Under the pieces are notes generated by a model. It saw only the letters and a program-made list of their open reading frames with translations. It searched no databases and was not told the DNA's origin. Position numbers and translations under genes: made by a program. Shown piece after piece: positions 1 to 64,000 of a DNA stretch of 64,000 nt (the first letter of the stretch is position 1; every line of letters begins with the position of its first letter). The DNA comes from Dechloromonas sp. Lineage in GTDB: Bacteria > Pseudomonadota > Gammaproteobacteria > Burkholderiales > Rhodocyclaceae. The stretch is from the NCBI GenBank assembly GCA_028689015.1, contig JAQTXC010000007.1, positions 1 to 64,000 on the forward strand, given 5' to 3'.

Positions 1-293
1 TCGCAGTTCAAGGCAATGTCGGTCGCCTTGGAGGACCACGGCGAAATGGTGCCGATGCGCGGCGCGACGAGGAACAGTTCGCCAGCATCGCTGCCCGCCG
101 CCTGCTCTTCCAGCAGGGTCGCCAGCTTGGCGCGCTCTTCTGCGGTCAACGGCCGTTTCAGGGCAGAAACGTGCCAGTAATCGGCCACCACCGATTCGAT
201 ATCCGACACGGCCGCATTGAGGCGGGCTTGCAGGCGTTGCAGACGGAAGGCGGAAAAGGCGGCGTCGCCCTTGAGGCAAAGAATGTCGGCCAT
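1..293 (-). CDS. purL: Phosphoribosylformylglycinamidine synthase, N-terminus only (runs off window)
   Basis: Reverse-strand translation MADILCLKGDAAFSAFRLQRLQARLNAAV...ELFLVAPRIGTISPWSSKATDIALNC; the GTISPWSSKATDIA..C motif is typical of PurL N-termini. Confidence 0.88.
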   Translation of the reverse strand, partial: MADILCLKGDAAFSAFRLQRLQARLNAAVSDIESVVADYWHVSALKRPLTAEERAKLATLLEEQAAGSDAGELFLVAPRIGTISPWSSKATDIALNC

Positions 294-327
294 GGGGAGT
301 GAGGTCTGGTTAGGCGGAGAGCCCGGC

Positions 328-333
328 ATTATA
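328..333 (-). promoter_or_regulatory. Likely -10 element (TATAAT) of the purL promoter
   Basis: Reverse strand reads AGGTATAATGCC about 35 bp before the purL ATG. Confidence 0.45.
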
Positions 334-554
334 CCTGAGGCAGCGAAACGACCTGCGCCCACAATGGCGAATCACACAATAAGGCGGGGCGATCCTGCAG
401 TCTCCGGGCCACTGAGGTCACTGGGAGGTGAAGATCAGGCTAGCCCTGGGAGGAAGGCAACCGAATCTTGTTCAACAGTCCGAGAAAAATGCGCGGATCG
501 CCCGCCTTGCTCGCTGGCCGGATACGCCGGCCGAAATTACGACGGCGCAACGTT

Positions 555-716
555 TCAGTGCGCGGCACGCCGACTATCTGCAGCATCCTTGGCTGCTTCA
601 TCTTTCATATGTTTCTTGGCGTAGACCGCGAGGTACCACCCCATGCCGAGGATGAAAAAAATGGTGAATAGACTCAACAGCCCAATATCCGACGTTAGCA
701 ACAGTTCCCAAGCCAT
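555..716 (-). CDS. Small DUF3149-like membrane protein (53 aa), below the ORF-track cutoff
   Basis: Reverse strand CAAGGAGGGGTCATG then MAWELLLTSDIGLLSLFTIFFILGMGWYLAVYAKKHMKDEAAKDAADSRRAAH*; strong RBS, one TM helix, TSDIGLLSL motif resembling DUF3149. Confidence 0.75.
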   Translation of the reverse strand: MAWELLLTSDIGLLSLFTIFFILGMGWYLAVYAKKHMKDEAAKDAADSRRAAH

Positions 717-1046
717 GACCCCTCCTTGTATTGACCCTGATTAGTGACTGCACGAGCGCAATCAACCAACACATTCGCATAAGCCATGCCAGCACCAGTA
801 ATCACCCGGAAAATCATGACAACCCATTGATTAATAATGAATCATCAAGAACAAAACGGACCATGGCGAATAAATCCGCCCCCCCCGAACAGCAGCCAAA
901 GCCAGATCAGAAGCCAATAATGACCGCCACAATTGACACTACGCCATAATTGACAAAACCTTTCTTGCGGTACGCCAACGAAGCACAGACCAGACAAGTC
1001 CCACGCTTTACAATCGCGTTTTTCACGCCCCCCGACCGTCGACCGC

Positions 1047-2276
1047 ATGCGCCTTCTCCACACCTCCGATTGGCATCTTGGCCAGCACTTCATGGGCAAG
1101 AGCCGCCAGGCCGAACATCAGGCCCTGATCGACTGGCTGCTGCTGCAGGTCGATGCGCAGGCGGTCGATGCTGTCCTGATTGCCGGCGATCTGTTTGACA
1201 CCGGCACGCCGCCCTCCTACGCCCGCGAGTTGTACAACCAGCTGGTGCTGCGTTTGCACGAGGCGGGAGTCGGCCTGCTGTTGCTCGCCGGCAATCACGA
1301 TTCCGTGGCTGTCCTGGCAGAAAGCTGCGATCTGCTGGCCCGACTCGGCACCCGGGTGGTCGCCACCGCCGGAGAGCCGGCGGACGCCGTGCACGTCCTG
1401 TCACAACGCAATGGCCAGCCCGGCTGCCTCGCCTGTGCCATCCCCTTCATCCGGCCGCGTGACGTGCTGAGCAGCCAGCCCGGACAAAGTGCCGACGACA
1501 AGCAGCAAGCGCTGCAACAGGCCATTACCCGCCACTATGCCGCGGTCTACGCCGCAGCCAGGGCAAAAAAGGAAACCTTGGGGCTGGCCCTGCCCATCAT
1601 CGCCACCGGCCATCTGACCACTGTCGGTGCCAAAAGCAGCGAATCGGTTCGTGAAATTTATGTCGGCAGCCTCGACGCCTTGCCAAGTCACAGCTTTCCG
1701 CCCGCCGATTACATTGCGCTCGGCCATATTCACCGCCCGCAAACGGTGGGAGGGCAGGTGCATATCCGCTACAGCGGTTCACCGCTGGCGCTGAGTTTCG
1801 ACGAAGCCCGCCAAGAAAAGGAAATGCTGCTGGTCGACCTCGACGACAGCGGCCTGCGCACGGTCAACCGCCTGCCCGTGCCCTGCTTTCAGGCGCTGGT
1901 CGGCATCGACAGCAACCTGGCCGACTTGCCTGCCGCCATTGGCGCCGCCGCCGCCGCCGGCACGGTTGACCGCCCGGCCTGGCTGGAAATCACCATTGCT
2001 GAAGACGATTACCTCGCCGACCTGCCCGCCCGCGTCCAGGCGATGTGCGACGGTTGGCCGGTCGACGTGTTGCGCATCCGCAAGGCACGCGGTCAACGAG
2101 CGGCGCAACTGGCGAATGAGCGCCTGGAAACCCTGGCCGAACTGACGCCGGACGAGGTATTCGCCCGCCGCCTGGCACAAGAAAATCTGAGCGACGACAT
2201 GCAGCACGCCCTCATGGAACGCTACCAGCGCGTCGTCAGCCAACTCACAGCACCGACCAGCGGAGAAGCGCTATGA
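1047..2276 (+). CDS. sbcD: Exonuclease SbcCD subunit D
   Basis: MRLLHTSDWHLGQHFMGKSR..., GDLFD, GNHD, ALGHIH metallophosphoesterase motifs. Confidence 0.96.
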   Translation: MRLLHTSDWHLGQHFMGKSRQAEHQALIDWLLLQVDAQAVDAVLIAGDLFDTGTPPSYARELYNQLVLRLHEAGVGLLLLAGNHDSVAVLAESCDLLARLGTRVVATAGEPADAVHVLSQRNGQPGCLACAIPFIRPRDVLSSQPGQSADDKQQALQQAITRHYAAVYAAARAKKETLGLALPIIATGHLTTVGAKSSESVREIYVGSLDALPSHSFPPADYIALGHIHRPQTVGGQVHIRYSGSPLALSFDEARQEKEMLLVDLDDSGLRTVNRLPVPCFQALVGIDSNLADLPAAIGAAAAAGTVDRPAWLEITIAEDDYLADLPARVQAMCDGWPVDVLRIRKARGQRAAQLANERLETLAELTPDEVFARRLAQENLSDDMQHALMERYQRVVSQLTAPTSGEAL

Positions 2277-5200
2277 AAATCCTTCGCCTGCGCCTGAGAA
2301 ATCTCAATTCGCTCAAAGGCGAATGGTCCATCGATTTCACCCAGCCTCCCTTCGCCGATCCCGCTGAAGGCGGCCTGTTCGCCATCACCGGCCCAACCGG
2401 CGCCGGCAAATCGACCCTGCTCGATGCCATCTGCCTGGCGCTTTATCACCAGACGCCGCGCCTGGACAAAATTTCGACCAGCGATAACGACATCATGACG
2501 CGGCACACCGCCGATTGCCTGGCCGAGGTCGAGTTCGAAGTCAAAGGCCGCGCTTACCGTAGTTTCTGGAGCCAGCGCCGGGCACGCGACAAGGCCGATG
2601 GTGCGCTGCAACCAGCCCGGGTTGAACTAGCCACGGCCGACGGCGAAATCCTCAGTAGTCAGAGCAACGAGAAACTGAAACGCATCGAAGCCCTCACCGG
2701 CCTCGACTTTCCCCGCTTTACCAAATCGATGCTGCTCGCCCAGGGGGGCTTTGCTGCCTTTCTCAACGCCCATGCCAACGAACGAGCCGACCTGCTAGAA
2801 CAACTGACCGGTAGTGCACTCTATGGCGACATTTCGCAGCGGGTTTTTGAAACAGCCCGCGACGCCCGCCAGCAACTTGCGCAATTGCGCGCCCGTGCCG
2901 ACGGCGTGGCCTTGCTCAGCGCGGATGAACGGACAGCCAAAACCCAGGAGATGGCCCGCCTCGAACAATTACAGGCAACGCAACGAACACAGGCCAGCCA
3001 GTGGCAGCAACAACGCCAGTGGCGGCTTGAACTCGGCCAGGCCGAACAAGACATTGCCAGCGGCCAGCAACGCCTGGCCACTGCCCGCCTGGCATTGGCT
3101 GAAGCCGTCCCCGACCTGCAGCGCCTGGCCCGCAGCGAACCCGCCGCCGAATTGCAGCCCAGTTACCAGCAATGGCAGCAACACGCCAGCACCTGCCGCG
3201 ACAGTGCCGCCAGCCTGCAGCAAGGCCAGGCCGAGCAAATCGCGTTGCAGCAACAACAGCTTACTGCGGCCGAGTACGCCGCCGGGCTGGCCAGGCAACA
3301 GCACCAGCAGGCGCTGCAGCACTTTCAGCAAAGCCAGGCCGAGCAACAAAGCCTGGACAATTTTTTCAAACAGCAGGTCAAGCGCGGCCAATTGGGCGAA
3401 CAACTGGCCGTCTGGCGGGAGCAACTGAGCCAGCACGCCCGCTTGCAGCAAACGCTGGCCGACCTCGCGCAGACGCACCAGGCCCTGGCCCGCCAACAGC
3501 AGGCGAAACAACAAGCCTTGACCGAGCAGGCACGCACGGTCGACCACGCCGAACAAGGCAAAATGGCTGCCGAGCGTCAGTTGACCGCGTGCCTGAGCCA
3601 GCAGGAAGCGGCGCTGGCCGGCCAGCCACTCGCCGACTGGCGGCAACAAGGGCAGCGCGCGCAGCACACAGTGAACGGCTGGCAACAGACCCTCTTGCTC
3701 GCCAGACAAGGTCGCGAACTGGCGGCCAACAGCCAGCAGGGCAACGCCCGCATCGCCACGACCAGCCAGCAGATCGCCGAACAAGAAAAACTGCTGCTCG
3801 ATTTGCGTGCCCGCCACAAGACGCTCAAGGCGCAGTTGGCCGACAAGGAAAAACTGCTCGAGCAGGAAAAAAGGATCAAGGATCTGGAAGCGCATCGCCA
3901 GCAATTGCAGGCCGGACACGCCTGTCCGCTGTGCGGCTCGCTCGACCACCCAGCGCTGGCGACCTACGCCGCGCTCGACGTCACTGCCACCGAAGCGGCG
4001 GTGCAGGCCTGCCGGCGCGACCTAGATGCGCTGACCGAAGACGGCACCCGCCGCCGCGAAGGACAAGCCGCGCAGCAAGCCCAACGCGCCGAATGGCTAC
4101 GGCAGCAGGAACAGAACACGCAGGCGCAGGCCGACTGGCAGACCGCCTGGCGCTCACAATGTCAGGCCCTGCCCGAAGCTCAGCGCCCCGGCAGCGACGA
4201 CTGGCAAGACTCCGAACGCCTGAGCAGCGCCTTGGCCGAAGCGGAAAACCAGGCGCGCCAGTTGGTCGACCGCGTCAAAACGCTGGAAGCGGGCGAACAG
4301 GCCATCAGCCAGGCTCGTCAGCTAGCGCATGCTGCGGCCCAGACCAGACTACGTGCCGGCAACCAGTACGACCTGCTACGCCGCGACGCTCAGGCCCTGG
4401 CCGAACAAGGCACGGAACTGGACAAGAATCGCCAGGCCCGCCAGCAGGAAATCGACGCCCTGCTCAGCCAACGCCAGGCCAGCCTGCACCAGGCCGGCCA
4501 CCCGCTGCCGACCGAGCCCGCGACCTGGCTGGCCGAGCGGGAGGCGGAATGGCGGGACTGGCAAGCCAAGCAGCAGACCCGCCAGCAACTGGCGGCAACC
4601 CTCAGCCGCCAGCAACTCGCCAGCGAGCAGACGGCGCAGGCAGCAGCCCGCTGGTCAGATATCGCGCAGACCTTGCGGTCGACCGTTCGCCATCCACAAA
4701 ATCCAAGCCCCGCCCCGACGACGCTCAGCGCCGAAGCACTCATCGCCGCCGAAGCCACCTACGAAGCCCGCAGCCAGGCGCTGGCCGAACACGCTGGCCG
4801 CCTGCAGCAACTGGCCGCCACGCTGAACACGCAGCAGGCCAGCCTGCACCATGCCGAACAAACCTGGCAACAGGCGCTGGACCGTAGCCCCTTCCCCGAT
4901 CTGGCCGCTTTCCTGGCTGCGCTGCTACCGACAGCCGAACGACAGGCCCTGCAGCAAACCCAGAGCAACTTGCAACAAGCGCTGCACCAGGCCAGCACAC
5001 TGCTCGATAACGCCCAGGAAAAAAAGCAGCGCCTGCTCGCGGCCATCCCGCTCACCGAGGCGCACGCCACTCACCTGGCGCCAGAACAACAGGCCGAATA
5101 CGTCCCGGCTGTCGCCGAACTGGCGCGCCGGCTGGCCGAACTCGATACGCAGCGCCAGGGAACCGCCGAACAGTTGGGGACCCTGCGCAGCGAACTGGCC

Positions 5201-5779
5201 AATGATGCGGCACGGCGCGCGCAGCAAGCCGCACTGATGGCGGAGATCGATCACCACAGTCGCGACAGTGAACTTTGGCAACGGCTCGACGGCTTGGTCG
5301 GTTCGGCACGCGGCGACAAATTCCGAAAATTCGCCCAAGGCCTCACCTTGGAGCATCTGCTACAGCTCGCCAATCGCCATCTGGGCCGATTGCACGGGCG
5401 CTACAGCCTGCGCCGGAAGACCTCTGGCGAACTGGAACTGGATATTGTCGACAGCTGGCAGGGCGACACCTGCCGCGACACGCGCACCCTGTCTGGCGGC
5501 GAAAGTTTCCTGGTTAGCCTGGCGCTGGCCCTGGCCCTGTCCGATTTAGTCAGCCACCAGACCTCGATCGATTCGCTGTTTCTCGACGAAGGCTTCGGCA
5601 CCCTGGACGGCGATACGCTGGAAATCGCCCTCGCCGCCCTCGACACCTTGAACGCCAGCGGCAAGATGATCGGCATCATCAGCCACGTCGACCGCCTGAA
5701 AGAAAGAATTCCAGTGCAGATCCGGGTCGACAAAGGGGGCGGCGTCGGCCATGCCCGCCTGCGCGTGGTGGGCGCCTGA
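2273..5779 (+). CDS. sbcC: Exonuclease SbcCD subunit C (SMC-like ATPase)
   Basis: Walker A GPTGAGKSTLLDAI, long coiled coil with CPLC zinc hook, LSGGESFLVSLALALALSDL signature; 4-bp ATGA overlap with sbcD. Confidence 0.96.
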   Translation: MKILRLRLRNLNSLKGEWSIDFTQPPFADPAEGGLFAITGPTGAGKSTLLDAICLALYHQTPRLDKISTSDNDIMTRHTADCLAEVEFEVKGRAYRSFWSQRRARDKADGALQPARVELATADGEILSSQSNEKLKRIEALTGLDFPRFTKSMLLAQGGFAAFLNAHANERADLLEQLTGSALYGDISQRVFETARDARQQLAQLRARADGVALLSADERTAKTQEMARLEQLQATQRTQASQWQQQRQWRLELGQAEQDIASGQQRLATARLALAEAVPDLQRLARSEPAAELQPSYQQWQQHASTCRDSAASLQQGQAEQIALQQQQLTAAEYAAGLARQQHQQALQHFQQSQAEQQSLDNFFKQQVKRGQLGEQLAVWREQLSQHARLQQTLADLAQTHQALARQQQAKQQALTEQARTVDHAEQGKMAAERQLTACLSQQEAALAGQPLADWRQQGQRAQHTVNGWQQTLLLARQGRELAANSQQGNARIATTSQQIAEQEKLLLDLRARHKTLKAQLADKEKLLEQEKRIKDLEAHRQQLQAGHACPLCGSLDHPALATYAALDVTATEAAVQACRRDLDALTEDGTRRREGQAAQQAQRAEWLRQQEQNTQAQADWQTAWRSQCQALPEAQRPGSDDWQDSERLSSALAEAENQARQLVDRVKTLEAGEQAISQARQLAHAAAQTRLRAGNQYDLLRRDAQALAEQGTELDKNRQARQQEIDALLSQRQASLHQAGHPLPTEPATWLAEREAEWRDWQAKQQTRQQLAATLSRQQLASEQTAQAAARWSDIAQTLRSTVRHPQNPSPAPTTLSAEALIAAEATYEARSQALAEHAGRLQQLAATLNTQQASLHHAEQTWQQALDRSPFPDLAAFLAALLPTAERQALQQTQSNLQQALHQASTLLDNAQEKKQRLLAAIPLTEAHATHLAPEQQAEYVPAVAELARRLAELDTQRQGTAEQLGTLRSELANDAARRAQQAALMAEIDHHSRDSELWQRLDGLVGSARGDKFRKFAQGLTLEHLLQLANRHLGRLHGRYSLRRKTSGELELDIVDSWQGDTCRDTRTLSGGESFLVSLALALALSDLVSHQTSIDSLFLDEGFGTLDGDTLEIALAALDTLNASGKMIGIISHVDRLKERIPVQIRVDKGGGVGHARLRVVGA

Positions 5780-5788
5780 GCGCCCGGT

Positions 5789-8431
5789 TCAGTGCCGTTG
5801 CGCGGCCACCGCTGGGCGCTGCAGCAAGTCGCTGAAAGCGTCGCGGTCGACCGCCCGGGAATACAAAAAACCCTGGCCGAAATCGCAACCAGCGGCGCGC
5901 AGCAAGGCGCTTTGCTGTTCCGTTTCAATGCCCTCGGCCACCACCCGGATACCCAGCTTGTGCGCCATGACGATCATCGCCTCACACAAAGCGAGCTGGC
6001 TGCTGCCTTCGTCCAGGTGCTGGACGAAGGAACGGTCGATCTTGATGAAATCAATCGGATAACGCTGCAGGTAGGACAATGACGAAAAACCGGTGCCGAA
6101 ATCGTCCAGTGATATCGAAAAGCCATGCTGACGCATGGCCTGCATCGCCGCCATGATCTTGGGCTGATCAGCCATCATGATGCCCTCGGTGATCTCCACG
6201 ACGACCATGTCACCGAGCCGCGGCAAACTATCGACAAAGGCAAACCAGCCATGCGGATCCTCCGGCAGAGGCGCGTCGTCGCTCTGAAATTGGCGTGGCG
6301 ACATGTTGATGCTGATCTGGAAACCGGGCACCTGCTCGCGCCACGAAGCCGCCTGGCTGACCGCCTCCCGGAAGACCCAGTCGCCAATATCAACAATGAC
6401 GCCGCACTCCTCGGCAATCGGGATGAATGTTGCCGGACTGACCGCGCCGAATTCCGGATGCTGCCAACGCAGCAAGGCTTCGGCCTTGACGATCGCCCCA
6501 CTGCACAGATCGATAATCGGCTGGTAGTGAACGACCAATTGCCCGGCCTGCAAGGCCTGACGCAACTCGTTGGCCAGCCGGGTCCGAATCTGCGCCCCCT
6601 GCTGCATGAAAGCCGCGTAATAGGCGTGACGGTTGCTACCCAGTTCCTTGGCCCGGTACATCGCCTGCTCGGCATGGCGAAACAGGCTTTCGGCATCACT
6701 GGCATCGGTAGGCGCAATCGTCACCCCCAGGCTAGCGCCCAGAAAGAAGGATTCATCCCCCATTTGAAATGGTGTTTCAAACTGCGCCAGAATGTCCAGG
6801 GCATGACGTTCCAGTTGCTCGAGGTCAGTCACCTCCGGCAGTACGATGACGAACTCGTCGCCGCCCAAGCGGCCCAGCGTAGCCGAGGCACCCAAGCTGG
6901 CCTGCAAGCGCCGAGCCAGTTGCTGAATGACTTCGTCGCCACGCGCCCGGCCATACACCGTATTGACATCGCGCAGACGATCCAGGTCAAGAATCAGCAG
7001 CGCCAACAGGCGCCCGGCATGCGCCGGCAGGGCCAACAGATGCTGGGTCAAGCGGTCAGCGATCATGAACCGATTGGGCAGACCGGTCAGTGCGTCAAAA
7101 TTGGTCTGCCGCCAGATCATTGCCTCGTGTGATTTTTGACTGGATAGATCACGCAGCAAGCCGATGTGGTAATTCGGCGAACCATCCGGGTTACTCACCG
7201 TACTCAACTCGAGAAAAATTGGCGTCCGCTGGCCATCGGCCCCGCTCAATTCCAATTCACCAGACCAGAAACCGGCTTCGTCAAAGCAAATTCTGTCATT
7301 CGCTGGCAAACCGCCATCGCCTAGCGAACACAACATGAAAAAATCGTGACCGACAACGGCAGCCGGCTCAAAGCCGGAAATAGCCCGAAAAGCCGGGTTG
7401 ACCGTAATCACGCGTTGGTCACGATCGAGCACCACCATGCCTTCGCTGGTGTTCTGAAAAAACATCACCGCCAGTTCGCGCTCGGTGATGTCGGAATGTG
7501 TGCCGATCATACGCAAGGGTTTGCCCTCGGCATCACGCACCATCACCCGGCCACGGGTCAATACCCAGGACCAGGTCCCGTTACCATGAATCACGCGATG
7601 CTCGTTGACGAAGCAGTCGCTATCGCCATCCAAATGCTGCTGCAAGGCCAAGCGCAAGCGGCCCAGATCGTCGGGATGGATCTTGCTGCAGCCGACCGTA
7701 TCACCACTCAACAGGGCGAGAATGGTCGGCCCTTCAGTCGAGCGATAGACTTCGCCACTAGCCATATTCCAATCCCAGACGCCATCGCCAGCACCGTCCA
7801 GGACAAAACGCCAACGCTCCTCGCTAGCCCGCAAAGCCTCCTCGGCGCGCCGCCGTTCGGTGCGTTCGCGCAGCAATTCGAGGGTGCGTGATGACAAACT
7901 GTCATACATGCCAAGCACGGTATCGATCAGCACCTTCATGGCACCACTCATTTCGTGTTCGGCATATTGCTTGGCCGCATCCATGGGTAAACCATTCTGC
8001 AAGGCCTGCACCACCTTGGCCATGCGACGGTCGCTATCGAGAATGTGATAGGCCAGCCAATGGGTCAGAAAGCCAAGCAGGTCGCTGATGATTTCATCGA
8101 GCGATTTATTGTTGTCTCCAGCGCGCTGCCAAGACGAGACTTGGTGAACAAAACCGTGGTGCATGTGCTGGTGCGCCGCAAACCACGGGTCACCGACAAA
8201 ATGGGCGGCCCAGATCTGCTCTTCGGTCTGGAAGTGATAATCAACGTAGGCTGCCAGTTCCTGAAAAACCCCTTGCAGGGTCACTTCGCAGGATTTATCG
8301 GCCAGATGGGCCGCCAGACGATTGAGCAAGATGACTAACTGACGATGCTGCTCATCAATGATCTCGATCCCGGTTTCGAGATTCTTGTTCCAGGGAAAAA
8401 CCTCGAACGTCTCCGCTGTTTCCGAATGCAC
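5789..8431 (-). CDS. Bacteriohemerythrin-PAS-GGDEF-EAL protein
   Basis: N-terminal hemerythrin (FPWNKNLETGIEIIDEQHRQLV...HFQTEEQIW...H..HH), PAS repeats, RLGGDEF, EAL domain AEALLRWQHP...DDFGTGFSSLSYL. Confidence 0.92.
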   Translation of the reverse strand: MHSETAETFEVFPWNKNLETGIEIIDEQHRQLVILLNRLAAHLADKSCEVTLQGVFQELAAYVDYHFQTEEQIWAAHFVGDPWFAAHQHMHHGFVHQVSSWQRAGDNNKSLDEIISDLLGFLTHWLAYHILDSDRRMAKVVQALQNGLPMDAAKQYAEHEMSGAMKVLIDTVLGMYDSLSSRTLELLRERTERRRAEEALRASEERWRFVLDGAGDGVWDWNMASGEVYRSTEGPTILALLSGDTVGCSKIHPDDLGRLRLALQQHLDGDSDCFVNEHRVIHGNGTWSWVLTRGRVMVRDAEGKPLRMIGTHSDITERELAVMFFQNTSEGMVVLDRDQRVITVNPAFRAISGFEPAAVVGHDFFMLCSLGDGGLPANDRICFDEAGFWSGELELSGADGQRTPIFLELSTVSNPDGSPNYHIGLLRDLSSQKSHEAMIWRQTNFDALTGLPNRFMIADRLTQHLLALPAHAGRLLALLILDLDRLRDVNTVYGRARGDEVIQQLARRLQASLGASATLGRLGGDEFVIVLPEVTDLEQLERHALDILAQFETPFQMGDESFFLGASLGVTIAPTDASDAESLFRHAEQAMYRAKELGSNRHAYYAAFMQQGAQIRTRLANELRQALQAGQLVVHYQPIIDLCSGAIVKAEALLRWQHPEFGAVSPATFIPIAEECGVIVDIGDWVFREAVSQAASWREQVPGFQISINMSPRQFQSDDAPLPEDPHGWFAFVDSLPRLGDMVVVEITEGIMMADQPKIMAAMQAMRQHGFSISLDDFGTGFSSLSYLQRYPIDFIKIDRSFVQHLDEGSSQLALCEAMIVMAHKLGIRVVAEGIETEQQSALLRAAGCDFGQGFLYSRAVDRDAFSDLLQRPAVAAQRH

Positions 8432-8588
8432 TTCTTCTCCCGTTTAAGGCGACCAAACACAGCCGCCGGTTATACCAGAAGAATGTAACAAAAACAGCCA
8501 AAAAACAAAATTGAGGCGCCGCCAACCAAGAAATCAGTATTTTCCCGAATTCATCCGGCGGCCCCGGCCCGGTCATCAGATGCCGGGA

Positions 8589-8783
8589 TTAGCCAAGATT
8601 TTTTTCGATCTGTGTCAGCAATTCCAGGGCGCGCTGGCGATTTTTAGCAATGGCGGCCTGCCGCTCCTCGACCCGAGCCGCATCATCGCGCGACAGTTTG
8701 AGCAAACGTTCATGCGGCGTCAGGCCATCATTGGCCACTTCGTCCAGCAAGGCGGGGGGAAGTGCATTGTCATTATCCGGCAT
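8589..8783 (-). CDS. Small hypothetical protein
   Basis: MPDNDNALPPALLDEVANDGLTPHERLLKLSRDDAARVEERQAAIAKNRQRALELLTQIEKNLG; charged and helical, codon usage consistent with coding. Confidence 0.45.
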   Translation of the reverse strand: MPDNDNALPPALLDEVANDGLTPHERLLKLSRDDAARVEERQAAIAKNRQRALELLTQIEKNLG

Positions 8784-8853
8784 CAAATTCTCCAGGGGGA
8801 AGGCCGGGCTTTTTAACCTGTTCGGCTCGGGCCGTAAAGCCTTATTTTCAAAT

Positions 8854-8991
8854 TCACTCAGCGGCAGGGCCAAACTCGCCCACTTCCCGCGTTAACCAAT
8901 GCTGAAGCAGGCCATAGAGGTGATCAGGATCAACCGGCTTGGCGACGACAAATCCATCGAACAGGCGCGCAGGTGCTGCACGCGGCAGGGG
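8854..8991 (-). pseudogene. C-terminal remnant of a response-regulator receiver domain
   Basis: Reverse frame ...LPRAAPARLFDGFVVAKPVDPDHLYGLLQHWLTREVGEFGPAAE*; resembles the end of a REC domain (..DGFL.KPVDP..L...L..WL) with no start codon or upstream domain. Confidence 0.6.
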
Positions 8992-9024
8992 TTTCTTTTT
9001 TATGGGAAATGGATTCGCGAAAAC

Positions 9025-9906
9025 TCAGTGACGGTGATGGCTGAGGACGGCCCGGTAGGCCTCGACCAATTTCGGCATCTGGGTAATCAATTGGCTATCA
9101 GGCGGCACGGCCGGTAGTTGTGCCATGCCGGCGCCCCCTAGCCACAGGCTGACCTCGGCCGGCAACTGACGCCGCAAAGCCATCACCCCGGCCTTGAGCA
9201 GCCGAGGTGAATACACTGGACTGGCGGTGAGTCCAACCGCCGCAACGTTGAAAGCCTGGGCCGCAGCGACAATTTCGTTGGTTGGCAAATCGGCCGGCAA
9301 GCGGATGACGGTGGCCCCCAGTTCGCTCAACACCGCCGCTGCCATCGACAAGCCAGCGACATGCAATTCACCGGAGGGTGCCGTCAGCAGAATGCTGCAA
9401 GTTTGCAGCGCCGGTCGTGGCTGCGCGTAACGAATGACTAGACATTGTTCGAGCAGCGATGAAAAAAGGTGCTCGGCGAAAACAGGTAACTGGCCACGCC
9501 CCCACAGCACCCCGACTTGACGCGCAAACGGCGCGGCAATGGTTTCGACAAAATCAACCGCATCGCGCTGCGCAGCTTGTGCCTCCAGCCAGCAGCGCAA
9601 ACCGGTAACATCAAGATCCCGCAGGGAATCCACGCCCGGCATCAACACATCGGTCACGCGGGCCGATGTCATCGGTTCTGCGCTCGGCCGCTCGCCTACA
9701 AAGGCCTTGATCACCGCGCCCGGACGCGCCCCAGCCGCCAGCTGACGGGCAATTTCATGCAGTGCGGCCAGATCTGCTGGCGAATAGACGCGGTGTCCGG
9801 CGGGCGTGCGTTGCGGCACCGGAAAACCGTAACGCGATTCCCACTTGCGCAAAGTCGAGATATCGATGCCCGTTTGTTGGGCGATAGCGCCAATGGAAAA
9901 CATCAT
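9025..9906 (-). CDS. MerR-family regulator with C-terminal B12-binding domain (CarH/LitR-like)
   Basis: MFSIGAIAQQTGIDISTLRKWESRYGFPVPQRTPAGHRVYS HTH; WGRGQLPVFAEH (Wx9EH) and GELHVAGL (ExHxxG) cobalamin-binding motifs. Confidence 0.85.
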   Translation of the reverse strand: MMFSIGAIAQQTGIDISTLRKWESRYGFPVPQRTPAGHRVYSPADLAALHEIARQLAAGARPGAVIKAFVGERPSAEPMTSARVTDVLMPGVDSLRDLDVTGLRCWLEAQAAQRDAVDFVETIAAPFARQVGVLWGRGQLPVFAEHLFSSLLEQCLVIRYAQPRPALQTCSILLTAPSGELHVAGLSMAAAVLSELGATVIRLPADLPTNEIVAAAQAFNVAAVGLTASPVYSPRLLKAGVMALRRQLPAEVSLWLGGAGMAQLPAVPPDSQLITQMPKLVEAYRAVLSHHRH

Positions 9907-9936
9907 TGCTCCCCTTCCAGGAAAGCCGGCAGTTTA

Positions 9937-9955
9937 GTCCATGTTTACCCTGGAC
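9937..9955. promoter_or_regulatory. Inverted repeat GTCCA-N9-TGGAC upstream of merR, possible operator
   Basis: tagtccatgtttaccctggaca. Confidence 0.35.
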
Positions 9956-9957
9956 AA

Positions 9958-9971
9958 TTGATCCATCTCAA
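9958..9971 (-). promoter_or_regulatory. FNR/ANR-type box upstream of merR
   Basis: TTGATCCATCTCAA (reverse TTGAGATGGATCAA), 9/10 to TTGAT-N4-ATCAA. Confidence 0.5.
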
Positions 9972-10009
9972 ACAAGTTATTACGAAAGATATAGGGTGAC
10001 AAGCCTGCC

Positions 10010-10411
10010 CCCATGCGAGGAACCCCGGATGCGGGACTCCGCCTTGCGGCTTGGGTATTTCCACCCGGCGTACTGCTTGCGGCAATGTAGCCACTGAATT
10101 CACTGAAAACCTCGGGTTATTCGAGGGGCCCACATGCAGATCTCCCCAGGTATTACGCACTCACCTTCACACTTATGCCTTTCGGATTTACGTCGTAGCG
10201 TTCCGTACAAGTTTTGGGCTTTGATAATAAGGACATCTCACCCCGCTACGCTGCCTCATATCCGCTTCCTGTTCGTCAGGCCAGCGCGTTCCCTTCAGCT
10301 TCCTTCAAATTCGCAGTCGCCCGCGACACCCTTGCTGTTCCGTTAACTATTCCCCTTGTCAGGCGTGTACAGAACTTTCACCTCCAAGTAAGTGCGTCCT
10401 ACCGGGCGCAC
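10010..10411 (-). mobile_element. Truncated group II intron (5' domain I part, no RT ORF)
   Basis: Reverse strand begins GTGCGCCCGGTAGGACGCACTTACTTGGAGGTGAAAGTTCTGTACACGCC..., a group II intron 5' end (GTGCG..., CTTGGAGGTGAAAGTCC-like); no reverse transcriptase or clear domain V; distal boundary approximate. Confidence 0.68.
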
Positions 10412-10412
10412 C

Positions 10413-10440
10413 AAAAAAACAGGCGCCCGGAGGCGCCTGT
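10413..10440 (-). terminator. Rho-independent terminator of the phaB gene
   Basis: Reverse strand ACAGGCGCC-TCCG-GGCGCCTGT followed by TTTTTT. Confidence 0.88.
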
Positions 10441-10459
10441 CAGTGCTGCAGTGCAGAAA

Positions 10460-11203
10460 TTACTGGTAGTACAAGCCGCCGTTGATGTTCATCGTGGCAC
10501 CGGTCATGAAGCCAGCCAGCTCGGAAGCCAGGTAAGCGCAGGCGCCACCGATTTCTTCCGGCTTGGCCAGACGCTTCATCGGCACGGAGGCAACGATGGT
10601 TTCCAGCACTTCCGGCTTGATCGCCATAACCATCTTGGTGGCCACGTAGCCCGGGCAGATGGCGTTGACGGTGACGCCCTTGGCGGCCAGTTCGGCAGCC
10701 AATGCCTTGGAGAAGCCAATCACACCCGCCTTGGCAGCGGAGTAGTTGGTCTGGCCAGCCTGACCCTTGACGCCGTTAACGGAAGAGATGTTGATGATGC
10801 GACCCCAGCCGCGCTCGGCCATCTTGGCGGAGACTTGCTTGGTCATGTTGAACAGCGAAGTCAGGTTGGTGGCGATCACTGCGTCCCAACCGTCTTTTTC
10901 CATCTTGGCGAACATGCGGTCACGGGTGATGCCGGCATTGTTCACGAGGATGTCGACCTGACCGCAAGCGGCTTCGGCTTCGGCAACCATCTTCTGGCAA
11001 TCTTCCAGCGAAGAAACGTCACCAGCCACACAGACGAAATCATTGAAGCCGGCTTCAGCCATTTCAGCCAGCCAGGCATCCTTGTTATCGAATTGCGGGT
11101 GATAGGAAGCAACTACCTTGTGACCGGCCTTGGCCAATTCCTGGCAAATGGCGGTACCCAGACCACCCATGGCACCGGTAACGAGAGCAACACGTTGCGT
11201 CAT
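10460..11203 (-). CDS. phaB: Acetoacetyl-CoA reductase
   Basis: SDR: MTQRVALVTGAMGGLGTAICQELAKAGHKV..., NNAGITRD, YSAAKAGVIGFSKALA, NINGGLYYQ. Confidence 0.9.
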   Translation of the reverse strand: MTQRVALVTGAMGGLGTAICQELAKAGHKVVASYHPQFDNKDAWLAEMAEAGFNDFVCVAGDVSSLEDCQKMVAEAEAACGQVDILVNNAGITRDRMFAKMEKDGWDAVIATNLTSLFNMTKQVSAKMAERGWGRIINISSVNGVKGQAGQTNYSAAKAGVIGFSKALAAELAAKGVTVNAICPGYVATKMVMAIKPEVLETIVASVPMKRLAKPEEIGGACAYLASELAGFMTGATMNINGGLYYQ

Positions 11204-11247
11204 AACTTTTCCTTCCTTGTTGATAAAGCGGGGTTGAAAAACGCCGG

Positions 11248-11988
11248 TCAGAACATGTGCTGACCGCCGTTGATGGAGATGTTGGCACCAGTCACGAATG
11301 CTGCCTCATCCGAGGCAAGATAAGCAACCAGACCAGCGATTTCTTCCGGTTTGCCCAGGCGATTGACTGGAATCTGCGGCAGAATTTTTGAATCGAGAAT
11401 TTCCTGCGGAATGGCAGTGACCATCTTGGTGCCGATATAGCCCGGCGAAATGGTGTTGACCGTAACGCCCTGCTTAGCCACTTCCAGCGCCAGCGCCTTG
11501 GTAAAGCCATGCATGCCGGCCTTGGCGGCCGAATAATTGGTTTGACCAAAAGCTCCCTTTTGGCCATTGACCGAGGAAACGTTGATGACACGACCCCACT
11601 TGCGTTCCAGCATGCCATCCATGACCTGCTTGGTCATGTTGAACACGGAGTCGAGATTGGTCCGCATCACCGCATCCCAGTCGCCCTTGGTCATCTTCTT
11701 GAAAGTCATGTCGCGGGTAATGCCGGCGTTGTTGACCAGCACGTCCACCGGACCGACATCGGCAGTCACGGCCGCCACGCAGGCCTTGGCCGACTCGAAA
11801 TCGGTGACATCACAGGGATAGGCCATGAAGCCATAGCCCATGTTATGCATGCTGGTCAGCCAGGCATCGACCTTGCTGTTGCCGGGTGAATGCGTCGTCA
11901 CCACTTTGTAGCCCAGCGCCGCCATCTTGATGCAAATGGCCTCACCCAGACCGCCCATACCACCGGTAATCAATGCAACTCTTGACAT
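11248..11988 (-). CDS. phaB: Acetoacetyl-CoA reductase, second tandem copy
   Basis: MSRVALITGGMGGLGEAICIKMAALG..., NNAGITRDMTFKKM, YSAAKAGMHGFTKALA, SINGGQHMF. Confidence 0.9.
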   Translation of the reverse strand: MSRVALITGGMGGLGEAICIKMAALGYKVVTTHSPGNSKVDAWLTSMHNMGYGFMAYPCDVTDFESAKACVAAVTADVGPVDVLVNNAGITRDMTFKKMTKGDWDAVMRTNLDSVFNMTKQVMDGMLERKWGRVINVSSVNGQKGAFGQTNYSAAKAGMHGFTKALALEVAKQGVTVNTISPGYIGTKMVTAIPQEILDSKILPQIPVNRLGKPEEIAGLVAYLASDEAAFVTGANISINGGQHMF

Positions 11989-12008
11989 CCTTGTCTCCTC
12001 GGGAAGTA

Positions 12009-13739
12009 TCAGACCGCGCGTTCCTTGACATAACGACCGGGCGCCGGTTCGATCGGCTTGTATTGGGTATTCCCGGGTTTGCGCGGTGCCCGCTGTTCTC
12101 CTGACAACGGCTGCAGCCAGGCGGACCAATCGGCCCACCAACTGCCTTTTTTCTCCTCGGCTGCGGTCAACCAGGCTGCAGCGTCATTTTTCACATCCTC
12201 ATTGATCCAGTAACTGCGCTTGTTTTTGCTGACCGGGTTGATCACCCCGGCAATATGTCCGGAAGCGCCCAGAACAAAACGAATGGGACCGCCCAGAATG
12301 CGCGTACTTTCATAGGCCGACTGCCAGGGGACAATGTGATCCTCGCGCGTCGCCAGCAGATAGACCGGCATGTCGAGCTGACCCAGGTCGACCTGGACAC
12401 CGCACATGCCGAGTTCGCCCGGCACACGCAGCTTGTTTTCCAGATACATATGGCGCATGTACCAGCAGGCAAATTTGCCCGGCAGATTGGTCGAATCCGA
12501 ATTCCAGTACAGCAGATCGAAAGCCTGCGGCTTCTGCCCCTTCAGGTAATTGTTCTGGACATAATTCCAGACCAGATCGTTAGCCCGCAGGAAGGAAAAG
12601 GTATTCTGCAGATCACGTGCCGGCAGCAAGCCGCCCTGGCCAATTGTCGCTTCACGGGCAGCCACCCCCTGCTCGTCGATGAACAGACCAATTTCGCCCG
12701 TATCAGAGAAATCAAGCAGCGTGGTCAACAAGGTCAGCGAAGCCACCGGGTCTTCACCACGCGCCTTGAGCACGGCCAGTGCCGACGTCAGGATGGTGCC
12801 ACCCACGCAGAACCCCAGGGCGTTGACCTGTTTGACCTTGGTGATCTCACGGACAATACCCAAGGCAGCGATCGGTCCGTGTTCAAGGTAATCATCCCAG
12901 CCCAGCCCGCCTTGCGCTTCGCTCGGATTACGCCAGGAAACCAGAAAAACGGTGTTGCCCTGCTCGACCATGTAGCGGATCAGGGAGTTTTCCGGCTGCA
13001 AATCCATGATGTAGAACTTGTTGATGCACGGCGGCACCACCAGCAAGGGGCGCGTCGCCACTTTTGCGGTCAACGGCGCGTACTGGATCAATTGCATCAC
13101 ATCGTTTTCAAATACGACGGCGCCTTCGCTATTTGCAATATTCTTGCCAACCTCGAACACCGATTCGTCAGTCATCGAAATCCGGCCCTGCTCGAAATCC
13201 TTGAGCAGGTTGTTGATGCCGTCGGTAATGCTCTGACCTTGCGTATCAAGTGCCCGCTGGATGAACTCCGGATTAGTCGCTGCAAAATTGGTGGGGGCCA
13301 GGGCATCGCTCAACTGACGCGCCAGGAAACGCATTTTGTCGCGTGCCTTATCGTCCGATGCAGGCAGAACTTCGACCATATCCTTCAGATAGCGCACGTT
13401 GAGCAGGTAGGCCTGGTGCAGATAATCGTAAATCGGACTATCCCGCCATTCTGGCGCGGCAAAGCGACGATCACCCGGCTCCGGCGCTACGCTGAAGACT
13501 TGGGCCTCTCCCTTTTGCTTGGCCAGCATCGCCTGCCACAAAGACATTTGCTGATCAGAAAATCTTTTCTGCAGCGCCGTCAGCGCTTGCGGATCAGTCA
13601 CGGGTGGCAAGGACTGGCCACTGGCCGCCGCTGCCTGCCCCCACTGCGCCATAAACTGCTGCATCATGCCTTGCCCCGCCTGCATGAATTGCATCGCAGA
13701 ACCCAGGAAAGCGTCGTTATTGTTCGATCCTTGCGCCAT
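12009..13739 (-). CDS. phaC: Class I poly(3-hydroxyalkanoate) synthase
   Basis: MAQGSNNNDAFLGSAMQFMQAGQG...; lipase-box-like GFCVGGT, PPCINKFYIMDLQPENS, ASGHIAGVINP. Confidence 0.94.
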   Translation of the reverse strand: MAQGSNNNDAFLGSAMQFMQAGQGMMQQFMAQWGQAAAASGQSLPPVTDPQALTALQKRFSDQQMSLWQAMLAKQKGEAQVFSVAPEPGDRRFAAPEWRDSPIYDYLHQAYLLNVRYLKDMVEVLPASDDKARDKMRFLARQLSDALAPTNFAATNPEFIQRALDTQGQSITDGINNLLKDFEQGRISMTDESVFEVGKNIANSEGAVVFENDVMQLIQYAPLTAKVATRPLLVVPPCINKFYIMDLQPENSLIRYMVEQGNTVFLVSWRNPSEAQGGLGWDDYLEHGPIAALGIVREITKVKQVNALGFCVGGTILTSALAVLKARGEDPVASLTLLTTLLDFSDTGEIGLFIDEQGVAAREATIGQGGLLPARDLQNTFSFLRANDLVWNYVQNNYLKGQKPQAFDLLYWNSDSTNLPGKFACWYMRHMYLENKLRVPGELGMCGVQVDLGQLDMPVYLLATREDHIVPWQSAYESTRILGGPIRFVLGASGHIAGVINPVSKNKRSYWINEDVKNDAAAWLTAAEEKKGSWWADWSAWLQPLSGEQRAPRKPGNTQYKPIEPAPGRYVKERAV

Positions 13740-13857
13740 GTGAGGTCTTGTCTCGCTATTTGTTGGGGGCTGGAGCTTTTGGATTCTGCATACCGACTCC
13801 GGGGCTGTCAATGCATTTGCATGCATAATGACCCGCCCAAAACCTCAGTGTGCACGC

Positions 13858-14088
13858 ATGTACATCATCGCCATCGGCTGGCTTTACGTCACTTTACTGG
13901 TTGCTGCCACCGAGCCAAGCGTCGTGGCCGGCATCATTTCTTTTCTTTTTTACGGCTTGCTACCGTGCAGCTTGCTGCTCTGGATCAGCGGCAGCAAGCT
14001 GCGCCGCCAACGGCGGCGTCACCTGGAATCAATGGCCGACCAAGCTTCCCATCAGGGCGATGGTCAACACGCCAAAACCGATCAGTGA
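13858..14088 (+). CDS. Small membrane protein, hypothetical
   Basis: MYIIAIGWLYVTLLVAATEPSVVAGIISFLFYGLLPCSLLLWISGSKLRRQRRRH...; two hydrophobic segments. Confidence 0.6.
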   Translation: MYIIAIGWLYVTLLVAATEPSVVAGIISFLFYGLLPCSLLLWISGSKLRRQRRRHLESMADQASHQGDGQHAKTDQ

Positions 14089-14796
14089 CACCTGCTGCAC
14101 GGTTTCCTTGAGCGCCGTGCGCTTGTGCAGACCAGGAATCAGATCAGCCACCGCAACGTAGATCATCGAAGCGGCCGCCAAGGCAAGCAAGGATGGAATC
14201 CAGGCGGTCAATTCCGACAAGGCAAAATAAGCCAGCATGGCCCCGGCCAGAGTCGCCAGGCTGGACAACAGGTTGAAGACCAGCGCCTTGAAGCGGCTAT
14301 AGCCCGAGTGCAGCAAAATCAGATAGTCGCCAAGCTCCTGCGGGATTTCGTGGGCGATGATGGCCAGGGCGGTGACTATGCCCAGATTGGTATCTTCAAT
14401 GAAGGCTGCTGCAATCAGGATGCCATCGACAAAGTTGTGGAAGGTGTCGCCCACCAGAATGAGCAGACCGGAGCGTCCGTGGTCGTGGGCCGGCGCATGT
14501 GCGTCGTGCGCTTCGCAGTGATCATGGTGGCAATGGCGCCACAGCACCAGCTTTTCCAGCACGAAGAAGGCCAGGATGCCACCCAGCACGGTCGCCGCCA
14601 TTTCATGCGGATCGGCTGTTTCAAAGGCATGCGGCAAGATTTCAAGAAAGGCTGCGCCCAGCAAGGCCCCGATGGCATAGGAAATCAGCATGCCGACCCG
14701 GTGTGCCCCCACAGAAACGCTGAGGGCAGCCGCCGCCAGCACGCTGAGCAAGCCGCCAGCCAGCGAAACGACGATGATCCAGTTCAGGGTGCTCAC
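14029..14796 (-). CDS. ZIP family metal transporter
   Basis: His-rich loop CHHDHCEAHDAHAPAHDH, HNFVDGILIAAAF, AIIAHEIPQELGD. Confidence 0.9.
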   Translation of the reverse strand: MSTLNWIIVVSLAGGLLSVLAAAALSVSVGAHRVGMLISYAIGALLGAAFLEILPHAFETADPHEMAATVLGGILAFFVLEKLVLWRHCHHDHCEAHDAHAPAHDHGRSGLLILVGDTFHNFVDGILIAAAFIEDTNLGIVTALAIIAHEIPQELGDYLILLHSGYSRFKALVFNLLSSLATLAGAMLAYFALSELTAWIPSLLALAAASMIYVAVADLIPGLHKRTALKETVQQVSLIGFGVLTIALMGSLVGH

Positions 14797-14826
14797 AACA
14801 GGTCGCCTACGGAGGAAAGCCGCGGA

Positions 14827-15567
14827 TTATACGCCGCTGGCCGGGGCCAGCCAGACCAGTGTCGCCATGCGTCCGGTCACCCCATCGCGCCGATAGGAAA
14901 AATAATGTTCCGGGGCGTTGACCGTGCACTGCTCGCCGCCATAAATCGCCAGAACCCCGTGCGCCTGCAGCCGTTGCCGCGCCAACTGGGGCAGATCCGC
15001 CAGCCACTTGTCAGCGCGGGTGGCGACAAAAGCGCGGACGGCCGTCGCGTCGTGGTCGACAAAAGCCGCCCGAACCTCGTCGCCGACCTCAAAAGCACTC
15101 GGACCAATCGCCGGCCCCAGCCAGGCCAGCAACTCACCGGGTGGGCAGGCCATGGCCGCAATGCAGGTCTCGACCACCCCGGCCAGCAAACCTCGCCAGC
15201 CGGCATGGACGGCTGCCACCACCTGACCGGCACGGTCACACAGAAGAATGGGCAGGCAATCGGCCGTCATGACCGCGCAGACCACCCCCGGCTGGCGGGT
15301 ATAAGCGGCATCAGCCACCGGCGTTTTTTCGCAATCCGCCGCGTCGACCGCGCGCGTGCCGTGCACCTGCTGCAGCCAGATAGGCGCGGCCGGCAGATGT
15401 GCCGCAAGCAGCGCCCGATTGGCCGCCACCCGCGCTGGCGCATCGCCCACATGATCACCCAGATTGAAACTTGCCCACGGCACCGGGCTGACCCCGCCCG
15501 TCCGCACGGTCTGCCAAGCCTGCACGCTGGCCGGCGCCGGCCAGTTCGGGGCAAACAGGTCAGCCAT
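14827..15567 (-). CDS. pgeF: Peptidoglycan editing factor PgeF (YfiH/laccase-domain)
   Basis: WLQQVHGTRAVDA, TADCLPILLCD, VVAAVHAGWRGL motifs; overlaps the end of rluD. Confidence 0.9.
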   Translation of the reverse strand: MADLFAPNWPAPASVQAWQTVRTGGVSPVPWASFNLGDHVGDAPARVAANRALLAAHLPAAPIWLQQVHGTRAVDAADCEKTPVADAAYTRQPGVVCAVMTADCLPILLCDRAGQVVAAVHAGWRGLLAGVVETCIAAMACPPGELLAWLGPAIGPSAFEVGDEVRAAFVDHDATAVRAFVATRADKWLADLPQLARQRLQAHGVLAIYGGEQCTVNAPEHYFSYRRDGVTGRMATLVWLAPASGV

Positions 15568-16516
15568 CGCGCAATTGATCGACTAGCTCGCGCATATCGT
15601 CCGGCATCGGCACCTCCCATTGCGCCAGTCGGCCGCTGAGCGGATGCATCAGGGCCAGGCGCGTCGCATGCAGGGCTTGGCGATGGAAGGAGGGAAGTCG
15701 CGGGTCGGTCTTGCCATACACCGGGTCACCCAGTAGCGGGTGACCAATCGATGCCATGTGCACCCGGATCTGATGCGTCCGTCCGGTTTCGAGCGAACAT
15801 TCGATTAGCGAACTATGGGCATATTGCTCAAGGATGCGATACCAGGTCAGTGCAGCTTTGCCGCCACGACTTTCCGGCACGACCGCCATCTTGGTGCGAT
15901 GCACCGGATGGCGACCGATCGGCGAGTCGACGCCGTTATCGCGCCGCACAATGCCGTTGGTCACCGCCAGATACTGCCGCTTCACTGAGCGCGCCTGTAA
16001 CTGACGGACCAGTTGGGTTTGCGCCTCAATTGTTTTTGCCACCACCAGCAGGCCGCTGGTGTCCTTGTCCAGCCGATGGACGATACCGGCCCGCGGCACT
16101 TCGCCAATCCCGGGCACATGGTGCAACAAGGCATTCATCAAGGTGCCATGCCAATTCCCGCTACCCGGATGAACCACCAGCCCGGCCGGTTTGTTGAGCA
16201 CGAGGAGTGCCTCATCCTCAAAAACGATGTCCAGAGGGATATCTTCCGCCTGCTCGGTCATTTGCTGCAGATCGGCCGGCGCATTGACCAGTAGCCGCTC
16301 GCCCCCCAGCACCTTGCGCTTGGGCTCGCTGATCACCACGTCATCAACGGTAATACAGCCGTCGCGTATCCAGGTTTGCAAACGGTTGCGCGAGTGCTGG
16401 GGTAAGAGGTCGGCCAATGCCTGGTCGAGTCGCCGACCGGCCGAGGTATCGGGAACCGTCAGGCGCAACGGTTCGCTTGGGCTATAATCGCCGCAGTTTT
16501 CCAAAGGATCATTCAT
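15560..16516 (-). CDS. rluD: 23S rRNA pseudouridine(1911/1915/1917) synthase RluD
   Basis: S4-like N-term; NKPAGLVVHPGSGNWHGTLMNALLHH, GIVHRLDKDTSGLLVVAKT, ETGRTHQIRVHMASIGHPLLGDPVYG. Confidence 0.93.
   Translation of the reverse strand: MNDPLENCGDYSPSEPLRLTVPDTSAGRRLDQALADLLPQHSRNRLQTWIRDGCITVDDVVISEPKRKVLGGERLLVNAPADLQQMTEQAEDIPLDIVFEDEALLVLNKPAGLVVHPGSGNWHGTLMNALLHHVPGIGEVPRAGIVHRLDKDTSGLLVVAKTIEAQTQLVRQLQARSVKRQYLAVTNGIVRRDNGVDSPIGRHPVHRTKMAVVPESRGGKAALTWYRILEQYAHSSLIECSLETGRTHQIRVHMASIGHPLLGDPVYGKTDPRLPSFHRQALHATRLALMHPLSGRLAQWEVPMPDDMRELVDQLRDG
16483..16488 (+). promoter_or_regulatory. Candidate -10 (TATAAT) for bamD inside the rluD 5' coding region
   Basis: cttgggcTATAATcg 27 bp before the bamD ATG. 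Confidence 0.4.
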
Positions 16517-17339
16517 GATGCGAAGTTTAGCCGCATTCCGGCCTTTTACCTTCCTCCGCACGTTCTGTGCCCTCATTTTACTGGTCGCCGTCACCGGTTG
16601 CGGCCTGCTACCCGAAGAAAAGGACGAAACCGCCGGTTGGTCGGCCGGTCGCCTATACAGCGAAGCCAAGGATGCCCAAGCCGACGGCGGCTGGGACAAG
16701 GCCGCCAAAATGCTCGAAAAGCTTGAGTCGCGCTACCCCTACGGCCGCTATGCCCAACAAGCCCAGCTTGAACTCGGCTACGTCTACTGGAAAGCCAATG
16801 AATCCGGTTCAGCGCTTGCTGCCTGCGATCGCTTCATTAAACTGCACCCCAATCACCCGTCAGTCGATTACGTTTATTACCTGAAGGGACTGATCAATTT
16901 CAACGAAGATCTCGGCCTGATCGGCTACCTGAGCACGCAGGACCCGACCGAGCGCGACCCCAAGGCAGCACGCGATGCCTTTGATGCCTTCAAGGAGATG
17001 GTCACCCGCTTCCCGAAGAGCAAATACGCGGAAGACGCCAGCCTGCGCATGAATTATCTGGTCAACGCGCTGGCTTCGCTGGAAAATCACGTCGCCCGTT
17101 ACTACTTGAAGCGTGGCGCCTACATCGCCGCCGCCAACCGCGCTCAGGAAGCGATTCGCACCTATCCGCAAGCGCCCGCCATAGAAGAAGCCATGTTCAT
17201 CATGGTCGCTGCTTACGACAAGCTGGGTATGACTGACCTACGCGACGATGCCGCCCGTGTCGCCAAAAAGAATTTTCCGAACAGCCGCTACCTGAGCGAA
17301 GGCCTGGAGGAAAAGAAACCCTGGTGGAAGCTCTGGTAA
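16515..17339 (+). CDS. bamD: Outer membrane assembly lipoprotein BamD (ComL)
   Basis: Lipobox LVAVTGCG, TPR-like YSEAKDAQADGGWDKAAKMLEKLESRYPYGRYAQQAQLELGY. Confidence 0.93.
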   Translation: MMRSLAAFRPFTFLRTFCALILLVAVTGCGLLPEEKDETAGWSAGRLYSEAKDAQADGGWDKAAKMLEKLESRYPYGRYAQQAQLELGYVYWKANESGSALAACDRFIKLHPNHPSVDYVYYLKGLINFNEDLGLIGYLSTQDPTERDPKAARDAFDAFKEMVTRFPKSKYAEDASLRMNYLVNALASLENHVARYYLKRGAYIAAANRAQEAIRTYPQAPAIEEAMFIMVAAYDKLGMTDLRDDAARVAKKNFPNSRYLSEGLEEKKPWWKLW

Positions 17340-17358
17340 GCCCAGAGCAGCCCCGACC

Positions 17359-17384
17359 GCCCGTCCTGCGCGACGGGCTTTTTC
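17359..17384 (+). terminator. Rho-independent terminator after bamD
   Basis: GCCCGTC-ctgcgc-GACGGGC followed by TTTTTC. Confidence 0.85.
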
Positions 17385-17404
17385 TTGCCCAGCGTCACAG
17401 CGCC

Positions 17405-19768
17405 TTAACCGCCCTGCTTGATGGCCAACACTGCCTGATTGCGCAGCGTACGCAGTAAGGACAACTCTTTCTCGGGAATCGAAATACCACCCGGCTCATC
17501 CCGGTCGGCGTAAATCAGCGCCACCGGGTTGCCCTTGATATTGAGCGGAAACAGAACCAGTGAGTGCGCCGGCACCGCCTTGCGATACCAGTCAGGAATA
17601 CGCTGGGCGATGTTGGGATCGTTGATGTCGCTGATCAGGATATCGACCCCTTTCGAGGTCGCCGCATGAAAAATATCCGGGGTGAAACTCATTGGAAAAC
17701 GGAAGGATCGCGCCACCTCGTTGGCATCCGGGCCAAAACCGAAGCGTCCCTGCATCACGCCGGCCTTGGCGTCCCGAATACAGAGCACGACGCGCTTGAA
17801 GCCCATGGCGCGATACATGGTTTCCAGAATCATGCGCAGGATGTCATTGAGTTTAAAACTATCGACCAGCGTGTTGCTGATGTCCTGAATCCCTGCGGTC
17901 AACACCGCTTGCGGATCAATTTGCTGGCCGTCATCGGCCGCCAGAGAGGCGCCCAGCACCCCATCCTCAGCCATCTCGCTCCCGCCTGGCGCCACATGGG
18001 CAGCGCTATCGCTGCCGCCGCCATGCGCAAATTGCCGCATCTGCTTGCCAAAACTGGTTTGCTGAATATTCAGATGAATGATGCGGGCAAAGTCGGAGAT
18101 TTCCTCGACCGCTCGCTTGACGGTCTGCAGCACCTCCTTTTCACCCAGCGGCACGGCGTCGGAATAGCGCGCCATCACCTTGCGCAACTCGCGGTCACGA
18201 ACCTCGGGCGAGGCTTGGGCAATCAGATCGCACAATTCGTTGGCCAGACCAGACAGGGTCCGTTGCCGGTCTTCACTGCTGTTCGGCCGCTTCACATGAC
18301 CCGAGGGCAGGCGCCGCATCGAATTGACGATCAGCGGCGGAAATCCCCATTGGCGGGCGATAGCAATACCCAGATCTTCAAAGCTGATCCCGAGTACCTG
18401 GAGCGCTGCCTGGTCATCAGAACAAGACTTCTGGGCGACGATACGGCGGATTTCGTCGCTCTCCTCAGGAAAATAATATTGCGACAACAAACGACCCAGG
18501 CTGTGGAACAGCGAGCAAATGAAGGTCTGCTCCAGATCACGCATCTGAGCCGCCGCCCCCAGATCCTTGGCCAAAATACCGGCCAGATTGGAGCGCAGGA
18601 ACTCCTCTTTCAACTGTTGAGCATTGCCTTTGTTCTGCATGTGCTCGAAAAGCAGCACCGTAATGGCAATGTTACGGACAGCCTCAAAGCCGAGGACAAT
18701 CACTGCCCGCGATACCGTACTGATATTGCCGCCCCCGACGGGCCGGAAATACGCCGAGTTGACCAGACGCAGCAATTTATTGGTCAGCGCGAAATCCTTG
18801 AGGATGGAATTGGAGAGCTTATTGACGCTCTCGGTTTCGCTATTGGCAATCTTGTTGATGGTGCTGACCGACTCCGACAAAGCCGGAAAATCACTTTTGT
18901 GCCGCATCCGGCGCAACAGGAAATCGATGGTGGCCTGGCGGCCGCTGTGGTCAGCACTGTCCTCACCCTCGGGATCGAAATAATTATCCAGCGCCTCGGC
19001 AAACTGCAGGGCGCTCTGGTAGCGCAAGGCCGGGTCCCGGGCCAGCGCCTTGTACAAAATGGCACTCAAGCGGTCGTCGACCGTGACAGCTTGCGGCAAC
19101 TGGATATCCTCATTGGCGATCCGGTGCATGATGCGAAACAGGTTATCGCCCTCGACAGCCCGCCGCCCGGCCAGCATTTCGAACAGGATCAGCCCAGCCG
19201 CGAAAATATCGGTGCGTTCGCTCAGTTCACGTCGCTCGATGTACTCCGGTGCCATATAGGCCGGCGTGCCGGAATATTCCTCCGGATTATCGCTGGGCCC
19301 ATCGATGCGGGCGGCGATACCAAAATCCATAACGCGCGGCGTACCGTTCTCATCAAGCAGTATGTTGGATGGCTTCAGGTCGCGGTGAATGATGCCGCGG
19401 GCGTGGGCCTGGGCCACCGCATCGAGAATCGGCCGCAGCATCGACACCGCCTTGACCGCCGACAGGGTGCCGCTCTGCTGCAGGAATGCCGCCAGACTCT
19501 GGCCCGGTACATATTCGAAGACCAGATAGAGATCACCGCCCTCTTCCGCTGCCTCGAAAATTGGCACGATGTTGGGATGGCGCATTTTACTGACGGCGCG
19601 CGCCTCGTCGAGCAGCACCTGATTCTGCGCCGGATCGGGATGCGTGAAATGCAGCGTCTTGATCGCCACCTCGCGCTGCAACTGCGGGTCGAAACCGAGG
19701 TAAACCGTACTTTGCGCGCCGCGCCCCAATTCACCCCGAATATCGAAGCGTCCAATTTTTCTAATCAT
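17405..19768 (-). CDS. Ser/Thr protein kinase - HDOD - GAF fusion protein
   Basis: MIRKIGRFDIRGELGRGAQSTVYLGFD...IIHRDLKPSNILLDENGTPRVMDFGIA; central HDOD (FALTNKLLRLVNSAYF..., SRAVIVLGFEAVRNIA); C-terminal GAF. Confidence 0.9.
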   Translation of the reverse strand: MIRKIGRFDIRGELGRGAQSTVYLGFDPQLQREVAIKTLHFTHPDPAQNQVLLDEARAVSKMRHPNIVPIFEAAEEGGDLYLVFEYVPGQSLAAFLQQSGTLSAVKAVSMLRPILDAVAQAHARGIIHRDLKPSNILLDENGTPRVMDFGIAARIDGPSDNPEEYSGTPAYMAPEYIERRELSERTDIFAAGLILFEMLAGRRAVEGDNLFRIMHRIANEDIQLPQAVTVDDRLSAILYKALARDPALRYQSALQFAEALDNYFDPEGEDSADHSGRQATIDFLLRRMRHKSDFPALSESVSTINKIANSETESVNKLSNSILKDFALTNKLLRLVNSAYFRPVGGGNISTVSRAVIVLGFEAVRNIAITVLLFEHMQNKGNAQQLKEEFLRSNLAGILAKDLGAAAQMRDLEQTFICSLFHSLGRLLSQYYFPEESDEIRRIVAQKSCSDDQAALQVLGISFEDLGIAIARQWGFPPLIVNSMRRLPSGHVKRPNSSEDRQRTLSGLANELCDLIAQASPEVRDRELRKVMARYSDAVPLGEKEVLQTVKRAVEEISDFARIIHLNIQQTSFGKQMRQFAHGGGSDSAAHVAPGGSEMAEDGVLGASLAADDGQQIDPQAVLTAGIQDISNTLVDSFKLNDILRMILETMYRAMGFKRVVLCIRDAKAGVMQGRFGFGPDANEVARSFRFPMSFTPDIFHAATSKGVDILISDINDPNIAQRIPDWYRKAVPAHSLVLFPLNIKGNPVALIYADRDEPGGISIPEKELSLLRTLRNQAVLAIKQGG

Positions 19769-20196
19769 TATTCTGTCGCCGGGATCCACATCAAGCGGCC
19801 CGTACCATCCCTTTCACCCCAGATTATCGCGTCCTGGCCGTAATCTTCCGCCAATGCCAGGGCATCCTCAAGGGCGATATCCGGTACAAAACAACTTTCC
19901 TCACGCGGTGCGGCCGGATCATCCGGCACATTTTCAGCGGCGTAGGTCTCGTAGTTGCCTTCCAGCAGATCGCATTCGAGGGCAGACTGACGTTCGGCAT
20001 TGATTGCCGCAGCGGGCCGCTCAGTGCCAGGATTCCAGGCCGTCAGGATGGCAAAACTGTGGCATTCATGCTCGGCCAGCCAAGCGGCCAGGACGGCATG
20101 AGCCACCTCAACACGCAACTCGCAAGGCGCCCCAGGCAGGAAGACACAATACGTCGTTGCGGCAAAGGCCGCTGCCCGCTCAGTCGTTTTCGCCAT
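19768..20196 (-). CDS. DUF3293-like protein
   Basis: 142 aa with SFAILTAWNPGTERPAAAINAERQSALECDL; TAATG overlap with the downstream kinase gene. Confidence 0.75.
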   Translation of the reverse strand: MAKTTERAAAFAATTYCVFLPGAPCELRVEVAHAVLAAWLAEHECHSFAILTAWNPGTERPAAAINAERQSALECDLLEGNYETYAAENVPDDPAAPREESCFVPDIALEDALALAEDYGQDAIIWGERDGTGRLMWIPATE

Positions 20197-21526
20197 CGAG
20201 ATCCATTGCTCCTATCAGTTTTTCCGCATCGGCGACCGGCAAGGCCTCGACCTCACGCAGCTTACGCGACAACTGCCGGGTACGTGTCTCTGCCTTGCCG
20301 ATACTGTGGCTGGCTTCCTCCAGTTTTTTGCGGGTATGGGCCAATGCCTCGCCAAATTGACCGAATTCCGCCTTGACGGCCCCCAGCACCGCCCAGACCT
20401 CGGCCGAACGTTGCTCGATGGCCAGGGTACGAAACCCCATCTGCAAGCTGTTGAGCAGTGCTGCCAGCGTCGTTGGTCCGCTCAAACTCACCCGGAAATC
20501 ACGCTGCAGCGTCTCGGCCAGCGCTGGGCGGCGCAAGGCTTCGGCGTACAAGCCCTCGATCGGCAGATAAAGCAGGGCAAAATCGGTGGTATGCGGCGGG
20601 GCAATATACTTGTCACGAATGCTGCGCGCCTCCAGTTTCAGGCGGGCCTCGATGGCCTTGCCGGCCGCTTCGCTCTGCGCCGCATCGCCACGCTCCTGAG
20701 CATCCAGCAAGCGCTGATAATCCTCAATCGGGAACTTGGCATCGATCGGCAGCCAGACCACGGCCCCCTCGCTACTACCCGGCAGGCGAATGGCAAAATC
20801 GACCCGCTCACGGCTGCCTGGCCGGGTCACGACGCTGGCTGCAAACTGCTCGGCGGTCAACAATTGCTCGAGCAAGGCCGCCAGTTGCACCTCACCCCAA
20901 GTGCCACGCGTCTTGACGTTGCTCAACACCCGTTTTAAATCACCGACGCCGTTAGCCAGCGTCTGCATTTCGCCCAGACCGCGATGCACCAGTTCCAGGC
21001 GCTCACTGACCAGACGAAAGGACTCACCCAGGCGCTGCTCCAGGGTAGCATGCAACTTTTCATCGACCGTACGCCGCATTTCTTCCAGTTTCTGCGCATT
21101 GTCGGCCTGAATCGCGGTCAACCGCCCGTCGACCGATATTTTCAGGCGCTCGAAGCGTTCGTCCAGCGTAGAAGAAAAGCGCGCCAACTCGCGGGAAAAG
21201 CTTTCCAGGCGCTCGCCCTGCAAACTCCCGAACTGGCTGACCTGGGTTGTCACCGCCTGGGCCAGCAGATTGGCTGACTGCGCCCTTTCCTCGCGATCAC
21301 GAAAAGACTCCTCGGCATCATCCCGCCGGCCTCGCGCCAGCTCTTCACGCAATTCGCGCTCAAGCCGCGCCATGCCCTTGTCGAGCATGTCCTGTAAGGC
21401 CAGCACCCGCGCCTCGACCGTCGCCGCATTCCCTTGCCGCTGACTGCGCCACAGCAAATAAAGCTGCAACAGCAAAATAATCAGCAGGGCAACCGGCAAC
21501 AGGCCCGTCCTTAAAACATCGATCAC
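20180..21526 (-). CDS. rmuC: DNA recombination protein RmuC
   Basis: N-terminal TM, coiled coil, VKTRGTWGEVQLAALLEQLL, PIDAKFPIEDYQRL, TTLAALLNSLQMGFRTLAIEQRSAEVW. Confidence 0.93.
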   Translation of the reverse strand: MIDVLRTGLLPVALLIILLLQLYLLWRSQRQGNAATVEARVLALQDMLDKGMARLERELREELARGRRDDAEESFRDREERAQSANLLAQAVTTQVSQFGSLQGERLESFSRELARFSSTLDERFERLKISVDGRLTAIQADNAQKLEEMRRTVDEKLHATLEQRLGESFRLVSERLELVHRGLGEMQTLANGVGDLKRVLSNVKTRGTWGEVQLAALLEQLLTAEQFAASVVTRPGSRERVDFAIRLPGSSEGAVVWLPIDAKFPIEDYQRLLDAQERGDAAQSEAAGKAIEARLKLEARSIRDKYIAPPHTTDFALLYLPIEGLYAEALRRPALAETLQRDFRVSLSGPTTLAALLNSLQMGFRTLAIEQRSAEVWAVLGAVKAEFGQFGEALAHTRKKLEEASHSIGKAETRTRQLSRKLREVEALPVADAEKLIGAMDLDGEND

Positions 21527-21530
21527 GGCA

Positions 21531-24371
21531 TTACCTCAAGGAAAACTGGACGCAGCGAGCAACCGTCTCGGCAGCGGGTGAAGACGGCAAAACATGCAGA
21601 CGGCCGGCTTCGATCTGTCCTTGCGTCTGCAACCAGTGACGCACCGTTGCCGCGCGCCGCGCTGCCAGTTGCTGCAACTGCTCGGCAATCAAAGCCGGGG
21701 ATGGTTCAGGGGGCGGCGTTTTTTTCTCAGTGCCCGGCGCGCTGGATGCTTCCTTGGGCACCGCCACCGCGCGAACCGCCGGCAAGCCGGGCATATCGCC
21801 GGCCGGGTCAGCCTGGCCAAGCAGGTCGAGGTGCAAGGCTGGACGTTCCTTCAACGCCCGCGCCAGCCCCTGCAGCCGGACGAGTGCAGCCCCGTCCAGC
21901 GTCGCCTCGCCCGGTGCAAAAAACACCGCCGACAAATCTTCACCCCCACCAAACAAGGCGCCGAGCATGCTGAACGGCGAGGTCACTGCCTTCATCACAA
22001 CCTGGCCCAGCACCTTGAAAACCAGGCCACTGACTGAAAACTGTGGATCATCGAGCGAGCCGGCGATGGGCAGGTTGAGGTCGATTTCGCCCCGACTGTT
22101 CTTGAGCAAGGCAACGGCAAACTGCACTGGCAGGCTGGTCGCCTGATTGCTCGCCACCGGCTCACCAAAGGTCAGCTGGTCGACAAAAAGATGATTGTCG
22201 GCCTGCAACTGCCCTGCCGCCAGTTGGTAATGCACATCCATCGACAACACCCCCTGCGCAATGCCAAAACCGGCGTATTTGCCGGCATAGGCCGACAAGG
22301 CCGTCAGGTCGACCGCCTTGACCGACGCCGTCAAGTCAAGCTGCGGCAGGGATTGCCAGGGATTGAGGCGGGCCGTGATCTGCACCGGCGCATGCTCGCC
22401 ATAACGGCCGCGCACATCGAGATCGGCCAAGCTGCCGGGCGCTGACGACAGGCCGCGCACCGTGCCGGCCAGTTGGCCCACCGTCACCGAATAATTGGGC
22501 TGGATGAACTGATCAGTGAAATCGACCTGCCCCGCCGCCAGCCGGATTTCATCGATCCGGATAGCCGGCAACGGCCCACCGGCGGCTTCTGGCGCTTGGG
22601 CCGGCACGGGCCTTTCCTCGGCAGCGGGCGCTGCTGCCAGGGCGGTGGCGTTCAGCTGCCCCTGGGCATCCAGCAGCAAGCGCCCGGCAAAATCGCTGAG
22701 CGTTACCTGCTCAATAGCCACTTGGGGTGGCGCGCTAGCGGCGCGCAAGCCGCTCAGTGCCAGCGTCTGCCAGCGCAGCATTTCCTGAGACTTTCCGGCG
22801 TCGACCGTGTGCCCGGCAGGCCCGGCAGACACCTCATCCAGCCCGGCCACCAGGTCAGTCATGCGCCAGCGCCCGAGCCCGACAGACCAGCCGGCAGCCG
22901 CTGTCTTGTCCGATTCGGGCGCGGTCGACGCAGGCGAGATGGCTTTTTCTGTCAGCCGGGGCGGCGTCAGCCAGCGCGTCCCTCCCCGGGGCAGGCGCTG
23001 CCAGTTCAAGCGCACCCCCTGCTGCTCGAAATCAGCCAGATCGATGTGGCGCTCGGCCAGATCAATGCGTAGCCCCTGCAGACGAATACGGTCGACCGTC
23101 AATGGCCGACCAAAATCAAGCCGGGCTGCCACCTCGGCCACATTGAATGGTGCAGCCAGGCGGCTGTCAAAGGGCCCAATCTGCGCCTGCAACTGGGCCA
23201 GCTCGCCGGCCACCGGCCTGGCGCGCGAAGCATCCAGCCAGCGCACTCGGGCATCGGCCAGGGTAACGGCCGCCACCGACCACCGCCAGGGCGGCGCCGC
23301 CGGCGTCGCGAGCACTGGCGCCAAGGCGTCATCCCGCCACAACGACTGGATATTGAGCAGACCCGCCGGGTCGACCGCCAACATTGCCGTCAACCCCTGC
23401 ACCGCGACGCGGCCAATTGCCAGTTGCCGGGCGAAGGGCTGGCTGGGGGCCAGTTCGACGGTCAGCTGCTGCCAGCCAAGCAGTGGCTGGCCGTCAGTCG
23501 TCGCCACCTGCAGCCCCTGCACTTGCACACTGCCTTGCAGGCGGGGCGAGGCCAGGTCTGGCCCAAAGCGCAATTGCAGCTGCGTCGCCAGCGTACCCGC
23601 TTGCAATTTAAGCGCCAGTGGCGGTGGCAGATCACCCTGCCAGGGTGCCAGCGCCAGTTGATCGACGGTCAATTCGAGTTGGCCGGACGGCGTCTCGGCC
23701 AGCGGCTGCACCGTGCCATTCAGGGCCACTGCCGCGCCATCGAACCGCCCCTGCAGCACCACGTCAACAGGCTGCCCGCGCCGCTCAGGCACGCTACTGA
23801 CAAGCGAGGTACTGAAGTGCACAGCGGCCAGACGATGCTGGCGGTGCCGCACCTGATCATCCAGGTCGACCTGCCCATCGCGCAGTTGCAAACCAGCCAG
23901 TTCAAAACGTGGCATCGGCCCGGGCGGCTGGGGATCACGGGCTTGCCAGGCAGCCAACCGGTCGAGTAATTCAATCTGCCCGCCCGCTTGGCGCTGCAAA
24001 CGGACAAAGGGCGCCTCGAGTTCAATCGCGTCGACCACCCAGGCACCCCGGGTCAACGAGCGCCAACCGGCATCCACCGTCAGCCCAGCCCAGCCCAACT
24101 GATCCTGACCACTTGCGGTCGCCAGCGCCAGATCATCAATCTGCAACGTCAAGGCAAAAGGATCAACGGCGATGCGCTCGACACGCTGCACCTGCAAGCC
24201 GAGGGCGGTCGCCTGACTGCGCAGGACAGCCTCGATCCCCCATGGCAACACCACAAACCCCAGCAAGGCATAACCCCCAACGGCCGCCAGCAAACCCAGA
24301 CCCCAACGAGCAAAACGACGGGCCATAAACTGACGCAACACGGCAGGCAGATGAAGCAGAGCGCGGGACAT
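21531..24371 (-). CDS. Large DUF748/AsmA-like envelope protein with OmpA-like C-terminus
   Basis: N-terminal TM; FTDQFIQPNYSVTVGQLAGTVRGLS, repeated FALTLQIDDLALA-type segments; C-terminal OmpA-like region. Confidence 0.8.
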   Translation of the reverse strand: MSRALLHLPAVLRQFMARRFARWGLGLLAAVGGYALLGFVVLPWGIEAVLRSQATALGLQVQRVERIAVDPFALTLQIDDLALATASGQDQLGWAGLTVDAGWRSLTRGAWVVDAIELEAPFVRLQRQAGGQIELLDRLAAWQARDPQPPGPMPRFELAGLQLRDGQVDLDDQVRHRQHRLAAVHFSTSLVSSVPERRGQPVDVVLQGRFDGAAVALNGTVQPLAETPSGQLELTVDQLALAPWQGDLPPPLALKLQAGTLATQLQLRFGPDLASPRLQGSVQVQGLQVATTDGQPLLGWQQLTVELAPSQPFARQLAIGRVAVQGLTAMLAVDPAGLLNIQSLWRDDALAPVLATPAAPPWRWSVAAVTLADARVRWLDASRARPVAGELAQLQAQIGPFDSRLAAPFNVAEVAARLDFGRPLTVDRIRLQGLRIDLAERHIDLADFEQQGVRLNWQRLPRGGTRWLTPPRLTEKAISPASTAPESDKTAAAGWSVGLGRWRMTDLVAGLDEVSAGPAGHTVDAGKSQEMLRWQTLALSGLRAASAPPQVAIEQVTLSDFAGRLLLDAQGQLNATALAAAPAAEERPVPAQAPEAAGGPLPAIRIDEIRLAAGQVDFTDQFIQPNYSVTVGQLAGTVRGLSSAPGSLADLDVRGRYGEHAPVQITARLNPWQSLPQLDLTASVKAVDLTALSAYAGKYAGFGIAQGVLSMDVHYQLAAGQLQADNHLFVDQLTFGEPVASNQATSLPVQFAVALLKNSRGEIDLNLPIAGSLDDPQFSVSGLVFKVLGQVVMKAVTSPFSMLGALFGGGEDLSAVFFAPGEATLDGAALVRLQGLARALKERPALHLDLLGQADPAGDMPGLPAVRAVAVPKEASSAPGTEKKTPPPEPSPALIAEQLQQLAARRAATVRHWLQTQGQIEAGRLHVLPSSPAAETVARCVQFSLR

Positions 24372-24438
24372 GCTATCTTTTCGGGGGAAATATCCGCGCA
24401 ATCTAGCACAGCCCATAGCCTCACAAGGACTCAGCACC

Positions 24439-24861
24439 ATGAAAAGGATCATCGGCGGGATTGTCGACTGGCTCGTCGACGAAATCCGGCGCGCCTGGCA
24501 AGCCCTGCTCAATTGGCAAACCTGGGTCGTAATCCTCGTTTTGCTGGTTCTGGGGGTACTCGTTTACATGGTCAGTCGCCTGGCGCTGCGGACTGACTCG
24601 ATTCTGACTTTTTTACACCACACATCAGCCAATTGCCGCGAAATCAATAACGGTCACATCATTGCCCTGTTCAGCGGCATGATCTTTTTCATGCTCGGCA
24701 GCGTGTTGACCCTGGGCGAATTGCAGCGCCATTTTCAAGCCCGGAAGCGGCGGATGGTTCACGAAGCCCGCCAGGCCATGGCGGCAGTCATCGGCTGGGG
24801 GGGACTCACCGTCGCCCTGGCCTGCGCTGCCCTGGTTTTCTTCAAGAATTATTGCCGGTAA
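24439..24861 (+). CDS. Membrane protein, hypothetical
   Basis: MKRIIGGIVDWLVDEIRRAWQALLNWQTWVVILVLLVLGVLVYMVSRL..., three TM-like segments. Confidence 0.65.
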   Translation: MKRIIGGIVDWLVDEIRRAWQALLNWQTWVVILVLLVLGVLVYMVSRLALRTDSILTFLHHTSANCREINNGHIIALFSGMIFFMLGSVLTLGELQRHFQARKRRMVHEARQAMAAVIGWGGLTVALACAALVFFKNYCR

Positions 24862-24892
24862 ACTCAGCCCCCCTGACGCACCCTTGACCCCC

Positions 24893-25282
24893 ATGCCCAA
24901 TCAAAAAATCACCGTCCTTCTGGTCGACGATAACGACATGATGCGGGCAGTCCTGCGCGCCATGCTGCGCGGCGAGCATTACGAAGTGATTGGCGAATCG
25001 CGCAATGGCACCCAGGCGGTCGAACACGCCGACCGTCTGAAGCCCGACATCGTTTGTCTCGATATCCAGATGCCGGAAAAAGACGGGCTGCAAGCCCTGT
25101 GCGAAATCAAGGCAACCCGCTCGGAAACCGAAGTGGTGATGATTACCGGCAGTTCGGACATGGAAACCGTCCAGGAAGCGATACAAAACGGCGCCTCCGG
25201 TTTCGTCATCAAACCCTTCAATGCCGCCAGCGTCCTCGATACCCTGGACAGGGTCAGCAACCGCCTGCGCCAGAAACGCTAG
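24893..25282 (+). CDS. CheY-like single-domain response regulator
   Basis: MPNQKITVLLVDDNDMMRAVLRAML...PDIVCLDIQMPEKDGL...MITGSSDMETVQEAIQNGASGFVIKPF. Confidence 0.93.
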   Translation: MPNQKITVLLVDDNDMMRAVLRAMLRGEHYEVIGESRNGTQAVEHADRLKPDIVCLDIQMPEKDGLQALCEIKATRSETEVVMITGSSDMETVQEAIQNGASGFVIKPFNAASVLDTLDRVSNRLRQKR

Positions 25283-26038
25283 TCAGAAGTTGTTACGCCA
25301 GGTTCGCAAGGCTGCAAAAACCGAGACGGGATCCCCGTCGACCGCGCCCAGGCGATGCGCGACGGCCAGCACGGCCGGCACCTGGCAACGCAGGAAAGGA
25401 TTGGTCGCTTTTTCCTCGGCCAGCAATAGCGGCACGGTCGGCTGACCAGCCGAGCGCAGCGCCGCCACCCTCGCCTGGCGGGCCACAATGGCTGGATTTT
25501 CGGGTTCAACCGCCTGCGCAAAGGGCAGATTCATGGCCGTGTACTCGTGAGCGCAGTACACGCGGGTATCATCCGGCAAGTCCGCCAGACGGGCCAGCGA
25601 GGCAGCCATCTGACCAGGCGTGCCTTCGAACAATCGACCACAACCGGCGCCAAACAGGGTGTCGCCACAAAACAAGGCATTCCCCGCCCGGTAGGCTAGA
25701 TGACCCAGCGTATGGCCGGGCACGGCCATGACCTCGACCGGCACATCGAGCACTTTGATCGTTTCGCCACCGCGCAAAGGCCGTGTGCGGCCTGTGATAG
25801 ACTCATCGGCCGGCGCGAAGACCTCGGCCCCGGTCGCCGCTTGCAGGGCAGCGACACCGCCCTGATGGTCGGCATGGTGATGGGTAATGAGAATCCCGGC
25901 CAAGGCCAGGTCCGCCGCCTGCAGGTGGTCGAACACCGGTGCCGCATCCCCCGGGTCGACGACGAAGGCACGCCGACCGGCGCTTAACACGAAAATGTAA
26001 TTGTCCTTGAAGGCAGGAATGAGCGAGATTTCAAACAT
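25283..26038 (-). CDS. gloB: Hydroxyacylglutathione hydrolase (glyoxalase II)
   Basis: ITHHHADHQGG, VMAVPGHTLGHLAY, LFCGDTLFGAGCGRLFEGTPGQM, VYCAHEYTAMNL. Confidence 0.94.
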   Translation of the reverse strand: MFEISLIPAFKDNYIFVLSAGRRAFVVDPGDAAPVFDHLQAADLALAGILITHHHADHQGGVAALQAATGAEVFAPADESITGRTRPLRGGETIKVLDVPVEVMAVPGHTLGHLAYRAGNALFCGDTLFGAGCGRLFEGTPGQMAASLARLADLPDDTRVYCAHEYTAMNLPFAQAVEPENPAIVARQARVAALRSAGQPTVPLLLAEEKATNPFLRCQVPAVLAVAHRLGAVDGDPVSVFAALRTWRNNF

Positions 26039-26783
26039 GCCAGAACTATCGAGCCAGGCGGCGCGGATGTCAATTCCCGGCCTGGACGCCTGGCTGGCCT
26101 CGCCGCAAGGTCGCTACGTACTGGCCTGGGAACAACAGCAACTTGATGCCGCCGTCGCTGATGTCTTTGGCTTCAATGCCCTGCAGCTCGGCCTGCCGCA
26201 GTGCGATTTCCTGCGCGCCAACCGCATGGCGCTACGTTGCCGGGTCTGCGACATCGGCCAGGTCGATCTCCGCTGTGACTTGTGCGCCCTGCCCTTTGCC
26301 AACCAGAGTGTCGACCTGGTCATCTTGCCGCATGTACTCGAATTTGCTGCCGATCCACACCAGATTTTGCGCGAGGTCGAACGCATCCTGATCCCCGAAG
26401 GCCAGATCATCATCGTCGGCTTCAATCCCTTGTCGCTGTGGGGCCTGCGTCGCCAGACCCGGCGCACCCCTGTCTTTCCGTGGAACGGCAGTTATCTGTC
26501 ACCCTCCCGCCTCAAGGACTGGCTGAAATTGCTCGGTTTCGAGGTCGACCGCGGTCAGTTTGGCTGCTATGCCCCGCCCTGCGAACAACAACAATGGCTG
26601 CAACGCTGGCGCTTTGCTGAAAGTGCTGGCCGGCGCTGGTGGACATTCTCCGGCGCCATTTACCTGCTGCGCGCCATCAAACGCGTGCACGGCATGCGGC
26701 TGCTCACCCCCAACTGGCGTAAAAAGCCGCTCCGCGCCAAGGCCTTGCGCCCTGTCGCACAAAAGGAAAAACATGGCGACTGA
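26037..26783 (+). CDS. SAM-dependent methyltransferase
   Basis: [49 protein letters not shown]; start codon shares two bases with the divergent gloB start. Confidence 0.85.
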
Positions 26784-27219
26784 AGAACGCATCCAGATCT
26801 TTACCGACGGCGCCTGCAAGGGCAATCCCGGCCCCGGTGGCTGGGGTGCCATTTTGCGGGTGGGCCCGCATGAAAAGGAATTGTGGGGCGGCGAGCCGGC
26901 CAGCACCAACAATCGCATGGAAATGACCGCCGTCATTCGTAGCCTGGAAGCCCTGAAACGCCCGGTGGTCGGCACTGTCTTCACCGACTCGCAATACGTC
27001 CTCAAGGGCATCAGCGAATGGATCCACGGCTGGAAACGCAATGGCTGGAAAACATCAGACAAGAAACCGGTCAAAAATGCCGACCTGTGGCAAACGCTCG
27101 ACACCCTGGTACAACAGCACAAACTGGAATGGGTGTGGGTCAAGGGTCATGCCGGCCATCCGGAAAACGAACGGGCCGATGCCCTGGCCAATCGCGGCAT
27201 CGACGAATTGCACAAATAA
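26773..27219 (+). CDS. rnhA: Ribonuclease HI
   Basis: [66 protein letters not shown]. Confidence 0.96.
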
Positions 27220-27230
27220 CAGGAAAACCC

Positions 27231-27965
27231 ATGCGTCAGATCGTCCTTGATACCGAAACCACCGGCCTTGACCCGCGCCACGGCCACCGCCTGATCGAAG
27301 TGGCCGGCATCGAGCTGGTCAATCGCCGGCTGACCGGTCGCCATCTGCACAAATACGTCAACCCGGAACGCGATATCGACGCCGGCGCCCAGGCCGTGCA
27401 TGGCATCACGCTCGAATTCCTGGCCGACAAGCCGAAATTCGCCGATGTCGCCGATGAATTCCTCGAATTCATCAATGGCGCCGAACTGATCATCCACAAC
27501 GCCCCCTTCGACCTCGGCTTTCTCAATGCCGAACTCGACCGCCTGGGTCGGGTGCCGGTCGGCACCGTGTGCAGTGGCGTGATCGACACCTTGAAGATGG
27601 CCAAGGAATTGCACCCCGGCAAACGCAACAGCCTGGATGCCTTGTGCGAACGCTACACGGTCGATAATTCAGGCCGCACGCTGCACGGCGCCCTGCTCGA
27701 TACCGAACTGCTGGCCGAGGTCTATCTGGCCATGACGCGCGGCCAGAACATGTTGATGATCGAGCCCGATGAAACACCGCCTGTTCTGCTCGGTGCCGAC
27801 GGCCTGGCCCGCCAGCGCAAAACGCTCATTGTTCGCCAGCCAAGCGCCGAAGAACTGGCCGAGCACAGCCGCCTGCTGAACGCCATTGACAAGGAATCGA
27901 AAGGTGCCTGCGTCTGGCTGAGCGCAGCCACCACCGACACGCCCCCCCCGGAGCAACGCCCATGA
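27231..27965 (+). CDS. dnaQ: DNA polymerase III epsilon subunit
   Basis: MRQIVLDTETTGLDPRHGHRLIEVAGIEL..., IHNAPFDLGFLNAEL, LHGALLDTELLAEVYLAMT. Confidence 0.95.
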   Translation: MRQIVLDTETTGLDPRHGHRLIEVAGIELVNRRLTGRHLHKYVNPERDIDAGAQAVHGITLEFLADKPKFADVADEFLEFINGAELIIHNAPFDLGFLNAELDRLGRVPVGTVCSGVIDTLKMAKELHPGKRNSLDALCERYTVDNSGRTLHGALLDTELLAEVYLAMTRGQNMLMIEPDETPPVLLGADGLARQRKTLIVRQPSAEELAEHSRLLNAIDKESKGACVWLSAATTDTPPPEQRP

Positions 27966-29275
27966 GCCTCGACATCCCCGACGCCATTCGCCAGCAGGCG
28001 CAAGACCTGCTCGACTTCATCGACGCCAGCCCCAGCCCCTGGCATGCCGTGCAGACGGCCAGCCAGCGCCTGCAGGCCGCCGGTTTTTGCCCGCTGAATG
28101 AGGTCGACCGCTGGTCCTTGCGCGCCGGTGGACGGTATTACGTCACCCGGGGTGGTTCGTCGCTGATCGCCTTTGTCGTTGGCGAAGCACCCTTGGCCGA
28201 ACAAGGCCTCTGCCTGGTCGGCGCCCATACCGATTCGCCCGGCCTGCGCCTCAAACCACGCCCGGCCGACAGTGTTGGCGGCGTCGTCCGCCTTGGCGTC
28301 GAAGTCTATGGCGGGCCGATTCTCGCCACCTTTGCCGACCGCGACCTGTCGCTGGCTGGCCGTGTCGTGCTGCGCGATGCTCACGGTCAACGCACCGCAC
28401 TGGTCAATTTTGGCGACGCCCTGCTACGCCTGCCCAATCTGGCCATTCATATGAATCGCGAGGTCAATGACAAGGGGCTGAAATTCAACAAGCAGACCGA
28501 GTTGCCCTTGCTGCTCGGCGCCCTGCCGGCCGGCCTGACCGCGGCCGATGCCTTCCGTCAGCCGCTGGCAGCGCAACTCGATGTCGACCCGGCCAGCCTG
28601 CTGACCTGGGAACTGGCCGCCTTCGATACGCAAAAAGGGGCTTTCTGGGGCGTCGACCGCGAATACCTGGCCAATAGCCAGCTCGACAACCTGGCCTCCT
28701 GCCACGCTGCGCTCAGTGCGCTGATCGCCAGCCCTGACGACACCAGCTCGCGTCTGCTGGCCCTCTTCGACCACGAAGAAGTCGGCAGCGACAGCGCGGT
28801 CGGCGCAGGTGGCAGTTTTCTCGGCGATGTACTACAGCGCCTGAGCAGCGGGCAGGGACTGGACGACGAAGACCGGCAGCGCATGCTGGCGCGCAGCCTG
28901 TTCATCAGTGCCGACATGGCGCATGCCTGGCACCCGAATTTTCCAGCCGCCTACGAGCCCTGCCACACGCTCGCGGTCAACGCCGGCCCGGTGATCAAAA
29001 ACAACGCCAACCAGCGGTACAGCACCGATGCTGAAACTGCCGCCCGCTTCATGGCCTGTTGCGAACGGGCCGGCGTGCCCTGCCAGCAATACGCCCACCG
29101 CACCGATCTCGGTTGCGGCAGCACCATCGGCCCCATCCTGGCGGCCCGCCTGGGCGTGCCCAGTGTCGATGTCGGCTCACCGATGTGGGCCATGCACAGT
29201 GTCCGTGAAAGCGCCGGCGTACTCGACCACGGCTACCTGATCGCAGCCCTGGGTGCAGCCTTCGCCGGCCGCTGA
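27962..29275 (+). CDS. M18 family aminopeptidase
   Basis: LVGAHTDSPGLRLKP, LFDHEEVGSDSAVGAGGSFL, ISADMAHAWHPNF; ATGA overlap with dnaQ. Confidence 0.93.
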   Translation: MSLDIPDAIRQQAQDLLDFIDASPSPWHAVQTASQRLQAAGFCPLNEVDRWSLRAGGRYYVTRGGSSLIAFVVGEAPLAEQGLCLVGAHTDSPGLRLKPRPADSVGGVVRLGVEVYGGPILATFADRDLSLAGRVVLRDAHGQRTALVNFGDALLRLPNLAIHMNREVNDKGLKFNKQTELPLLLGALPAGLTAADAFRQPLAAQLDVDPASLLTWELAAFDTQKGAFWGVDREYLANSQLDNLASCHAALSALIASPDDTSSRLLALFDHEEVGSDSAVGAGGSFLGDVLQRLSSGQGLDDEDRQRMLARSLFISADMAHAWHPNFPAAYEPCHTLAVNAGPVIKNNANQRYSTDAETAARFMACCERAGVPCQQYAHRTDLGCGSTIGPILAARLGVPSVDVGSPMWAMHSVRESAGVLDHGYLIAALGAAFAGR

Positions 29276-29282
29276 ACGGCGC

Positions 29283-32200
29283 TCAGGCCCGGCGGGCGGC
29301 CTGCCAGGCGAACAGGTCGTCAGCCGGTAGCGGCCGACTAAAGAGGTAGCCCTGCATGAACTGGCAACCACGCGCCGCCAGGAAAGCGCGTTGCGCTTCG
29401 TTCTCCACCCCTTCAGCCACCACCTGCATGCCCAGATCGCGGGCCAGCGACAAGGTGGCCGAGGCAATCGCGGCATCTTCCACATCCTCTGGCAAATCTT
29501 TGACGAAGCCGCGATCAATCTTCAGCCGGTGAATCGGCAGGCGCTTCAGGTAGCTCAAGCTGGAATAACCCGTACCAAAATCATCAAGCGCCAGTCGAAT
29601 GCCGAGATCACATAATTGCTGCATGCGGTCCAGTACCTCAGCGGTCGGCTGCATGAGGGCGCTCTCGGTCAATTCCAGTTCCAGGCAGTTGGGATCTATC
29701 CCGGTCCGATCCAGCAGACGTTGCACCGTCTGGACGAAATCCGCCTGGCGGAACTGGATGGCGGAAATATTGACGGCCATCGACACTGGCAACCCGGCGG
29801 TGGCCCAGGCGACCTGCTGGCGGCAAGCCGCTTCCAGCACCCACTCGCCCACACTGAGGATGAGGCCACTTTCTTCAGCCAGGCCAATGAACTGCAGCGG
29901 CGGCAACAAGCCCAGATCGGGATGCTGCCAGCGCAACAAGGCCTCGACGCCTTGCAGGGTGGCATCGCCAGCCGTCACCTGCGGTTGGTAATGCAGCACC
30001 AGTTCGTTGCGTTCGATCGCCCGGCGCAAGGCGTTTTCCAGCATCAGGCGTTCGAGGGCATGGGTATCCATCTCGGGCTTGAAATAATGGAAGGCATTGC
30101 GCCCCTGGTTCTTGGCGCTGTACATAGCCACGTCGGCATGCTTGAGCAGATCGCTGGCATCGCTGCCGTCATCCGGATAAAGCGCAATGCCGATACTGAC
30201 CGAGATGCTCAATTCGTGGCCGTCGATCGGCATGGGTGACTGCAAGGCGGCAATCAGCTTGCGAGCGACCAAGGCCGCATCTTCCTGATGGCTGATGCGC
30301 GGCAGCAAGACGACGAATTCATCGCCCCCCAGACGGGCCAGAAAATCATTGTCGCGCAGGCAATCCGCCAGACGACGCGCCACACCGGACAGCAATTGAT
30401 CGCCAACCGGGTGGCCGAGTGAGTCATTGACCGCCTTGAAGTGATCAAGATCGAGGAAGAGGACCGCCAGAATGTCGCCGTGCCGCGCCGCATTGCGCAA
30501 CTCACTGTGGATGCGCTCGTTCCACAAAGTACGGTTCGGCAAACCGGTCAGCACATCGTAATGGGCCAGATAGGCAATATGCGCTTCTGCCTCGCGCGCC
30601 GCGGTGACATCCTGAGCAGTACCGCGGATCCGCAGGCCGTTGGCTGGATCGCCATCGCTCTCGATCCGGAAATGCAGAATGCGTGGATTGAGGTGATTCG
30701 CTGCCAGACGGCAATCGAGGGCAATTTCCCCCACTTCGAGCGCCATCTTGTTCAGGGCATTGCGCAACGCCGGCACGTCCTCTGTATTAACACATTCGAG
30801 CAAGCGACGACGATCCACCCGGGCGTTTTCCGGCAAACCCAGGTTAAGCAGCAATTCACTTGAACAGTTCCAGATCGGCCGGCCTGGCAAGGCCTCCCAA
30901 CTCCCCAAGCGCGCGATGCGTTGCGCCTGCAGCAGTTCTTCCTGTTGCAGGATCAATTGTTGCGATGCCTCAGCCAGTTGCTGTGTCCGCTCATGAACCA
31001 AGAGTTCGACCCGCCGGGCACGGCCGCTGGTCAAGAGCAGGAAAGCACCAAGAATGGCGGTACTGAGCAAGCCAAGAGCCAGGGTCAACCAGACCCCCCA
31101 ACTGCGCAGCGACTGCATGTAAGCCGGCGTCGCCACCACCGTCAGCTCCCACGGTCGACCGGCAAATTCCAGTTTTTTCTGCCAATTCAGGCGCACGCCT
31201 GACCAGGCCACTTCCTTGCAACCAACCGGGCCGTATAGATGCTCAGGAGCCTCGGGCTGTCCACGGTCGACCAGGCAGACATCGACATCACTTGTGCTTC
31301 GCTGGCCTAGCACGGCATCAATCGCATCTTCCATGCGAAACACTGCCGACACCATGCCCAATGGGGCACCCGATCGCGAATCCAGGGCCGCCTGATAAAC
31401 CACCACCCCCCGTTGTTCGCCTCGCTCCTGAACCAGGCGGATTGGTTCGGAGGCCACAGCCTGGCCACTTTCCAGCGTCTGCCGGGCAGCTCGCGCCGTG
31501 CGGGGCAAAACCAGCGGATCCAGACCAACCACGCTGCGGTTATTGGCCAGCGGTTCGACATAGAGAATCGGCAGATACTCGGCCGCTTGTTCGGCAATGA
31601 AAGTCCGCCCCGCGGGATCGCGCCCCAAAATGGCAAAATCAGCGATATCGCCCGCCCGCACCCCGGCTTCAAAAGCGAGTCGCTGCTCGGCATTGATCAA
31701 AGGGCTCCAGCCAAAATTCTGCGTTCCCGGGTAACGCGCCAATAAAGGGGTCGTGAATTGTCGCCAGGCATCGCGCGTCAAGGCCGGATGCACGACTGCC
31801 AGGCGCTGCAAGGCCAGCACCTGATCCAGTTGGGCCTCCAGACGCTTGCCGACCTGACTGCCGACAAATTCGGCATCGCGATTGAACTGGCCTTGCAGTC
31901 GATGGTTTTCCCAGTCGCGAACCTGCAAGAAGGCCATCGCCAACAGACTCAAACCGATACCCATCGGCAAGGCCACCGCCCAGCGGCGCGGCCGCCAGTC
32001 CTCGGCCGGCTGGCCGAAAAAGACCAGCAACAAGGGCACCATCACCAGCACACCCAGCGTGTCCCCTGCCCACCAATTGACCCAGTTGAAGAAAATCTCA
32101 TCGACCGCGAACAAACCGGTCGTCGTCAGCACGGTAATGGCAATCGTCGCGCTCACCAGACAGCCGAGCGGTGCGACAACTGCCACAAAACGCAAGATGC

Positions 32201-32543
32201 TGTCGTGGCTATCCAGCGGGTTAGGCAAACCAATAAAACGCCGGAACACGGTATAACTGAACCAGGCCTGCAAGGTCGCCCCCCCGGCAATGGCAAGCGT
32301 GGCTAACCAGGCCATACCGACCAGACCGCTCTGACTGGCGGCCAGCAACTGCACCCCCAGGGCTCCCAGGAAAATCACAGGCAAGCTGCGTGGTCCGAGC
32401 ACCAGCATCGCCGCCAGGGCAATGCCGGCCGGCGGAAAAAGCGGTGCGGCATAGCCGGGCGGCACGGCAATTTGCAAGGCAGCCCAACCACTCAGGGCGT
32501 AGCTAAAAGCAATCAGAGAATCGCGGCGCAGGGTTGAAAGCAT
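29283..32543 (-). CDS. MASE1-CHASE-PAS-GGDEF-EAL protein
   Basis: N-terminal multi-TM MASE1-like region, CHASE-like region (QFNRDAEFVGSQVGKRLEAQLDQVLALQRL), RLGGDEFVVLLPR, EAL domain VEALLRWQHPDLG...DDFGTGYSSLSYL. Confidence 0.9.
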   Translation of the reverse strand: MLSTLRRDSLIAFSYALSGWAALQIAVPPGYAAPLFPPAGIALAAMLVLGPRSLPVIFLGALGVQLLAASQSGLVGMAWLATLAIAGGATLQAWFSYTVFRRFIGLPNPLDSHDSILRFVAVVAPLGCLVSATIAITVLTTTGLFAVDEIFFNWVNWWAGDTLGVLVMVPLLLVFFGQPAEDWRPRRWAVALPMGIGLSLLAMAFLQVRDWENHRLQGQFNRDAEFVGSQVGKRLEAQLDQVLALQRLAVVHPALTRDAWRQFTTPLLARYPGTQNFGWSPLINAEQRLAFEAGVRAGDIADFAILGRDPAGRTFIAEQAAEYLPILYVEPLANNRSVVGLDPLVLPRTARAARQTLESGQAVASEPIRLVQERGEQRGVVVYQAALDSRSGAPLGMVSAVFRMEDAIDAVLGQRSTSDVDVCLVDRGQPEAPEHLYGPVGCKEVAWSGVRLNWQKKLEFAGRPWELTVVATPAYMQSLRSWGVWLTLALGLLSTAILGAFLLLTSGRARRVELLVHERTQQLAEASQQLILQQEELLQAQRIARLGSWEALPGRPIWNCSSELLLNLGLPENARVDRRRLLECVNTEDVPALRNALNKMALEVGEIALDCRLAANHLNPRILHFRIESDGDPANGLRIRGTAQDVTAAREAEAHIAYLAHYDVLTGLPNRTLWNERIHSELRNAARHGDILAVLFLDLDHFKAVNDSLGHPVGDQLLSGVARRLADCLRDNDFLARLGGDEFVVLLPRISHQEDAALVARKLIAALQSPMPIDGHELSISVSIGIALYPDDGSDASDLLKHADVAMYSAKNQGRNAFHYFKPEMDTHALERLMLENALRRAIERNELVLHYQPQVTAGDATLQGVEALLRWQHPDLGLLPPLQFIGLAEESGLILSVGEWVLEAACRQQVAWATAGLPVSMAVNISAIQFRQADFVQTVQRLLDRTGIDPNCLELELTESALMQPTAEVLDRMQQLCDLGIRLALDDFGTGYSSLSYLKRLPIHRLKIDRGFVKDLPEDVEDAAIASATLSLARDLGMQVVAEGVENEAQRAFLAARGCQFMQGYLFSRPLPADDLFAWQAARRA

Positions 32544-32602
32544 GAAATGCCGAGAGAACATGAGACGGGTGGTGGATTATAGGTGCCCGCACCAAAATGA
32601 AT

Positions 32603-32657
32603 GCGACAAAATCCCGAAACCTGACAAATCACCCTACCCGCTGCGACAAGATGCCGC
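32603..32657. promoter_or_regulatory. Candidate RegA/PrrA-type boxes upstream of regB
   Basis: GCGACAAAATCCCGA (32603) and GCGACAAGATGCCGC (32643), same spacing class as GCGRC-N5-GNCGC, 40 bp apart. Confidence 0.35.
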
Positions 32658-32703
32658 AGACACAGCGCCTCGCGGCCGCCAACAAATCACGGATAATCCG
32701 GCC

Positions 32704-33963
32704 ATGCCCTTCATTTTCCGCAGCATCGGTGATGCTGATCACCGGCTTCACCTGCGTCGTCTGATCGTCGCCCGCTGGCTCATGCTATTGAGCATGACGT
32801 TGCTCATCCTGTGGGCTCCCGTTGGCCTCGATCTGCCTTTGCCGCATCTTCCGATGCTGGGCATTCTGGCCATCGCCGCCATCCTCAATGCCATCGCCCA
32901 GCAGCGGCTGCACACCAGCCACCCCCAGGCCGGTGAGTTGAGCAGCCAGTTGCTGCTCGACATCGGCGCGCTCGGTGGCTTGGTTTTTTTCAGCGGCGGC
33001 GCCACCAATCCCCTGGTATCGCTGCTGTTGCCACCAGTCGCCATTGCCGCCATTGCGCTCCCCGCACGCCATGTCCTGCTGGTCGGCAGTGCCGCCATCC
33101 TCACTTACTCCTTGCTGATGTTGTTCTATGTGCCACTGTCCATTGCCGATGCAACGCGCGCCACCCGCCTGCACCTGATCGGCATGTGGCTGACCTTTGT
33201 CGTCTCGGCTGGGCTGATTGGCTGGATCATCCTGCGCATGACGCAGTTGATCCGCCAACGGGATGCCGAACTGGCCAGCACCCGGGAAACGGCCCTGCGC
33301 GACGAACGAGTGCTGGCCATGGGAACGCTGGCGGCGGGTGCAGCTCACGAGTTGGGCACCCCCCTGGCCACCATGCACCTGATCGTCGGCGAATTGGCCC
33401 GCGACCCGACCTTAGCGGCCGCCGTCCAGGACGATATGGCCGTCCTGCGCCAGCAACTAGGCATTTGCAAGGAGATCATCAGCGGCCTGGCCCGCCGTGC
33501 CGGGGCCGAACGTCTGGAAAAATCGAACAGTCAGGCGGTCGACCGCTGGCTCGAACAACTCCGCCAGCACTGGCACGCCGCCCGGCCGCAAGCGGCCAGC
33601 CTGCTGCACGTGCTCAGTACCGCACCGGCACCAGAGATCATCATCGATCCCCGCCTGGAACAAGCAGTGCTCAATCTACTCAACAATGCGGCCAACGCCA
33701 GCCCCTGTCCGGTAGACATCAGCCTAAGCTGGTCCGGGCAACAATTCAGTATCGCCATCGGCGATGCTGGCCCGGGCTTTCCGCCGAGCGTCCTCGACCT
33801 CGGCGGCCATACTGATTTTCCGGCCCATGCTGGCGGCAGCGGTGTCGGCTTGCTGCTCACCCGCAGCGCTATCGAACAACTGGGTGGTCGCCTGCTGCTC
33901 AGCAACCCGGAACATGGCGGCGCCTTGGCCTGCCTCGAAATCCCTCTGGAACAACAGCCATGA
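32704..33963 (+). CDS. regB: Redox sensor histidine kinase RegB/PrrB family
   Basis: Six-TM-like N-term, GGATNPL quinone-site-like motif, AAGAAHELGTPLATMHLIVGEL H-box, QLGICKEIISGL (conserved Cys region). Confidence 0.85.
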   Translation: MPFIFRSIGDADHRLHLRRLIVARWLMLLSMTLLILWAPVGLDLPLPHLPMLGILAIAAILNAIAQQRLHTSHPQAGELSSQLLLDIGALGGLVFFSGGATNPLVSLLLPPVAIAAIALPARHVLLVGSAAILTYSLLMLFYVPLSIADATRATRLHLIGMWLTFVVSAGLIGWIILRMTQLIRQRDAELASTRETALRDERVLAMGTLAAGAAHELGTPLATMHLIVGELARDPTLAAAVQDDMAVLRQQLGICKEIISGLARRAGAERLEKSNSQAVDRWLEQLRQHWHAARPQAASLLHVLSTAPAPEIIIDPRLEQAVLNLLNNAANASPCPVDISLSWSGQQFSIAIGDAGPGFPPSVLDLGGHTDFPAHAGGSGVGLLLTRSAIEQLGGRLLLSNPEHGGALACLEIPLEQQP

Positions 33964-34493
33964 GCACGCCTATTTTGGTGGTCGACGACGACCCAGTTTT
34001 CAATAGCGTGCTGGTGCGCACCCTGAATCGACGCGGTCTGGCTGCGCATGGCGTGCTTGACGGCGAGACAGCCTTGCAGCACCTGCACCATCACCCCTGC
34101 CAGCGCCTGATCCTCGACCTCAATCTCAACGGCAGCTCCGGGCTGGCCCTGATTCCACAGATCCTGGCCCAGGCCCCCGACTGCCGCATCGTCGTGCTGA
34201 CCGGTTATGCCAGCATTGCCACCGCCGTCGAGGCAGTCAAACGTGGCGCCACCCAATATCTGGCCAAACCGGTAGACATCGAAAGCATCCTCGCCGCTTT
34301 TGACGACCAAAGCTCGGCCGACGAAGGCATCACCCCATCCGATGAGCCGCTTTCGGTCGACCGCCTGGCGTGGGAACATATCCAGCGCGTGCTTAGTGAA
34401 AACGATGGCAATATCTCGGCCACCGCCCGCGCCCTGAAAATGCATCGCCGCACCTTGCAGCGCAAGCTCACCAAACGACCGGTACGCGCCTGA
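33960..34493 (+). CDS. regA: Response regulator RegA/PrrA/ActR family
   Basis: REC domain (LILDLNLNGSSGL...YLAKPVDIE) plus Fis-type HTH ENDGNISATARALKMHRRTLQRKLTKRP; ATGA overlap with regB. Confidence 0.9.
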   Translation: MSTPILVVDDDPVFNSVLVRTLNRRGLAAHGVLDGETALQHLHHHPCQRLILDLNLNGSSGLALIPQILAQAPDCRIVVLTGYASIATAVEAVKRGATQYLAKPVDIESILAAFDDQSSADEGITPSDEPLSVDRLAWEHIQRVLSENDGNISATARALKMHRRTLQRKLTKRPVRA

Positions 34494-34665
34494 ACAATCG
34501 GCGGACCACCCGCCGCAATCCGGGAATATCTACGCATCGTGCAAGCCAGGCGGCCTTGGCGAATCCAGAAGAGGCCCCTTATACTGCCCTTCCCACAGCC
34601 TGACCGTGGTCTCCTCACCCCCGCTGCCCTACCGTTGCAACCTCGAGCCCCCGGACCGTGAGCCC

Positions 34666-37518
34666 ATGAGCCTTGCCCTGATCGTTATGCTGCCCTTTCT
34701 CGGCGCCATCCTGCCGGCGCTGATGATCCGTGCCGGACGCAATGCCTGCGCCACCAGCACCTTCACCGTCACGCTGCTCGCCTTCCTGTTATTGATGACC
34801 CATGCGCCGACGGTATTGCGCGGCGAAATCGTCCACGCCCGCTGGGAATGGGTCCCGCAGCTCGGTCTCAACGTCAATTTTTTCCTCGACGGTCTCGGCT
34901 TCTTCTTCGCCGGCCTGATCCTCGGCATCGGCTTGTTGATCATCACCTACGCCCGTTTCTACCTGGCCAAGGAAGACCCAATGGGCAGCTTTTACAGCTA
35001 CCTGCTGCTCTTCCAGGGCGCCATGGTCGGCATCGTGCTGTCGGACAACATCCTGCTACTGCTGGTCTTCTGGGAACTGACCAGCCTGTCGTCCTTCCTG
35101 CTCATCGGCTACTGGAAGCACCTGCCGGAAGGTCGTCAGGGCGCGCGCATGGCGCTGACCATCACCGGCGCCGGCGGCCTATCGATGATCGCCGGCATGC
35201 TGATTCTGGGTGACATCGCCGGCTCCTACGACCTGTCGGTCATCCTGCAGCACAAAGAAGCGATCCAGGCCTCGCCGCTCTATCTGCCGGCGCTGATCCT
35301 GATCCTCGGCGGCTGCTTCACCAAGAGCGCGCAATTCCCTTTCCATTTCTGGCTGCCGCACGCCATGGCCGCACCGACGCCGGTGTCCGCCTACCTGCAC
35401 TCGGCAACCATGGTCAAGGCCGGGCTGTTCCTGATGGCGCGCCTGTGGCCGGTATTGGCCAGCACCGACGAATGGTTTTACCTGGTCGCCACGACCGGCC
35501 TGATCACCATGCTGATCGGCGCCTGGATCGCACTGTTCAAGGATGACCTGAAGGGCTTGCTCGCCTTCTCGACGGTCAGCCACCTCGGCCTGATCACCTT
35601 CCTGCTCGGCCTCGGTTCGCCGATGGCCGCCGTCGCCGCCGTCTTCCACATCCTCAACCACGCCACCTTCAAGGCCGCGCTGTTCATGAACGCCGGCATC
35701 GTCGACCATGAAACCGGCACCCGTGACATCAATAAACTCGGCGGCCTGATGGCGCTGATGCCGATTTCCGGCACGCTGGCGATGATCGCCGCCGCCTCGA
35801 TGGCTGGCGTGCCGCTGCTCAACGGCTTCCTGTCCAAGGAAATGATGCTGGAGGAAGCCGCTCACACCGCCTGGCTCGGCAACGACTGGATCGTGCCGGC
35901 GCTGGCGACGCTGGCGGCCTGCTTCTCGGTCGCCTATTCGTTCCGCTACATCGTCCATGTCTATTTCGGCAAACCGGCCGGCGAAACGCCGCGGCATCCG
36001 CATGACCCGCCGTTCGGGATGTGGGGGCCGCCAACGCTGCTGGTCGTGCTGGTCGTGCTAATCGGCCTCTTTCCGGCGACCATCGCCGGCCCGCTGCTCG
36101 CCACCGTTGCCAGCGCCGTCATCGGTGGCCCGCTGCCCGACTATCACCTGGCAATCTGGCACGGCCTGACGCCGGCGCTGGGAATGAGCGCTGTGGCCGT
36201 CGTCGTCGGTCTGTCGCTGCTGATGGCCTACACCCGCGTCCGTCGCGGCTGGGCGGCCGGCCCGCATCCGGAAGCCAAGGCGATATTCCAGGGAACGCTC
36301 GCTGCCGCCGTCCGATTGGCCCAGATCATCACGCACGGCCTGCATAACGGCTCACTACAACGCCACCTGGCCTTCACGGTCGGCGCCGCTGTCGTCCTCG
36401 GCTTCGTCGCCTTTGCCACCGCCACCCACGCCCCGGGCACACGCCCGCTGCTGCCGGCCACCCCGGTCGCGGTCATCGTCTGGCTGCTGCTGGTTGGTGC
36501 GACGCTGGCCGTGGTTTTACTGCATCGCCAGCGGTTGACCGCGCTAATCGCTGTGGGCGTCATTGGCATGGTCGTCTCGCTGAGCTTCGTCTATCTGTCT
36601 GCACCGGACCTGGCGCTGACGCAAATTTCGGTCGAAGTGGTCACGGTCATCCTGATTCTGCTGGCATTGAATTTTCTACCCAAAGCCACGCCGAACGAGA
36701 GCAGCACCAGTCGCCGGCTACGCGACGGCCTGATCGCAACGCTGGCTGGCCTCGGCGTCGGCGGCGCAACTTGGGCGATGACCACGCGCCCTGGCGAAAC
36801 GCTGTCCGGTTACTACCTGGAGCAATCGCTCCCAGGCGGCGGTGGCACCAACGTGGTCAACGTCATTCTGGTCGATTTCCGGGGTTTCGATACCTTTGGC
36901 GAAATCATCGTCCTCGGCATTGCTGCACTGATCATCTACGCCCTGCTCGACGGCGCCACCCGCGGTGCCGTCGGCCGCAAGCTGGCCGCCTGGCAACCGG
37001 ACCAGCAACGCGCCGCCGACCGTCATCCGTTGATGATGGTGGTCGCCACCCGCGTCATGCTGCCGCTGGCGCTCCTGGTCGGCGCCTTCATTTTTCTGCG
37101 CGGCCACAATGTGCCCGGCGGTGGCTTCATCGCCGGCCTGATCGTCGCCATTGCCCTGATCATGCAATATATGGCCAGCGGCTACAGTTGGGCGGCGCAA
37201 CGCATGAAGGTCGATTACCACGCCCTGATCGGCAGCGGCGTGCTGATCGCTGCCGCCACCGGTGCCGTTTCCTGGCTCACCGACCATCCCTTCCTGACCA
37301 GCGCTTTCGGCCATTTCCACCTGCCTTTGATCGGCGAGTTCGAACTGGCCTCGGCAATGGCCTTCGACACCGGCGTTTTCCTGACCGTCATCGGTGCCAC
37401 CATGCTGGCACTAGCCAATCTGTCGCGCATTGGCTGCCTGGCCGAGACACTGCCACTGCAGGAGGCGGCCATGGAACCTGACCTACGCCGTACCCACCCT
37501 GCGCCCGGGGAACACTGA
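34666..37518 (+). CDS. mrpA: Na+/H+ antiporter subunit A (MrpA, fused with MrpB-like C-terminus)
   Basis: MSLALIVMLPFLGAILPALM..., NADH-quinone-oxidoreductase-like antiporter core, C-terminal MnhB-like region. Confidence 0.93.
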   Translation: MSLALIVMLPFLGAILPALMIRAGRNACATSTFTVTLLAFLLLMTHAPTVLRGEIVHARWEWVPQLGLNVNFFLDGLGFFFAGLILGIGLLIITYARFYLAKEDPMGSFYSYLLLFQGAMVGIVLSDNILLLLVFWELTSLSSFLLIGYWKHLPEGRQGARMALTITGAGGLSMIAGMLILGDIAGSYDLSVILQHKEAIQASPLYLPALILILGGCFTKSAQFPFHFWLPHAMAAPTPVSAYLHSATMVKAGLFLMARLWPVLASTDEWFYLVATTGLITMLIGAWIALFKDDLKGLLAFSTVSHLGLITFLLGLGSPMAAVAAVFHILNHATFKAALFMNAGIVDHETGTRDINKLGGLMALMPISGTLAMIAAASMAGVPLLNGFLSKEMMLEEAAHTAWLGNDWIVPALATLAACFSVAYSFRYIVHVYFGKPAGETPRHPHDPPFGMWGPPTLLVVLVVLIGLFPATIAGPLLATVASAVIGGPLPDYHLAIWHGLTPALGMSAVAVVVGLSLLMAYTRVRRGWAAGPHPEAKAIFQGTLAAAVRLAQIITHGLHNGSLQRHLAFTVGAAVVLGFVAFATATHAPGTRPLLPATPVAVIVWLLLVGATLAVVLLHRQRLTALIAVGVIGMVVSLSFVYLSAPDLALTQISVEVVTVILILLALNFLPKATPNESSTSRRLRDGLIATLAGLGVGGATWAMTTRPGETLSGYYLEQSLPGGGGTNVVNVILVDFRGFDTFGEIIVLGIAALIIYALLDGATRGAVGRKLAAWQPDQQRAADRHPLMMVVATRVMLPLALLVGAFIFLRGHNVPGGGFIAGLIVAIALIMQYMASGYSWAAQRMKVDYHALIGSGVLIAAATGAVSWLTDHPFLTSAFGHFHLPLIGEFELASAMAFDTGVFLTVIGATMLALANLSRIGCLAETLPLQEAAMEPDLRRTHPAPGEH

Positions 37519-37519
37519 C

Positions 37520-37861
37520 ATGGAATTCCTGCTTTCTTCCGCCATTGGCTTGTTGACCGCAGGCGGCGTCTATCTGATCTTGCGCGCCCGCACCTACCCG
37601 GTCGTCCTCGGACTGTCCCTGCTCAGTTACGCCACCAACCTCTTCCTGTTCGCCACCGGCCGCCTGGTGCTGGACCAGCCACCCGTCATCTCGACGCTGG
37701 CAACGGGCTATACCGACCCCCTGCCGCAAGCGCTGGTGCTGACTGCCATCGTCATTTCCTTCGGTATGACGGCGGTCATCGTCGTCATGGCGCTGCGCAG
37801 CTACCTCGAAAACGGCAGCGACCATGTCGATGCGCCCGCGCCGGACGAGGCTCTACCATGA
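37520..37861 (+). CDS. mrpC: Na+/H+ antiporter subunit C
   Basis: MEFLLSSAIGLLTAGGVYLILRARTYPVVLGLSLLSYATNLFLF...DPLPQALVLTAIVISFGMTA. Confidence 0.92.
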   Translation: MEFLLSSAIGLLTAGGVYLILRARTYPVVLGLSLLSYATNLFLFATGRLVLDQPPVISTLATGYTDPLPQALVLTAIVISFGMTAVIVVMALRSYLENGSDHVDAPAPDEALP

Positions 37862-39387
37862 ACCACTGGCTCATTGCCCCGATCGTCCTGCCGGCCATCA
37901 TGGCGCCGATCCTGCTCATGGCGGCGCGCCACGACATCGTGCTGGCGCGCATTTTCTCCATCGCCTCGGTCCTGGCTTTACTTGGCATCGCCCTGGCCCT
38001 GACGACCCTGGTCAGCAATGGCCTGATCGTCACCTATGCTCTCGGCAACTGGCTGCCCCCCTTCGGCATCGTCCTCGTCGCCGACCGCCTTTCCGTGCTG
38101 ATGCTGTTGTTGACCGCGGGACTGGCGCTGGCCGTGCTGCTCTTCGCCGTCGACGGCAGCGACCACCAGGGACGCCACTTTCATGCGCTGTTCCAGTTCC
38201 AGTTGATGGGCATCAACGGCGCTTTCCTGACCGGCGACTTCTTCAACCTGTTCGTTTTCTTCGAAGTCTTGCTGATCGCCTCCTACGGGCTGATGGTGCA
38301 TGGCGGTGGCGCCACCAGAACGCGCGCCGGCGTGCAGTACGTGGCGATCAACCTAGTCGGCTCGACGCTGTTTCTGATCGCCGTCGGCATGATCTACTCG
38401 GTGGCCGGCACCCTGAACATGGCTGACCTGGCGATTCGCGTCCCGCACATCGCGGCCGGCGACCAGGCGCTGCTACAAACCGGCGCCCTGCTGTTATTGC
38501 TGGTCTTCTGCATCAAGGCCGCGCTGGTGCCAGTGCATTTCTGGCTGCCCGGTACCTATGCCAATGCACCAGCCGCTGTCGCCGCGCTGTTCGCCATCAT
38601 GACCAAGGTCGGCGCCTACTGCGTGATCCGCCTCTACATCCTGGCCTTCGGCGCCGATGCCGGTGTCGCCAGCTGGCTGGCCGCACCGTGGCTGCTGCCA
38701 GCCGCCCTGGTGACGCTGACCCTGGGCATGCTGGGCGTTCTCGCCGCTCGCCGCTTGAGCCAGCTGGCCAGCTTCGCGGTGATCGGCTCGATGGGCATGC
38801 TGCTCATCGCCATTGCACTATTCACCCCGGCCGCCCTGTCGGCTGCACTCTACTACCTGCTGCACTCAACCCTGGCCGGCGCCGTCCTGTTCCTGATCGC
38901 CGACCTCATCAGCCGCCAGCGCCCCGGCCACGACGATAGGCTCACCGTCGCCCCGCGCTTTGCCCAACTGAGCCTGCTGGCGGGTGCCTTCTTCGTTGCC
39001 GCCATCGCTGCCACCGGGATGCCACCGCTATCCGGCTTCATCGGCAAGCTGCTGATTCTCAACGCCGCCCGCAGTAGCGTCGCCCCAGTCCTGATCTGGT
39101 CGTTGATCCTTGGTACCTCGCTGCTCGCCATCATCGGTTTTGGCCGGGCCGGCAGTACGCTGTTCTGGAAAAGCACCGGCGAAGCTGGCGAGTTTCCAGC
39201 CGCCGACCAGCGCCAGACCCTGTCGCTGGTCGCCATCGGCCTCTTGCTCGCCGGCATCATCGGGCTGACATTGTTCGCCGGACCACTGACCGCCTACCTC
39301 GACGCCACGGCCGAGCAAATTTTTGCCACGCACCACTACATCGCGGCAGTACTTGGCAATACTGCACTGCAAGGAGGCATCCGCTAA
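37858..39387 (+). CDS. mrpD: Na+/H+ antiporter subunit D
   Basis: NuoM/N-like antiporter subunit: IKAALVPVHFWLPGTYANAPAAVAALFAIMTKVGAY. Confidence 0.93.
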   Translation: MNHWLIAPIVLPAIMAPILLMAARHDIVLARIFSIASVLALLGIALALTTLVSNGLIVTYALGNWLPPFGIVLVADRLSVLMLLLTAGLALAVLLFAVDGSDHQGRHFHALFQFQLMGINGAFLTGDFFNLFVFFEVLLIASYGLMVHGGGATRTRAGVQYVAINLVGSTLFLIAVGMIYSVAGTLNMADLAIRVPHIAAGDQALLQTGALLLLLVFCIKAALVPVHFWLPGTYANAPAAVAALFAIMTKVGAYCVIRLYILAFGADAGVASWLAAPWLLPAALVTLTLGMLGVLAARRLSQLASFAVIGSMGMLLIAIALFTPAALSAALYYLLHSTLAGAVLFLIADLISRQRPGHDDRLTVAPRFAQLSLLAGAFFVAAIAATGMPPLSGFIGKLLILNAARSSVAPVLIWSLILGTSLLAIIGFGRAGSTLFWKSTGEAGEFPAADQRQTLSLVAIGLLLAGIIGLTLFAGPLTAYLDATAEQIFATHHYIAAVLGNTALQGGIR

Positions 39388-39911
39388 TGGCTGATCCGCA
39401 CATGCCAGAGCAGCCCGGCCTGCTGCGCCGCTGCTGCCCACACCCCCTGCTTAGCCTGGCGCTGACCTTGATCTGGCTGCTGCTGATCAATAGTTTCTCG
39501 GTCGGCGGCTTGCTCGTCGGCCTGACTCTGGGCCTGGCCATTCCGCGCCTGACGAGCAGTTTCTGGCCGGGCCGCCCCAGAGTCCGGCACTACGGCAAAG
39601 TCGTAGCCTATGTCCTGCTGGTCATCCGCGACATCATCGTGGCCAATCTGCAAGTCGCCTTTATCATCCTGTTCCGTCCCGTTGGCAGCCTGCACACCCG
39701 CTGGCTCTGCGTACCACTCGATCTGACCAGCCCGGAAGCGATCACCCTGTTTGCCGGCACCATCACGATGACACCGGGCACCGTCAGTTGCGACCTGTCG
39801 GCCGATGGCAAGGCCCTGCTGGTCCATTGCCTCGATGCCCCGGATGCCGAAGCCGCCATTCGCGAGATGAAGGAACGCTACGAATCCCGGTTGCAGGAGA
39901 TCTTCGCATGA
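39387..39911 (+). CDS. mrpE: Na+/H+ antiporter subunit E
   Basis: LIWLLLINSFSVGGLLVGLTLGLAIPRL..., LFAGTITMTPGTVSCDLSADGKALLVHCLD. Confidence 0.92.
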   Translation: MADPHMPEQPGLLRRCCPHPLLSLALTLIWLLLINSFSVGGLLVGLTLGLAIPRLTSSFWPGRPRVRHYGKVVAYVLLVIRDIIVANLQVAFIILFRPVGSLHTRWLCVPLDLTSPEAITLFAGTITMTPGTVSCDLSADGKALLVHCLDAPDAEAAIREMKERYESRLQEIFA

Positions 39912-40177
39912 TCGACTACGCCATCCTCTACGCCTACGGTGCCATCAGCCTCGGCCTGCTGTTCAACCTGTGGCGGCTTTTTGCCGGCCCCAGCACGGTT
40001 GACCGCATCCTCGCCGTCGACACCATGGTCATCAACGTCATTGCCTTGATCATCGTCTACGGCATCCAGATGGGCAGCACCGTCTACTTTGAGGCCGCCC
40101 TGTTGCTGGCCATGTTCGGATTCGTGTCAACGGTGGCTTACTGCAAGTTCATCCTGCGCGGCAACATCATCGAATAG
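39908..40177 (+). CDS. mrpF: Na+/H+ antiporter subunit F
   Basis: LFAGPSTVDRILAVDTMVINVIALIIVYG...YFEAALLLAMFGFVSTVAYCKFILRGNIIE. Confidence 0.92.
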   Translation: MIDYAILYAYGAISLGLLFNLWRLFAGPSTVDRILAVDTMVINVIALIIVYGIQMGSTVYFEAALLLAMFGFVSTVAYCKFILRGNIIE

Positions 40178-40187
40178 GGCAGCAACC

Positions 40188-40556
40188 ATGGAATTTCTCA
40201 ACGAACTACTGGTTTCCAGCCTCATCGTCATCGGCGCCACCTTCGCCCTGATCGGCTCCTACGGCATGCTCAAACTGCCCGACCTGATGAGTCGCCTACA
40301 CGCCCCGACCAAGGCGACGACGCTCGGCGTCGGCGGTGCGCTGGTCGCATCGATGGTGTATTTCCTGGCACTCAACGGCACGGTATCGATCCACGAACTG
40401 CTGATCTCGCTCTTCCTCTTTCTCACCGCACCGATTACCGCCCATTTCCTGGCCAAGGCCTGGCTGCACACCCAGCAGCCCAACACCCTGCCCCGTCCGG
40501 CACGGCATGACTGGTCCACCTTCGAAAAGGCCCCGGGCAGCGACGAAGCCGGCTGA
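40188..40556 (+). CDS. mrpG: Na+/H+ antiporter subunit G
   Basis: GATFALIGSYGMLKLPDLMSRLHAPTKATTLGVGGALVASMVYF. Confidence 0.92.
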   Translation: MEFLNELLVSSLIVIGATFALIGSYGMLKLPDLMSRLHAPTKATTLGVGGALVASMVYFLALNGTVSIHELLISLFLFLTAPITAHFLAKAWLHTQQPNTLPRPARHDWSTFEKAPGSDEAG

Positions 40557-40782
40557 ACCCAGCCGGCACGGGGAAAGTTTCAAAACGTTGAGCACTTGCT
40601 GTAATCTGCGGCGACCGTGATCGAACTCCCCGACGAATCGCCCTCATCGCCCGCATTTTGAGCACACTAGGGAAGCACTGCTTTATTCCCGCCCCATTCC
40701 CTGCTGACAATCGAGACCAGATATCCACGGTATAAAAACGACAAATCGCCAAAAAATGACCAACCAAAAAAATCAATAAAGG

Positions 40783-43383
40783 ATGCGTGACTTAAGAGAA
40801 ACATCAGCCAACTGGCCAGTCATCAGATCCGTTCTGCTGTTCATTGTCATCTGGACGATCCTCGTGCTCGCCTCCCTGCTTACTCAGCGCGAACAACTGA
40901 ACCGGACTGCGAATGCACTCGCCCGCATCGATGCGGTTGCCAACCTAAAGAAAGACATGTCGATCCGCAAGTGGGCATCGAGTGTCGGCGGTGTTTTCAT
41001 CCGCGAGGCACACTTGCCCCCCTTCAACTCCCTAGAGGAGGCCGAACGCGTTTTCGTCGCCCAGGCCAATGGCGAATCCCTGCGCCTGATTTCCGTGACG
41101 CCCATGCATCTGCTGCTCGCCATCCAGGAAACCAGCAACACCGCCTTTGGCGGGCGCGAACGCTTGACTTCGAAGCAGTTACGCAATGTCGAAAACGCCC
41201 CTGACGACTGGGAATCAAGTGCACTGGAGGCGCTCAGCAAAGGGGCCGAGCTAGTCACCGAATCGCTCCCGACCAAGGGCTCGCACGGCCTGATGCGCGC
41301 GATGATCCCGATGCGCATGGAAAAGGAATGCCTGGAATGTCACCGCGACACCCTCGTACCGGTTGGCGGCCTGCGTGGCGGCGCAACCATCTCGATCAAT
41401 CTGAACGCCTACCGCACCGCCCAGGAGCCCACCTGGCATGCCATCCAGCTCTGGCACTTTGGCATCTGGATCATCGGCCTGGCCGGATTTCTGAGTTTTG
41501 GCTACCTGGCCCGCCGGCGCAACATCGAAAGAACCCAGCTCGATGAGGAGCGCCACGAAAACGAGATGGCCTTCGGTGCCATGGCCGAAGGTGCCGTGAT
41601 TACCGACGCTAATGGCAGCATCCTTTGGGTCAATGATGCCTTTTGTCGGATAAGCGGCTACCCGCGTGACGAAGTGATTCATCGAAACCCGCGCCTGTTC
41701 AAGTCGGGCCGGCACGACGCTGCCTTTTACCAGCAGATGTGGACCCAATTGACTGAAAAAGGCCACTGGCGCGGTGAACTCTGGAATCAGCGAAAATCGG
41801 GCGAGATCTTTCCCGAGGAAATCTCGATCCAGGCTCTGAAGGGGCCGGATGGCCGGATACGCCGTTTCATCTCGATCTTTTCCGACATCACCGAGCGCAA
41901 GCGTATCGAGCAAGAGTTGCAAAACTACCGTAAAGACCTCGAGGAGCAGGTCCGCAAGCGTACCGAGGAACTAACCGAGGCGCGCAATGCGGCCGAGGCG
42001 GCGAATCGCTCGAAATCAACTTTCCTCGCCAACATGAGCCACGAGCTGCGTACTCCGCTCAATGCCGTGATCGGCTTTTCGCAACTGATGGAAAAAGACC
42101 CGGCCCTGGCCGACCTGCAGCGCCGCCACGTCGAAATCATCAACCACTCTGGCAATCACCTGCTGACCCTGATCAATGACGTACTAGAGCTCTCCAAGAT
42201 CGAGTCGGGCAAGATGGAGATGCATCAGGAAGAAATCGATCCGGCCAGCCTGCTCGAACAAGTCGTTGGCATGATGCGCCTGCGCGCCGAGCAGGCCGGG
42301 CTGGCGCTGCATCTCGACGCCGCCGACCTGCCGGCAACAGTTATCCTCGACCCGCTGATGCTGCGCCAAGTCTTGCTCAACCTGCTGTCGAACGCGATCA
42401 AGTTTACTCCGCACGGCAAGGTTACCTTGAGTGTACGCAGCACCAGACTGGACGATGATCGGGTGCGCTTGTCTTTCAGCGTGCTCGATACAGGCATCGG
42501 CATCCAACCCGAGGATCAGGAACGCATTTTCCGTCCCTTTGAACAGGCCGGTATCCCACAACAAGGCGGCACCGGCCTCGGTCTGAGCATCTGCCGACAA
42601 TACATAGCAATGATGGGCGGCGAACTGGCGCTTGAATCGACGCCGGACGTGGGGTCCTCTTTCAGTTTTGCGCTGCCGGTGAGCGCCGGCAAACAAGCCC
42701 TGAGCACCCCGCCGAAAGGGCGTGTCGTCGCACTCGAAGCGGCGCAACAGGGTCACCACGTTCTGGTGGTGGACAACACTCCCGAATCCAGCCTGCTCGT
42801 GCGCTCACTAATCGAACCGCTGGGCTTCAGGGTCAGCGAAGCCACCAGCGTTGGTGAGATCAAGAGCGCCATGCGTAGCGAGTTGCCTGACCTCATCTTC
42901 ATGGACTGGTTTCTGCCCGATGGGAACGGTCTGGATGCCATCCGGCACATTTGCAGCACGCACGGACCAGCCCGGCCGCGCATCGTCATGCTGACTGCCA
43001 ACGCCCTCGAAAAAAGCCGCGAGGCCGCACTTGCCGCCGGTGCCGATGACTTCCTGAGCAAGCCTTATGAGGAAGACGAACTCTATGCAACACTGGAAAA
43101 GCAGCTCGCCATTCATTTCACCCGTCGGCAAACGCAAACCGAGCCAGCTACATTCGGCAGCACCGGCGAGATTTCCGCCGCCGACCTGCTTGCCCTGCCG
43201 CCCGAAATTCGCGCCCGACTGGCCCAGGCAGCCATTTCACTGAACCCGGAACAGATCGCCACGGCCTTGCACGAACTCGCCGGCGACTATCCGGAACTGG
43301 CCAGGGGACTGGGCGAATTCTGCGACACCCGCCGCTACCAGCGCCTCTGGCAGGTGCTCGGTATACTCGACAACGAGGAATAA
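40783..43383 (+). CDS. Hybrid sensor histidine kinase: DUF3365 (Tll0287-like, CLECH heme-c motif)-PAS-HisKA-HATPase-REC
   Basis: TM; KECLECHRDTLVPVGGLRGGATISIN; PAS GAVITDANGSILWVNDAFCRISGY; MSHELRTPLNAVIGFSQLM; C-terminal REC. Confidence 0.9.
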   Translation: MRDLRETSANWPVIRSVLLFIVIWTILVLASLLTQREQLNRTANALARIDAVANLKKDMSIRKWASSVGGVFIREAHLPPFNSLEEAERVFVAQANGESLRLISVTPMHLLLAIQETSNTAFGGRERLTSKQLRNVENAPDDWESSALEALSKGAELVTESLPTKGSHGLMRAMIPMRMEKECLECHRDTLVPVGGLRGGATISINLNAYRTAQEPTWHAIQLWHFGIWIIGLAGFLSFGYLARRRNIERTQLDEERHENEMAFGAMAEGAVITDANGSILWVNDAFCRISGYPRDEVIHRNPRLFKSGRHDAAFYQQMWTQLTEKGHWRGELWNQRKSGEIFPEEISIQALKGPDGRIRRFISIFSDITERKRIEQELQNYRKDLEEQVRKRTEELTEARNAAEAANRSKSTFLANMSHELRTPLNAVIGFSQLMEKDPALADLQRRHVEIINHSGNHLLTLINDVLELSKIESGKMEMHQEEIDPASLLEQVVGMMRLRAEQAGLALHLDAADLPATVILDPLMLRQVLLNLLSNAIKFTPHGKVTLSVRSTRLDDDRVRLSFSVLDTGIGIQPEDQERIFRPFEQAGIPQQGGTGLGLSICRQYIAMMGGELALESTPDVGSSFSFALPVSAGKQALSTPPKGRVVALEAAQQGHHVLVVDNTPESSLLVRSLIEPLGFRVSEATSVGEIKSAMRSELPDLIFMDWFLPDGNGLDAIRHICSTHGPARPRIVMLTANALEKSREAALAAGADDFLSKPYEEDELYATLEKQLAIHFTRRQTQTEPATFGSTGEISAADLLALPPEIRARLAQAAISLNPEQIATALHELAGDYPELARGLGEFCDTRRYQRLWQVLGILDNEE

Positions 43384-43385
43384 GC

Positions 43386-44513
43386 ATGGAAAACACGTCG
43401 ACCGCCCGCACCGAGGTGATGATCGTCGAAGACACCTCGGCTTCGCTCGAACTGCTCTGCGAACTGCTGACCCAGGCCGGCTATGCCGTGCGCCCGGCCC
43501 CGGAGGGTGCGATGGCGCTGCGTTCGGCCCAGGCCAAGCCGCCGGAACTGATCCTGCTCGATATCCGCATGCCCGGCATCGATGGCTTTGAAGTCTGCCG
43601 CCGCCTGAAAGCCGATGCGCGCACGCGCGACATCCCAGTCATTTTCCTTTCCGCGCTGCGTGACGAGTCCGACACCCTGCGCGGCTTTGCGCTCGGGGCT
43701 GTCGATTTCATCGCAAAACCCTACCGGCCCGAGGAAGTGCTGGCTCGGGTGCGCACCCATGCCGAGTTGCGCCGCCTGCAGAGCGGCCTCGAAGAGCGCG
43801 TCAGGGAACGTACCGCCCAATTACTCGAAGCCCAGACCCGGCTGCTCGAATCGCAGGGTCGCCTGCAGGAACTGGCCAGCTTTCTGCAAAACGTACGCGA
43901 AGAAGAACGCACCCATATCGCCCGCGAACTGCACGATGAACTCGGCCAGACGCTGACCTCGCTGCGCATCGATCTCGGCTGGCTGCGCGACAAATGTATA
44001 AAACAGGGTGCAGCCGTGGTCGACCGAGCGAACGGCGCCTACGCGCTGGTCGAGCGCACCATCGATGCTCTGCGCCGGATTTCCGAAGGCCTGCGGCCCG
44101 GCATGCTCGACGTGCTCGGTCTGGCCGCCGCCGTCGAACACCATGTCACGCAATTCGAGGAACGCAACGGGATCAGTTGTACGCTAACCATGAACCAGGA
44201 AGAGTTCACCATCGACGGCGAGCTCGCAACCGCGATTTTCCGCCTGATCCAGGAGGCCTTAACCAATGTCCTCCGGCATGCGGCCGCCAGCCAGCTCAAT
44301 GTCAGCATCGACGAAGACGAAGACTGCATCCGGGTTAGCATCGAGGATGACGGCCAAGGCTTCCAGCCGGCCCAGGACAAGAAAACCTTCGGCCTGCTCG
44401 GTATGCAGGAGCGGGTCAAAATGCTCGGCGGCAGCATTGCGATCAGCAGCCAGCCCAATGCAGGTTGCCGGATCGAAGCGACATTTCCCAAGCAGGGAGC
44501 TCACAGAAAATGA
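43386..44513 (+). CDS. REC domain - HisKA_3 (NarX/DegS-type) histidine kinase
   Basis: REC LILLDIRMPGIDGFEVC...FIAKPYRPEEVLARV; HIARELHDELGQTLTSLRIDLGWL; HATPase_c. Confidence 0.92.
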   Translation: MENTSTARTEVMIVEDTSASLELLCELLTQAGYAVRPAPEGAMALRSAQAKPPELILLDIRMPGIDGFEVCRRLKADARTRDIPVIFLSALRDESDTLRGFALGAVDFIAKPYRPEEVLARVRTHAELRRLQSGLEERVRERTAQLLEAQTRLLESQGRLQELASFLQNVREEERTHIARELHDELGQTLTSLRIDLGWLRDKCIKQGAAVVDRANGAYALVERTIDALRRISEGLRPGMLDVLGLAAAVEHHVTQFEERNGISCTLTMNQEEFTIDGELATAIFRLIQEALTNVLRHAAASQLNVSIDEDEDCIRVSIEDDGQGFQPAQDKKTFGLLGMQERVKMLGGSIAISSQPNAGCRIEATFPKQGAHRK

Positions 44514-45166
44514 TCCGAATCCTGATTGCCGACGACCATGACATCTTGCGTGCCGGCCTAAAGCATATCCTGCACGACACCGGCGACATCATCGTCGCCG
44601 GCGAAGCCTGCGACGGGCACCAGGCGCTCAGCCTGGTGCGCACCGGACAATGGGATGCCCTGGTGCTCGATCTGTCGATGCCGGGGAAGAGCGGCATCGA
44701 ACTAATCAAGCAGATCAAGAGTGAGTTTCCCCGCCTGCCCATCCTGATCCTCAGCATGCACAAGGAAGATCTCTACGCAGTGCGCGCCCTCAAGGCCGGT
44801 GCTTCAGGCTACCTGTGCAAGGACAGCGCCGAATCTCTGCTCGCCCAGGCCATCCGCAAGGTGGTCGGCGGCGGTCTTTTCGTCAACCAGGCGGTGGCAG
44901 AAAAGCTCGCCATGGACATGTTGACCGGTGCCGGCAACGGCGCGCTGCACACCCGGCTGACCGACCGCGAATACCAGGTCTTCATTCTGCTGGCGCGCGG
45001 CCTGGGCGTCACCGACATCGGGCGCGAGCTCAATCTCAGCGTCAAAACGATCAGTACGCACAAGACCCGCATCCAGGAAAAGATGAATCTCGCCAACACA
45101 GCCGATCTCATCCACTACGCCATCCGCCACCAGTTGATCGGTGGCCCCGATGGGATCGATACCTGA
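44510..45166 (+). CDS. NarL/FixJ-family response regulator
   Basis: MIRILIADDHDILRAGLKHIL...ALVLDLSMPGKSGIEL; LuxR HTH LTDREYQVFILLARGLGVTDIGRELNLSVKTISTHKTRIQEKM; ATGA overlap with upstream kinase. Confidence 0.94.
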   Translation: MIRILIADDHDILRAGLKHILHDTGDIIVAGEACDGHQALSLVRTGQWDALVLDLSMPGKSGIELIKQIKSEFPRLPILILSMHKEDLYAVRALKAGASGYLCKDSAESLLAQAIRKVVGGGLFVNQAVAEKLAMDMLTGAGNGALHTRLTDREYQVFILLARGLGVTDIGRELNLSVKTISTHKTRIQEKMNLANTADLIHYAIRHQLIGGPDGIDT

Positions 45167-45178
45167 GCGCCGCCGCCC

Positions 45179-45214
45179 TAGGAATATTCCTACCCGCAAT
45201 CGATGCTATTCCTA
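45179..45214. promoter_or_regulatory. TAGGAATATTCCTA palindrome plus third ATTCCTA half-site
   Basis: cccTAGGAATATTCCTAcccgcaatcgatgctATTCCTAgg; NarL/FixJ-family heptad-style arrangement between the RR and Crp/Fnr genes. Confidence 0.5.
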
Positions 45215-45317
45215 GGCAACAATCAGGGGATGTCTGCTGCCGGCAGCGCCGGGTCAAACCTACACTGACTCCATAGCAGCGACCGTTAGGCTGCGATCAG
45301 GAATCAAGAGAATCAGC

Positions 45318-46142
45318 ATGGCCCCGTTCAATTCACGCTACACATACGCCCGCGTCGATCCGGTAATCTCGGACGGCATCATCACGCAACTGGCCGCCCT
45401 GCCCGTGTTCAGCCCACTGTCGGCACTCGAACTGGAGCGCATCGCTGCCTCTGCCCGCAACCTCCAGGCCGACAAGGGGGAAATCCTCTTTCAAAAGGGT
45501 GATTCCTGCCACGGCTTCTATCTGATCGTTTCCGGCAAGGTCAAGTTGCTATTCAACTCACTAAGCGGCAGTGAAAAGGTCATCGAAATCCTGATGCCGG
45601 GACAGAGTTTCGGCGAATCAGCGATGTTCATAGACCAGCCCTACCCGCTCAGTGCCCAAGCCCTGAGCGATGCGAGCTTCATCTACATCACCAAGACATC
45701 GGTGTTGCAGGCACTGGAAACCAATGCCCAACTCGCCCGGCAGTTGATCACCTGCCTGTCGAGCAGCCTGCATCAGTTTTTCCAGAACCAGGAATTCAAC
45801 AGCATGCGCTCGGGTAAACAGCGCATCGTCGATTACATCCTGCGCCAGATGAAGCCTGCCGCCGTCCTGAGTACAGTGCCGGTCATCATCCTGCCAGCGA
45901 GCAAGGGAACTATTGCTTCGCATCTGGGCGTCACGGCTGAACACTTTTCGCGCATCCTGCACGAACTGGTCGAGCACAAACTAATCACGGTCTACGGCAA
46001 GAAAATCGAGGTTCTCGATCTGGCGCAGTTACGTGCCGTGCTCGACAGCCAGGGTGAGAGTGAGGGCGAGCGCGAACATACACAAGCAGCGCCCTGCCGC
46101 CTAGTGAAAACCACGCCGGTCGTGCACGCCAGTCAGACCTGA
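45318..46142 (+). CDS. Crp/Fnr-family transcriptional regulator (DNR-like)
   Basis: cNMP-binding domain (LFQKGDSCHGFYLIVSGKVKLLF...), HTH ASKGTIASHLGVTAEHFSRILHEL; lacks N-terminal FNR cysteine cluster. Confidence 0.9.
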   Translation: MAPFNSRYTYARVDPVISDGIITQLAALPVFSPLSALELERIAASARNLQADKGEILFQKGDSCHGFYLIVSGKVKLLFNSLSGSEKVIEILMPGQSFGESAMFIDQPYPLSAQALSDASFIYITKTSVLQALETNAQLARQLITCLSSSLHQFFQNQEFNSMRSGKQRIVDYILRQMKPAAVLSTVPVIILPASKGTIASHLGVTAEHFSRILHELVEHKLITVYGKKIEVLDLAQLRAVLDSQGESEGEREHTQAAPCRLVKTTPVVHASQT

Positions 46143-46144
46143 AA

Positions 46145-46888
46145 TCACCAACTAGTAGCCAGCGGCTTCTCGCCGAAATGCAGGCAGGCAATCCCGAATG
46201 ACAAGTTTTCCCAGCGCACATTGACCAAGCCGGCCGCACCGACCAAGGCGGCAAAAGCCGTCTGGTCAGGAAAGCGCCTAATCGATTCAACCAGATACTG
46301 GTAGGCGATCGGTTGGCCGGCCACAGCCGCCCCGAGGCGGGGAATCACCAGCCAGGAATAGAGATCGTAGAACGGCGCCAGCCAGCACAGCGGGGGCGAA
46401 AACTCTAGGCAGACGAAATGCCCGCCGGGTTTCAGCACGCGCTGGATTTCGGCCAGCGCCTGACTAAGCCGGGTCGCGTTACGCAGGCCGAAGGAAACGG
46501 TGAGCAGATCGATGCTGTTGGCGGCAAAAGGGAGCGCTTCGGCCTCACCGGCCAGCCAGTTGAGTGCGACACCGCCCTGCACCCGACCGGCCGCCATCAT
46601 CGCCAGGCTAGGGTCGCAGACGGTGACAATGCGTTCACCATCAGCGAGCAGGCGCGCCACGTCACCGGTACCGCCGGCGAGGTCGACGACCTGCCCGGTG
46701 ATGCCGGCGCAGCGGCGGCGCAGACAGCGCTTCCACAGGCGGTGGATGCCGAAGCTCATCAAGTCGTTCATCAGATCGTAGCGCGGCGCGACGACTTCGA
46801 AGACTTCGCGGATGCGTGCCCGGCGTTCGTCGGTGACGACCGGCTGACGGCCGAAGCTGTGTTCGAGCGGATCGATGCTATCCGGCAT
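46145..46888 (-). CDS. ubiE: UbiE/MenG-type quinone C-methyltransferase
   Basis: VFEVVAPRYDLMNDLMSFGIHRLWKR, VVDLAGGTGDVARLLA, LTVSFGLRNATRLSQALAEIQRVLKPGGHFVCLEFS. Confidence 0.9.
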   Translation of the reverse strand: MPDSIDPLEHSFGRQPVVTDERRARIREVFEVVAPRYDLMNDLMSFGIHRLWKRCLRRRCAGITGQVVDLAGGTGDVARLLADGERIVTVCDPSLAMMAAGRVQGGVALNWLAGEAEALPFAANSIDLLTVSFGLRNATRLSQALAEIQRVLKPGGHFVCLEFSPPLCWLAPFYDLYSWLVIPRLGAAVAGQPIAYQYLVESIRRFPDQTAFAALVGAAGLVNVRWENLSFGIACLHFGEKPLATSW

Positions 46889-46890
46889 GG

Positions 46891-47382
46891 CTACTTGAGC
46901 AGCGCTTCGGCGAGGGCGCTCAGCTCGGTCGGACTGATCCGCCCAGCGCGGGCAAGAATGACCTTGCCGCTACGGTCGACCGCCACGGTGAAGGGCAAAC
47001 CCATCACCTTGTTGCCGAGCGCCTGCATCAGTTCCAGGCCCTGCGTCTTACCGATCAGGACGTGGTAGTCCATCTCGTAAGCCTTGGCGAACTCGCGCAC
47101 CGGGTCGGCCTGGTCTTCGATGCTGATGCCGAGCACGATCAGCCCCTTGCCCTTGTACAGGCGGTCGACCTTGGCAAAATCGGGAATTTCGGCGCGGCAG
47201 GGGCTGCACCAGCGCGCCCAGAAATTGACGATGAGCGGCTTGCCCTGCCACTGGCGCAAGGCCTGCGGCTGGCCGGCGAGATCATTGAAAGTGGTCGCGA
47301 AGAGCGGATTGTGCGGCGCCGGCTCGGCCAGCGCCAGGGCAGCCCAGCCAAGCAGGGCGAACAGCGCCAGGCGGTATTTCAC
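46891..47382 (-). CDS. TlpA-like periplasmic thioredoxin (GTG start)
   Basis: (V/M)KYRLALFALLGWAALALA signal, IVNFWARWCSPCRAEIPDF WCSPC motif; GTGA overlap with nosY. Confidence 0.88.
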   Translation of the reverse strand: MKYRLALFALLGWAALALAEPAPHNPLFATTFNDLAGQPQALRQWQGKPLIVNFWARWCSPCRAEIPDFAKVDRLYKGKGLIVLGISIEDQADPVREFAKAYEMDYHVLIGKTQGLELMQALGNKVMGLPFTVAVDRSGKVILARAGRISPTELSALAEALLK

Positions 47383-48206
47383 GGCAGGTCGCCGCGCTTG
47401 AACACGAAGTAGCCGGCGCAGGCGTTGAGCAGGCCGATCAGTGTCGGATAGACCAGCGCGAACAGGCGGAAGCCCTCTGCGCCGAACAGGTCGAGTACGA
47501 CATAGGCGGATGGCCCGAGCACGATCAGTTGCGGGTCGAACATGGCGAGCGCCGCGGTGCGGAAGACCTGCAGCGGATTCAACAGGGCGAGCATGACGGC
47601 GACTTCGGGTGCCACCTTGCCCTGGATCATGACACCGAGCAGGATCAGGTCGAGAAAAAGGAGCAGAGCGAGCCAGACCATGAAGGCTGCGCCCTGCGCC
47701 ATATCGGTGCTGCGCGCCAAGGCCGAGATCAGCATACCGATACCGAGGAAGCAGACCGACATCACGGCGAGCAAGGCGCTGTAATAGCCAAAAATCGCCC
47801 ACGGCACCTCGATGTCCTGGATGGTCGCCCAGCCAACCGCGGCGAGCATGGCTAGGAAGACTGGCGCGAAGACGACGATGTAGCGGCCGATGATCTTGCC
47901 CCAGAACCACGCAAACAGCGACACTGGCAGCGACAGCAGGTATTCGAAGACACCCGCCTCACGGTCGCCGGCAACCGAGCGCACCGTGGTGATCAGTACG
48001 AAGATGGGCAGGATCGCCATAGTCAGCTGGATATAGGTGACGAGAAGACGCGATAGGCCAATGAAACCGAGCACACGCGACTCGGTCAGGCCGAACAGGA
48101 AAAGCATCGCGACAATGCCGCCGAAGATCAGCGTGTAGATCTGAAACCAGCGCGCACGCAAGGATTCAACAATATCAAGCTTGGCGGTCAACCACAGTTG
48201 CTTCAT
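47379..48206 (-). CDS. nosY: NosY ABC transporter permease
   Basis: Six-TM ABC-2 permease: MKQLWLTAKLDIVESLRARWFQIYTLIFGGIVAMLFLFGLTESRVLGFIGLSRLL... Confidence 0.9.
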   Translation of the reverse strand: MKQLWLTAKLDIVESLRARWFQIYTLIFGGIVAMLFLFGLTESRVLGFIGLSRLLVTYIQLTMAILPIFVLITTVRSVAGDREAGVFEYLLSLPVSLFAWFWGKIIGRYIVVFAPVFLAMLAAVGWATIQDIEVPWAIFGYYSALLAVMSVCFLGIGMLISALARSTDMAQGAAFMVWLALLLFLDLILLGVMIQGKVAPEVAVMLALLNPLQVFRTAALAMFDPQLIVLGPSAYVVLDLFGAEGFRLFALVYPTLIGLLNACAGYFVFKRGDLP

Positions 48207-48695
48207 TTATTTGCCCTTGGCCAGCGTCAGCCGGCGCATTTCGTTGAAATCGACGCTGCCCGACTGTGCCCTGCTTACAGCGCCAAAGTTGTAAGCCATC
48301 GGCGAAGTTTTTCTGACGTAACTTGCCTGCCGGGGATCCAACCACTGCATCTCATCCCTACTTTTACTGTCGCTGTCAGCAACCCAGAAACGAGTAGCAG
48401 CATCGGTCATCCATGGATATTTGTCGATCTTGTCTCTCTGCCAGAAAAGCAGGCAACCAACGTCATCGAACATAAAAACAGTTTGGCTGGGGCCGCCACG
48501 TATTTCTGCGGCAAAGCGACGGTCTGAAATAACCATATTGCAGCGGATACAGGTATCACGATCCCATCTGATCTCGCCCATTCCCTCCGGCCAGTTATCT
48601 TTCTTGCAGCCCGAAAGAGCCACGGCCAGAGGCGTCAACAGCAAGCTCCCGAGTCCAAGGCGGCTCACAAATTGACGACGTCCAAAATCACACAT
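48207..48695 (-). CDS. nosL: NosL copper lipoprotein
   Basis: Lipobox ALSGC, CIRCNMVISDRRFAAEI, FDDVGCLLFW. Confidence 0.93.
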   Translation of the reverse strand: MCDFGRRQFVSRLGLGSLLLTPLAVALSGCKKDNWPEGMGEIRWDRDTCIRCNMVISDRRFAAEIRGGPSQTVFMFDDVGCLLFWQRDKIDKYPWMTDAATRFWVADSDSKSRDEMQWLDPRQASYVRKTSPMAYNFGAVSRAQSGSVDFNEMRRLTLAKGK

Positions 48696-48697
48696 GA

Positions 48698-49564
48698 TCA
48701 GCTCCTCGCCTCTGTTAATGACAAATCGCTGACCAGCGCCGTGTAGCGCGATACGATACCAAGAAAGCGTAGGCGATCCGGGCCGGCGATTGCACCTTCC
48801 CAGACCAGGTTGTCGGCGCTGGCTGTAAACTTCCAGCCGGCTAGCGCCTTGGCAAAGGCCGGTTCGAAGCGACACAGAGCAATACGGCAGTCGAGCACTG
48901 CGGTCAGGGTCACAGCGTCGGTAACCTTGTCGTCAAGGACAATCTTGCCCATGTCCATCTCGATCACCCGGTTGACCAGGGCCGAGACCTCGTCGAGGCG
49001 GTGGCTGGAGATGATCATCGTCGCATCGTCGAGGCGTTCGGCAAGCAGATCAAAGAAGATCTTGCGCGCTTCCGGGTCGAGATTGGCGGCCGGCTCATCC
49101 ATAACCAGCACCTTAGCGTCGCGGCCAAGCGCGATGGCAATCAGCAGCTTCTGTTTCATGCCGCCAGACAGGCGCACGAACTGGCGCGCCAAGATGCTTT
49201 CGAGACCGAGTCCGAGACGGCGCGCAATGGCGTGGATGCGCTGCGGATCTGTGCCACACAGCGCGGCCGAAAATTCGATCAGTTGGCCGACCGGCATCTT
49301 GAGCGGCGGCGGCAGTTGCGGCACGAAGCCGATGTTCCCGAGCACGGTCGTCCGGTGGCTGCGCGGGTCAAGGCCGGCGATGGCGACCGTGCCGTCGAAG
49401 GTGTATTCGCCGAGCAGGCAGCGGATCAGCGTCGTCTTGCCGGCGCCGTTCGAGCCGATCAGCGCGACACGCTCACCGATCCCGATATCGAGGCTGATGC
49501 CGTCTAGAACGCGGGCGCGGCGGAAAGTCTTGGCCAAGTTGTTGAATTGGATCATGGGAGTCAT
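48698..49564 (-). CDS. nosF: NosF ABC transporter ATPase
   Basis: Walker A GSNGAGKTTLIRCLLGEY, RLSGGMKQKLLIAIAL, LVMDEPAANLDPEA. Confidence 0.92.
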   Translation of the reverse strand: MTPMIQFNNLAKTFRRARVLDGISLDIGIGERVALIGSNGAGKTTLIRCLLGEYTFDGTVAIAGLDPRSHRTTVLGNIGFVPQLPPPLKMPVGQLIEFSAALCGTDPQRIHAIARRLGLGLESILARQFVRLSGGMKQKLLIAIALGRDAKVLVMDEPAANLDPEARKIFFDLLAERLDDATMIISSHRLDEVSALVNRVIEMDMGKIVLDDKVTDAVTLTAVLDCRIALCRFEPAFAKALAGWKFTASADNLVWEGAIAGPDRLRFLGIVSRYTALVSDLSLTEARS

Positions 49565-49599
49565 CGAGTGAAAATGCCTGTTTTTATCGGGTCGAGTGC

Positions 49600-50565
49600 T
49601 CAGAGCAGTTGCGACAGACCCTTGACTTCATAACGCAGGGCACCAGTCGGGCAGACATCAACACACAAGCCGCAACGCGTGCAATCCGGCCCGAGACTCA
49701 TGCTTTCTTCACTCGCCCGGCCCTTGACCGTGACATCGAGCACATGCGGCACGAGGCAGACTTTGCGGCAATCGCCCTCGTGGAAACAATGCTCGACGTG
49801 GAAGCTGACGCGAAGTGGCGACAGGGTGCCGACCGCACCGTAAGTCAGACCGATCGGGCAGACGTAGCGGCACCAGGCACGGCGCGAATAGACAATTTCG
49901 AACACCAGTAGCAAGCCAACCCAGCCCAGCGCCAGGCTAGGCCCATAGATCAGGGCGCGCGAGAGGATGCCAGTCGGCGACAGGGTTTCGAACACTGTGT
50001 AGCCGGTGACGATGGCGAGCAGCGCAAAGAGCAGCCAGAACACGGTGCGCGTGCCGCGGTGGAACTCATGGTCAGTAATCAGCTTCTTCCCGACCAGCTT
50101 GATATGCAGCGCTTCGGCCCATTCGGCAAGCAGGTGGTAAGGGCAGACCCAGGAACAGAAGGTCCGGCCGCCGAGCAGCACCCAGATCAGGAAGACCGTG
50201 AAGGTGCCGATGAACAGGTTCACGATGATGTGCTTGTGGGCCAGCATCACCTGCAGCGCCGAATTGAGATCAATCAGGTGGAAACCGACAAAGCGCGAGG
50301 CGGTCAGCGCCCCTTCGAGAATCTGGATGTCGAGCCAGAAACTGAAGACAAACAGCAAGTTTACCGCCAGCAGAACCGCCCAGCGGCGGTTGCGCCATTT
50401 GTGACTGACCAGGTGGTGGTCGCGGGCATGCATCTTTTCCTTGATGTAGCGATCCTTGTCCTCGTACTTGAGAAACATGATCTTCTGAACCTTTTCAGAA
50501 ACCACGGCGGGCTTTTTCGGTGCAGCACCGAGCATACCCATGAACAGGTCAGTGAAGCGGCTCAT
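49600..50565 (-). CDS. nosH: NosH (NapH-like) membrane ferredoxin
   Basis: TM segments, TFCSWVCPYHLLAEW, RRAWCRYVCPIGL, CTRCGLCVDVCPTGAL. Confidence 0.88.
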   Translation of the reverse strand: MSRFTDLFMGMLGAAPKKPAVVSEKVQKIMFLKYEDKDRYIKEKMHARDHHLVSHKWRNRRWAVLLAVNLLFVFSFWLDIQILEGALTASRFVGFHLIDLNSALQVMLAHKHIIVNLFIGTFTVFLIWVLLGGRTFCSWVCPYHLLAEWAEALHIKLVGKKLITDHEFHRGTRTVFWLLFALLAIVTGYTVFETLSPTGILSRALIYGPSLALGWVGLLLVFEIVYSRRAWCRYVCPIGLTYGAVGTLSPLRVSFHVEHCFHEGDCRKVCLVPHVLDVTVKGRASEESMSLGPDCTRCGLCVDVCPTGALRYEVKGLSQLL

Positions 50566-51416
50566 GTTAGCTCCCCTTTCCAGGTCGCCTGGGCATCAAT
50601 CACAATGGCTGCCGGCTCAGACGGACAAACCATTTCGCAGACACCACAGCCGACACAAGGCTCAAGGACAACCGGCATCATGCGGGTCGAGCCGTCGGCC
50701 GACTTGAGTTGGCGCAATTCAATGGCGCCCTTGACCGGGCACTCACGCACGCACAGGTCGCACAGCGGCAGGTCGTAGGGATGCTCGGCGATCGGTATCG
50801 GTTTCCAACGGTCGACGTCCATGTAACGCATTTTTCCGTCAAAGCCGGCACCGCGCGCCTGCCCCTTGAAACCTTTACCCTGCACTGCAAGGCATGCGGA
50901 GGGCTGGGCCAGTCGTGCAATACCAATACGTTCCTTGAGATTGAGCGTCGGCTCGGGATCGTTTTCCTTGGCCTTGAGAATAGGCGCCTCAGCGAGCAAG
51001 GCACCCTCGCGGATATTCAGTGAAGGTGGCTTCTTGTAGGTCAGTGAGCCGGTTGGACAGGCCAGGATGCACTGCACGGCATCGCAGGAGAAATCACAAG
51101 CCTGCTCACGCGGGTCGATATAAGGCACGCCAAGACCAAAGCCATCATCAATATCGCCAAGCTTGATAGCCTGCACCGGGCAGACCTGGACACACTGTCC
51201 GCATTTGATGCACGAGGACAGGAAATCTGATTCGTTGAGCGCGCCGGGCGGGCGCAGACGGTGCGGTGAGGCGTTCAGCACCGGAATGTAGCCGAGCAGC
51301 GAAAGGCCAACGACACCGCCGACCAGGCCGACCGACTGAAGAAATTTGCGCCGCGCCTTGGCAGCTTTTTCCAGCGACATCGCCGGCTTTTTCGATTTCT
51401 CGACAGGAACATTCAT
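50562..51416 (-). CDS. nosG: NosG (NapG-like) polyferredoxin
   Basis: CIKCGQCVQVCPVQAI, CDLCVRECPVKGAI, CVGCGVCEMVCP; N-terminal TM. Confidence 0.88.
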   Translation of the reverse strand: MNVPVEKSKKPAMSLEKAAKARRKFLQSVGLVGGVVGLSLLGYIPVLNASPHRLRPPGALNESDFLSSCIKCGQCVQVCPVQAIKLGDIDDGFGLGVPYIDPREQACDFSCDAVQCILACPTGSLTYKKPPSLNIREGALLAEAPILKAKENDPEPTLNLKERIGIARLAQPSACLAVQGKGFKGQARGAGFDGKMRYMDVDRWKPIPIAEHPYDLPLCDLCVRECPVKGAIELRQLKSADGSTRMMPVVLEPCVGCGVCEMVCPSEPAAIVIDAQATWKGELT

Positions 51417-52777
51417 GACAGGGCCGGCCGTGCGGGCTTGATGAAGCGGGGCTTTTCGTCGCGCAGGATCAGGTCGGGGGTTGAGAAGGGGGCTAGGCGC
51501 TCAAGAAAATCGAGCAGTTCCATGACCGGCGAACTACGGAAAAAACGGGCAATCGGCAGTTCCATCCATATTTGGTCAGCGTAGGCGTAGAGATCGTGTT
51601 TCTGGTCCCCGTAACCGTTGCCATCGCGGTCGAAACCCTGGTAGTCGTCCCAGTAATTGCCCTGCCAGAAATTACGCGCATTATTGTTGTTGTCGCCGCG
51701 GCCACCGTAACTGACCTGGGTCAGGTTACCCTCGAAGACGTTGTCGATGACATTGTTACCTCCCGTCTCACTGTTGAACTGAATGCCAATCCCGTTGTAG
51801 GCAAAACGGTTATGTCGGAACTCAATACTACTATCGGGCTGAAAAGGCGACAGATCTGAACCAACACCGACGCCGCAGTAGATGATTTCGTTGTTCTCGA
51901 CCAGCGTACCGGAGGCTTCTTTGAAGCCGAAGCCCATGCCGGTCGCGCCTGTGGCGTGCGAAATTACGTTGTTACGAGCAACGCCGCCCTCGGTGTACAT
52001 GAAGTAGACGCCGACCGCGTTGTCGTAGAAACGGTTGTTCTCTACCACGTTGTCGTTGGCGAACATGAAATGCAGCGAGTAGCGGCTGCGCCGACCGAGA
52101 TTGCCGCGAAAGATGTTGCGGTGCGAATACCAAGCGACCATGTCGCGCGAATCGATAACTTCATTGCCTTCGACCAGATTGTCGTTGCTGTACCACAGGC
52201 GCAGGCCGTCACCACGCACACCAAGTTCGCGGTCCTTGGATCGCACCTTGTTGTTGCGTACGACGCTGTTGCTCGACTGCTTAAGATCGATGCCAAACAA
52301 ACAGTTGTCGACAACATTGCCTTCAATGACATTACGGTTACCACGCACATCAAGGCAGGAATCATCTGTATCGTGCGAGTCACCAGAACCGGTCAGGCGT
52401 AGGCCGCGGATGACCGAGTCACCAGCATTGAGCACCATGACCGTACCGCGGTCGCCAGCGTCGATAGTGACCTGGCCGCCGCCCTCGATGGTCAGCGGCT
52501 TGTCGATGACGACCGGCCCAGCATAGACGCCGGGTGCTGGCTTGATCACCGCCCCCGGTGCTGCTTGGTCGACCAGCGTCTGGAAGGGCTTCAGGCCATG
52601 TACGCGCTTGTCGCGCTGCATCAGCATGTAGGTCGGCTTCGGGCGATCGATACCGACCCGAGGTGCGGTGCTCAGGTCTGCAGTAGCGCCCAGTTGCTGC
52701 TCGGTCTTGCCGATCGGAATGACCAGCAGCATAGCGGCGGCCAGTCCGACCCGGCCCAGTGTGCTCAGGTGCCGCAT
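51413..52777 (-). CDS. nosD: NosD periplasmic beta-helix copper-processing protein
   Basis: GVYAGPVVIDKPLTIEGGGQVTIDAG, NVIEGNVVDNCLFGIDLKQSSNSVVRNN, MYTEGGVARNNVISHATGATGMGFGFKEASG. Confidence 0.93.
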   Translation of the reverse strand: MRHLSTLGRVGLAAAMLLVIPIGKTEQQLGATADLSTAPRVGIDRPKPTYMLMQRDKRVHGLKPFQTLVDQAAPGAVIKPAPGVYAGPVVIDKPLTIEGGGQVTIDAGDRGTVMVLNAGDSVIRGLRLTGSGDSHDTDDSCLDVRGNRNVIEGNVVDNCLFGIDLKQSSNSVVRNNKVRSKDRELGVRGDGLRLWYSNDNLVEGNEVIDSRDMVAWYSHRNIFRGNLGRRSRYSLHFMFANDNVVENNRFYDNAVGVYFMYTEGGVARNNVISHATGATGMGFGFKEASGTLVENNEIIYCGVGVGSDLSPFQPDSSIEFRHNRFAYNGIGIQFNSETGGNNVIDNVFEGNLTQVSYGGRGDNNNNARNFWQGNYWDDYQGFDRDGNGYGDQKHDLYAYADQIWMELPIARFFRSSPVMELLDFLERLAPFSTPDLILRDEKPRFIKPARPALS

Positions 52778-52781
52778 GACA

Positions 52782-53759
52782 CTACTCAGCCAGGCCTTCG
52801 CGCAACTGCTTGCGCCGGATCAGCAAGGCCAGCATCAGGCTGGCGAAGATGATGACGAGTAGGCCATAGCCCCAGTACGGATAGGAGAAGGTTGAAAATT
52901 GTGCAACCTTGCCTTCACCGAACACAGTGGGCATGAAGGGCTTGACCGTGAAGGCACCCCACGGATGCATGTTGTGGCCGAAGAACCACAGCCAGCCAGC
53001 GTAGGTGATCACGAAGAAGACCGGTAGCAGCGCCGGGACCAGCGCCAGCAGCAACTGGAAGGGACGAATTTTCGCAGTGCCGGCAATCACGACACCCATC
53101 ACCGCAAGCAGCCCGAAGATGACGAGTTGCGATACCTGGCGCACGTTGTCACCCCATTGCTGGATGCGATCCATGTCCTTAAAGAACGTGCCGGATTCAC
53201 GCATGTAATCCTGGACATGGCTTTCAAGATGGCCAAGCACGAACTGGTCGACAATCATCCAGGCGGCGACGGCGGCGAAGCCGGCGGTCAACACGATCAG
53301 ACGCGGTTTTTTCCTGGGCAGAGCGAAGGCTGCCATCATCACCGCGAAGAAGCCGAAGAAAAACTTGGCGAGCGGCTTTTCGACCGGCGCCCCGGTGGCG
53401 ATCGGGAACATGCCGACATAGTGATTGATGGTGTTCATCTCATGCACACAGTCGAGGCCTTCGGCCCCCTTGTCGACATTCTTCGCGGCATCAGTGATCG
53501 GGTTGTAGCGTTCATCCTCGGCGGCGAGATCCTTCTGAATGATTTCGCCGGCCATGCGCGTACCCTTGCCGGCAGCCTTGCAGCCGTTATAGACACCGTC
53601 GAAATGGAAATGGATGCGGATGCCGTCCGGGAAAGCATCGGGCGGATAGTTCGGGGCGGTCAGCGAGACCCACCAGATCGGTGCGAAATAGGCGGCGACC
53701 AGCGCGACCAGCGCAATGAAGGTCAGCCCACCAACGATTTTGTTCTGTTTTTCCATCAT
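52782..53759 (-). CDS. nosB: NosB-like integral membrane protein of clade II nos cluster
   Basis: MMEKQNKIVGGLTFIALVALVAAYFAPIWWVSLTAPNYPPDAFPDGIRIHFHFDGVYNGC...; multi-TM, between cytochrome and nosD. Confidence 0.82.
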   Translation of the reverse strand: MMEKQNKIVGGLTFIALVALVAAYFAPIWWVSLTAPNYPPDAFPDGIRIHFHFDGVYNGCKAAGKGTRMAGEIIQKDLAAEDERYNPITDAAKNVDKGAEGLDCVHEMNTINHYVGMFPIATGAPVEKPLAKFFFGFFAVMMAAFALPRKKPRLIVLTAGFAAVAAWMIVDQFVLGHLESHVQDYMRESGTFFKDMDRIQQWGDNVRQVSQLVIFGLLAVMGVVIAGTAKIRPFQLLLALVPALLPVFFVITYAGWLWFFGHNMHPWGAFTVKPFMPTVFGEGKVAQFSTFSYPYWGYGLLVIIFASLMLALLIRRKQLREGLAE

Positions 53760-53847
53760 GCCACTCTCTGTTCCTTTGACTCCCGCATTTTGTGCGAGAG
53801 AAACGCTGCCCACCTCAGGCGGGCAGCGGGCAAAACAATGACTGCTC

Positions 53848-54573
53848 TTATTTCTTTTTGCCGGCCTTCGGCTTGCACATATTACCCGGCATCACCAGGC
53901 TCGACTGGTAGGCGGAAATCGCCACCAGTTGCTCGTTCGTATAAGGCTTGATGACCTTGACCATGTCCGGGTTGGCGTTGCGGCGATGGCCGTCGCGAAT
54001 CTCGGTCATCTGGCGCAACAGATACTTATAGTGCTGGCCGGCGATTACCGGATAGAACTTGGTCTTGTCGCCCTCGCCGTTCTTGCCGTGGCACTCGAGG
54101 CACTGCTTTTCGTACAGTTCCTTACCCTTGGCAACCTGGATCGCGGCATCCGGACCTTCATACTTGCCATGGTCGCTAGGAATGCACAGCTTCTCGATAT
54201 AGGCCGAGACGTCGGCCAGTTCCTGCGGATCGGTCAGCGTTGCGGCGAAGGGGTACATCGTCGGGTTGTCGCGCAGGCCGGCGCGGATGTCGGCCATTTG
54301 CTTGATCAGCACGGTGGTGTGCTGTCCAGCGAGCTGAGGGAAGGTGCCGTCCGGACGTCCGGCGCCGGAGGGCAGGTGGCAGGCACCGCAAACCTCGTAA
54401 GCTTCCTCGCCGTTCTTGATGTCGCCCTTGAGCTTCAGCGCTTCGATTTTTTCGCCTTCCTGGGCATTCCACTGGTAGCTCTTACCCTCGATACCCTCCT
54501 TCTTCGGAGCCGGTGGACCGGCCAAGGCGACACCTGCACTGAGCAGGCCAATCAGTAACAGTGATGCTTTCAT
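53848..54573 (-). CDS. Diheme c-type cytochrome (nosC2-type)
   Basis: Signal peptide, CGACH and CLECH heme motifs. Confidence 0.9.
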   Translation of the reverse strand: MKASLLLIGLLSAGVALAGPPAPKKEGIEGKSYQWNAQEGEKIEALKLKGDIKNGEEAYEVCGACHLPSGAGRPDGTFPQLAGQHTTVLIKQMADIRAGLRDNPTMYPFAATLTDPQELADVSAYIEKLCIPSDHGKYEGPDAAIQVAKGKELYEKQCLECHGKNGEGDKTKFYPVIAGQHYKYLLRQMTEIRDGHRRNANPDMVKVIKPYTNEQLVAISAYQSSLVMPGNMCKPKAGKKK

Positions 54574-54642
54574 TTTCGATCTCCTCGATGGTGTATTGTT
54601 CGAAATGCCTGACCATTGTCGGCAGTCGAAAACCCGGATGCC

Positions 54643-54656
54643 TTGATACGTATCAG
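54643..54656. promoter_or_regulatory. FNR/DNR-type box upstream of nosC2-nosBDGHFLY operon
   Basis: TTGATACGTATCAG, 9/10 to TTGAT-N4-ATCAA, centre about 76 bp before the cytochrome ATG. Confidence 0.6.
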
Positions 54657-54677
54657 TTTCCGGGAACAGGGAACGAT

Positions 54678-54986
54678 CTATTTCAGTTTAGAGAGGAATA
54701 CTGAAATCGCCTTCATTTCCTCATCACTCACCAGATGCATGACACCCTTCATGGCGGCCGTCTGGCCGTTGTTACGTGCACCACTCTTGATATCTTTCAT
54801 CTGCTGTTCGGCATAGGCCGCATTCTGGCCGGCAAGCTTCGGGTAATTCGGCATCAGCGGCTTGTCACCCTTCGGCCCGTGGCAGGCATTGCAGGTTTTT
54901 TCGGCATACAACGCGGCGCCATCCGGGGCCGCAATCACTGGGCTGGCAACAAGGCCAGCAGCAAGCAGTGCAATAACAAGTTTCAT
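54678..54986 (-). CDS. Monoheme c-type cytochrome (nosC1-type)
   Basis: MKLVIALLAAGLVASPVIAAPDGAALYAEKTCNACHGPKGDKPLMPNYPKLAGQN. Confidence 0.92.
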   Translation of the reverse strand: MKLVIALLAAGLVASPVIAAPDGAALYAEKTCNACHGPKGDKPLMPNYPKLAGQNAAYAEQQMKDIKSGARNNGQTAAMKGVMHLVSDEEMKAISVFLSKLK

Positions 54987-55068
54987 CTATTTCCCCTAAA
55001 TCCGGAAACAGGGGGAAGTGCTCACCACCCCCTGTGGTCAGCCTCAATTAAGGATCGAGGCATCCAAT

Positions 55069-57360
55069 TTACTTGACCTTCTTGGCGCCATTCTGCTCAA
55101 GATAAGTCTTGGCGCGCAGACCGATGTCAGCGGCCTTGACCTGGTATTGCCAGACTTGTTCGGCCCACAGGTTGGCCTGGTCCCAATCCTTCTTGGCAGC
55201 AGCGGCTTCGTGCTTAGCCTTGGCATCCTTGGTCTTGTTGAGCTGGTCGGTTGCATCTTCGACCATGTTCACCACGTCCGGGAAGTCCTTATAGTTGGTG
55301 CTGAGGATGTAGCCAACCACAGAATCAATGATGGCTTGCGTATCGACCACCTTCTTCACCGTCGCCTTGTAGTCGGTTTCGGTATAGCTGGCCTTGACCT
55401 CGACCGTCTTGCCCGGCTTCCAGCCCTTCGGCTTGACCAGCAGGTAACCCTGCATTTCAAGGTGCAGCGCCGAACAGAATTCCGTGCAGTAGTACGGATA
55501 GACACCTTCCTTGTCGGCCTTGAACTTGACGGTGACAGTCTTGCCCGGCTCAATCGAGGCATGCACGTTATAGGTCGACACCGCAAACCCGTGCGTTTCA
55601 TCCTGGGCCCGTTCGAGGTTGGTCAGGTGGATGGTAATTTCGTCACCCACTTCAGCCTCAATGGTTTCCGGTGTGATGTGCGAACGGATCAACGTACCGA
55701 AGACTTCGATCTTGTTGCCCTTCTTGACGATTTTTTCCTCGCCGGCACGAACTGCACCCGGATTCGGCTTGTCGGTACGGGAATCCGTTCCCACCTTGTA
55801 ACGTACGCCCGGCTTCAGTTTGGAGGCTTCAATGGCAACCACGTAGTGCGGCTCGCCGAGCGGAATCGGCATGTCGTACAAGAGTTGCATCTTGTCGTTC
55901 GAGATGTCGATCAGCTGGTGATTTTGCGGATGCAGCGGGCCGACCGGGTTGAAACGGTCGATCGACAGCTTGTTGAGCGCAACCAGGTAACGACCCTTCG
56001 GATCGGCCGAATCACCTTCCATGGTCATCAGGTGACCGATGTTGTAGTGCACGGAGATCTTGTCGAGCACTTTGCCGTCACAGTGATTCCATTTGACGAC
56101 CTGCGAATCGACATACAGCGAGGTGTAGGCGATACAGGGCTTGGAATCGTACTGGGTGTGCAAGGGACCGAGGCCGAGCTGAACCTGGGTGTGCAGTGCA
56201 TCCTTCATGCCGATGACCGGAATGCCGTACGGGTCCTTGGATTCGAACTTGCCGGCCTTGATGGCGGCCTGGATCTTCTCGAAGGAATAGACGGATACGT
56301 GGGTATCGAGCTTGCCAGCGACGGTCAGGAACTTGCCATCCGGGGTGACATCGACGCCGTGCGGCGACTTCGGTTCCGGAACCAGGAAGAGGATGCCTTC
56401 CTTGATAGCCGTTTCCATCATCAGGACCTTGTGGCCATTGATGGTTTTTGCCTTACCGGCAGCAACCAGTTCGGCTGCTTTTTTCCAGTTGATCACGTGC
56501 AGGTAGTCGGTGTCCTTGGCGGAACAGCCGGCTTCATACGGTGGACGACCCTTTTCGATGCCGCCGACGTAACGCTCGGAACAGAAGGAGTTGGTAAACG
56601 ACCAGCCGTCGGATGGGCCCTTGCCGGCATCCGACAAATCCTGCGAGTACGGCGGCAGTTCGAGCGAAAAGGACTGCTTCGGATCGATGCGGCCTTCCTT
56701 GCGGTCGAACTTCCAGTAGGTGATGCCGCCGCGATACTTCTCGTTGAACTCTTCGAGCGGGTAGAACTTCTTGTTCTCGAGCGGCGAAGCGTACTGGGCG
56801 GCTTCGATGATGTAGTCGGTGTTCGGTGTGACGAAGGCGCCGCCGTGTTCCGACTTAAAGATCGGGTTGACCACGATCTGCTTGGTTTCGAAGTCGCGCA
56901 GATCGATCACGGCGAGGCGCGGATTGGCCTTATCGTTGATGAACAGGAACTGGCCGTCGTACTTGCCCTGGGTTTCTGAAATGGCCGGGTGGTGCGTGTC
57001 GCCCCAGTTAATTTCCTTGCCGTCGATGTTGCCCTGGCGCAGGACGCGCTTGGATTCTTCATCGAAACCGTAGCCCTGCCAGGGTTCCGGCGTGAACACA
57101 CCAATGTATTTAAGGATGCGCATCGACGGAATGCCGTAGACGATGACCTGGCCGGACTGGCCGCCCGAACTGAAGGCGACGAAGTCATCACGCTTGCCGG
57201 TCGGGACATAGGTCTTGGATGCAGCCAGCAGATCCTGCTGACTGAGGTTGCGACGTTTCATCACGTCCTGTAGCGACTCGGCGGCCCAGGCGCTTGCGGC
57301 GCTGAGCCCGATCCCGGCTGCAATGAGCAGCACGCTGGATTTGACTGCAATTTTTTGCAT
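55069..57360 (-). CDS. nosZ: Nitrous oxide reductase, clade II (Sec-dependent)
   Basis: MQKIAVKSSVLLIAAGIGLSAASAWAAESLQ (Sec-like, no twin Arg), H-rich CuZ domain motifs, CuA motif CTEFCSALHLEMQGYLL; RBS GGGAG before ATG at 57360. Confidence 0.95.
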   Translation of the reverse strand: MQKIAVKSSVLLIAAGIGLSAASAWAAESLQDVMKRRNLSQQDLLAASKTYVPTGKRDDFVAFSSGGQSGQVIVYGIPSMRILKYIGVFTPEPWQGYGFDEESKRVLRQGNIDGKEINWGDTHHPAISETQGKYDGQFLFINDKANPRLAVIDLRDFETKQIVVNPIFKSEHGGAFVTPNTDYIIEAAQYASPLENKKFYPLEEFNEKYRGGITYWKFDRKEGRIDPKQSFSLELPPYSQDLSDAGKGPSDGWSFTNSFCSERYVGGIEKGRPPYEAGCSAKDTDYLHVINWKKAAELVAAGKAKTINGHKVLMMETAIKEGILFLVPEPKSPHGVDVTPDGKFLTVAGKLDTHVSVYSFEKIQAAIKAGKFESKDPYGIPVIGMKDALHTQVQLGLGPLHTQYDSKPCIAYTSLYVDSQVVKWNHCDGKVLDKISVHYNIGHLMTMEGDSADPKGRYLVALNKLSIDRFNPVGPLHPQNHQLIDISNDKMQLLYDMPIPLGEPHYVVAIEASKLKPGVRYKVGTDSRTDKPNPGAVRAGEEKIVKKGNKIEVFGTLIRSHITPETIEAEVGDEITIHLTNLERAQDETHGFAVSTYNVHASIEPGKTVTVKFKADKEGVYPYYCTEFCSALHLEMQGYLLVKPKGWKPGKTVEVKASYTETDYKATVKKVVDTQAIIDSVVGYILSTNYKDFPDVVNMVEDATDQLNKTKDAKAKHEAAAAKKDWDQANLWAEQVWQYQVKAADIGLRAKTYLEQNGAKKVK

Positions 57361-57413
57361 TTGAATATCTCCCAACAAAACAGAAGTAATACGGCCTGCC
57401 CCCATCGTCGCCT

Positions 57414-57444
57414 GCGACCAGATGCCGCAGCGACAATTTGTCGC
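57414..57444 (-). promoter_or_regulatory. Tandem RegA/PrrA-type boxes upstream of nosZ
   Basis: GCGACCAGATGCCGC (57414-57428) and GCGACAATTTGTCGC (57430-57444), both GCGAC-N5-GNCGC. Confidence 0.5.
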
Positions 57445-57472
57445 ACTGTAAACCAGGCCGATTTTTAAAAAA

Positions 57473-57486
57473 TTGATCTCTGTTAA
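57473..57486 (-). promoter_or_regulatory. FNR/DNR-like box upstream of nosZ
   Basis: TTGATCTCTGTTAA (reverse TTAACAGAGATCAA), 8/10 to TTGAT-N4-ATCAA; TACAGT -10-like hexamer at 57445-57450. Confidence 0.5.
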
Positions 57487-57586
57487 TCCCAATCCGGTAA
57501 TTGTGAGGAAAATGTAGAGATGCCTTTTGGCGCCGCGATCCGGGTGCCCCGGAACAGCCAAAACTCTCATTCAGAAAGGATCTTCC

Positions 57587-58042
57587 ATGCGCCATCCCGT
57601 TTTTTTCGCCGCCAGCCTGCTTTTCTCGGGCGGCTTGTTTGCCGCTGCCGCCGACCAGGTCGAAATTCATCAACCTTACGTCCGGCTCGCCCCGCCCAAT
57701 GCACCGGCTGCCGGTGCCTTCATGGTGATCAGGAATACCGGCAGCAAAGACGTCAAAGTCGTCAAGGCCGACAATCCGGCAAGCCGGTTAACTGAACTGC
57801 ACACACATCTAAACGAGGCCGGTGTCATGAAAATGCGCCAGGTGCCAGCCATCGAGATCAAGGCCGGTGGCGAAACCCAGCTCCAGCCGGGCGGCCTGCA
57901 CATCATGCTGATCGAGCTCAAGGCACCAATGCAGGAAGGCGACAACATAGCAATCACCCTTGGCTTCGACGACGGCAGCAGCAAGCAGGTCGACGCCAAG
58001 GTCATTCGCCCTCTGCCGACCGGCATGCGGATGCAGCACTGA
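57587..58042 (+). CDS. PCu(A)C-family periplasmic copper chaperone
   Basis: Signal peptide; YVRLAPPNAPAAGAFMVIRN, TELHTHLNEAGVMKMRQV, LQPGGLHIMLIEL (HxnMx..HxM). Confidence 0.92.
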   Translation: MRHPVFFAASLLFSGGLFAAAADQVEIHQPYVRLAPPNAPAAGAFMVIRNTGSKDVKVVKADNPASRLTELHTHLNEAGVMKMRQVPAIEIKAGGETQLQPGGLHIMLIELKAPMQEGDNIAITLGFDDGSSKQVDAKVIRPLPTGMRMQH

Positions 58043-58113
58043 ACCCGAATTTTTGCGCGTTTCCAGGCGGTCGACCGCCTGGAAACGCGACTTTTCCGCC
58101 GCCAAGCCTACAC

Positions 58114-58449
58114 ATGAAAACACTGCTCACAACCCTGCTTGCACTGCTCTGCATGGCCTCCGCCCAGGCCGAACACGCCCACGGCAAGATCGACGACAGC
58201 CTGCCCGATGCCGAGCGTATCCGTTTCTGCGAGCGGATGCGCGACCAGGCATTGCAGGCTTTCTACGACCGCGAGCATGGTCGACCGATGAAACTATTTG
58301 ACGAAGACGGCAGCCACGGCCCGCGCATCGCCAATCAGATTACCCGCCGCATTTACGCCGAACCACAGATCGCCGCCCGCCGCCATGCCGAGACCTTCGG
58401 TCGCGCCACCTGCAACGAAATGATGGGGGCTGCGCCAGACAGCGACTGA
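58114..58449 (+). CDS. Hypothetical exported protein
   Basis: MKTLLTTLLALLCMASAQAEHAHG signal; two Cys in mature part. Confidence 0.7.
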   Translation: MKTLLTTLLALLCMASAQAEHAHGKIDDSLPDAERIRFCERMRDQALQAFYDREHGRPMKLFDEDGSHGPRIANQITRRIYAEPQIAARRHAETFGRATCNEMMGAAPDSD

Positions 58450-58467
58450 TGCAAGTCGCACGCCAAA

Positions 58468-58481
58468 TTGATCAAGATCAT
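58468..58481 (+). promoter_or_regulatory. FNR/DNR-type box
   Basis: TTGATCAAGATCAT, 9/10 to TTGAT-N4-ATCAA, 61-74 bp before the ATG at 58542. Confidence 0.55.
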
Positions 58482-58541
58482 TTTTGTCGACCGCCGGGCG
58501 CGAAAGAATGGCGACTCCTTGCTCCCGGACGCAAAATCATC

Positions 58542-59219
58542 ATGCCGTCGCTGCCCCGCCTATTTCTTCCGCTGCTGCTGATCGCTGCACTGCCCGGTAG
58601 CGTGCATGCCGAAAGCGGCGCCAGTCTGTATGCGCGCCTCGCCGGCCAGGCCAAAGCCGGCACCTGCTTCGAAGTCGACATTGACCTCGAAAAGGGGCCG
58701 GGACTGAACGGCGACAATGGCGAACTGACCTACCCGATGGCCTTCAACAACGTCACCGAGGGCTGGAGCTGGCAGCCGGGCAGCCAGCCCGGTCTGGAAG
58801 ACTATTACCGCTACAAATACCTGCCGCTCGGCTCGACCGAGGAGGCCCGCGGCGAATACCGGGCAGAAGACCAGATCGGCGAAATACAGACCATGCAGGT
58901 GCGCTGGCGCCACGATTATTTCCTCGCCTTCGACAACATCTATGATTTCTACCGGCGCGAAGTCAATGACGCCGCCGGTTTTGCCAGCCATCTGCCGGCC
59001 GGCCTGGCCGCTAACACGGCCATGCGCGCCCGGGCCTGCCTGGAGGAACCTCTGAGCAGTGAAAGCACAACCTTCTGGAAGGCAACACACGGCCAGCCGG
59101 TCGATTTCACCCTGAAAAAACGTTACCTGATCGGCAAGCTGCAGGCCATCGATTTTGTCGACCGCCGCAGCGCGACCATCATCAGCAGCGTCACTCCCCT
59201 GCCGCAGGCGGCGCCCTGA
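58542..59219 (+). CDS. Hypothetical exported protein
   Basis: MPSLPRLFLPLLLIAALPGSVHAESGASLYARL signal; mature C...C pair. Confidence 0.7.
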   Translation: MPSLPRLFLPLLLIAALPGSVHAESGASLYARLAGQAKAGTCFEVDIDLEKGPGLNGDNGELTYPMAFNNVTEGWSWQPGSQPGLEDYYRYKYLPLGSTEEARGEYRAEDQIGEIQTMQVRWRHDYFLAFDNIYDFYRREVNDAAGFASHLPAGLAANTAMRARACLEEPLSSESTTFWKATHGQPVDFTLKKRYLIGKLQAIDFVDRRSATIISSVTPLPQAAP

Positions 59220-59260
59220 TGCCCAGCCCGCGCTCCACTCCTGATCACGGATATACCATC

Positions 59261-59629
59261 ATGACCCACACCAAACCCACCCTGACCCACATGCTCGTTT
59301 TTGCCCTGGCCAGCGCATTGACCGCCGGCAACTGCCTCGCCGCCGACGAACTGCCGCCGGCCCTGCAGGCCAGCGTCCGCAGCCTCGGCCAGCTCAATGG
59401 CCTGGCCCTGGCCTGCAAGCAAATGGCGCTGAGTACCCGCCTGCGCGACATCCTGATCCATGACGCGCCAAAGGAACGGGTGGTCGGCGAAGCATTCGAA
59501 CAGGCCACCCAAGAAGCGTATCTGGCACAAGGCCAGGCCGGCAAGGCCTGCCCGGACAGCAAGTCGCTAGCCGGCCGGGTTGATGCTGCTGCCGTCGAAT
59601 TGCGCCGTGTCGTCGAGCAAGCACACTGA
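59261..59629 (+). CDS. Hypothetical exported protein
   Basis: MTHTKPTLTHMLVFALASALTAGNCLAADELPPAL signal; LACKQMA and KACPDS. Confidence 0.7.
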   Translation: MTHTKPTLTHMLVFALASALTAGNCLAADELPPALQASVRSLGQLNGLALACKQMALSTRLRDILIHDAPKERVVGEAFEQATQEAYLAQGQAGKACPDSKSLAGRVDAAAVELRRVVEQAH

Positions 59630-59631
59630 GC

Positions 59632-60237
59632 ATGGCCATGCTGCGACGCTGCCTGCTCCTGCTTTACCTCGGCTCCCTGCTGATTGCCCTGCCGGCGCTC
59701 GCCGAGCCGGCCCACAAGCTGCTCGCCGGCGAAGCCAGTGCAGTCAATCCGCGCTATCTGCTGATCGGTCCGGACGGCCAGGCGGTCAGCGACCAAGACT
59801 GGCGCGGCCGTTTCCAGCTGATTGCTTTCGGCTACACCTATTGCCCGGACATCTGTCCGACCACGCTGGTCGACATGGCCGAACTGCTCAAACAGCTCGG
59901 CCCCGACGCCAACCGCGTCCAGAGCATTTTCATTTCGGTCGATCCGGAGCGCGACACGCCGCGCGTGCTGCAAACCTACACGCGCTTCTTCGATGAACGC
60001 ATCCTCGGTCTGAGCGGCACGTCCGAACTGGTCCAGCGTGCGGCGCGCAACTACCGGGTGCGCTATGCCAAGGTCGCCGGCAAGGATGCCCAAAACTATG
60101 CGGTCGACCATTCGGCAGGACTCTATTTGCTCGATCCCGCCGGCCAGTTCGTCAAGAAATTCGCCTACGGCCGGCCGGTTGATGAAATCCTCGCCGAACT
60201 CCGCGTTTTCCTGAGCACGTTCGAAACGCAGCGCTGA
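59632..60237 (+). CDS. SCO1/SenC-family protein
   Basis: IAFGYTYCPDICPTTLVDMAELL, FISVDPERDTP, VDHSAGLYLLDPAGQFVKKFAYG. Confidence 0.92.
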   Translation: MAMLRRCLLLLYLGSLLIALPALAEPAHKLLAGEASAVNPRYLLIGPDGQAVSDQDWRGRFQLIAFGYTYCPDICPTTLVDMAELLKQLGPDANRVQSIFISVDPERDTPRVLQTYTRFFDERILGLSGTSELVQRAARNYRVRYAKVAGKDAQNYAVDHSAGLYLLDPAGQFVKKFAYGRPVDEILAELRVFLSTFETQR

Positions 60238-60281
60238 ATCCCGGCATTTAACCGAAGCCGCCCGGCTTCCCAGGAAAGATC

Positions 60282-60920
60282 ATGGCTAAACATCCGCTCC
60301 ACCATTTCATAGCCCTTTGCTGCGCCACCCTGCCGCTGTTCGCCAGTGCGGCCGACGCCGCGAGCGCCCCGGCCAGCGAGAGAATCGCCCGCGGCCTGTT
60401 GCTGCAACACGCCGGCCGGATGATTTTCACGCCCTGCCGCGAGCGCACCTACGTCCAGCTCGAAGACACCTCGCCCGACCAGCAGCTCAGCGCCGCCCTG
60501 GTCAAGCTCGGCCTGGCCGAGAACAAGCCGCTTTACGTCGAATTCACGGGGCTGGCCGAAGCCGATCGCCTCAAGGTGTCGTGGATCAATTTTGCCCACA
60601 CCGATGCGCGCTGCCAGGCCAGTGCCAATCCGGATGAGAAATGGCGCGCCCTCGGCGCTGCGACGGACTGGACGATGCACCTGAGCGAGCAGCAAGTCCG
60701 GCTGAATGAAGCCGGCCAGCCCGAATTCCGCCACAACGAGGTCGTCATTGCGGCAGGTAGCGAAACTGTAGCCATCACAGTCGGCAAGGAACAGTCCGAA
60801 CAATGGCTGCTGACCCGACAGTTGTGCAGTAGCCAGGACAAGAACAGCCTGTTCGGCTGGCAGGCCGAACTGCGACGACCAGGCAAGGTCCTGCGCGGCT
60901 GTGCTTGGCAGGGCTATTGA
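60282..60920 (+). CDS. Hypothetical exported protein
   Basis: MAKHPLHHFIALCCATLPLFASAADA signal; TPCRERTYVQLED, four mature Cys. Confidence 0.68.
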   Translation: MAKHPLHHFIALCCATLPLFASAADAASAPASERIARGLLLQHAGRMIFTPCRERTYVQLEDTSPDQQLSAALVKLGLAENKPLYVEFTGLAEADRLKVSWINFAHTDARCQASANPDEKWRALGAATDWTMHLSEQQVRLNEAGQPEFRHNEVVIAAGSETVAITVGKEQSEQWLLTRQLCSSQDKNSLFGWQAELRRPGKVLRGCAWQGY

Positions 60921-61049
60921 AAATTTTCTACAGAACGAAACCACGCTTAGCCATTGTCGGCAGAGTGGGCTCCCTAAGCGGGAGACCATTCCGTTGACCA
61001 AACAGCTGCCGCCCCTTGCCTACCCCGGTAACTCGCCGCAAGGCCTGCC

Positions 61050-61734
61050 GTATTGCCAAGCGGGCAGTCCGTCCGCGCACGCAGAGCGTATCGGAGCGCC
61101 GATAGTGATCGGATCCAGTTTGGCCTGGATCGAGGGCAGCAGCGTGCATTGGCTGGCCTTGTTCATCGCGCTGTGCCGCGCGACGCTGACCCAGATCGCG
61201 ACCAACCGGCACAACGATGCGGTCGACTGCGAAAAAGGCAACGATTTGCCCGACCGCCCCAGCCTGCTGCGCGTCACCGCGGACGGCGGCTGTTCCTACT
61301 CAAGCGGGCGACGGCCAATTCCCAACGCCCCCTTCGGCGAGTTGTTCGTGCTCTTCTTTTTCGGCAGGCAAGCCGTCTGCGGCAGCGTCTGGCTGCAAGG
61401 GGACGCGCCCGATATCAACCACCCTGCTCGCCGGTCTCATCTGCGGCCTGCCGGCCGCCACACGCTGGCCGCGCTGCTCAGCCGGGCCGGCGGGACGCGC
61501 GCCTACACGGCGATGCTGTTGACGCCTTTTCTGCGCTTTTCCCTACTCGCCCGGTTCGGTCACAGAGGTGTCCTGCTCGGCCTTTTCGCCCTGCTCAACG
61601 GACTCGCCAAGGTACGCACCTTGACCGCCCCAAGCAACAACCCAGCGCTCAATCTCTTGCTGCCGGCTACCGCACGCTGCAGCTTGATCCTCGCCGTGCT
61701 ACTCACCGCCGGTCTCCTGGTCGAACTCGCCTGA
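61050..61734 (+). pseudogene. menA: Decayed menA/UbiA-family prenyltransferase
   Basis: Fragments in different frames: RAVRPRTQSVS / APIVIGSSLAWIEGSS...QIATNRHNDAVDCEKGNDLPDRPSLLRVTADGG...PFGELFVLFFFG..CGSVWLQ / STTLLAGLICGLPAA / RHTLAALLSRAGGTRAYTAMLLTPF...; first Asp-rich motif kept, second (YRDxxxDxxxG) missing. Confidence 0.75.
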
Positions 61735-62633
61735 TGGACATCCTGCTGCCGCTAAGCCTCGCCTTCATCATGTTTTCACTCGGTATCAGCCTGCAGCCGG
61801 CCGATTTCCGGCGCGTCTTCGCCAGCCCGCGCGCTATCGGCATCGGGCTCGGCATCCAGATCCTCGGCCTACCCCTGCTCGCCTTCATGTTGCTCAACTT
61901 ATTCGGCATCGGTGGCGAAATGGCGGTCGGCGTCATAATTCTGGCCAGCACGCCGGGTGGCGTCAGCGCCGGCCTGCTCACCCTGCTCGCCGGCGGTGAA
62001 ACAGCGCTTTCAGTCTCGTTGACCGCAATCACCAGCCTCGGCGTGCTATTCACGCTGCCTCTCACGGTCGGCCTGGCGCTAGCGCATTTCGCCGGCGGCG
62101 AAGCGAACCTGCAGATGCCGGCCATGCGCACCGGCGTCGGCGTATTCCTGATCACCGTGCTACCGGTCTGCCTCGGCATGTTCTTCAGGCAGCGCCTGCA
62201 GGAACTAGCTGGCCGTCTGGAAAAGCCGCTCGCCAAGGTGTCGACCGTACTCTTCATCCTCATCGTGCTTTCCACTTTCGTCGCTCAGCGCAAAGTCGTG
62301 CTCGGCCACCTACCGAGCCTCGGACCGCTGCTTGTCGTCCTCAACCTGCTGAGCATGAGCCTCGGCGTCATCGCAGGCAGCCTCGGCGGCCTGCGACGAC
62401 GGCAGCAACTGGCGCTGGCCATGGAATGCGGCCTGCACAACGCGGCGCTCGGCATCTTCGTCGCCAACCTGCTGCTGCAGGTGCCGGCGCTGGCCGCGCC
62501 GAGCGTGGTATATGCTTTTCTGATGAATTTCTCGGCTTTCGGGCTCATTCTTCTACGTCCGCAACTTGCTAAAATTCTGACTGAGACCCGTAAGCGATCA
62601 ACAACGCACTTACCGGCTGAGCGACAGTGGTGA
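61734..62633 (+). CDS. Bile acid:sodium symporter (BASS)-family transporter
   Basis: MDILLPLSLAFIMFSLGISLQPADFRRVF..., ILASTPGGVSAGLLTLLAGGETALSVSLTAITS, ECGLHNAALGIFVAN; TGATG overlap with upstream pseudogene. Confidence 0.88.
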   Translation: MDILLPLSLAFIMFSLGISLQPADFRRVFASPRAIGIGLGIQILGLPLLAFMLLNLFGIGGEMAVGVIILASTPGGVSAGLLTLLAGGETALSVSLTAITSLGVLFTLPLTVGLALAHFAGGEANLQMPAMRTGVGVFLITVLPVCLGMFFRQRLQELAGRLEKPLAKVSTVLFILIVLSTFVAQRKVVLGHLPSLGPLLVVLNLLSMSLGVIAGSLGGLRRRQQLALAMECGLHNAALGIFVANLLLQVPALAAPSVVYAFLMNFSAFGLILLRPQLAKILTETRKRSTTHLPAERQW

Positions 62634-62733
62634 AAGATGTGTCCACGTAAAACAAGGCGGACACCTATAACAGAACAGATTTCAGAGTTTAAGCATCGAC
62701 TAATCGTGAGCTGAAAAACGCGCCGAATGAGGC

Positions 62734-62759
62734 GTTGACCGCAAGCGCTTGCGGTCAAC
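62734..62759. repeat. Perfect 26-bp palindrome (possible bidirectional terminator)
   Basis: GTTGACCGCAAGCGCTTGCGGTCAAC between convergent genes. Confidence 0.75.
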
Positions 62760-62777
62760 ACGCCGGCCAAGCGGTGA

Positions 62778-63242
62778 TTAGTGGCCGTGCTGCATCTTCG
62801 GCATGCCGCCGGCCATGCTGCGCATTACTGGCGCATCAACAGTTTTTTCACTGCCATCATCAAAACTGAGCGTCACCGGCACGATATCGCCTTCCTTGAG
62901 CGGCGTTTTGAGGTCGATCAACATGACATGCAGGCCACCTGGCTGCAACACCGCCTCGCCCTTGGCCTTGATCTCGATATTAGCCACCGGGCGCATTTTC
63001 ATGACGCCGTTATCATTGAGGTGGGTATGCAGTTCGGTCACCCGCGACGCTGGGTTGCTAGCCTTAAGCAACTTAACATCCTGCTCGCTGCTGTTGCGTA
63101 AGCGCATGAAGGCGCCGGTGGCCGGTGCATTGGGCGGCGCCAGGCGGACGTAAGGCTGGTCCACGGAGACTTGATCGGCTGCACCCGCCAAAGCGGCGGC
63201 GGACAAACTCAGGGTCAGGACAAAGAAGGCAAGTTTTTTCAT
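62778..63242 (-). CDS. PCu(A)C-family copper chaperone (second copy)
   Basis: QPYVRLAPPNAPATGAFMRLRN, TELHTHLNDNGVMKMRPV, LQPGGLHVMLIDL. Confidence 0.92.
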   Translation of the reverse strand: MKKLAFFVLTLSLSAAALAGAADQVSVDQPYVRLAPPNAPATGAFMRLRNSSEQDVKLLKASNPASRVTELHTHLNDNGVMKMRPVANIEIKAKGEAVLQPGGLHVMLIDLKTPLKEGDIVPVTLSFDDGSEKTVDAPVMRSMAGGMPKMQHGH

Positions 63243-63263
63243 GTCGTTCCTTTCATGAACGGA

Positions 63264-63857
63264 TTAGAAAGCGTGACGCAAGCGGTCGACGATCGCCGCC
63301 GGGCTGGTGCCATGCGGCCAGCGCTCAAGTACGCGACCATCTCGACCGAGCAAAAAAGTTTCCGCGCTGTGATCCACCACATAACCGTCACCCGCCGTCG
63401 CGACATCCTGGCGAGCATAGAAAACGCCGTAGCGGCTGGCAATTTCAGCAATGGTCGCCGGGCTGGCGGTCGCCCCAACCATTTGCGGGTGGAAAAAGCG
63501 GACATACTCGGCCAGGCGCGCAGGCGTATCGCGTTGCGGATCAACCGACACAAATAAGACGCCCAGTTGCGCCAATTCAGCCGGCGTCAATTGCTGCATA
63601 GCCTCGGCCGTCGCATTTAACGAGGTCGGACAGATATCGGGGCAATAGGTGTAGCCAAAATAGAGGACCGTCAATTTGCCCGCGTAATCGTGCAGCGAAA
63701 CCGGGCCTTGGGCACTGTCGACCGTGAAATCCCCGCCGGGCAAGGCGCGTTCGGTATGGCCGAGTGGTGCCGGCACCGGCTGCCAGAAAAAGGCCAGCCC
63801 CAGCAACAAAAGCAGCAACGCCAAGACAACCGCGATCAGTGATCCCTGCTTATTCAT
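63264..63857 (-). CDS. SCO1/SenC-family protein (second copy)
   Basis: LYFGYTYCPDICPTSLNATAEAMQQL, FVSVDPQRDTP, VVDHSAETFLLGRDGRV. Confidence 0.92.
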   Translation of the reverse strand: MNKQGSLIAVVLALLLLLLGLAFFWQPVPAPLGHTERALPGGDFTVDSAQGPVSLHDYAGKLTVLYFGYTYCPDICPTSLNATAEAMQQLTPAELAQLGVLFVSVDPQRDTPARLAEYVRFFHPQMVGATASPATIAEIASRYGVFYARQDVATAGDGYVVDHSAETFLLGRDGRVLERWPHGTSPAAIVDRLRHAF

Positions 63858-64000
63858 GCCCTGGTCCTCCTGTCACAAAGCGAAACGGTACAGCCAGCCG
63901 CTCCCGGTCAGAGTGGATCACGACCTGTAATTGCCACAACATCTGGCCAGAGACACACACCGGCAGGCTAGCCGAGCCTTCAAACAGCCCTGCTCCGGCC
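63850..64000 (-). CDS. C-terminus of a hypothetical protein (runs off window)
   Basis: Reverse frame AGAGLFEGSASLPVCVSGQMLWQLQVVIHSDRERLAVPFRFVTGGPGHE* overlapping the Sco start. Confidence 0.55.
   Translation of the reverse strand, partial: AGAGLFEGSASLPVCVSGQMLWQLQVVIHSDRERLAVPFRFVTGGPGHE

Follow-up and report, generated by a model that had tools for sequence, protein, structure and literature searches.

A cluster of six plus-strand genes, in the order PCuAC, U1, U2, U3, SCO1 and U4, occupies positions 57587-60920 of the 64,000-nucleotide stretch of Dechloromonas DNA analysed here (the window), and is divergent from a clade II nosZ gene. These genes probably code for periplasmic accessory factors of N2O respiration, in which PCuAC and SCO1 would load the CuA site of NosZ and the four other proteins, U1 to U4, would act as lineage-specific helpers. 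In the genus, U2, U3 and U4 are nearly always present with NosZ and absent without it, wherever they are located, which makes them good helper candidates for N2O respiration.

PCuAC1 (57587-58042, plus strand) is a predicted periplasmic Cu(I) chaperone: it scores 125.8 bits against PF04314 (cut-off 29.4) and the copper motif H-X10-M-X21-H-X-M can be read in its sequence, which places it in the family. SCO1 (59632-60237, plus strand), a SCO1/SenC-type copper chaperone, scores 156.4 bits against PF02630 (cut-off 22.8) and contains the CPDIC and DHSAG motifs, i.e. a CxxxC with a distal His. The other four genes, on the same strand, specify secreted proteins: U1 (58114-58449; 111 aa), U2 (58542-59219; 225 aa, beta-rich in its AlphaFold model), U3 (59261-59629; 122 aa), immediately 5' of SCO1, and U4 (60282-60920; 212 aa, beta-rich, with four invariant Cys). 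The first-ATG reading frame of U2 starts at 58449; we adopted 58542 as its start because of the promoter position and of the homologues. For U3, an alternative upstream start is possible at 59219. On the minus strand, nosZ (55069-57360) scores 935 bits with TIGR04246 versus 402 bits with the TAT clade I model, and thus codes for a clade II (Sec-dependent) nitrous-oxide reductase. The remaining clade II nos cluster (48207-54986, minus strand; ORFs with Pfam Fer4 and ABC domains) comprises cytochromes c, a nosB-like gene, nosD, ferredoxin-type nosG/H-like genes, the ABC ATPase gene nosF and a NosL-like lipoprotein gene, the names being assigned partly by sequence and position. A second PCuAC (62778-63242) and a second SCO (63264-63857), assigned by PF04314 and PF02630, are found on the minus strand. 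The six consecutive genes next to nosZ that the first-pass annotation had described are therefore where it placed them, with the two chaperone families confirmed. That they could be ORF artefacts is ruled out by the 91-98% identity of the proteins to those of G159, another genome of the genus, and by the presence of homologues across most genomes of the genus.

No family was found for U1-U4, either when the single sequences were compared with Pfam and NCBIfam or when the alignments were compared with Pfam. U2 and U4, the only two submitted to PDB profile searches, had no matching chain, and Foldseek comparison of their AlphaFold models (pLDDT 86.5 and 87, respectively) with the PDB gave nothing significant (best E-values of 0.006 and 0.03, with incoherent matches); a search for both among known plasmids was negative. 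U4 may resemble NlpE/COG3650-like lipoproteins, but no conclusion here is built on such a likeness. U1 and U3 show no relation to each other. Judged by eye, all four seem to start with a Sec signal peptide, and each mature protein contains paired cysteines (C39/C100 in U1, C42/C169 in U2, C52/C97 in U3 and C52/C111/C182/C207 in U4), as had been noted from the window alone. In alignments, the pairs of U1, U3 and U4 are invariant, or nearly so, among homologues, and that of U2 is kept in only part of its family. Neither a CxxC nor a Met-rich copper motif could be read in the alignments of U1-U4. The predicted mature N-terminus of U1 is His-rich, with HGH or HAH in 13 of 16 homologues and EHAH in the window copy, and could possibly be a Cu(II) site.

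For the genus, 61 genomes were scored for these proteins; NosZ was found in 52 and missing in 9. U4 was present in 51 of the 52 genomes with NosZ and in 0 of the 9 lacking it (Fisher p = 6e-10); the corresponding figures were 46/52 versus 0/9 for U2 (p = 3e-7), 51/52 versus 1/9 for U3 (p = 3e-8) and 44/52 versus 2/9 for U1 (p = 4e-4). For U2-U4 the association with NosZ stayed significant among near-complete genomes alone. The departures among NosZ-containing genomes include six without U2, and one (G136) where NosZ, U2, U3 and SCO1 are present and U4 is missing. Three genomes (G121, G127 and G145) have NosZ of the clade I type only, yet they retain U2, U3 and U4; U2-U4 therefore track NosZ, and not clade II specifically.

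With NirS (cytochrome cd1) as a control, we rejected the idea that the genes depend on denitrification at large. The association with NirS was much weaker than with NosZ (Fisher p = 0.03 for U4, 0.2 for U2 and 0.02 for U3). All five genomes with NirS and without NosZ (G123, G133, G135, G166 and G168) lacked U4 and U2, and four of them lacked U3; the five with NosZ and without NirS (G130, G149, G159, G165 and G173) all had U2-U4. Seven separate tips of an rpoB tree built from 40 genomes lack NosZ. When independent pairs on supported branches of that tree were compared, U4 tracked NosZ in five pairs out of five, U3 in 4, U2 in about 4 and U1 in about 2; since a sign test with five pairs cannot reach 0.05, this comparison is a support and not a proof. 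U4 has a fixed home locus in the genus, flanked by livHMGF on one side and by a ferredoxin-reductase/SDR/UPF0093/rlmL block on the other, at some 30 kb from rpoB. We could trace it in six genomes without NosZ (G132, G133, G135, G166, G168 and G170), where U4 is missing, and a U4 profile search at the home loci of genomes without NosZ revealed no remnant. In G168 the gap from livF to the ferredoxin reductase gene is 10 bp, with no U4; in G133 the liv genes were not seen past the reductase gene, so that the locus is confirmed on one flank only. The contigs of G126 and G158 end at the home locus, and G123 gave no match to the neighbouring genes. The absence of U4 from the genomes lacking NosZ is gene-specific. 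Its co-loss with NosZ in G126 and G158 may be trivial, because the nearest relative carries the genes beside nosZ; G132, G133 and G168, which belong to lineages where the genes are dispersed, are the informative cases of NosZ loss.

Comparison of the nosZ regions and of the unlinked gene copies among genomes of the same genus revealed that most of them have U2, U3-SCO1 and U4 distant from nosZ, the dispersed copies being without nos neighbours. U2 and U4 are usually solitary. U3 immediately precedes SCO1 at all loci examined, also at those remote from nosZ, where the pair is followed by genes for an ABC substrate-binding-like protein and a GGDEF protein and is faced by a TonB receptor gene. 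U1 is directly downstream of a two-haem c-type cytochrome gene in most loci examined and, as counted from coordinates, lies at most 15 kb from nosZ in about 31 of the 44 genomes having both. Divergent from nosZ, the genus usually has a SCO2-PCuAC pair. U2, U3-SCO1 or U4 are clustered at nosZ in about 10 of the 61 genomes, the window being one case and G159 its near copy. An ancestral six-gene operon is thus rejected, because the genes are at separate sites in most relatives. The operon of the first-pass annotation holds insofar as the six genes are together here, but it does not descend as one unit: U1 mostly goes by a cytochrome c, U3 before SCO1 in the loci examined, and U2 and U4 mostly by themselves, far from nosZ.

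Some of these associations could be read differently, in that the module would be an accessory of electron transfer or of NosZ protection (a periplasmic thiol/redox relay, or a repair device acting after exposure to oxygen) and not of copper delivery. We regard this as rather unlikely. It would account for the position of U1 behind the two-haem cytochrome in most contexts examined, and for U proteins that have paired Cys without a CxxC or a Met-rich copper motif; however, PCuAC and SCO are copper proteins, and U3 is paired at every locus examined with SCO1, a copper or thiol chaperone.

The likeness to G159 extends over a block of 20.5 kb (40808-61287) with 90-92% DNA identity (blastn blocks of 91.7% for 40808-48208 and of 90.2% for 48207-61287). 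In rpoB the two genomes share 82.2% identity, much as other pairs of the genus do. The block contains genes for a sensor kinase, two more two-component proteins and a CRP/FNR-type regulator, then the nos cluster, nosZ and the six genes, and ends 370 bp past U4; the SCO2-PCuAC2 pair (62778-63857), of native type, is just outside and does not belong to the collinear match to G159. Because the block is so much more similar than rpoB, the simplest reading is that it is apparently a complete nos unit, operon included, that was exchanged horizontally. Contig misbinning is a possible alternative source of the identity.

The FNR-like box seen inside the operon at first pass is indeed present at 58468-58481 (plus strand; TTGATCAAGATCAT) and, together with a -10-like AAGAAT at 58504-58509 (plus strand), would constitute a class II promoter for U2. 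Boxes of the form TTGATnnnnATCAT, with variable spacer bases and mostly about 70-100 bp before the U2 start, were found upstream of about 42 of 63 U2 orthologues versus 0.1 expected, whether these were linked to nosZ or not, and the -10 positions are conserved in the orthologues at the distance from the box that is typical of class II FNR promoters. U2 is thus a predicted FNR/ANR target, with a TTGATnnnnATCAA-type box at -41.5 plus a -10 element. Since box and -10 element are conserved, U2 and the downstream genes may share an anaerobic transcript with a putative start at about 58516. Upstream of U1, U3 and U4, no FNR-type box turned up. The nosZ-PCuAC divergent region contains a half-conserved CRP/FNR-type box (57473-57486; TTGATCTCTGTTAA) that agrees at 8 of 10 positions, and TTAACnnnnATCAA sites like it lie some 130 bp in front of nosZ in several relatives.

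Beyond the genus, the U families are less closely tied to NosZ. In a sample of 121 genomes of the family, U4 was rare beyond the genus, being found only in G003 and G012, and NosZ was common there; as most family members with NosZ are without U4, U4 is not generally required by NosZ. G003, a complete genome from another genus, has U4 at the same home locus and no NosZ. Among 26 U2-bearing genomes mostly from outside the core genus, NosZ was found in 22 (some as fragments) and not in the other four. What is expected of a NosZ accessory, i.e. a presence that tracks NosZ regardless of linkage, is therefore observed within the genus for U2-U4 and is weaker outside. The co-occurrence with clade II nosZ that had been proposed as a check gave a strong association for U2-U4 and a moderate one for U1 in the genus; it turned out to concern either NosZ clade, and not to extend, for U4, to most genomes beyond the genus.

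A CuA site is common to NosZ and cytochrome oxidase. The PCuAC-SCO pairs that serve the CuA of cytochrome c oxidase belong to the same chaperone families as those of the window; the difference is that a CuA oxidase was not seen with the TIGR04246 profile in the three genus members checked (G000, G062 and G112). There, NosZ was the sole match, and the same profile does match CoxB-type CuA domains of many relatives. NosZ appears to be the sole CuA protein of this genome and, because no second CuA protein matched in these three genomes, we take PCuAC1 and SCO1 to load the CuA of NosZ, which is their most likely client.

These data also bear on a second alternative, to which we give less credit: U2, U3-SCO1 and U4 would be part of a wider response to low oxygen or of copper homeostasis, and would have been co-lost with NosZ when strains quit low-oxygen, copper-dependent niches. 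The U2 promoter, of the FNR type and not nos-specific, would suit such a response, and so would the dispersed copies devoid of nos neighbours, the retention of U4 or U2 without NosZ in G003 and four distant genomes, and the fact that oxidases are also served by SCO and PCuAC. It is difficult to reconcile, however, with G133, G135 and G166, which have neither NosZ nor U2 and U4 but probably still respire anaerobically, since they retain NirS; the CuA oxidase that was not seen by the profile in the three members checked, and the genes' clustering at nosZ and their movement together with it, also speak against it. A cluster of chance or convenience, where the chaperones would serve NosZ or another cuproprotein and the unknowns would be unrelated exported passengers, fits gene sites that differ among genomes, an order that is not fixed and a predicted promoter of its own for U2 within the operon, but it is very improbable since co-occurrence with NosZ also holds for unlinked copies and U4 is missing exactly where NosZ is missing.

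In Paracoccus denitrificans, deletion of pcuC, senC2 or Pden_4445 reduces N2O reduction at low copper, and NosL serves CuZ (PMC7558416; PMC6530538), CuA being unaffected (PMC7558416). The pcuC-senC2-Pden_4445 set resembles the window operon in that it combines a PCuAC, a SCO and a protein of unknown function with N2O reduction at low copper (PMC7558416); it is known, however, by its low-copper mutant phenotype, whereas the window operon adjoins nosZ itself and includes four unknown families. Since the support of NosZ by PCuAC and SCO is known in Paracoccus (PMC7558416), the novelty is limited to U1-U4: the undescribed system suspected at first pass shrinks to these new, NosZ-associated proteins, its chaperone part being familiar. 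NosL, NosD, NosF and NosY, involved in CuZ maturation, are likewise NosZ accessories encoded in the same nos cluster, but U1-U4 gave no match to the Pfam families of these factors, nor to any NCBIfam entry that would identify them as these maturation proteins. The clade II nos accessory genes nosB, nosG, nosH, nosC1 and nosC2, an electron-transport module, also share the cluster with a clade II NosZ; U1-U4 differ from their products in being small secreted proteins with no haem or Fe-S motifs.

In the reading that we prefer, that of accessory factors of N2O respiration, PCuAC1 and SCO1 would pass copper to the CuA of NosZ, and U1-U4 would be helpers kept by the genus only while NosZ is present. 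An FNR-type regulator would turn on U2 when oxygen is absent. U3 is taken as an assistant of SCO1 because of the constant pairing of the two genes. U1 would work with the nearby cytochrome c and may connect to a cytochrome donor, and U4 would be a disulfide-rich beta protein. When copper is low, the likely task of U1-U4 would be to hold or reduce copper and cysteines, or to hold either NosZ during its maturation or the electron donor of NosZ; for U2 and U4, copper holding, thiol redox and NosZ chaperoning are possible tasks. Of the accessory pathway for CuA/CuZ advanced by the first-pass annotation, the accessory role is upheld by co-occurrence; we infer the assembly of CuA or CuZ, a part played in NosZ maturation, the path of copper and the role of each U protein. 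As for U2-U4, with U1, it is plausible, if slightly short of an even case, that they form an undescribed, partly FNR-controlled periplasmic NosZ accessory system which the Azonexus/Dechloromonas group needs, when copper is scarce, to load NosZ with copper or to maintain it, and which is lost with NosZ and repeatedly regathered at nosZ so as to move along with it.

Biological removal of N2O is mainly the work of NosZ, and N2O reduction has been studied in Rhodocyclaceae, among them Dechloromonas and Azospira. To conclude, four new secreted families that track NosZ are direct, testable candidates, and U1-U4 could be used as genomic markers for working N2O respiration in this group.

Upstream of nosZ, a CRP/FNR-type site of the TTGATnnnnGTTAA type lies at 57473-57486, and sites of this type, which are unlike the FNR-type box preceding the gene of the secreted protein U2, are present in the nosZ upstream regions of the genus (the Azonexus/Dechloromonas group). 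This difference between the two sites suggests that nosZ and U2 are under different regulators. An FNR-like box, TTGATACGTATCAG, was also found at 54643-54656, about 70 bp upstream of a cytochrome c gene on the minus strand (53848-54573).

In several members of the genus nosZ occurs twice, as near-identical copies in the same orientation and about 7 kb apart (loci L168, L169, L170, L181, L183 and L184). As to U2, a second copy, partial or diverged, is located about 4 kb from the first in one genome (L196 (G163) and L033). The gene is also present in a MAG labelled Desulfobulbus (L012); this MAG has the same NosZ match as G124, a member of the genus, and was therefore probably deposited under a wrong name.

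A second set of PCuAC and SCO genes (62778-63857, minus strand) follows a bile-acid-symporter-family gene (61734-62633); in the genus, a pair of this type usually adjoins nosZ. DNA identity to the related genome G159 is 90-92% across 40808-61287, with 82% for rpoB. This 20.5 kb block is apparently a full nos unit, horizontally exchanged together with its own regulators.
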